DNA from: Gammaproteobacteria bacterium
GTDB lineage: Bacteria > Pseudomonadota > Gammaproteobacteria > GCA-002705445 > GCA-002716945
DNA: 33,479 bases
Assembly: GCA_030835925.1 (NCBI GenBank)
Contig: JAURQW010000016.1
Coordinates: 68,731-102,209, forward strand
Direction: 5' to 3'
A program made the position numbers and the translations under genes. The notes under the pieces were generated by a model. That model ran no database searches and was not told the origin of the DNA. It saw nothing but the letters and a program-made list of their open reading frames with translations. The first letter of the stretch is position 1. The number at the start of each line of letters is the position of its first letter. Shown one piece after another: positions 1-33,479 of this stretch.

Positions 1-48
1 AATCCTGTATGTGAAATTGAGGATATCACTATAAGTTTATTAGATTGA
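1..48 (+). CDS. 3' end of an unidentified CDS entering from the left (…NPVCEIEDITISLLD*)
   Basis: Frame 1 is open from base 1 to TGA at 46-48, converging on the lpxC stop at 55. Too short to identify. Confidence 0.3.
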   Translation, partial: NPVCEIEDITISLLD

Positions 49-54
49 TGCGGA

Positions 55-969
55 CTAATCTGTTATGACTGGTTCAGGTGTACTGTAAAATATAGGAGAT
101 TCTGAATCGTTTTCAATCGTAACTTCTTCCCAAGCATGAACATTATTTATAAGTTCTCTAAGCAATAGATTATTAAGATGATGACCTGATTTATAAGCCG
201 AAAAAGAACCTATTAAACCATGTCCTAATAAATATAAATCACCAATAGCATCAAGAATTTTATGTTTTACAAATTCATCTTGAAATCTAACACCTTCTTC
301 ATTAACAACTTTATAATCATCTATAACAATTGCATTATTAACACTACCGCCTAATGCAAGATTATTTTTTCTTAATAACTCTATATCTTTGGCAAAACCA
401 AATGTTCTGGCTCTGCTAACTTGGCTTAAATATGAAACTGAAGAGAAATCTATTTCAGATGATTGAGATGTTTCGCTAAAAGCAGGATGATCAAAATCTA
501 TAGTGAATGCTACCTTAAATCCATCGAAAGGTTCAATTTTTGCCCACTTTTCGTCTTGTTTAACCTCAATTGTTTTTTTAATTTTAATAAACCTTTTTGC
601 TTCTGATTGTTCTTGGATGCCCGCGGACTGAATCATAAACACAAAAGGTCTGGCGCTTCCATCCATTATAGGAACCTCAGGACCATCTAACTCAACAATA
701 GCATTATCAATTCCAATTCCTGCTAGTGCAGAGAGTAAATGCTCTACGGTTGAAATTTTTATCTCATTGTTAGATAGACTTGTGGATAGTCTCGTATCAA
801 AGACATTTTCCAAAGATGCTTTTATAGATGCTGATTCAATATCAGTTCTTTTAAAGACAATACCAGAATTACTAGGCGCAGGCTTCAAAGTTAAAGATAT
901 TTTTTTGCCAGTATGAAGCCCTACTCCAGAAGCTCGTATTTTACTTGATAATGTTCTTTGTTTAAGCAT
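55..969 (-). CDS. lpxC: UDP-3-O-acyl-N-acetylglucosamine deacetylase
   Basis: 304 aa; LpxC motifs including [17 protein letters not shown] and [32 protein letters not shown]. Confidence 0.97.
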
Positions 970-981
970 AAGTTATTTTAA

Positions 982-1009
982 ATTTTATATGAATATTCTT
1001 CATTTTCAA
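982..1009 (-). promoter_or_regulatory. Candidate sigma70-type promoter for lpxC
   Basis: Minus strand TTGAAA (1009-1004), 16-nt spacer, TAAAAT (987-982), upstream of the lpxC ATG. Confidence 0.4.
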
Positions 1010-1066
1010 GTCTTTATAGAGGTTTTATATTTAAAATGATCATATACTTAAGACAAATATTATGTC

Positions 1067-2314
1067 TTAAAGTTCTTTTTGAAAATATTTAGAAAATTTA
1101 TTCCATATCTTTGAAAAATTTGTAATTAGCGCATTTTCAGAGTTCTGGCGATGAGGCATGTCTTTCAGCTGTTCTTCTCTATAAAGTAGAAGTCCAACAG
1201 CTGTTGAGAATCTTGTTTGACCATTAAAATTTGTAATTCCTGGTATAGGTTTGGGGCTGCCTATTCTAGCTGACATCGAGAATATTTCCTCAGCATATGT
1301 ATCTAGACCTTCAATTTTAGATCCCCCGCCTGTAAATACTATTCCTGCTCTAATTTTTGAGGTATATCCACTTGAGCTAATTTCATTCTGAATATCTTTG
1401 AATATCTCATCAATCCTACATTTTATGATATGAGTTAAAACAGATTTCTTAACTTCTGTATCAGGTTTATCAGATACTGATGGTACAGGAATTATGACTT
1501 CATCAGCATTTAATTCAGGAACTAAACTACCATATTTCTCTTTAATCTCCTCAGACGCCTCTAAAGAGGTGCAAAGCCCTATTCGTATATCATTAGTTAC
1601 GTTTTGACCTGCAACAGGTATTACAGCTGTATGCTTTATATCACCATCTGTAAATATTGCAATATCAGTTGTTCCCCCGCCAATATCAACAAGACAAACA
1701 CCTAAAGATTTTTCTTCAGGAGTCAAAACTGAGTAACTTGAAGCAACTGGCTGAAGAACAAACTCATCAACATCAAGAAAACTGTTTTCAATACATTTAT
1801 TTAGATTTTTTTTAGCAGTTGTAGAGCAAGTTATTATATGAACATTTGCTTCTAATCTTTTACCCGCCATTCCAAGTGGCTCTTTAATACCCATTTGCCC
1901 ATCAATAGTATAGTACTGAGGTATACGATGAAGAATTTCTTGATCAGCAGGGATGCTAATATCGCTGGCACTAGTAATAACATTTTCTTTATCTTCTTCT
2001 GTGACCTCATCATTCAGAATTGTAATAGAAGCATTACCATTGTAACTTTGAATATGATTGCCAGCTATGCCTGTAGTAACTGATGTGAATTTACAGTTTG
2101 TCATCGCTCTAGCTTGATCTTTAGCTTTACGTATACTACTAACTGTAGCATCAATCTCTGATATCACGCCTTTATTAAGGCCTCTGCATGCTTCTTGACC
2201 TACACCGACTATCCTTAGATTGCCATCTTCATCATAATCTGCGACTAAACATAATACTTTGGTTGTTCCTATATCAAGAGCTACAATAAATTCAACTTTA
2301 GAGTTTTTGGTCAT
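1067..2314 (-). CDS. ftsA: Cell division protein FtsA
   Basis: 415 aa actin-like ATPase; VALDIGTTKV, LVDIGGGTTDIAIF, GIVFTGGGSKIEGL; C-terminal amphipathic helix. Confidence 0.97.
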   Translation of the reverse strand: MTKNSKVEFIVALDIGTTKVLCLVADYDEDGNLRIVGVGQEACRGLNKGVISEIDATVSSIRKAKDQARAMTNCKFTSVTTGIAGNHIQSYNGNASITILNDEVTEEDKENVITSASDISIPADQEILHRIPQYYTIDGQMGIKEPLGMAGKRLEANVHIITCSTTAKKNLNKCIENSFLDVDEFVLQPVASSYSVLTPEEKSLGVCLVDIGGGTTDIAIFTDGDIKHTAVIPVAGQNVTNDIRIGLCTSLEASEEIKEKYGSLVPELNADEVIIPVPSVSDKPDTEVKKSVLTHIIKCRIDEIFKDIQNEISSSGYTSKIRAGIVFTGGGSKIEGLDTYAEEIFSMSARIGSPKPIPGITNFNGQTRFSTAVGLLLYREEQLKDMPHRQNSENALITNFSKIWNKFSKYFQKEL

Positions 2315-2332
2315 GGTTTATAATATCATTAT

Positions 2333-2995
2333 TTACTGTACAGCAAAACCTGTAGGGTATCTTAAATCAATATTCTTTGGATCAAAGTTATTTTTTATAT
2401 TCGACGAAAATTGATCGTAGATAGCTGTAAATTCGGTTAACTTTCTTTCTACGACATCATGGTTCACTGTAAAATTATATTTATCAGTTTTAATTATTAA
2501 CAGGTCTAGATCTCGATGAATTGCGACTACATTCAGACTTATGTTGGAGAATATATCTTGAATATCTTGATATAAATTATGCGCTTCATTAGAACTACTA
2601 ACATTGCTACTCAATTTGAGTATTTTTTTTATAGGATAGCTTAGAGGCGTCATTTTATTACCATTTTTATCAATATATACTTTATCATTCCATAGATATA
2701 CAGGAGAAAACTCAATTAGTCTGACCACTAATACATCAGGCTTTCTAATTATAACTTGAGCAGTATCTAACCATGGATCTTCCTCTAATTCTTCCTTTAT
2801 ATCAGTAAGACTGACTTGATATAATTTTTCGCCTATGAGTTTATTCAATATGTTTGATATTTTTTTGTTGTTGGCATGGTTTAAGTTACCTATCATAACT
2901 ATCTCTTTTACTTTTTGATCATTGAAAAATGAATCATAAGAAACTAGTATAAAAACTACCATTAGCGAGAAGATTAATAATATAATATTTTTCAT
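2333..2995 (-). CDS. ftsQ: Cell division protein FtsQ
   Basis: 220 aa; N-terminal TM segment followed by a POTRA/FtsQ-like domain; position between ddl and ftsA. Confidence 0.88.
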   Translation of the reverse strand: MKNIILLIFSLMVVFILVSYDSFFNDQKVKEIVMIGNLNHANNKKISNILNKLIGEKLYQVSLTDIKEELEEDPWLDTAQVIIRKPDVLVVRLIEFSPVYLWNDKVYIDKNGNKMTPLSYPIKKILKLSSNVSSSNEAHNLYQDIQDIFSNISLNVVAIHRDLDLLIIKTDKYNFTVNHDVVERKLTEFTAIYDQFSSNIKNNFDPKNIDLRYPTGFAVQ

Positions 2996-2996
2996 A

Positions 2997-3938
2997 CTAA
3001 TTTTCTAAAAGCAGCTTAATTAAATCAATATAGTTTAATCCAGAATGTTTTGCTGACATTGGTACTAGGCTATGACTAGTCATGCCAGGAATAGAATTAA
3101 TCTCAATTAAATTTATTTCAAAATCACGATTCATAAAAAAATCAATACGTCCCCAGGTAGAACAACCTAATAATGCAAAAGCATCGAGAGCGGTATTATT
3201 TATTTTTTCTTGGGCTGATGCAGGGAACTTTGGAAAAGTAAAAGAAGTATTATTATCAATATATTTAGCATTATAATTATAAAATTCTCTTTCAGTATCT
3301 ATCTTAATTATGGGGTATACTTTATTTGATATAATTGGTGCAGTATACTCTGCATGGTCAATATACTGCTCAATGAAATAATCATGTGGCGCAATATCAT
3401 CAACCATATACTCACATAGTCTTTTATAAGATAAATCACTATCAGTTGTCATAAAATCTTGTAAATTTAATATTTTAATTCCAACACTTGATCCAGATTT
3501 CATTGGTTTAAGCACAATCTTATCACTGAAATTATTGACAGTGACATGTTCAAACATATCAGGTTTCACTATATGGTATTTAGGGGTTAAGAAGTTATTA
3601 GAAGCCCATAAATCTTTAGTTAAAATTTTGTTAAATGATTTATATGATGATTCTGAGTCAGAGCCAATAAACTGGACTGGCAACTTCTCTAGATATTTTT
3701 GTACATGACCATCTTCACCACCAACACCATGCATTAGATTGAATACAAGATCAACTTTGTTTTTAATGATAAATTTTTCTAAGATTTCAGGATTATCTCG
3801 ATCAAAATCAAATAAACAAACATTTAGACCATCTTCTAGCAAGGCCTCATAAACAGATTTTCCACTATCTAGAGAAATGTCCCTTTCATCTGACCAGCCA
3901 CCATATAAAATTGCTATTTTTTTATCATGAATATCCAT
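2997..3938 (-). CDS. ddl: D-alanine--D-alanine ligase
   Basis: 313 aa; YGGWSDERDISLDSG, LMHGVGGEDGHVQ, EINSIPGMTSHSLVP. Confidence 0.96.
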   Translation of the reverse strand: MDIHDKKIAILYGGWSDERDISLDSGKSVYEALLEDGLNVCLFDFDRDNPEILEKFIIKNKVDLVFNLMHGVGGEDGHVQKYLEKLPVQFIGSDSESSYKSFNKILTKDLWASNNFLTPKYHIVKPDMFEHVTVNNFSDKIVLKPMKSGSSVGIKILNLQDFMTTDSDLSYKRLCEYMVDDIAPHDYFIEQYIDHAEYTAPIISNKVYPIIKIDTEREFYNYNAKYIDNNTSFTFPKFPASAQEKINNTALDAFALLGCSTWGRIDFFMNRDFEINLIEINSIPGMTSHSLVPMSAKHSGLNYIDLIKLLLEN

Positions 3939-3944
3939 AAGATC

Positions 3945-4796
3945 TCAGTATATACAAATTTCTCTGTCAAGAGTTATGTTGTATTTAGTTTTAATTTTAT
4001 CTTGTATAAATGATATTAATTCCTCAAGATCATGACAAGTTCCTGTGCCATCATTTATTAAGTAATTACAATGTTTCCTAGAGACATATATGCCGCCAAC
4101 TCTCTCTTTTGATAGGTCAGCAGATTCTATCAGAGAGCTTGCAGCTAATTTACTAGAAGGATTCTTGAATATACACCCGGACGACCATTGTCTTATAGGT
4201 TGAGAACTAGATCTTTGTAATGAATATTTTGATAAAAGGAGTTTATTGAATTTAAGCTCTTTATTAATATTAAGTGTTGCGTTTAAAAATATTTTGATTT
4301 TAGACCTGTCAACATATCTGTAAGATGTTTTAATGTTATTATTTTTATAGACCTTTATTGCGCCATCATGAAGAATGCATCTCACAGAATCTATATGATT
4401 CCAAATCTCGTCTCCAAAAGCTCCGGCATTCATAGCTATAGCTCCACCAAGCGAACCTGGAATACCATGCAAAAACTCAAACCCAGGTATCTTATTTTTG
4501 AAACAGAATTTTGAAAACCTTGCACAGGAAATACTAGCAAAACTAGTTATTTGGAGGTCATCAATACGTCTTATAGGTCTTCTAAAGTGTTTCAAAGATA
4601 TAATACTATTTTTATATCCACTATCTTTAAATGCTATATTCGAACCTTTACCTAAAATAATAGTTTTGTGTAACGAAATTTTACTTTTCAAATGCTCTAG
4701 ATCTTCTAGAGTTTCAGGAAAATATATTTTTGATGATCTTCCACCTATCCTAATGGTTGTAAATTTTTTAAGAGAAACTTTATCTATAATATCCAT
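3945..4796 (-). CDS. murB: UDP-N-acetylenolpyruvoylglucosamine reductase
   Basis: 283 aa; TIRIGGRSSK, LGKGSNIAF, GIPGSLGGAIAMNAGAFG, SSGCIFKNP. Confidence 0.95.
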   Translation of the reverse strand: MDIIDKVSLKKFTTIRIGGRSSKIYFPETLEDLEHLKSKISLHKTIILGKGSNIAFKDSGYKNSIISLKHFRRPIRRIDDLQITSFASISCARFSKFCFKNKIPGFEFLHGIPGSLGGAIAMNAGAFGDEIWNHIDSVRCILHDGAIKVYKNNNIKTSYRYVDRSKIKIFLNATLNINKELKFNKLLLSKYSLQRSSSQPIRQWSSGCIFKNPSSKLAASSLIESADLSKERVGGIYVSRKHCNYLINDGTGTCHDLEELISFIQDKIKTKYNITLDREICIY

Positions 4797-4798
4797 AC

Positions 4799-5872
4799 TT
4801 ATTTAATATAGTTTATTGAATCATTTACAATTTTATCAGTTGTATCATCAGGGAATATATTTTGTATATTCTTGGCCAAAGTATATATTTTTTTTGAATC
4901 ATTTAATAAAATATTTATGATAGAAACAAAGTTTTCAACAAAATCATCCGACTCCTCAAGCATAATAGCAGAAGAGTTTTTTGCTAAATAGTTAGCATTT
5001 AACACCTGATGGTTATCTGTTGCATATGGGAATGGTACCAGCAGTGAAGCTCTACCAATTATTGATAACTCAGCTATTGAGGTTGAACCTGCTCTGCAAA
5101 CAACTAAATCAGACCATTCATATAATGAGCCTATATCATCAGAGTATGATATAACATCTGCATTTATCTGATATAAACTATATTTATCCATAACAGTCTT
5201 GCAATCCTTCTGACCTGTAATATGTTTTATAGAAATATTTTTATTATAAAAGTGTGAAAAAGCGAAAGGCATAGTTTTGTTGAGAAACATGGATCCTTGG
5301 CTTCCACCCATTACCATAATATTAATTGAAGATTTATTATTTTTATATTTATGTTCGGGATTAGTGAGCTTAGTAAAAGATTCTCGCACAGGATTTCCTG
5401 TATAAATGATTTTCTTATTATTTTTATTAAAACTTAATGGAAACGTCTCATATATTCGTTTTGCAAAGTAATAATTAATCTTATTTGCAGTTCCAACTAT
5501 TGCATTCTGTTCATGTATAATAACAGGTATTGACATTATGTAACCAACAAAGGAAGGCGCAACGCTTACAAATCCACCAAAACCAAAGATCATGTTTGGC
5601 TTATATTTTTTAAATATCAAAACTGACTGGATAATTGATTGCATGAATGAAATTAATGAAATTATTTTTTTAGTTAAAGTCTTTCCTCTAATACCTCGAG
5701 AGTTTATCTTTTTCATTATTATATTAGGTTCTAAAACAATTTTATCTTCTAAACCATTTGGTGTTCCAATCCATAAAATCTTATAATCTTGAGAAATATA
5801 TTTTTTTGCTATGGAAAGCGCCGGATAGATATGCCCACCTGTTCCACTTGCTAATATTACTATAGTTTTCAT
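4799..5872 (-). CDS. murG: UDP-GlcNAc--lipid I GlcNAc transferase
   Basis: 357 aa; ASGTGGHIYPALSIA, HEQNAIVGTANK, GGSQGSMFLN, CRAGSTSIAELSIIGRASLLVPFP. Confidence 0.96.
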   Translation of the reverse strand: MKTIVILASGTGGHIYPALSIAKKYISQDYKILWIGTPNGLEDKIVLEPNIIMKKINSRGIRGKTLTKKIISLISFMQSIIQSVLIFKKYKPNMIFGFGGFVSVAPSFVGYIMSIPVIIHEQNAIVGTANKINYYFAKRIYETFPLSFNKNNKKIIYTGNPVRESFTKLTNPEHKYKNNKSSINIMVMGGSQGSMFLNKTMPFAFSHFYNKNISIKHITGQKDCKTVMDKYSLYQINADVISYSDDIGSLYEWSDLVVCRAGSTSIAELSIIGRASLLVPFPYATDNHQVLNANYLAKNSSAIMLEESDDFVENFVSIINILLNDSKKIYTLAKNIQNIFPDDTTDKIVNDSINYIK

Positions 5873-5874
5873 AA

Positions 5875-7029
5875 TTAGTATTCCCTCAGGACAGCTTGAC
5901 TTATTTTCTGTCTATTTTCTATCTGAATACGTATTAATAAACCAAAAAAGATGAACATTATTAACAGATTTGTTCCACCATAGCTAATGAAAGGCAAACC
6001 CATCCCTTTTGTGGGAGCTAGCCCAATATTTACTAAAATATGAATCAATGCTTGGAATGTAATGAAAAAACCAATCGTATATGATAAATATGAAGCAAAT
6101 TTAAGATTATTTTTAGATGATATTATAGCTAATCTAATAATTCTAAAAAAGATAATAACAAATAGCAAAATAATAATTAAAGAAAAGATAAGACCTAATT
6201 CTTCTGCTATAAGTGCAAATATAAAATCATTATAAGACTCTGGTAAATAGTTTAGTTTTTGAACACTTGATCCTAACCCTAAACCAAAAATACCTCCTTT
6301 CCCAAAAGCTAAAAGTGAGGCGATCAACTGATAGCCGCTACCTGATGGATCATCCCATGGATTAAAAAAAGAAAGAACCCTTCTTAGTCTATATGGTTGA
6401 TATAAAATAAGTGGTACTGCAGCAACAAGAACAAGAACAAAGTATGATAAAAGTTTTTTCAAATCTAAACCAGAGATTAACATCAATGAAAAGAAAGTAG
6501 AAACCAAAAGAACAGTACTGCCAAAATCCTTTTGCAGAAGAACAATCATAGACAAAATAATGATCATAAAAAGACATTTATTAAAAACTTTATTTACATC
6601 TGATCTACTTATAAAACTACATACCCAAAACATTATAAATAATCTTGATACTTCAGATACTTGAACAGTCATAAAACCCAAATCTAGCCATCTTCTTGCT
6701 CCATTAACTTCTTTACCAAGACCGGGTATAAATATTATTACAGATATAATCAAAGATAAAAGTAAAAATATTTTACTATAGTCATTATAAAAACTCAGTT
6801 TAATTCTTGATATTGTAAATGATAGCGTTATGCCCATAATTAGATATATAGAATGTTTTATAATAAAATAAAATGAGTTACCTCTTGTTTGATACGCATG
6901 ATCTAATGTTGCAGATGTAATCATGATAAAACCAATAGCAGTAAGAGCAAATAGACATACAACTAAGGTATGATCAATACCTTGGCTGTCACTCAATAGA
7001 ATATTTTTTCTTAAAAATTCAGTTAACAT
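5875..7029 (-). CDS. ftsW: FtsW, SEDS-family glycosyltransferase/lipid II factor
   Basis: The ORF track extends to 7143, but the probable start is ATG at 7029 (MLTEFLRKNILL…), overlapping the murD stop by 11 nt. Multi-TM; GLGLGSSVQKLNYLPESYNDFIFALIAEELG. Confidence 0.93.
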   Translation of the reverse strand: MLTEFLRKNILLSDSQGIDHTLVVCLFALTAIGFIMITSATLDHAYQTRGNSFYFIIKHSIYLIMGITLSFTISRIKLSFYNDYSKIFLLLSLIISVIIFIPGLGKEVNGARRWLDLGFMTVQVSEVSRLFIMFWVCSFISRSDVNKVFNKCLFMIIILSMIVLLQKDFGSTVLLVSTFFSLMLISGLDLKKLLSYFVLVLVAAVPLILYQPYRLRRVLSFFNPWDDPSGSGYQLIASLLAFGKGGIFGLGLGSSVQKLNYLPESYNDFIFALIAEELGLIFSLIIILLFVIIFFRIIRLAIISSKNNLKFASYLSYTIGFFITFQALIHILVNIGLAPTKGMGLPFISYGGTNLLIMFIFFGLLIRIQIENRQKISQAVLREY

Positions 7030-8332
7030 ATTTATCAATTGCTTGTTTGAAAGCGTTGCCTCTTTCTTCAAAGTTATTAAACATGTCGAAACTTGGACTG
7101 GCAGGTGATAATAATATTTTACTACCATCACCTGCATGATCATTTGCTATCATTACTGCATCATCCATAGAATTAGCATTAATTATTTTAGTATTAATAT
7201 TTAGTTGATGATATATATATTTTTTATTCTCTCCAATAAATATCAATAATTTTACTTTCTGATTAATTAAGGGTGATAGTGGTTTATAATTAATATCTTT
7301 TTTTGCACCACCCATTATTAGGATGACATTATTATCCAAATATTCTAATGCTACTTTTGTGGATGCAGAATTAGTAGACTTTGAATCATTATACCAATCT
7401 ATATTTTTATAACTATGGACTAATTCAATTCTATGCGGCAAGTGACTATAGCTTATTAGCGATCTCAAACATTCTATAATATCTATATTTAATAGTTCAA
7501 CCACAGAACAAACGCCCACTATATTTTCTAGATTATGGGTACCTCTGTATAGTAAATTAAACTTTTTATTGAAATATAGTGTTGATGAGTCATATGAAAC
7601 CTGATTGATGACTTTATTGTTTATTAAAACATTAGTATCAGTTAATCCGTATACATATTTATCTTCTATTCCTATCTTGTTTTTATAGGCCTCCAACAAA
7701 GATTTATTTATTATTGAAAAATTGGATGATTTAAATATTTTCAATTTGATGTCCAAATAATAAAACATACTTTCATGTCGTTCTAGGTGGTCTTGATCTA
7801 TATTTGCAAAAAGGCTTATATAAGAATTAAAGTCACACATATATTCCAATTGATAACTTGATAACTCCAATATTATGTAGTCATATAAATCTGTATTTAC
7901 ACTTAGAGGAGAAATCCCGTTATTCCCACAAGCTATAGCCTTTCGGCCTGAACAGCATAATACATGTTCTATCATTGAGACAATTGTCGTTTTGCCATTT
8001 GTACCAGTAACAGAAATAATGGGTTTATTACAATATTTTTTAAAAATATCAATATCTGTTAACTGTCGTATGCCCCTAGTTGCAGACTCCTTCAAAATTT
8101 CATGATTTTTATCAAACCCAGGACTGATGACTACCTCATCAATTTGATCAAAAATACTATCATCATATTTTTGCAGATATAATATATTTGCATTATATGT
8201 CGATATTGGTTGGTCAATATTTGATGCAGGTCTAGTATCAAAAATTCTGAATTCTATATCATTCTGTATAAAATAGTTTGCACAAGAAGAACCAGTAACA
8301 CCAAGTCCTAATATTAATTTAATTCCACTCAT
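7019..8332 (-). CDS. murD: UDP-N-acetylmuramoylalanine--D-glutamate ligase
   Basis: 437 aa; ISVTGTNGKTT, GGAKKDINY, LLSPASPSFDMFNNFEERGNAF. Confidence 0.96.
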   Translation of the reverse strand: MSGIKLILGLGVTGSSCANYFIQNDIEFRIFDTRPASNIDQPISTYNANILYLQKYDDSIFDQIDEVVISPGFDKNHEILKESATRGIRQLTDIDIFKKYCNKPIISVTGTNGKTTIVSMIEHVLCCSGRKAIACGNNGISPLSVNTDLYDYIILELSSYQLEYMCDFNSYISLFANIDQDHLERHESMFYYLDIKLKIFKSSNFSIINKSLLEAYKNKIGIEDKYVYGLTDTNVLINNKVINQVSYDSSTLYFNKKFNLLYRGTHNLENIVGVCSVVELLNIDIIECLRSLISYSHLPHRIELVHSYKNIDWYNDSKSTNSASTKVALEYLDNNVILIMGGAKKDINYKPLSPLINQKVKLLIFIGENKKYIYHQLNINTKIINANSMDDAVMIANDHAGDGSKILLSPASPSFDMFNNFEERGNAFKQAIDKYVN

Positions 8333-8333
8333 T

Positions 8334-9419
8334 CTATCTAATTTTTAATGAAGCAAGTGCAATTAAAACAAGAATAAAAGTTATAATCCAAAACCGAACT
8401 ATAATCTTAGGTTCTGGCCAACCTTTTTCTTCAAAATGATGATGTATTGGTGACATCAAAAATATTCTTTTTTTATATAATTTATAATATGACACTTGCA
8501 TAATTACTGATAAGGCTTCGACGACAAATACACCACCCATTATTGCATATACTATTTCTAGTCTTAATATGACTGCTATACTCGCTAAAGCAGCGCCTAA
8601 AGACAAAGAACCAACATCCCCCATAAATATTTCAGCTGGATAAGAATTATACCAAAGAAATCCGAGGCCTGAACCAACAACAGCGCTTGCAAATATAGCT
8701 ACTTCGGACACTTCTGGAAGATAAGGTATTAATAAATAATTAGCTATATTAAAATTGCTCTCAACATAAGCAAATACAACAAATGCCGCTGCTATCAAAA
8801 TACATGGTAGTATTGCTAAACCATCTAGGCCATCAGTGAGGTTTACTGCATTACTTGACCCTGTAATCACAAAAATAACCCATGGTATGAAGAATATACC
8901 CAGGTATAAAGCGAAATCTTTAAAGAACGGAGCAGTTAGCATTATCTCCATTTCATTCGAAGAGGTGAAGAATATATATGAGGCAACAGCTCCTGAAAAA
9001 ACTATTTGATAAAATAATTTAGTTTTTCCTTTGATACCATCACTAGATGATAGTATGAACTTTTTATAATCATCATAAAATCCAATCCCACCGAATGACA
9101 AGATAACGAATAATAATATCCAAATGTTCTTATTGAGAATATCAGACCATAATAGAGTACTTAAAACTATTGATATAATTATAATAATGCCACCCATAGA
9201 GGGTATATCTGCCTTATTAGTAATATGTGACTTAGGACCATCAGCTCTTATACTTTGATAAAGTTTTTTATCTATAAGTTTTTTTATAATAATAGGTCCT
9301 ATTATCAAAGAAATTGAAAGAGCAGTTAGTGCAGATAATATAATCCTTAGAGTTAGGTACCTAAAGAGATCAAATCCAGAGTAAAATTGAGTAAGGTATT
9401 CAAAAAAATAATAAAGCAT
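8334..9419 (-). CDS. mraY: Phospho-N-acetylmuramoyl-pentapeptide-transferase
   Basis: 361 aa multi-TM; NAVNLTDGLDGLA, FMGDVGSLSLG, SPIHHHFEEKGWPE. Confidence 0.97.
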   Translation of the reverse strand: MLYYFFEYLTQFYSGFDLFRYLTLRIILSALTALSISLIIGPIIIKKLIDKKLYQSIRADGPKSHITNKADIPSMGGIIIIISIVLSTLLWSDILNKNIWILLFVILSFGGIGFYDDYKKFILSSSDGIKGKTKLFYQIVFSGAVASYIFFTSSNEMEIMLTAPFFKDFALYLGIFFIPWVIFVITGSSNAVNLTDGLDGLAILPCILIAAAFVVFAYVESNFNIANYLLIPYLPEVSEVAIFASAVVGSGLGFLWYNSYPAEIFMGDVGSLSLGAALASIAVILRLEIVYAIMGGVFVVEALSVIMQVSYYKLYKKRIFLMSPIHHHFEEKGWPEPKIIVRFWIITFILVLIALASLKIR

Positions 9420-9437
9420 ATAATTATTGTAGTATTT

Positions 9438-10766
9438 TTATAGTTTTAAATCATCCACAATAGTCTCAAAGCGCATAAACCTTGAAGCCTTTACTAAGAT
9501 ATTTGTATCGTTTTTCACTAGTGGCTTAATGAAGTCAATCAGATCAGAAGTACTATTAAAAGCATGAGCATTATCCCCAAAAGCCGCTATTACTGCTTGA
9601 TTATGTTCTGTTATTATAAAAAGCTTATCTATATGATTTTTAGCTGCATAAAGAGCCAGATTTACATGATATTCCTCTGATTTCTTGCCAAGTTCGCCCA
9701 TCTGACCCATAACAATCCAGCGTTTGCCACTACAGCTTAAAAGATCATTAATCGAAGCCTTGAAAGATTGTGGATTAGCATTATAGCTACTATCAATTAT
9801 TCTAGAGTTATTAATGCCTTTATAAATCTTTGATCTACCATCAACACCATCATAATCATTCATAGCTGATAAAATATGTTCAGATCTAGCACCTATTTCG
9901 CTAGCTAGTGCAATTGAAAACAATACATTCAATATATTATGAGATTTAGTATTAATCACTCTAAGCTTAAATTCTGGCTCATATGGTGTTTTAACCGATA
10001 ATTCCTTATCGCTGACTTCCATAGCAGAATAATCAGCTGTTTGATCATCTTTTGATATAGTTATGACATTGTTTAATTTATTTTTTTTAACCCACCGATC
10101 AAAATATTGATCACTTTTATTCAATATAACTTTTTTATTGAAACCCTGATTAAGAAAGATTTCTTCTTTAGTTGAAAGAATATTCTCCAAGGTTCCAAAT
10201 GTATCAAGATGAGCTGGTGAGACATTAAGTAAAGCAACAACATCAGGTTTAGCAATATCTAATAATTCTTTAATATCACCTTCCTTGCTTGCACCCATTT
10301 CTAAGACAAATATCTCGCTATCACTTTTAGATTTTAATATTGATAATGGTAAACCAATATTGTTATTAAAGTTTCCAAATGTTTTGGTGGTGCTTTTATA
10401 TTGATCTGTAATTTTTGCTGTAAGATCTGTAACAGTTGTTTTTCCATTAGTACCAGTAATTCCAATGATATTGGGTTTTATGATAGAAGAATAATATAAT
10501 GCTAAGTCTATTAGAGCTCTATGAGTATCCTTAACCTTAATATATGGAATATCAGTCAAGTCAACTTCTGATATAACTGCTGAAGCACCTTTATCAATTG
10601 CTTCATTGATATAATTATGGCCATCAAAATCTTTTCCATGTAATGCAATAAAAATATCATTTGGAGAAATAGTTCTACTATCGATCGATACACCATTAAA
10701 AACAGCGTCAAAATGGATTGCTGATAATGGAAATATGTCTGACAAATCTGAAAGTTTAATTTTCAT
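9438..10766 (-). CDS. murF: UDP-MurNAc-tripeptide--D-Ala-D-Ala ligase
   Basis: 442 aa; GITGTNGKTTVTDL, DSSYNANPQSF, VMGQMGELGKKSEEYH; start overlaps the murE stop by 11 nt. Confidence 0.96.
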   Translation of the reverse strand: MKIKLSDLSDIFPLSAIHFDAVFNGVSIDSRTISPNDIFIALHGKDFDGHNYINEAIDKGASAVISEVDLTDIPYIKVKDTHRALIDLALYYSSIIKPNIIGITGTNGKTTVTDLTAKITDQYKSTTKTFGNFNNNIGLPLSILKSKSDSEIFVLEMGASKEGDIKELLDIAKPDVVALLNVSPAHLDTFGTLENILSTKEEIFLNQGFNKKVILNKSDQYFDRWVKKNKLNNVITISKDDQTADYSAMEVSDKELSVKTPYEPEFKLRVINTKSHNILNVLFSIALASEIGARSEHILSAMNDYDGVDGRSKIYKGINNSRIIDSSYNANPQSFKASINDLLSCSGKRWIVMGQMGELGKKSEEYHVNLALYAAKNHIDKLFIITEHNQAVIAAFGDNAHAFNSTSDLIDFIKPLVKNDTNILVKASRFMRFETIVDDLKL

Positions 10767-12165
10767 TTAATAAATATGATAAAGATTTTAAATCGTTGTG
10801 TTTGATAGATGTATCCCTATAATTAATAGTATCTTCATTTCCTTTTCCAACAATCATAACAATATCATTCTTTTGTGATATTTTAATAGACTTTTTAATA
10901 GCATCTTTCCTTTTTGGTATACTAAATATTTTATTTTTATTAGTAATGCCTCTAGATATATTATCAATAATTTTCTGTGAATTTTCATTTCTAGGGTTAT
11001 CATCAGTCAGAATAATTACATCGCAATATTTATCGGCAATTTTTCCCATTTGTAGCCTTTTACTCTTATCTCTATTACCTCCACATCCAAAAACAATGAT
11101 GGCTCTATTCATATATTTTGAATAAATAGTATGAATATCCTTTAATAGACCGCTAAGAGAATCAGGTGTATGAGCATAATCTATGATAAATTTCGCAAAA
11201 TTCTTTTTTGAAAATATGTTAAGCCTACCCTTGATCGGCTTTAACTTTTCAAAAATAGGAATAATTTCTTTATCTTTCATTCTGGATTGTTTAAGTAGAC
11301 CATATATCATGGATAGATTGTATTTAGTTGCAGTGTTATTGAAGAGCTTGGTTTTGTGTCCAAAAATATTATACTCACTATTAAAATAATTAACTTTAGC
11401 TTCGCTGGAAATCATCTTTATAATCTTTCTAGAATTCTTGCAATCTTCATTTATAAAAATCTTTTTTTTAGTCATCTTTAGCAAAATAGATTTTGCTCTC
11501 AGATATGATGAATGTGTTTTATGATAGTCTAAATGATCTTTGCTTATTTTTGTTATCACAGAAATATCAAAATTAATATGATCTAATCTGCCTTGATGGA
11601 GCCCTTGTGAGGATGCCTCTATAATAATAATATCGACAGATTCTTTTTTAAACGAACTGAAGAAATTGAACAATAAATCATTCCTAGGTGTCGTGTATAT
11701 AGATTTAGTTATTCTTGGATAAACTCCGTTACCCTCTGTTGAAACTAAACCAACTTTTTTTCCAATCAAGGTATAAGTTTGTGCCAATAAATGAGCTAGA
11801 GACGTTTTGCCATCTGTGCCAGTGATACCAATAACCTTCATTCCACTTAAGGGTTTTTTGTGAATGTATGAAAGAAATTGATTCAAATTATTATGTAGAT
11901 ATTTAGAATAAAATATAGGGATATTTTGTATTAAATTACTATCAGGAATTTTTATATCAACCACTACTCCCTTTATGCCTTTTTTATAAGCAACGCGAAT
12001 ATACTTTTCAAAATTATCTAAAGTAAATTTGCTTAGAACTAAAATCTTATCTTTACATATTTCATCAGTATGAAAAATAAAGTCAGTTAAAGCGACTTTT
12101 TTAATATCTAATATATTTTTCGCAAAGTTTAATATTTTATTTATTTCAATATTTGTGTTGTTCAT
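10756..12165 (-). CDS. murE: UDP-MurNAc-tripeptide synthetase (DAP-adding type)
   Basis: 469 aa; GITGTDGKTSLAHL, ASSQGLHQGRLD, DYAHTPDSL, DNPRNE motif typical of meso-DAP ligases. Confidence 0.95.
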   Translation of the reverse strand: MNNTNIEINKILNFAKNILDIKKVALTDFIFHTDEICKDKILVLSKFTLDNFEKYIRVAYKKGIKGVVVDIKIPDSNLIQNIPIFYSKYLHNNLNQFLSYIHKKPLSGMKVIGITGTDGKTSLAHLLAQTYTLIGKKVGLVSTEGNGVYPRITKSIYTTPRNDLLFNFFSSFKKESVDIIIIEASSQGLHQGRLDHINFDISVITKISKDHLDYHKTHSSYLRAKSILLKMTKKKIFINEDCKNSRKIIKMISSEAKVNYFNSEYNIFGHKTKLFNNTATKYNLSMIYGLLKQSRMKDKEIIPIFEKLKPIKGRLNIFSKKNFAKFIIDYAHTPDSLSGLLKDIHTIYSKYMNRAIIVFGCGGNRDKSKRLQMGKIADKYCDVIILTDDNPRNENSQKIIDNISRGITNKNKIFSIPKRKDAIKKSIKISQKNDIVMIVGKGNEDTINYRDTSIKHNDLKSLSYLLNEN

Positions 12166-12172
12166 ATCGTTT

Positions 12173-13885
12173 TTATCTTCTATCAGGATAAACTTTTAAC
12201 AAATTCAAAGAATGATTCATAAAATCTCTAAAAATTGGAGCAGCGTTTTTACCGCCAGATGCTGCACCATTTTTTGGGTTTCTGACCACAACTGCAGTAA
12301 CGTATTCTGGATTAGTCACTGGTGTGATGCCAACAAAAATAGCTAAATGACTATTTTTTTTATACTCTCCATCTTTTATTATTCTAACAGTACCTGTCTT
12401 ACCTGCTACGGTATATTTCTCTAGTCTTGCTTTTTTTGCAGTTCCATTTTCTACTACAGACTGCATCATATTGACTACTTTTTTGGAAACGCTTCTGTCT
12501 AGAACATCTTCAAAAAATATATCATCATTATTAACTCTTTCATAAGTTAACTGAATTTTTTTGCCATGATTTGCCAGAATTGTATACGCGTTGGCTAAAT
12601 GTAATAATGTTGTAGATAATCCATAACCGTAGCCTATAGATGCATGCAGTGTATCGTCCCAACTAGAGTAATGAGGTAGTCTCCCCTGCTCTTCGCCATG
12701 AAAATCTATATATAAACTCTTGCCAAAGTCAAAGTTTTCTAGTGTTCTGTATATATTTTTTTTATTATTTGCTAAAGATATTTTTGCTGCGCCTACATTA
12801 CTTGATAGTCTAATAACATCTTCTAAAGATAAATCACCAAGATCTTTATAGTCTTTTATTTCATGTTTTCCTATCTTCATCTTGCCAGGGGATGTGCTTA
12901 TAAAATCTTTTTCCTTAAATGTGTTTTGTATCAATGTATTATATACTGTGAATGGCTTGATAGTTGAACCTGGTTCAAACGAGATGTTGGTGACACTATT
13001 CTTTATTTTAGATCCAAATAATTCTTTACGATTGCTTGGGTTAAATGATGGATAATTTGCCATCGCTAGTATTTCACCAGTTTTAACTTTTACTAAAACA
13101 AGAGAAGAACTATCTGCATCAAATTTTTCTGTATACTCTTTTAAAATATTAAATCCAATAAACTGTATCCTTTTGTCAATAGATAAGTATACGTCCTCAC
13201 CTGGGGAGGGTTTTTTTATAAAATCAATTAATTCTATTGATCTCCCTAAATTATCTTTTCTTATTTTTTTGATACCGCTTGTCGAACTCAATTCTGTATT
13301 TTTTGAGTACTCAATACCAGATTGACCATTATTATCGATATCTGTAAATCCAATAATGTTCGAAAAGTATGATCCACCCAAATATACACGTTGATATTCA
13401 TCGATAAAATAAACATTTGGAAGATTAAGCTTTGAAATATCTTTTACTAAATCATCACTAATTTTTCTTTTTAGGTAGTATTCTTTTTTATTTTTATGTT
13501 TTTTGAGTATCTTTTTGAAGTTTTTTTCAGGTAGTTTTATTAATTTTAATAGTTTTTTATAATTTACATCTTTGTCTTCAGAATTAATTCTAGAAACATT
13601 TATGCATAGGGTTTTTCTAGGTATACTCATTGCAAGCATTTCATTATTTCTATCATAAATAATGCCTCTGAATGTTTTTATAACTTTTAAGTTGATCTGT
13701 CTTTTGTCAGCTACATCACTAAGATTTTTTTTACAAGAGCTTTCATTTACATAAAAACAGTCTGTATTAAAACCTTGTAATAATATAACTCTTGTTACAA
13801 TGAATATAAAAATCAAGGAGACAATACTAACTACAAAGTACTGTCTCCATTTATGATTGTTTGAGTTTTTACTTTTCTTAGTCAG
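12173..13885 (-). CDS. ftsI: Penicillin-binding protein 3 / FtsI transpeptidase
   Basis: PBP motifs STIK, SSN, KTGT. The ORF track starts at TTG 13816, but the same frame continues upstream as (L)TKKSKNSNNHKWRQYFVVSIVS-LIFIFIVTRVILLQ, the expected cytoplasmic tail and TM helix. The only start-like codon there is CTG at 13885-13883, 7 nt after AAGG. Confidence 0.9.
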   Translation of the reverse strand: MTKKSKNSNNHKWRQYFVVSIVSLIFIFIVTRVILLQGFNTDCFYVNESSCKKNLSDVADKRQINLKVIKTFRGIIYDRNNEMLAMSIPRKTLCINVSRINSEDKDVNYKKLLKLIKLPEKNFKKILKKHKNKKEYYLKRKISDDLVKDISKLNLPNVYFIDEYQRVYLGGSYFSNIIGFTDIDNNGQSGIEYSKNTELSSTSGIKKIRKDNLGRSIELIDFIKKPSPGEDVYLSIDKRIQFIGFNILKEYTEKFDADSSSLVLVKVKTGEILAMANYPSFNPSNRKELFGSKIKNSVTNISFEPGSTIKPFTVYNTLIQNTFKEKDFISTSPGKMKIGKHEIKDYKDLGDLSLEDVIRLSSNVGAAKISLANNKKNIYRTLENFDFGKSLYIDFHGEEQGRLPHYSSWDDTLHASIGYGYGLSTTLLHLANAYTILANHGKKIQLTYERVNNDDIFFEDVLDRSVSKKVVNMMQSVVENGTAKKARLEKYTVAGKTGTVRIIKDGEYKKNSHLAIFVGITPVTNPEYVTAVVVRNPKNGAASGGKNAAPIFRDFMNHSLNLLKVYPDRR

Positions 13886-15029
13886 CTTGTTGCCTTAGAA
13901 AAGCAGGGATATCGATATTATCAACACTTGTTTTATCTACAATCGCCTCTTTTGTTGCTACATTGTTATAATTAGGAGAACTAGGTATATGATTAACACT
14001 ACCAACTATAGCATTGGGAGCTGGAGTGCTAGCATCATCACTTGCACTGATCATCTCTTCTGCATCAGCTTTTTGGTTCTCAAAGCCAGTAGCAATTAAA
14101 GTAACTCTTAACTCACCTAGATTATCCTGTTCTTTAATACAACCAATGATTACTGTTGCATTTTCATTGGCAATACCTTTTACTCTCTCACCAATTGTAG
14201 AAAACTCTTTAGACGTTAAGTCAGCTCCAGCCGTGATATTTACTAATACACCACTTGCTCCATGTAGATCAATATTATCTAACAAGGGGCTATCAATAGC
14301 TGCTTGTACAGCCTCATCTGCTCTGTTTTCTCCAGTTGCAAAACCTGAACCCATCATGGCTTTGCCACGTCCAGACATAACGGTTTTTACATCAGCAAAA
14401 TCAACATTTATAAATCCTCTGATAGTAATAATTTCAGCTATTCCTTTCACAGCGCCGCGTAGAACATCATTTGCATTTTCAAATGATGAGAATATAGAAT
14501 TATCATCACCATATACTTCTGCCAATTTCTCATTTGGAATTACAATTAAAGAATCGACCCATTCACTTAGAGCTTCTATTCCTTGCTCTGCATGAAGCAT
14601 TCTCTTGCTTCCTTCAAAATCATATGGCTTCGTTACAACTGCAACAGTCAAAATCCCAGCATCTCTTGCGATTTGTGCTATGACTGATGCTGCTCCAGTT
14701 CCGGTTCCACCTCCCATACCAGCTGCAATAAAAAGCATATCCGCGCCTTCAATTGCAGAAGATAATTCCTCTTTTGCCTCTAATGCTGCCTCTCTTCCCT
14801 TTTCTGGGTCAGCTCCAGCTCCAAGGCCTTTTGTGATCTCAGAACCTATTTGTATCATAGTAGCTCCTTTAATATCCCTCAAAGCTTGAGAGTCTGTATT
14901 TGCTAATATGAATTCCGCGCCATGAATACTTGATTCAAGCATGGACATCACGGCATTACCGCCGCCACCGCCTACACCTATCACTTTGATCACAGCATTT
15001 TGATTATACTCATTTACTAACTCAAACAT
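13878..15029 (-). CDS. ftsZ: Cell division GTPase FtsZ
   Basis: 383 aa; GVGGGGGNAV, AGMGGGTGTGAA tubulin signature, C-terminal peptide IDIPAFLRQQAD; SD GGAGGTG upstream of ATG. Confidence 0.99.
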   Translation of the reverse strand: MFELVNEYNQNAVIKVIGVGGGGGNAVMSMLESSIHGAEFILANTDSQALRDIKGATMIQIGSEITKGLGAGADPEKGREAALEAKEELSSAIEGADMLFIAAGMGGGTGTGAASVIAQIARDAGILTVAVVTKPYDFEGSKRMLHAEQGIEALSEWVDSLIVIPNEKLAEVYGDDNSIFSSFENANDVLRGAVKGIAEIITIRGFINVDFADVKTVMSGRGKAMMGSGFATGENRADEAVQAAIDSPLLDNIDLHGASGVLVNITAGADLTSKEFSTIGERVKGIANENATVIIGCIKEQDNLGELRVTLIATGFENQKADAEEMISASDDASTPAPNAIVGSVNHIPSSPNYNNVATKEAIVDKTSVDNIDIPAFLRQQAD

Positions 15030-15043
15030 ACTACACCTCCGGT

Positions 15044-15313
15044 TTATTCAACCAAATCTATATAAATAACTTTATTTTTGTTAGGAATTTTCATTCCTAA
15101 AATTCTTTTAATATTAGCATCTGTTGATTTCTCATCGATTAGTTGTGCTTTTGTGTCTAAGAGCTTTTTATGCTGATTAAGCTGTCTAGAGAGTTCTTTT
15201 TCAGATTTTTCAATTTGAATATTCATTAGTCTATTTTTGTGCTTTACATAAATCACTGTAAAAGCGGAAATAGTTATAATCAATAAAATTAATAAATTAG
15301 TCATAATCCTCAT
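15044..15313 (-). CDS. ftsL: Cell division protein FtsL
   Basis: 89 aa; N-terminal TM plus coiled coil; overlaps the rsmH 3' end; expected position. Confidence 0.85.
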   Translation of the reverse strand: MRIMTNLLILLIITISAFTVIYVKHKNRLMNIQIEKSEKELSRQLNQHKKLLDTKAQLIDEKSTDANIKRILGMKIPNKNKVIYIDLVE

Positions 15314-16244
15314 TTACTTTTTCCAAAATATTTAATTTAGCTGATCTCGATCTTGGGTTTATTTTAATTTCATCACTGGATGGTTTTATAGATTTTGCTA
15401 CAACATTAAACATTTTTTTTAAAAATTCGCTTTTGATAGGAAGCCCTCTTGGTGTAGATAAATTTTCATCTGTTACTGATAGAAAATCTTTTATTACCCT
15501 ATCCTCAAGAGAATGATATGTGATTAATACTAAACGTCCTTTTGGGGCAAGTATATTATAACTATTATGAAGAGCATCTTTGAGAACTTCTAATTCTTTG
15601 TTAATAAATATTCTTATCGCTTGAAACGTTCTTGTAGCATTATGTTTATGTTTTTCATTTCGAGGTACCGCTTTATCAATTATTTTTGATAGTTGCTCTG
15701 TATCAGTAATAGTTGTCTGTTCTCTCTGATAAATTATGGACTTTGCTATTCTTCTGGAATATCTCTCTTCTCCAAATTTCCAGATAATATTTGATAGAGT
15801 TTGTTCATCAACATCTTTAATCCAATCACATGCAGAAATACCTGAGGTTTGATCGAATCTCATATCAACCATTCCTTTTTTATTGAAACTAAAACCTCTG
15901 GCTGGTTCATCCAAATGATGAGATGACACGCCTAAATCAAATAGGATTCCATTTACAGAACCATAAACGCCCCACTCTTTAGAAAATTTGCCTAAATCAG
16001 AGAAACATCCATGTTTCAGGGAAAACCTTTCATCAGTAAAAATTTCAGGATTGAGGAGGTTTATAGCATCACGATCTTTGTCAATTGCATTTAATTTTCC
16101 ATCCTTATCCAAGTTTCTGAGAATTTGTTCTGAATGACCGCCAAAACCAAATGTGGCATCAATATACGATCCATTTGATACAATATTCATGGCATCAATA
16201 GATTCATTTAGCATTACAGGTATATGTCTTTGAAGTTGACTCAC
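15297..16244 (-). CDS. rsmH: 16S rRNA m4C1402 methyltransferase RsmH (MraW)
   Basis: 315 aa; HIPVMLNES, YIDATFGFGGHS, FDLGVSSHHLDEPARGFSF; GTG start in GTGA overlap with the upstream ORF. Confidence 0.97.
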   Translation of the reverse strand: MSQLQRHIPVMLNESIDAMNIVSNGSYIDATFGFGGHSEQILRNLDKDGKLNAIDKDRDAINLLNPEIFTDERFSLKHGCFSDLGKFSKEWGVYGSVNGILFDLGVSSHHLDEPARGFSFNKKGMVDMRFDQTSGISACDWIKDVDEQTLSNIIWKFGEERYSRRIAKSIIYQREQTTITDTEQLSKIIDKAVPRNEKHKHNATRTFQAIRIFINKELEVLKDALHNSYNILAPKGRLVLITYHSLEDRVIKDFLSVTDENLSTPRGLPIKSEFLKKMFNVVAKSIKPSSDEIKINPRSRSAKLNILEKVNEDYD

Positions 16245-16441
16245 GATAAATCCTTTCTAAATTTTATAATGTTTTCATAAGCATCTTTCGCATCGATAAA
16301 TTTTTCTATGGAATCTGCGCTATTTTGATTCTTATCTGGATGATATTTCTGAGCAACCTTCATATAGATTTTTTTTATTACTCTAATATCTTCATTACCG
16401 GTAATACCTAAAGCTCGATAATATTTATCTATTTTCATCAT
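16241..16441 (-). CDS. Minimal (66 aa) J-domain protein within the dcw cluster
   Basis: YYRALGI…IKKIYMKVAQKYHPDKNQN…KFIDAKDAYENI: helices I-III with the HPD motif. 4-nt overlaps with mraZ (ATGA) and rsmH (GTGA). Confidence 0.9.
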   Translation of the reverse strand: MMKIDKYYRALGITGNEDIRVIKKIYMKVAQKYHPDKNQNSADSIEKFIDAKDAYENIIKFRKDLS

Positions 16442-16890
16442 ATTCTTAAATCTGATAAGACAGATTGTTCAGACTCATCAGTCTCTTCAGATCTCCAATT
16501 ATTAACTTTGGTATTCCAAGTATCTTCATTCCAAATTTCAAATTTCTCACCTTGCCCTATCAATGTGATCTTTTTAGTCATATCAGCCGCCAATCTCAGA
16601 GGTTTTGATAGTAAAATCCTACCAGCAGAGTCTATATCTAAGTCTTCTGCATGACCTATTAGTATTCTTTGTATACGTCTATGATTTTTAGAAAAACTTG
16701 GTAAATCATTGATTTTTTTCTCGATTATAGCCCAGATCGTTGATGGGTATAACAATAGACATTTCTCTTCAGTATCCATGGTGACCACCATACTGCCATT
16801 TGATTGGTCAGTAATTGTGTTTCTATACTTAGTTGGTATGGTTAATCTACCTTTACCATCTAAGTTTATATTATGTATGCCTTTAAACAT
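16438..16890 (-). CDS. mraZ: Transcriptional regulator MraZ
   Basis: The ORF track starts at 16929, but the conserved MraZ N-terminus is MFKGIHNINLDGKGRLTIPTKYR (ATG 16890). AbrB-like fold repeat DIDSAGRILLSKPLR. Confidence 0.93.
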   Translation of the reverse strand: MFKGIHNINLDGKGRLTIPTKYRNTITDQSNGSMVVTMDTEEKCLLLYPSTIWAIIEKKINDLPSFSKNHRRIQRILIGHAEDLDIDSAGRILLSKPLRLAADMTKKITLIGQGEKFEIWNEDTWNTKVNNWRSEETDESEQSVLSDLRI

Positions 16891-16893
16891 ATA

Positions 16894-16918
16894 TACCATT
16901 TTCTCCCACAATTTAACA
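16894..16918 (-). promoter_or_regulatory. Candidate MraZ operator (three 10-nt phased TGGGN-like boxes)
   Basis: Minus strand TGTTA-AATTG-TGGGA-GAAAA-TGGTA just upstream of the mraZ ATG; one perfect and two degenerate boxes with N5 spacers. Confidence 0.5.
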
Positions 16919-16937
16919 AAAATTGCCATATATCAAC

Positions 16938-16966
16938 ACTATATGTCTTTTTTATAAGCCATGCAA
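16938..16966 (-). promoter_or_regulatory. Candidate sigma70 promoter of the dcw operon (Pmra)
   Basis: Minus strand TTGCAT (16966-16961), 17-nt spacer, TATAGT (16943-16938); implies a 5' UTR of about 40 nt. Confidence 0.65.
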
Positions 16967-17080
16967 GGTTTTATAGCTATAAACCATAGATTTTATGTAA
17001 AAATATCGTTATTTATCAAATAGATATAATTTACAATAACTTAGGGGGTTATTATAAAATCAAACAAAGAAAAAGTGGTA

Positions 17081-17410
17081 AGAGTCAACCGATAAGCCGG
17101 GTTCTGTCATGTATGATCATTAATCTGGGATATTTGTCACCAAATACCTCTAGCAGCCTACCATATAGCGTGCCTTAGGCTGGCAAAATGCTATAAATTT
17201 GCTTTGCTCCTAGTGGGGTTTGCCTCAACCATACTTGTTACCTTGTATGTGGTGAGCTCTTACCTCACCTTTTCACCCTTACTAGCTTATGCTAGCGGTT
17301 ATTTTCTGTAGCACTTTCCGTAAACTTACGTTTCCCAGGTGTTACCTGGCACTATTGCCTATGGAGCCCGGACTTTCCTCTGTTTACACAGCGATCATAT
17401 AGTTGACTCT
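17081..17410 (-). ncRNA. rnpB: RNase P RNA (bacterial type A-like)
   Basis: Minus strand contains GAGGAAAGTCCGGGCTCC, GGGTGAAAAGGTGAGGTAAGAGCTCACC and ACAGAACCCGGCTTATCGG. P1 pairing AGAGTCAAC / GGTTGACTCT defines the ends. Confidence 0.96.
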
Positions 17411-17418
17411 CATTTGTG

Positions 17419-17424
17419 ATTATA
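17419..17424 (-). promoter_or_regulatory. -10 element of the rnpB promoter
   Basis: TATAAT on the minus strand, 8 nt upstream of the predicted rnpB 5' end; -35 is weak. Confidence 0.5.
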
Positions 17425-17459
17425 AAGAATTATTTTTAACATAGAAACAGATAAACAGA

Positions 17460-18269
17460 TTATTTGGAGGCAATAATATATGCTATCCAGCCTGGATCGG
17501 CATCACAGGATGTCATTTTACTAAATTCTTCAGTTTCTTCCTCTTTTTCATCATCCCATCCCTGCATATATATATCAGTGGATTTAAAACCAGCTTCCAA
17601 TAGACATTCTCTGATTTCTGGTAATGACCATAATCTCCAGTTATATTCAAAGGCTTTTTTAATTGACGAACCATCCTTAAATTCAAAATGAATATAACAA
17701 GTCAACTCACTAGTAATTGGATTAAAACTACTTTGATCCCAGCAATATGTAAAATTTTTATACTGTGTTTTTTCTTCAAGCTCCTGATGTGCTTCATAGC
17801 CACCAAACGCATCCAGCATCAATAAACCTTTTTTATTAAGATTTTTATAAGCATTTTTGAAGTATTTTATGAGTTCTGATCTTTCTTTAAAAACCCAATA
17901 ACTAAAATTGAATGCTGAAACACAGTCGACTTTTGCGGTCTGTTTTGTTAGAGAATCGCCTTTGATTAATTTAAGTCTATCTAGTTCATCCTTAGACATG
18001 TTCTTTGAAAAACTAGTTTTTGCAAAATCTAATATCTTTTGATCAAAATCAACAGCATATGCAATATTATTTTTGTTATCTTTAACCCAAGCAGAGGATA
18101 TTTTAGCTGAGGCACAAAAGTCCTCTCTAATAGATTTACACTTAATTTTATTTTTTCTCTTATATATCTTGGAAATGAACTCTACTTCAAAATCAACATT
18201 TTGAACTGATTCTTCATAAAGATCATACTTATTTGCTGTTTTAGCTGTAAGATGAGATTTTTTCTTCAT
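17460..18269 (-). CDS. Class I SAM-dependent methyltransferase, substrate unknown
   Basis: The ORF runs to 18290, with a probable start at the internal ATG 18269 (MKKKSHLTAKTANKYDLYEESV). REDFCASAKIS…AYAVDFDQKIL resembles Rossmann SAM motifs. Confidence 0.75.
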   Translation of the reverse strand: MKKKSHLTAKTANKYDLYEESVQNVDFEVEFISKIYKRKNKIKCKSIREDFCASAKISSAWVKDNKNNIAYAVDFDQKILDFAKTSFSKNMSKDELDRLKLIKGDSLTKQTAKVDCVSAFNFSYWVFKERSELIKYFKNAYKNLNKKGLLMLDAFGGYEAHQELEEKTQYKNFTYCWDQSSFNPITSELTCYIHFEFKDGSSIKKAFEYNWRLWSLPEIRECLLEAGFKSTDIYMQGWDDEKEEETEEFSKMTSCDADPGWIAYIIASK

Positions 18270-19218
18270 AGATAGATTCTTCAAAGTCATTAATTAGCAT
18301 AATATCCTTATCATGTTGAATGATGTCATGTAAGAATTTTTTCCATTTTTTAGCTGAGCTTGTATTATAATATAAACTAAATAGATGTCTAAGCAACATA
18401 TAATTACTCACACCTTTTTTAGATAATGGCCGAGCATATTTTAGATACTCAAAAATAATATAATCTCTGGTAATAATATCTTTATTACCATATATCTCAC
18501 TCTCAATGACTCTTAAAAACATAGGGTCATCATAAATTTTCCTTCCAATCATCACTCCATCAAAAAAAGAGATATTGTTTTGTATTTCTGAAATATTATC
18601 TAAGCCACCATTTAAATAAAACTCGATATCACTATATCTACGTTTGACGATTATTACATCTTGATATCTCAGCTTAGGTATCACTCTATTTTTCTTTGGG
18701 CTTAGACCATTTAATATTGCATTCCTTGCATGAATAAAATATTTCTTACAGCCAGCCACTGATGTTTCATCTATAAGACCATACAGTAGATCAAGGTCTT
18801 CCTCATATCCAAGCCCAAGTCTAGTTTTGATTGAAACAGGTAAATCACATGACCCTTTAATTTCTGATACACATTCAGCAACTAGTTTAGGAGAGTTCAT
18901 CAAACATGCGCCAAACTCACCTCTTACTACTTTATCACTTGGACATCCAATATTAAGATTAATCTCATCATAACCATTATCTTCAATCATCTTTGCGCAA
19001 TAACCATATTTTTTTGGATCTGATCCAGCCAACTGGATAGTTAGGTTGTTTTCTTTAGCTTTTACCTGATATGACTGGCGATCTGTATGGATAAATGAGT
19101 CACAAGTGATCATTTCTGTATATAAATTTATATTATTTGACAAGATGCGTATAAACATCCTGTAATGCTCGTCCGTTCTGCCCACCATTGGCGCTAAATA
19201 TATACGTTTATTCTTCAT
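18241..19218 (-). CDS. dusA: tRNA-dihydrouridine synthase, DusA-like
   Basis: 325 aa; LAPMVGRTDEHYRMF, INLNIGCPSDKV, GEFGACLM, FYLNGGLDN, FDGVMIGRKIYDDP. Confidence 0.92.
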   Translation of the reverse strand: MKNKRIYLAPMVGRTDEHYRMFIRILSNNINLYTEMITCDSFIHTDRQSYQVKAKENNLTIQLAGSDPKKYGYCAKMIEDNGYDEINLNIGCPSDKVVRGEFGACLMNSPKLVAECVSEIKGSCDLPVSIKTRLGLGYEEDLDLLYGLIDETSVAGCKKYFIHARNAILNGLSPKKNRVIPKLRYQDVIIVKRRYSDIEFYLNGGLDNISEIQNNISFFDGVMIGRKIYDDPMFLRVIESEIYGNKDIITRDYIIFEYLKYARPLSKKGVSNYMLLRHLFSLYYNTSSAKKWKKFLHDIIQHDKDIMLINDFEESIYEEKISSYS

Positions 19219-19274
19219 GCTGAGTTATTCTATAATACAAGACAATAAATTTCTAATAATATGAATTTAGCAAT

Positions 19275-19886
19275 ATGATTATAAAAAATACAGATGTAAC
19301 GATTATTATACTAGCTGGAGGAAAATCTGAGAGAATGAAGGGCCTGGATAAAGGATTACTTCAAATAAATAATGAATATATAATAAAAAAGTTACATGCG
19401 CTTTCGACAAAATATTCTACCAAGGTATATGTGAATGCCAACAGAAATATAGATATATACAAACAAATGGGCTTTAACGTATGGGAAGACATAATATCGG
19501 ATTATCAAGGACCGCTAGCTGGCATGTATACAGCTTTAAAAAACTGCAACACACAATACTTATTGACGCTACCTTGTGATGGACCACTAATAAGTGATAT
19601 ATATTTTATGAGAATGTTAGATAATAATAAGAAGATTGAACTTAGAACTGCCCATAATGGAGACCGATTACAGCCAGTATATTCACTCATATCGAGAGAT
19701 CTATTAGGAAGTTTGAAAAATTATATTGATACTGGACAGAGGAAGATAGATAAGTGGTTTGAATCGTGTAATTTGGAACTGATAGATTTTTCAGATAATA
19801 AAGATATATTCATTAATATAAACAAAGAAACAGACTTGTTAGAATACAAAGAATTAATAGACAAAAATTTTAAGAGTTATGAATGA
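19275..19886 (+). CDS. mobA: Molybdenum cofactor guanylyltransferase (MobA-like)
   Basis: 203 aa; LAGGKSERMKGLDKGL, YQGPLAGMYTAL, TLPCDGPLI, LQPVYSLI. Confidence 0.88.
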   Translation: MIIKNTDVTIIILAGGKSERMKGLDKGLLQINNEYIIKKLHALSTKYSTKVYVNANRNIDIYKQMGFNVWEDIISDYQGPLAGMYTALKNCNTQYLLTLPCDGPLISDIYFMRMLDNNKKIELRTAHNGDRLQPVYSLISRDLLGSLKNYIDTGQRKIDKWFESCNLELIDFSDNKDIFININKETDLLEYKELIDKNFKSYE

Positions 19887-20409
19887 TAATAAAAGAACAG
19901 CTTGGTGCATTACTGGCTCGGGTCATTATCTAAAGGAATCTATAGATTTAATGATTAAGCTTAAAAATGTTGATTTGTTTCTAAGCAAAGCTGGCGAAGA
20001 AGTATTAAAATGGTATAACTATGATCTTAAAGATTTTAGGTCAAAAGGAATTAAAATTTTTAAAGATAATACAGCCAGTGGAGCCCCAGTGAGCTTGCTT
20101 TATGAAGGTGTCTACAAATTAGTAATCATTAGTCCAGCAACTTCTAATACAGTCGCTCAAATGGCATATGGCTTATCAGCAGGATTAGTTACTAATATGT
20201 TTGCTCAGGCTGGAAAATGTAGAGTTAAATCTATTGTATTTGCTTGTGATACTGAGCCAACTGTCATTACACAGGCGCCAAAAAAATCCGTAACTCTTTA
20301 TCCAAGAGAAATTGAACTAGATAATTATGAAAAATTAAAAAAATTTAAAGATGTAGACGTTGTGGATAGTATAGATAAACTCAAAAATTCTATAGAATTA
20401 TCATTATGA
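19879..20409 (+). CDS. Archaeal-type flavoprotein / dihydromethanopterin reductase (DmrB-like)
   Basis: 176 aa flavoprotein; WCITGSGHYLKES, SPATSNTVAQMAYGLSAGLVTNMFAQAGK; 8-nt overlap with mobA; H4MPT gene context. Confidence 0.82.
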   Translation: MNDNKRTAWCITGSGHYLKESIDLMIKLKNVDLFLSKAGEEVLKWYNYDLKDFRSKGIKIFKDNTASGAPVSLLYEGVYKLVIISPATSNTVAQMAYGLSAGLVTNMFAQAGKCRVKSIVFACDTEPTVITQAPKKSVTLYPREIELDNYEKLKKFKDVDVVDSIDKLKNSIELSL

Positions 20410-21791
20410 AAAAAAATATTTTATTTATTACAGGTAAATTAGCAGAAAATAACTTGAAGAAGATTTTGGAGCGTATTGATAATAAAGAATTTGATTATGA
20501 AATAAGAAACCTAAATGTTAATGTGGCTGCATTGTTAACAACAGATATGATTGCTAGAAGAATAGGTGATGTTAAAAAATTTAATAAAGTAATTCTGCCT
20601 GGAAAAGTTAGAGGAGATATTGGTGAGCTATCCAATCAGTTAAATATAGAAATTCAGAGAGGTCCTGAAGAACTGAAAGATCTACCTACAATGTTTGGTG
20701 GTAAGGCTTTAAAATATGACTTATCAAAATATGAAGTCCATATATTTGCAGAGATAACTGATGCTCCAAATATGTCAGTCGAAGAAATTATTAAACAGTC
20801 GAATTACTATAGAGAGAATGGTGCGGATGTAATAGATATAGGATGTCTCCCGAATCAAAAGTTTCCTCATTTATCGGAATCAATTAAAGAATTAAAAAAT
20901 CAGGGATTCTATGTAAGCATAGATTCACATAATGATGATGAACTTATATTGGGTGCGAAGTCAGGAGCTGATTATATGTTAAGTATTAAGTCAGATAATT
21001 TTCATATTCTAGATAAAGTTGACTCCTATCCTATACTGATCCCACAAAACGGTGATATGAAAAGTCTATATGAATGTATAGATAAATGTTTAGAAATGAA
21101 AAGAGTTTTCATTGCAGATCCTATTCTTGATCCAATTAATTATGGTTTCACTGACTCGATCTTAAGATATAAAGAACTTAGGAGCGCATATCCAGATATT
21201 CATATAATGATGGGGACGGGCAATGTGACAGAGCTTACTCATGCGGACACCACAGGTATTACAATGACGTTAATGGGGATTATTTCTGAACTAAAAATTA
21301 ACCATATTTTGACAACGGAAGTAAGTAATCACTGTAGATCAGTTATTAAAGAAAATGATATTGCTAGGCGCATCATACTAGCTGCTAGCGAAAATAATAC
21401 GACACCAAAGCATATAGACTCAGCTCTTTTAACCACACATAGCTCAGAATCTTCCAAGTATTCTCATAAAGAAATTAAAGATCTAGCTAATAATGTTAGA
21501 GATAAAAATTATAGGATTATGTTGTCTGAAGACGGGATTCATCTATTTAATAAAAATGGAATTGAAATTGCTAAAGACCCATATGATTTATATGAATTCA
21601 TTGATGTTGAAGGTGATATAGGACATGCATTTTATCTTGGCTTGGAATTAGCTCGGGCGCAGATTGCTTATCAATTAGGCAAAGAATATGAGCAAGACGA
21701 GGAGTTAAAATGGGGATGTTTAGTAGATCATGAAATTGATGATAAACTAACTTTCAAACAAACAAGTTCAACATATAAGAAGAAAAGATGA
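20406..21791 (+). CDS. Dihydropteroate synthase-related protein of H4MPT biosynthesis
   Basis: 461 aa; N-terminal extension plus TIM-barrel DHPS-like half (GADVIDIGCLPNQKFPHLSESIKELKNQGFYVSIDS…, MMGTGNVTELTHADTTGI). Confidence 0.85.
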   Translation: MKKNILFITGKLAENNLKKILERIDNKEFDYEIRNLNVNVAALLTTDMIARRIGDVKKFNKVILPGKVRGDIGELSNQLNIEIQRGPEELKDLPTMFGGKALKYDLSKYEVHIFAEITDAPNMSVEEIIKQSNYYRENGADVIDIGCLPNQKFPHLSESIKELKNQGFYVSIDSHNDDELILGAKSGADYMLSIKSDNFHILDKVDSYPILIPQNGDMKSLYECIDKCLEMKRVFIADPILDPINYGFTDSILRYKELRSAYPDIHIMMGTGNVTELTHADTTGITMTLMGIISELKINHILTTEVSNHCRSVIKENDIARRIILAASENNTTPKHIDSALLTTHSSESSKYSHKEIKDLANNVRDKNYRIMLSEDGIHLFNKNGIEIAKDPYDLYEFIDVEGDIGHAFYLGLELARAQIAYQLGKEYEQDEELKWGCLVDHEIDDKLTFKQTSSTYKKKR

Positions 21792-22366
21792 TACATGAAG
21801 TAATAGTTACAACCATTTCTAATAAAGGCATAGTCCATATAGCTCCAATGGGGATAAGATTCATTGACAAGCAAGTTATCATATCACCATTCAAGCCATC
21901 CACAACCTTAAATAATATTATAGAAAATAATATAGCAACAATAAATTTTATAGATGATGTTAGAGTGTTTGCAGGTATAGTATCCCGACATAAGAAAGAT
22001 TGGGAATTATCTGCTAGGACTGATTTAGAAATAGTACCGAATTTAACTCTAACAAATACTTTCTATAATGTAGCTGTGAGTGAATACCAAGAAGATGATA
22101 AGCGTCCAAATATCATATGTGATATAAAAAATTCCGAGATAATTAAACCTTTCTTAGGTTTTAATAGAGCTCAGTTCTCTGTTATCGAAGCCGCAGTTCT
22201 GCTGAGTAGACTAGGAATGATCTCTATGGAGAAGATTGATAGAGAAATTGAATATCTTAAAATTGGTATTGATAAAACTGCAGGACCTAATGAATTAGAA
22301 GCCTGGAGATGGATACAAGACAAGATACTTAGCTATAAAAAAGATTTGAAGATCCCAAATGACTAG
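21788..22366 (+). CDS. DUF447-family protein
   Basis: 192 aa; EVIVTTISNKGIVHIAPMGIRF N-terminus typical of DUF447; H4MPT context; 4-nt overlap with upstream CDS. Confidence 0.8.
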   Translation: MIHEVIVTTISNKGIVHIAPMGIRFIDKQVIISPFKPSTTLNNIIENNIATINFIDDVRVFAGIVSRHKKDWELSARTDLEIVPNLTLTNTFYNVAVSEYQEDDKRPNIICDIKNSEIIKPFLGFNRAQFSVIEAAVLLSRLGMISMEKIDREIEYLKIGIDKTAGPNELEAWRWIQDKILSYKKDLKIPND

Positions 22367-23036
22367 ATTTCTCGCAAGTATTAAAAATATCGAAGAAGCA
22401 AAAAGAATATTATTTTCAAATATTGATATAATTGATTTTAAAAATGTTAATGATGGCGCATTGGGCTTCGTTGGGGTCGAAATTATTAACCAAGGAAGGA
22501 AAATACTAAAAGATCATATAATCAGTGTAACAATGGGTAATGATCTTAATCCTAATAATGAAAGTCTGATTAATAATATAAATTCTGTTGTAAAAAATAG
22601 AATAGAATATATTAAAATCGGTATGTTTGATATTTCTATGTTACATGAGCATAAAAATCTTTTGGACAATATTGATTTTTCTAATACCAAGCCTATTTGT
22701 GTTGTATTTGCAGATCAAGATTTTGACTTATCATTGATACAGAAAATTATAGATATAGGTTACAAGGGAGTTATGATTGACACATGTCATAAGAATGGTA
22801 AATCAATACTAGACTTAATTAACAAAGATATTATTACTAAGTTTATAAAAATAGTAAAAGACAACAATGTAATATGTGGTTTATCTGGATCTTTAAAACT
22901 TCATCATATTAAAGAGTTAAAAGATCTAGATGTTAATTTCTTAGGTTTTAGGGGTGAGTTATGCTCCAAATCAACAGGAAGAGATTTTATTAATATTAGT
23001 CAAGTTGAAAAAGTATCTTGTGAAATTAAAAGTTAA
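22359..23036 (+). CDS. mfnB: (5-formylfuran-3-yl)methyl phosphate synthase
   Basis: 225 aa; IIDFKNVNDGALGF and MIDTCHKNGKSILDL (two lysine motifs), LSGSLKLHHIKEL. Confidence 0.88.
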   Translation: MTRFLASIKNIEEAKRILFSNIDIIDFKNVNDGALGFVGVEIINQGRKILKDHIISVTMGNDLNPNNESLINNINSVVKNRIEYIKIGMFDISMLHEHKNLLDNIDFSNTKPICVVFADQDFDLSLIQKIIDIGYKGVMIDTCHKNGKSILDLINKDIITKFIKIVKDNNVICGLSGSLKLHHIKELKDLDVNFLGFRGELCSKSTGRDFINISQVEKVSCEIKS

Positions 23037-24379
23037 TTCTCAAATATTTTTAAAAGGGGTTTAATTTTATCAAATGTCTCTTTATATTCAGACTCTACTT
23101 CTGAATCATAAACAATCCCTCCTCCACCCCAAAAAAAAAGCTTATCATTAGTTGCAGCTACAGTCCTGATTGCAATATTTAAATCAGTATTACCGTTAGA
23201 GCTAATATAGCCAATTGATCCACAGTAAATTCCTCTGTTATCTGGCTCTAGTTCATTAATAATCTGCATTGCTCTAATCTTAGGCGCACCTGTGATAGAA
23301 CCACCTGGGAAACACCCTTTAATTAATTTAAAAATATCACTAGTATCTGGTATTTTTCCTTGAACAGTGCTGACCAAATGATGAACATTTGCAAAAGTTT
23401 CAATATCAAACAATTTTGTAACCTTTACTGAACCAAATTCACAATTCTTACCAAGATCATTGCGCAATAGATCTACTATCATAAGATTTTCAGCTTTTTC
23501 TTTATATGATGATGCTAACTCTTCTAATGCCCTATTATTCATCTCTTTATCTTGTGAAACCGGTCTTGTTCCTTTAATTGGTTTCGTCTCAACAATTTCA
23601 TTATCATAAGACAAAAATCTTTCCGGGGAAAAACTCATGATGTTAATAAAAGGCATTTTAATATAGGCCGAGTATGGAGCTGAATATGTTGGTGATATTT
23701 TATTATAAATATCCCAAGTATCGCCAGAATAATTTAATGAGAACCTTTGTGAAAAATTTATTTGATAACAGTCTCCATTCTTAATATATGACTGGATCTT
23801 ATTAAATTTTTTTTCATATTCATTATATGTTAAATTAGAAATACAATTCGAATCTATAGAATAACTATTAGGCTCGTATCTTTTAAAATTTTTATTTTCC
23901 AATAGTTTTTTAATTGTACTAATAAGGTTGTTTTCTTGTTTGTATACTAAATTTATTTCTTTCTCTAAATGGTCAACTATAATAGCCCAATCATATATAC
24001 CAAATGCCATCAGCGGCATATCAAGATCTGTATTTTTTATGTTTATACCTTCATAAGTGTTCCCTAAATCATATGAGATATAGCCTATTGCGCCACCAGT
24101 GAAGGGTAAGTCAGGGATATTAGAATCATAATCTTTCATTATCTTCGCTAAAATATCAATAGGGTCATCATGGTATTCTGATTTAATATCATTAGACTCA
24201 ACAATAGTTTTATTTATATAAGAATAGATTTTTTGTATAGGCGAGCAAGTGATAATGTCGTATCTCTGATTTTTGAATGTTTTATGATTACTACATAAAT
24301 AAACCGCCCATTCATAATCTTTTATAAAAGAAAATATATCTTTTGAGTCATTATCATAGTTGTAAGTTATCTTATTCAT
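23033..24379 (-). CDS. pabB: Aminodeoxychorismate synthase component I-like (PabB)
   Basis: Chorismate-binding motifs IKGTRPVSQDKEMNNRALEEL, LMIVDLLRNDLGKNCEFGSVKV, FPGGSITGAPKIRAMQII. Probable start at the internal ATG 24379, overlapping the upstream stop; the ORF track extends to 24436. Confidence 0.9.
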   Translation of the reverse strand: MNKITYNYDNDSKDIFSFIKDYEWAVYLCSNHKTFKNQRYDIITCSPIQKIYSYINKTIVESNDIKSEYHDDPIDILAKIMKDYDSNIPDLPFTGGAIGYISYDLGNTYEGINIKNTDLDMPLMAFGIYDWAIIVDHLEKEINLVYKQENNLISTIKKLLENKNFKRYEPNSYSIDSNCISNLTYNEYEKKFNKIQSYIKNGDCYQINFSQRFSLNYSGDTWDIYNKISPTYSAPYSAYIKMPFINIMSFSPERFLSYDNEIVETKPIKGTRPVSQDKEMNNRALEELASSYKEKAENLMIVDLLRNDLGKNCEFGSVKVTKLFDIETFANVHHLVSTVQGKIPDTSDIFKLIKGCFPGGSITGAPKIRAMQIINELEPDNRGIYCGSIGYISSNGNTDLNIAIRTVAATNDKLFFWGGGGIVYDSEVESEYKETFDKIKPLLKIFEN

Positions 24380-25421
24380 AGGATTTTTTAAGTAATAGAG
24401 ACAATAAGAAAGATGGCGCGGTATTTGATAAACCATCTATATTATTCCTAAATGAATTATTTAATGTTTTTTCTAAATCTGTATAATGCCACTTATTCTT
24501 GTTACATATTTTTTTTATTATTTTCTCTCCTATTCCCATCCCCACAAAATGCAGGTTTTTTATATCCTTAAAATTTTTATTTATATGGTAGTTGATAGTA
24601 TAACTTATTTGATTGAAATGTTCTGTCATGATTTTCTTCGAGAGACTTATAATTAATTTCTTTTGATTATTGGTATAATCCATACCGAATATACGTGATA
24701 TCCTTTTTAGACTATTAATTTCTGATTTAGACCTACCGTCTGCTGTCTCGCTATAGTCATCTTTAGGGGATATGATGCCAAGCACTCTATAGATATCTCC
24801 CATGGTCGCATAATATTCTGGTATCAAAGGGTAAGTCTGAGCATTAAATCTAATTTGCTTCGAAACTGAAAAAATAGGGGTCCTCAATACCCCAGAATAC
24901 AAAAGTTCTGAACTTAGTAAGCCTGTATAATCATCAACTCTTTTGTTTATACACCTAGAGTTTTTTAATAGAATAAAATCTGTAGTAGTAGATCCAAGAT
25001 CTATAGCAATTGCATTTTTTTTTATAAGGCCCAGATACTTAGCTATTATGTGCCAATTCATAGAAGCGATATGTTTATGGTTCTTGTATTCACTAATTGG
25101 CAAAATATCATCCTTCCACGAATAAATAGAATTATTCATCTTTTTTCTATTGAATAAAGATAATATTTTTTCAACCCCATGTTTTCTGTCAATGAATATA
25201 TCGCACATTTCTCCAGACATGCTGATCGCGTTATTGATGATATATTTTTTACTATAGGTTTTATACATATCATCTATCACTGTTTTTAGTGGAGATAAAC
25301 TTTTCCATAATCTCAAAGGTAAAATCTTAGAGGATAATATCAGGGAGTTCTCTTTTATAATTGTATATTTAGTATGAGCACCTCCTATATCCCACCCAAT
25401 GTATAAGTTTTTTTTATTCAT
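24372..25421 (-). CDS. Hydantoinase/oxoprolinase-like ASKHA protein, MfnF-like
   Basis: 349 aa; GWDIGGAHTKYTI, AIDLGSTTTDFILL, GVLRTPIFSV; H4MPT/methylofuran context. Confidence 0.75.
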   Translation of the reverse strand: MNKKNLYIGWDIGGAHTKYTIIKENSLILSSKILPLRLWKSLSPLKTVIDDMYKTYSKKYIINNAISMSGEMCDIFIDRKHGVEKILSLFNRKKMNNSIYSWKDDILPISEYKNHKHIASMNWHIIAKYLGLIKKNAIAIDLGSTTTDFILLKNSRCINKRVDDYTGLLSSELLYSGVLRTPIFSVSKQIRFNAQTYPLIPEYYATMGDIYRVLGIISPKDDYSETADGRSKSEINSLKRISRIFGMDYTNNQKKLIISLSKKIMTEHFNQISYTINYHINKNFKDIKNLHFVGMGIGEKIIKKICNKNKWHYTDLEKTLNNSFRNNIDGLSNTAPSFLLSLLLKKSYE

Positions 25422-26364
25422 TATTTGATAAACAATACTCTCTACTTGTGATTACATTTTTAATATATTTATGATTGACCAATAAATCAATTATATTACA
25501 ACCTATTGTTTTATATACACCAACATAAGAAGTTGTTAATCTAGTATTTACCTCAACAATATATATGTCATTTTTTTTCAACAAAATATCTATACCAATA
25601 AATCCGAATAACCCTGGTAAAGAATTATGCACCTCAGAGATAATTGATAAAATCCTTGAATATAGTATTTTATTTACATTAATAGATAAACATTTAAGTT
25701 TAATCATGTTTTTTTCAATAACAGTATGTTGTCGATTAATTGTTAGCAATCTATAATTAGATTTAGCAAAAAAGATTGATAAACTATAGCTGTCTCCTTT
25801 TATTAGAGGTTGAATAACTCTGTCTTTGGCATAGTGCTTGCTCAAATCAGACTTATCAGTAACTCTAACATATGAACACCCTGCGCCATACCTGTCTTTT
25901 ATAATACATTTATTAGATAAAATTTTAGAATTAATATTGTCACATGTTGGAATAACTGGAATTGAGTATTTATGTAAGTATTTATAAAATAATAATTTAT
26001 CGGAACATGTTTTTATAGTTTCAGAATTAGAGATGATTTTTTTAATGTTATTTTTTTCTAAAAATTTAACATAACTTAATAAATTCGAATTAGTTTCTGG
26101 AAGAATTGGAAGAACATAATCATACTCTTTAATTAAACTAAGGTCATACAAATCTTTATCAGCATGTATGACTATAGCTTTATCTGAGTATAAATCTTTA
26201 AGTCTATAATCTAGAAAATAGTTACAGTCAAAGCTTTTTGACCTATCACAACTCTCAATAAGTGTTGATAACATCATTCTGGCTTCTAACATAAGATCAG
26301 AACTTAGATCTTCATTTAGAAGACCTCCTCCTGTAAAATATTCATATATTAATATCTTTTTCAT
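25414..26364 (-). CDS. ATP-grasp ligase, MfnD-like
   Basis: 316 aa; YEYFTGGGLLNEDLSSDLMLEARMMLSTLI, IKDRYGAGC, FGFIGIDILLKKNDIYIVEVNTRLTTSYVG. Confidence 0.75.
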   Translation of the reverse strand: MKKILIYEYFTGGGLLNEDLSSDLMLEARMMLSTLIESCDRSKSFDCNYFLDYRLKDLYSDKAIVIHADKDLYDLSLIKEYDYVLPILPETNSNLLSYVKFLEKNNIKKIISNSETIKTCSDKLLFYKYLHKYSIPVIPTCDNINSKILSNKCIIKDRYGAGCSYVRVTDKSDLSKHYAKDRVIQPLIKGDSYSLSIFFAKSNYRLLTINRQHTVIEKNMIKLKCLSINVNKILYSRILSIISEVHNSLPGLFGFIGIDILLKKNDIYIVEVNTRLTTSYVGVYKTIGCNIIDLLVNHKYIKNVITSREYCLSNNE

Positions 26365-26367
26365 ATT

Positions 26368-27051
26368 ATGGACATAATTCCTGTTTTAGACATATTAAAT
26401 AATAAAGTAGTTAAAGCCATTAAGGGTGATAGAGCTAAGTATAAGTCTATCGACTCTAGGCTATATAATAGCATAGAGCCAATAGAGATAATAAAGCAGT
26501 TATCGAAAAGATATGCTCCACATATATTGTATATAGCCGATTTAGATGCAATTTCTAATAATAAGGTTAATCATGAATTATTTAATAAAATATTACATAT
26601 ATTTCCTAAAATAGATTTTTGGATAGATACGGGAATGAACAAAATAAACCTTGTGAAAAAATATAAAAACTATACTCCTATATTCTGTAGTGAAAATTCT
26701 AAAGGTTTTGATTTAGTCTCATCTAAAAATAATAAATATATATGTTCTTTGGACTTTAAAAATTCTTTTCTAGGAACAAAACCTATATACAAACATAAAA
26801 GATATTTACCCAATAAGATTATTATTATGGATTTATTGCAAGTTGGCTCAGTAAATAATTTGAATTATAAAATTGCAAAAAAAATTATCAAGAATGATAA
26901 GAAAGATTATTATATAGCTGGAGGAGTTAAAAAAGTTTTGGATATTAGGAAAGCCAGGCAAATTGGAGCAAAAGGGGTACTCGTATCATCAATACTTCAT
27001 AGGAGTAAATTGACAAGGTTGTTCATACAAAAAGAAAAAACCAGCCTATAA
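26368..27051 (+). CDS. HisA-like TIM-barrel protein of the H4MPT gene set
   Basis: 227 aa; IIPVLDILNNKVVKAIKGD, YICSLDFKN, YYIAGGVKKVLDIRKARQIGAKGVLVSSILH. Confidence 0.8.
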   Translation: MDIIPVLDILNNKVVKAIKGDRAKYKSIDSRLYNSIEPIEIIKQLSKRYAPHILYIADLDAISNNKVNHELFNKILHIFPKIDFWIDTGMNKINLVKKYKNYTPIFCSENSKGFDLVSSKNNKYICSLDFKNSFLGTKPIYKHKRYLPNKIIIMDLLQVGSVNNLNYKIAKKIIKNDKKDYYIAGGVKKVLDIRKARQIGAKGVLVSSILHRSKLTRLFIQKEKTSL

Positions 27052-27063
27052 ATAGACTGGTTT
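27029..27063 (-). terminator. Rho-independent terminator of fae
   Basis: Minus strand AAACCAG-TCTATTTATAG-GCTGGTTTTTTCTTTTT: 7-bp stem, extendable through CTAT/ATAG, followed by a U tract. Overlaps the 3' end of the convergent HisA-like CDS. Confidence 0.8.
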
Positions 27064-27088
27064 GATCAAAAGTTGAATAACTACCTGC

Positions 27089-27610
27089 TTACGCTTGTCC
27101 TGAGAAAGGATGTTGTTTAGCATCTGCACTAGCAACCACTTCATCAGCTGTTGGCGAACCAGACACTGCTCTTGAAATAGCTTCTTTAACTGCTTTGTAG
27201 TTATACTCATAGATTCTTCCGTCATCATTAGCATCCCAATGAATGAAAACACCTACGCAAATAAATACATCATTAGCTTCAGCTGCTGGGATTGTTCCAT
27301 CTTTTACACTATCAGCAACTGCCATAGATACGGCTGCTTGTGCTGGACCGAACATTTGCACAGCTTGTTTAGCTCCTTTAATTGTAACTTTGTTGAACAT
27401 TACAGTTGCTGGTTTTACCATTAGGTTTGGTTGAGAAACCGCTAAAAGTGATGTGAAACCATCTTTGTTATTACATAATGTATTACAAAATGCATCTTCA
27501 ACAGCTGAACCGCGAGGACCCATAATTAAGTCAATATGAGCAATCTCGTTATCGCCGCCTTCTGTTACAACTAGGCTTTCACCAGTTAGTACTTTATCAA
27601 TTACTGCCAT
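27089..27610 (-). CDS. fae: Formaldehyde-activating enzyme
   Basis: 173 aa; [81 protein letters not shown]. Confidence 0.97.
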
Positions 27611-27677
27611 TTGTTATCTCCTGTTTTATTAAATGAGAAATACTTTTTACCATCTTTAAAACAAAGATAGATGATTA

Positions 27678-28556
27678 TTAGTTATTACCTGAAATCTTGT
27701 AAATCATCAGGCTAGCTACTAATAAATCTGCGGTAGTTCCCGGGTTAATTCCTTTTTTCTTATATTCATAATCCAAATTATTAAGCGCTTTTGCGAGATA
27801 ATCAGGATCATATTCCCTGTCTAGTATTTTTAGCAAATCATGGGCATTATTACTAGTCTTTTTTGCTATTTTATCACCAAATTTACGAGAAATATGAGAA
27901 TCTGGTATTTTAGCAAGAATTTCTATAAACAATAACGATAATGATATATCCAATGACTCATACCTTTGATTAAGAAATTCCAACTTAGGTATAATAAAAT
28001 CAAAGATGTCACTAAAGTTATGAGAATATTGGTATGAAATCCTATCATATTCTTGAGAATAATCCATTATTTCTTTAATACTAGCATTTGGATATGATGC
28101 AGTATCATACATATCTGTATCTCCTAGCCCTCCTGGCGACGAGATATTGATGGCAGCACATAAATCATGAGTATCCTTGATCGATGTGGTAGCTAGTGTT
28201 TTTTTGATACCCTCTCTAAGGTCTAAAAGATTAAAATCAATATATGATTGAATAACTGGAGCACAAAGAAGAATTATGCCTAGATTTGTGTTCACATTTA
28301 TCTGCGCCCGAGTAACCTTTACAGATTCAAGAATTCTTTTTCCAAAAGAATGATTTTGATTAAATAACTCTTTCGAACTAAGGATAGCGCTATCCAAATA
28401 ATCTTGTGCTTTTGTATCTTTATGAGATGAAAGCAAGTTCACGTTTCCAGGTTTGATTAGTTCAATATCTTTTTTGCAAGAAAAGAGGTATGCGGTCTTT
28501 AGATCATCAATAGAATGTTTATCTTTGTCTATGAAAAAGTTAGCTTGATGGGTCAT
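27678..28556 (-). CDS. Triphosphoribosyl-dephospho-CoA synthase (CitG)-like protein
   Basis: 292 aa; IELIKPGNVNLLSSHKDTKAQDYLDSA, LGIILLCAPVIQS, SSPGGLGDTDMYD, PDSHISRKFG, NPGTTADLLVASLM. Confidence 0.8.
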   Translation of the reverse strand: MTHQANFFIDKDKHSIDDLKTAYLFSCKKDIELIKPGNVNLLSSHKDTKAQDYLDSAILSSKELFNQNHSFGKRILESVKVTRAQINVNTNLGIILLCAPVIQSYIDFNLLDLREGIKKTLATTSIKDTHDLCAAINISSPGGLGDTDMYDTASYPNASIKEIMDYSQEYDRISYQYSHNFSDIFDFIIPKLEFLNQRYESLDISLSLLFIEILAKIPDSHISRKFGDKIAKKTSNNAHDLLKILDREYDPDYLAKALNNLDYEYKKKGINPGTTADLLVASLMIYKISGNN

Positions 28557-28562
28557 GTATTA

Positions 28563-29468
28563 TTATTGAATAGAAATATTAGTTTCTTTGACATTATGAT
28601 TAAGGAAAGAATTGACAATTTGATCAGAAATATTTTCATTAATTATTGATTGCATTCCTCTCCAAGCTGGAATGCTGTTTACCTCAATAATATAATTTTT
28701 ATCATTAGATTTAATTATATCAACACCGCAAAAAGGTATGTTTATGGTTTCAGCAGCCTTAATGGCAACATCAATTAGATCTTTATCAAATTTTACAGAT
28801 ACACACTTGCCACCTCTAGAATAATTGTTTATATATGAATTACCATACCTTGCCATTGTATATGTTTTATAACTACTTCCAGATTTTATGACTAATACTC
28901 TGTAATCATGGGATGGTTCAGTCTCAAGAAATTCTTGAATATAATAAATACTAGAATCATTAGAAATTTTCTTAAAATCATTAATATTACTAATTTTAAC
29001 TATATTTTCTCCTTGTGACCCAAAAAGAGGTTTAAAAATAAGACTATGTTTTTTTAATAAGTTTTTTGTATTCTCTATTGAGCTATCAATATCTCTAAAG
29101 ATCCATGTCTTAGGAGTTAGTAGATTTGCCTCTTTAAGTCTAATACTTGTAAGCGACTTATCTACGGTAGTCTCGATACTCTCAGAAGTATTCATGACAT
29201 TAATATTATTTGACTCAAAAATTTTAAGAATGTTAAGGTTAATAATTACTTGTTCTAATGTACCGCCAGGTACATGTCTAACAAAAACATCTGTGAAATC
29301 ACTTAACTCTTTATTATTTAAAAATACCTTGTTTGCGCTATCTTCAATTCTTATAGAGAGATCTTCTAGACATGCAGATTCTACAGTTACATTATTCTTT
29401 TTAAAAGATTTATATAGCTGAGAATAATGCCAGCCTTTTAGGTCGGTAAGAATGAGTACTTTTCTCAT
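28563..29468 (-). CDS. RimK-family ATP-grasp ligase
   Basis: 301 aa; VDKSLTSIRLKEANLLTPKTW, FKPLFGSQGENIVKI, CGVDIIKSNDKNYIIEVNSIPAWRGMQ. Confidence 0.82.
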   Translation of the reverse strand: MRKVLILTDLKGWHYSQLYKSFKKNNVTVESACLEDLSIRIEDSANKVFLNNKELSDFTDVFVRHVPGGTLEQVIINLNILKIFESNNINVMNTSESIETTVDKSLTSIRLKEANLLTPKTWIFRDIDSSIENTKNLLKKHSLIFKPLFGSQGENIVKISNINDFKKISNDSSIYYIQEFLETEPSHDYRVLVIKSGSSYKTYTMARYGNSYINNYSRGGKCVSVKFDKDLIDVAIKAAETINIPFCGVDIIKSNDKNYIIEVNSIPAWRGMQSIINENISDQIVNSFLNHNVKETNISIQ

Positions 29469-30433
29469 TTATTAAATGATGCATCTATTAATTCAAGATT
29501 CGTATTGCCTTCAATAAAGGTTTTTCCTGTCTTTAGTGTTGAAACTATAACTTTTGCTGGGCTGAATAAGAGTTTATCAATCTTATAAAAATCATATTTA
29601 TATTCTTTAAATATATCTGCGAATGGTTTTCCATAATCTGAAGATGTAGAGCTTGGCAGTCTTTTTGCTAACTCAAAAGCTTCATCGTCTGGAACATCAA
29701 CAAATAAATGAACAGTTCCTCCATACAATATTGCGTCATTTGTCCTTCCCATACCTATCAAGAAATCCGGGGCCGGCGGAGGTACTGGGGCAGACCCAAA
29801 ACCATCAACAACTTTATCCAAAGGAAATCCTATTTCATGGAGCTTATGCATGCCAACCTCCAAAACTCTTCCAACAACTTGAACGCTGCCCGATAAAGAC
29901 TTGGTCGGGGTCAGGATTATTGTTAAGTTCTTCTCACTTACTCCACAGTCTGTTGAAATTTTATCAATTATTTCTTGTGGCGGATTTCTATCCACCTCCA
30001 ACACTACAACTGTAGAGTAGAATTTGTCCGAATAGTCTAAATCTTTGAATAAATCCTCTTTAAGCGCTAAAGCTCTACACGGGCCCGATCCTAATGCATT
30101 AAAATTATCTTCCTCTTTAACGAATGATAGGTTCCAACCTGCATACTGACTAGCTAAACAACTCAAAACTGGATTAGTGCTACTGACATTAATGGTTAAT
30201 GGCCAATTATCTGTGTTTGATGTCATCGTTAAATCAACTTTACCCAAACCACCCATGCAAATCTCTGTGATGAGTCTTCCCGACTCTAAACAACCATTAT
30301 AGTTAATACCTGCATCAACTATTTTGGCTCCACCCTCTGAAGTATGCACACCAATGTTTAGCTGATCAGCTTTTTCGAGTAGTTTTTCAACCAAGGGTTT
30401 TACAGTCTTATTTATACTTATTTTGTCATTCAT
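29465..30433 (-). CDS. mch: Methenyl-H4MPT cyclohydrolase
   Basis: 322 aa; AGINYNGCLESGRLITEICMGGLGKV, SQYAGWNL, LGSGPCRALA, GFGSAPVPPPAPDFLIGMGRTNDAILYGG. Confidence 0.95.
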   Translation of the reverse strand: MNDKISINKTVKPLVEKLLEKADQLNIGVHTSEGGAKIVDAGINYNGCLESGRLITEICMGGLGKVDLTMTSNTDNWPLTINVSSTNPVLSCLASQYAGWNLSFVKEEDNFNALGSGPCRALALKEDLFKDLDYSDKFYSTVVVLEVDRNPPQEIIDKISTDCGVSEKNLTIILTPTKSLSGSVQVVGRVLEVGMHKLHEIGFPLDKVVDGFGSAPVPPPAPDFLIGMGRTNDAILYGGTVHLFVDVPDDEAFELAKRLPSSTSSDYGKPFADIFKEYKYDFYKIDKLLFSPAKVIVSTLKTGKTFIEGNTNLELIDASFNK

Positions 30434-30436
30434 AAT

Positions 30437-31504
30437 TTAAATAACTATATCATAAAAGCTATAGTAATCTCCTAATTTTGATATATTTTCTCTAAGTTTA
30501 GATATTAATTCTGATTCTGAAGGCGCGCTGAGATATATAGAAAATATTGGGTCACCTGCATTAATATGTTCCCCTTCTTTTGGTATATTAGTCATCCAAT
30601 TCTCATCTAGATATTTCTTGAAAAAAAAATCCTCCTTTGCAAATAAGTGAACAAAACCATATGATATTTGTTTAATACATGATAATTGGCTAAGCGAGAC
30701 ATCATCTTCATTTATATGTAATCGCAATAATCTATTATCATTTATATCATTATATATTTTAAATGTTGATGTTATTCTTGGGTTAATATCTAAAATATAA
30801 ACATCATTTTTAATTATTTTAAAGTCGATATTATTATACCCTCTTAAAGACAAATCTAAAGCCAAACCATTAAAAGCTGGGATAGTCTTTTGAAGAGTTT
30901 CAGTTGGCTTAATCGATATTGCTCCAGCATGTACAAAAGGGTGATCTGGAAAACTTTTGAGCAATAAGAGATTATTAAATCCTAAAAATTTAAACCCATC
31001 TTCATTGCAAAAAAAAGAGATAGAAAAAGTCTTTCCTGGTAAATATTTCTGTTTATAGTGACTCAATTCAGATTTAGCTTTCAAACTAATTCCACAACCA
31101 CCAGAACCATATAAGGGTTTCCAAATAAACTTATTATCGACTGATCTATCTTGCTCAAAGTCTTCAGGTCTTTTAAGATTATGAGCTTCAAAAATATTTT
31201 TCAAAGAACCTAAGTTGTATATCTTGGTTAAGATGTGCAAATTATTACCTTTTACTACAAGTTTTTTCATGAGTAAATCATAAATACTCTTTTTGTTTTC
31301 AAGGCCAGAGCCATAAACAAGATAAGATGAACCATGATTTGATAATACGTTGTTAATAAAATTTTTGATAAAATCTAGATCTTGTAGTTTTTGAATATTT
31401 CTATGATTAAATTCATCAATAGCATAAGTAGTATAGTTTAATTCTGATAACTTATTTTCTAAATAAGACGTATCAGAATTTACCAATACTATTGCTCTAG
31501 ACAT
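30437..31504 (-). CDS. ATP-grasp protein of the H4MPT gene set (OrfY-like)
   Basis: 355 aa; FIWKPLYGSGGCGISLK, KTFSISFFCNEDG, DVYILDINPRITSTF; TAATG coupling with mtdB. Confidence 0.75.
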   Translation of the reverse strand: MSRAIVLVNSDTSYLENKLSELNYTTYAIDEFNHRNIQKLQDLDFIKNFINNVLSNHGSSYLVYGSGLENKKSIYDLLMKKLVVKGNNLHILTKIYNLGSLKNIFEAHNLKRPEDFEQDRSVDNKFIWKPLYGSGGCGISLKAKSELSHYKQKYLPGKTFSISFFCNEDGFKFLGFNNLLLLKSFPDHPFVHAGAISIKPTETLQKTIPAFNGLALDLSLRGYNNIDFKIIKNDVYILDINPRITSTFKIYNDINDNRLLRLHINEDDVSLSQLSCIKQISYGFVHLFAKEDFFFKKYLDENWMTNIPKEGEHINAGDPIFSIYLSAPSESELISKLRENISKLGDYYSFYDIVI

Positions 31505-32394
31505 TAGACATTTTTTTGAGCAAACTCAAAAGCATGTTCAAAATGCAAATATACAGGCTTGTCTGAATTACGCATCAATTTCAAGCATTCATGCTGCGAC
31601 TTATATTTTACATTTCCAATTGCTAGAGCGCCAATACCATAACATCCTGAATTTGAATTCTTCATTTCTACTACATTATCCATGGCGTCTACTCCTGCAA
31701 TACCTGCAGGTGGAACAGCATTTACATCTGCACATATTTTTAAATTACTAGCATTTGCAATCAAAGTATCATCCATCAATTGAATACCTGCTGCACCTGT
31801 ATTAAAAACTACATCAGCATCAGACAAAAAATCCGCTTTTTCAGCATCTACGGCTCCAGTAACTGACTTAGATCCATATTTATCATTACATATTCCAGCA
31901 ATAGTCTCAGCCTTTTCTAAACTTCTTCCAACCAGTAATACATCATTTCCAGCTTTTGCGCTGATAACAGCAGATGCAACACCAACGGGCCCAGTACCAC
32001 CGAGAATCACAACTTTTTTTCCTGAAAAGTTTTCAGAAAACTTATCCTTCAAAGCCTTCTCAGTTATAGCAACCATTCCTGCAGCAGTAGTAAATGCACC
32101 ACTTGGATCAGCAAATACTGGAACCTCAAAAGGTGGAACCATGTGCTTCTTTGCCTCAACAATCATATCCATTGCTAAGTGACTGTCTCTGCCTCCTATG
32201 AAAATGCCAGTTTTTTTTAGCGCTGAGGGAGATCTGGAAAATATTGTATCTTGGACAAGAGCCTGAATCTCATCCATGCTAACATCAGTATATGGAATTA
32301 TAGAATCCCAGCCTGCATCAAAAGCCATATTAGCATCGAAAGGGCTCGTGTTTTTTTCTGACGTTATCATATGTAATAAAAAAGGTTTTTCCAT
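31504..32394 (-). CDS. mtdB: NAD(P)-dependent methylene-H4MPT dehydrogenase
   Basis: 296 aa; DAGWDSIIPYTDV, FADPSGAFTTAAGMVA, VVILGGTGPVGVASAVISA, CADVNAVPPAGIAGVD. Confidence 0.93.
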   Translation of the reverse strand: MEKPFLLHMITSEKNTSPFDANMAFDAGWDSIIPYTDVSMDEIQALVQDTIFSRSPSALKKTGIFIGGRDSHLAMDMIVEAKKHMVPPFEVPVFADPSGAFTTAAGMVAITEKALKDKFSENFSGKKVVILGGTGPVGVASAVISAKAGNDVLLVGRSLEKAETIAGICNDKYGSKSVTGAVDAEKADFLSDADVVFNTGAAGIQLMDDTLIANASNLKICADVNAVPPAGIAGVDAMDNVVEMKNSNSGCYGIGALAIGNVKYKSQHECLKLMRNSDKPVYLHFEHAFEFAQKNV

Positions 32395-32414
32395 CTTAAG
32401 TCTCCATTTATGCT

Positions 32415-33364
32415 TTATTTACGTACTATCTTAAAACCCGAGTTCCATGGGCTAACGATATTTAATTGTACATTATTATACACGTTAAATTTATTTTGGA
32501 TAATACTTAAGAGCTCTTTAGCATGTAAATTTGATTCAACAAAGATATATGACATAGGACCCCAAGAGCTCTGTCCCATACCGATATTGTCATAATTTTT
32601 GATATACTTCATAATATTTGATATTGCAGGGCTCAAATACATCCCATTTTGTTTATCTGAATAAAAACCAGCAGTAATGCTCTGAAATTCAGTCAAATTT
32701 TTAGAAAAGTTTTGAAAATCCTTATAAACAATGGATGGAATGATGCCTCTAAGCAAAATACTGGATAATTCTGATTTTTTGTGACTTGCTCTATTATTTT
32801 TTTCAAAAAATTCCTTTTCTATATGTCCAGATGTACCTTTTAAATCCAAATCATTTAGAATTATAACTCTCCAATCTTTCGGAAAATTTGATGAGAACAT
32901 TGCTTTGGGTAATAGTTTTTCTTTTTTGCAAGCATCTACTACGAAACCACCATTTTTAAATATAGAAATCCCGGTGCCGGATCGTTGTCCTCTGTTATAA
33001 ATCTGAGCAATCTCATCAACACTCATTTTAAGATTTAAAAACTTACATAACGCTACACCTAAAGATAATGATAATTGTGAACCTGAACCAAGTCCCACAT
33101 GTGATAGAGGTTTACTGACAGTATTAATTTCAAAATGACTTTGGATTTTCATAGAATCTAAAAATTTAGAATAGGTGACATATATTTATTAGGTAAGTCA
33201 GAAATAAGTTTTTTAGAATGCTTGACAGATATTACTGTTTTATTTGAGTTGATAGCCAACCCCATACTTCCATATTTGTAGCCATATATATCATCAAAGC
33301 CATAGAAACCAAGATGTAATCTAGATGGCGATGTTATTATCAATTCTTTTCTTTTCTCAGTCAT
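32415..33364 (-). pseudogene. mptG: Beta-ribofuranosylaminobenzene 5'-phosphate synthase (GHMP superfamily), frame split in two (N part 33158-33364, C part 32415-33152 in the -1 frame)
   Basis: N part LIITSPSRLHLGFYGFDDIYGYKYGSMGLAI; C part LSHVGLGSGSQLSLSLGVAL, NRGQRSGTGISIFKNGGFVVDA. Adding one T to the coding-strand run rejoins them as …NKYMSPILNFLDSMKIQSHFEINTVSKPLSHVGLGSGSQ. May be functional via frameshifting, or a sequence error, rather than a true pseudogene. Confidence 0.85.
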
Positions 33365-33424
33365 AAGTATCTTTCAATATATTTTACGTACATATTTTAT
33401 ACCTTTTATATACAAAGTGACATG

Positions 33425-33454
33425 GTTATAATGTAGAATATATTCATATGACAA
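33425..33454 (-). promoter_or_regulatory. Candidate promoter of the mptG-mtdB-mch operon
   Basis: Minus strand TTGTCA (33454-33449), 18-nt spacer, TATAAC (33430-33425). Confidence 0.35.
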
Positions 33455-33479
33455 GCCATAATAAAATTATTGATCTCGT
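33448..33479 (+). CDS. Possible 5' end of a divergent CDS (MTSHNKIIDL…)
   Basis: ATG with 10 further open codons to the window edge; about 83 bp from the mptG start. Too short to identify. Confidence 0.25.
   Translation, partial: MTSHNKIIDL

Follow-up and report, generated by a model that had tools for sequence, protein, structure and literature searches.

A J-domain-only protein encoded between mraZ and rsmH at the head of a gammaproteobacterial dcw cluster

Organization of the dcw cluster

The window analysed here, a stretch of 33,479 nucleotides from a gammaproteobacterial genome, carries on its minus strand a dcw cluster that reads mraZ, mini-J, rsmH, ftsL, ftsZ, ftsI, murE, murF, mraY, murD, ftsW, murG, murB, ddl, ftsQ, ftsA and lpxC, where mini-J denotes a short open reading frame for a J-domain-only protein. 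The mraZ–rsmH head of the dcw cluster is among the most conserved bacterial gene orders, and in a set of 14 genomes, one from each of 14 other families in the class, rsmH is the next gene after mraZ, the aligned parts of the two being no more than about 135 bp apart, in agreement with the standard order described in the earlier note. In these same genomes ftsI comes after rsmH and ftsL with no ftsZ between them; in the taxonomic order to which the window belongs, ftsZ follows rsmH and ftsL in all 20 loci.

The mraZ gene (16438–16929, minus strand; PF02381) matches TIGR00242 with 147.6 bits, the match beginning at residue 14. Its true start is probably at 16890 (150 aa) and not at 16929, because homology begins there and the open frame of four congeners is only 150 aa long. 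Directly before this likely start lies a series of MraZ-box-like repeats with 10-bp phasing, TGGCA-N5-TGTTA-N5-TGGGA-N5-TGGTA (16894–16928, minus strand), resembling the TGGGN repeats bound by Escherichia coli MraZ, and related repeats precede mraZ in 20 loci of the order. The pattern, which was written from the site itself, matches once in the window and not at all in 100 shuffles, a count that tells us no more than that chance would not be expected to produce such a run elsewhere. The repeats are likely to form a putative MraZ operator, and mini-J would therefore lie in an operon that MraZ controls. MraZ has been described as a repressor of dcw genes, for example in Mycoplasma genitalium (PMC8475190). 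The upstream neighbour of mraZ is rnpB, the class A RNase P RNA (17077–17410, minus strand; RF00010, 294.7 bits).

Downstream of mini-J, and likewise on the minus strand, are rsmH with a GTG start (15297–16244; PF01795; TIGR00006, 345 bits against a cut-off of 154), ftsL (15044–15313; PF04999), ftsZ at its unusual site between ftsL and ftsI rather than behind ftsA (13878–15029; PF00091 and PF12327) and ftsI (12173–13816; PF00905 and PF03717).

Further along the cluster, the window's genus has no murC between murG and murB (murB/murG junction at 4796–4799 in the window; also loci L261, L164 and L166), and in genus g5 murC is retained in place. In four genomes of the window's genus, among them G006 at 99% completeness, and in G013, a member of a different genus, no protein reaches the MurC cut-off. 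The best match in the MurC search is Mpl (TIGR01081, 460 bits), which may now carry out the L-Ala ligase step instead. One assembly (G007) contains a second, different dcw-type cluster with murC, murG, ftsW, murD, mraY and murE (L264, G007:C2:14000-22500); with 5% contamination listed for this assembly, the cluster is probably contamination from another organism.

The mini-J reading frame and its J-domain

The mini-J frame (16241–16441, minus strand) translates as MMKIDKYYRALGITGNEDIRVIKKIYMKVAQKYHPDKNQNSADSIEKFIDAKDAYENIIKFRKDLS and is joined to mraZ by the sequence ATATGATGA. Two starts are possible within the overlap with the mraZ stop (16438–16441), namely ATG 16441, which gives 66 aa and a 4-nt ATGA overlap, and ATG 16438, which gives 65 aa and a 1-nt TGATG overlap. 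The real protein may be the 65-residue form, since the second start position alone exists in ten of the 12 loci from relatives that do not belong to genus g5 (L004–L014, L017) and Met2 is invariant. Thus, the overlap with mraZ proposed in the earlier note is present, but its assignment as a shared ATGA is not secure, as TGATG also fits and is favoured by the relatives outside genus g5. Across 20 genomes this junction is an overlap in 19 (1-nt TRATG or 4-nt ATGA) and a direct abutment in one. At the other end the mini-J stop and the rsmH start share GTGA (16241–16244, minus strand), exactly as had been noted, and an overlap (RTGA, TAATG or 8 nt) is found in 20/20 genomes. Because mini-J overlaps or abuts both neighbours, it is expected to share a transcript with mraZ and rsmH, and the operon membership previously claimed for the frame is borne out at both junctions in all 20 genomes.

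A search of mini-J against Pfam gave a significant match to DnaJ (PF00226; 49.2 bits, E-value 5.7e-13, cut-off 27.8, over residues 6–57) and no match to any further family. Fold prediction, which had been set beforehand as a check on the J-domain assignment, returned the J-fold: the AlphaFold2 model (mean pLDDT 89.9) has helices at residues 4–10, 19–33 and 42–65, and the nearest solved chain in both sequence and fold, 5nro_B, is E. coli DnaJ's J-domain in complex with DnaK (Foldseek E-value 2e-3, probability 1.00, TM score about 0.7). The modest Foldseek E-values are in line with a length of only 66 residues. Helix IV of DnaJ is absent, with helix III running on in its place, and the KR segment of DnaJ is also absent.

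The HPD motif reported in the earlier note is intact and forms part of an HPDK sequence in the loop between helices II and III (residues 34–37; 16331–16342, minus strand) that is invariant among 17 aligned sequences. The positions invariant in this alignment are Met2, Leu11, Asp18, Ile22, Lys23, Ala30, His34, Pro35, Asp36, Lys37, Phe48, Ala54, Tyr55 and Ile58, of which Lys23 in helix II occupies the position of Arg22 in E. coli DnaJ and Phe48 that of Phe47. The residues aligned with DnaJ Lys48 and Asp59 and with the helix IV region are not retained, which may make the coupling of mini-J to DnaK weaker, and the C-terminal 8–10 residues are weakly conserved. Mini-J has the J-domain and the HPD between helices II and III that are expected of a class C J-protein (Hsp40 type III), and the G/F region, zinc finger and C-terminal β-sandwich domains of classes A and B are missing, as the frame stops after helix III. 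By its sequence, mini-J is thus unremarkable as a class C J-protein apart from being very small.

The isolated J-domain of DnaJ has the same fold, but mini-J is free-standing, without the remaining DnaJ domains or helix IV, and belongs to a separate clade (see below); it is not a class A DnaJ, scoring 41.5 bits against 377.2 for TIGR02349 and matching in the J-domain only. TopJ of the mycoplasmas, a J-protein tied to cell structure through terminal organelle assembly, is a large multi-domain protein of which mini-J matches only the J-domain (34 bits against a cut-off of 300). HscB/Jac1, the class C protein of Fe–S assembly, is a dedicated J-protein encoded beside its Hsp70 and has a client-binding C-terminal domain, whereas mini-J lacks the HSCB_C domain and the lineage's own HscB adjoins hscA elsewhere in the genome. 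AtcJ of Shewanella oneidensis is likewise a very small class C J-protein; its J-domain is functional, and one operon encodes both AtcJ and the client AtcC (PMC6715715). However, AtcJ has a 21-aa C-terminal AtcC-binding extension where mini-J ends directly after helix III, and its operon is atcJABC, which serves cold adaptation, whereas the neighbours of mini-J are mraZ and rsmH. An identity of mini-J with AtcJ was rejected on these grounds, with NCBIfam NF050028 (printed ActJ) giving 26.7 bits against a cut-off of 150, no extension and no atcA, atcB or atcC. J-only proteins are also known from phages, for example Rki of RB43-type phages; they, too, carry no known domain besides the J-domain and act on DnaK, but are phage-encoded (PMC13254874). 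The viral matches fetched are DnaJ-like and score at the level of DnaJ (67 bits or less) rather than at that of intact mini-J proteins (81–123 bits), so that a viral origin of mini-J is not supported.

Conservation, origin and chaperone context

The order was sampled with 25 genomes from one family and six genera, and each of the 20 with an intact locus, representing all six genera, carries mini-J between mraZ and rsmH. Apparent losses in some relatives are artefacts of assembly: in four genomes (G002, G011, G019 and G020) mini-J, mraZ and rsmH are all missing, which therefore reflects assembly gaps, and in a further one (G024) all three are present in a frameshifted assembly. Nei–Gojobori dN/dS ratios for moderately diverged pairs are 0.065–0.132 for mini-J, 0.063–0.108 for rsmH and 0.037–0.061 for mraZ, and mini-J is under purifying selection. 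The expectations that the frame would be conserved in related genomes and is not a relic have thus both held.

In a J-domain tree the mini-J proteins form a single clade (98/98 support) on a long stem, separate from the family's own DnaJ and CbpA/DjlA-like proteins; the tree spans 63 columns, which are too few to place the source of mini-J. When a mini-J profile was searched against the class (274 genomes) and the phylum (399 genomes), the non-family proteins among the best matches listed were long DnaJ-type frames with no comparable short open reading frame, except for a handful of short frames located where contigs end. A search of openly available papers revealed no dcw cluster that contains a J-protein gene. 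What is new is the fixed, coupled place of mini-J at the head of the dcw operon, the protein type itself being already known.

Assembled genomes of the order are about 0.7–1.2 Mb. Near-complete members encode DnaK, HscA, DnaJ and an HscB adjoining hscA, and a check of near-complete genomes turned up no J-proteins besides DnaJ, HscB and mini-J, alongside two Hsp70s as possible partners of mini-J; a separate DnaJ of 371 aa exists. Among the named records compared, the DnaJ of the window genome is nearer to gammaproteobacterial than to alphaproteobacterial sequences (54% for Enterovibrio, 47% for HIMB59), which speaks against an assignment to AEGEAN-169/HIMB59; no SSU rRNA was detected in four genomes searched for it. 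CbpA and DjlA gave no matches in members at the thresholds used, and many other genomes of the class have two to four J-domain matches. A loss of dnaK and dnaJ in several relatives, by which the Hsp70 partner would have been altered, was considered and rejected: of 12 members checked that gave no DnaJ match, ten likewise yielded no dapB, the gene immediately after dnaJ, and in G004 and G010 dapB sits less than 1 kb from a contig start, pointing to assembly gaps. The Hsp70 partner of mini-J would be DnaK in preference to HscA, since HscA and HscB are a dedicated Fe–S pair and mini-J has a general J-domain signature.

On the far side of mraZ and rnpB, positions 19275–33152 of the window hold genes of tetrahydromethanopterin-type C1 metabolism (Fae, methylene-H4MPT dehydrogenase, DUF447, DUF6513, an MfnB-like 4-HFC-P synthase and ATP-grasp ligases), a set that here sits in a gammaproteobacterial-looking genome of about 1 Mb.

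Possible function and client

Specialization is seen as the hallmark of class C J-proteins, each directing Hsp70 to a single client or location (PMC13254874). AtcJ offers the nearest precedent for such an arrangement. By analogy with it, we give even odds to mini-J functioning as a free-standing class C J-protein that partners DnaK on behalf of one client, the protein encoded by a neighbouring dcw gene. In such a mechanism, mini-J would be translated in a coupled manner on the dcw mRNA between MraZ and RsmH, would dock on DnaK and trigger ATP hydrolysis, and would thereby load DnaK onto a client made on the same polysome, presumably MraZ, RsmH or a protein of the divisome. The most favoured client would be MraZ, an oligomeric repressor that could be freed or disassembled from its own operator, with RsmH second and FtsL or FtsZ third. 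MraZ is placed first because DnaK and J-proteins dismantle oligomeric DNA-binding complexes and MraZ represses dcw genes. Expression of the entire division and wall operon would in this way be tied to chaperone availability. More tentatively, and with the balance somewhat against it, mini-J could be the first Hsp70 co-chaperone in bacteria with the dcw operon as its sole charge. It would load DnaK onto MraZ or a divisome protein translated from the mRNA that also encodes mini-J, and dcw expression or divisome assembly would then depend on how much chaperone is available. If so, it would be a candidate route for Hsp70 control of division genes in a genome-reduced lineage; mini-J would also rank among the smallest natural J-proteins and inform the minimum required for engagement of DnaK.

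The main weakness of a dedicated client is that mini-J has no client-binding tail, and operon position by itself is no proof that a client is shared. Evolutionary rate covariation with mini-J is 0.43 for RsmH and 0.39 for a control gene, so that the control is nearly equal to the best candidate and no partner stands out. The chief rival is that mini-J stimulates DnaK generally, without a specific client, replacing lost class B/C proteins such as CbpA and DjlA, with its dcw site serving growth-matched expression. This alternative is on the unlikely side, but it agrees with the lack of an extra client-binding segment, with streamlined genomes that have no CbpA or DjlA matches where many others of the class have several J-domain matches, and with the phage J-only proteins, whose action on DnaK involves no other known domain (PMC13254874). 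It is weakened by the strict mraZ–rsmH position in six genera and by the kept overlaps, which exceed the needs of general expression.

It is less probable still that mini-J acts on the divisome, helping DnaK to remodel FtsZ or insert FtsL, with mini-J and the relocated ftsZ brought under one coupled operon head. The co-occurrence of mini-J and the ftsL–ftsZ–ftsI order across the whole order is consistent with this proposal, as is the chaperone support of division in Caulobacter, where GroESL acts via FtsA and FzlA (PMC8262945). However, the gain of mini-J and the relocation of ftsZ could be independent, ftsZ lies three genes downstream of mini-J and FtsZ rates do not covary with those of mini-J (partial r 0.11).

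A role independent of Hsp70, in which mini-J is a small helical subunit or stabilizer of MraZ or RsmH and its J-fold is incidental, appears very unlikely. Although the non-retained equivalents of DnaJ Lys48, Asp59 and helix IV would suit such a role, and pseudo-JDPs provide examples of J-like proteins that have lost Hsp70 coupling (PMC13254874), a purely structural function would not require HPDK to be invariant in all aligned mini-J proteins. Finally, the short length of mini-J might suggest a relic, a chance open reading frame or a functionless DnaJ fragment, but this is refuted by the dN/dS values, the single old origin and retention in 20/20 intact loci.
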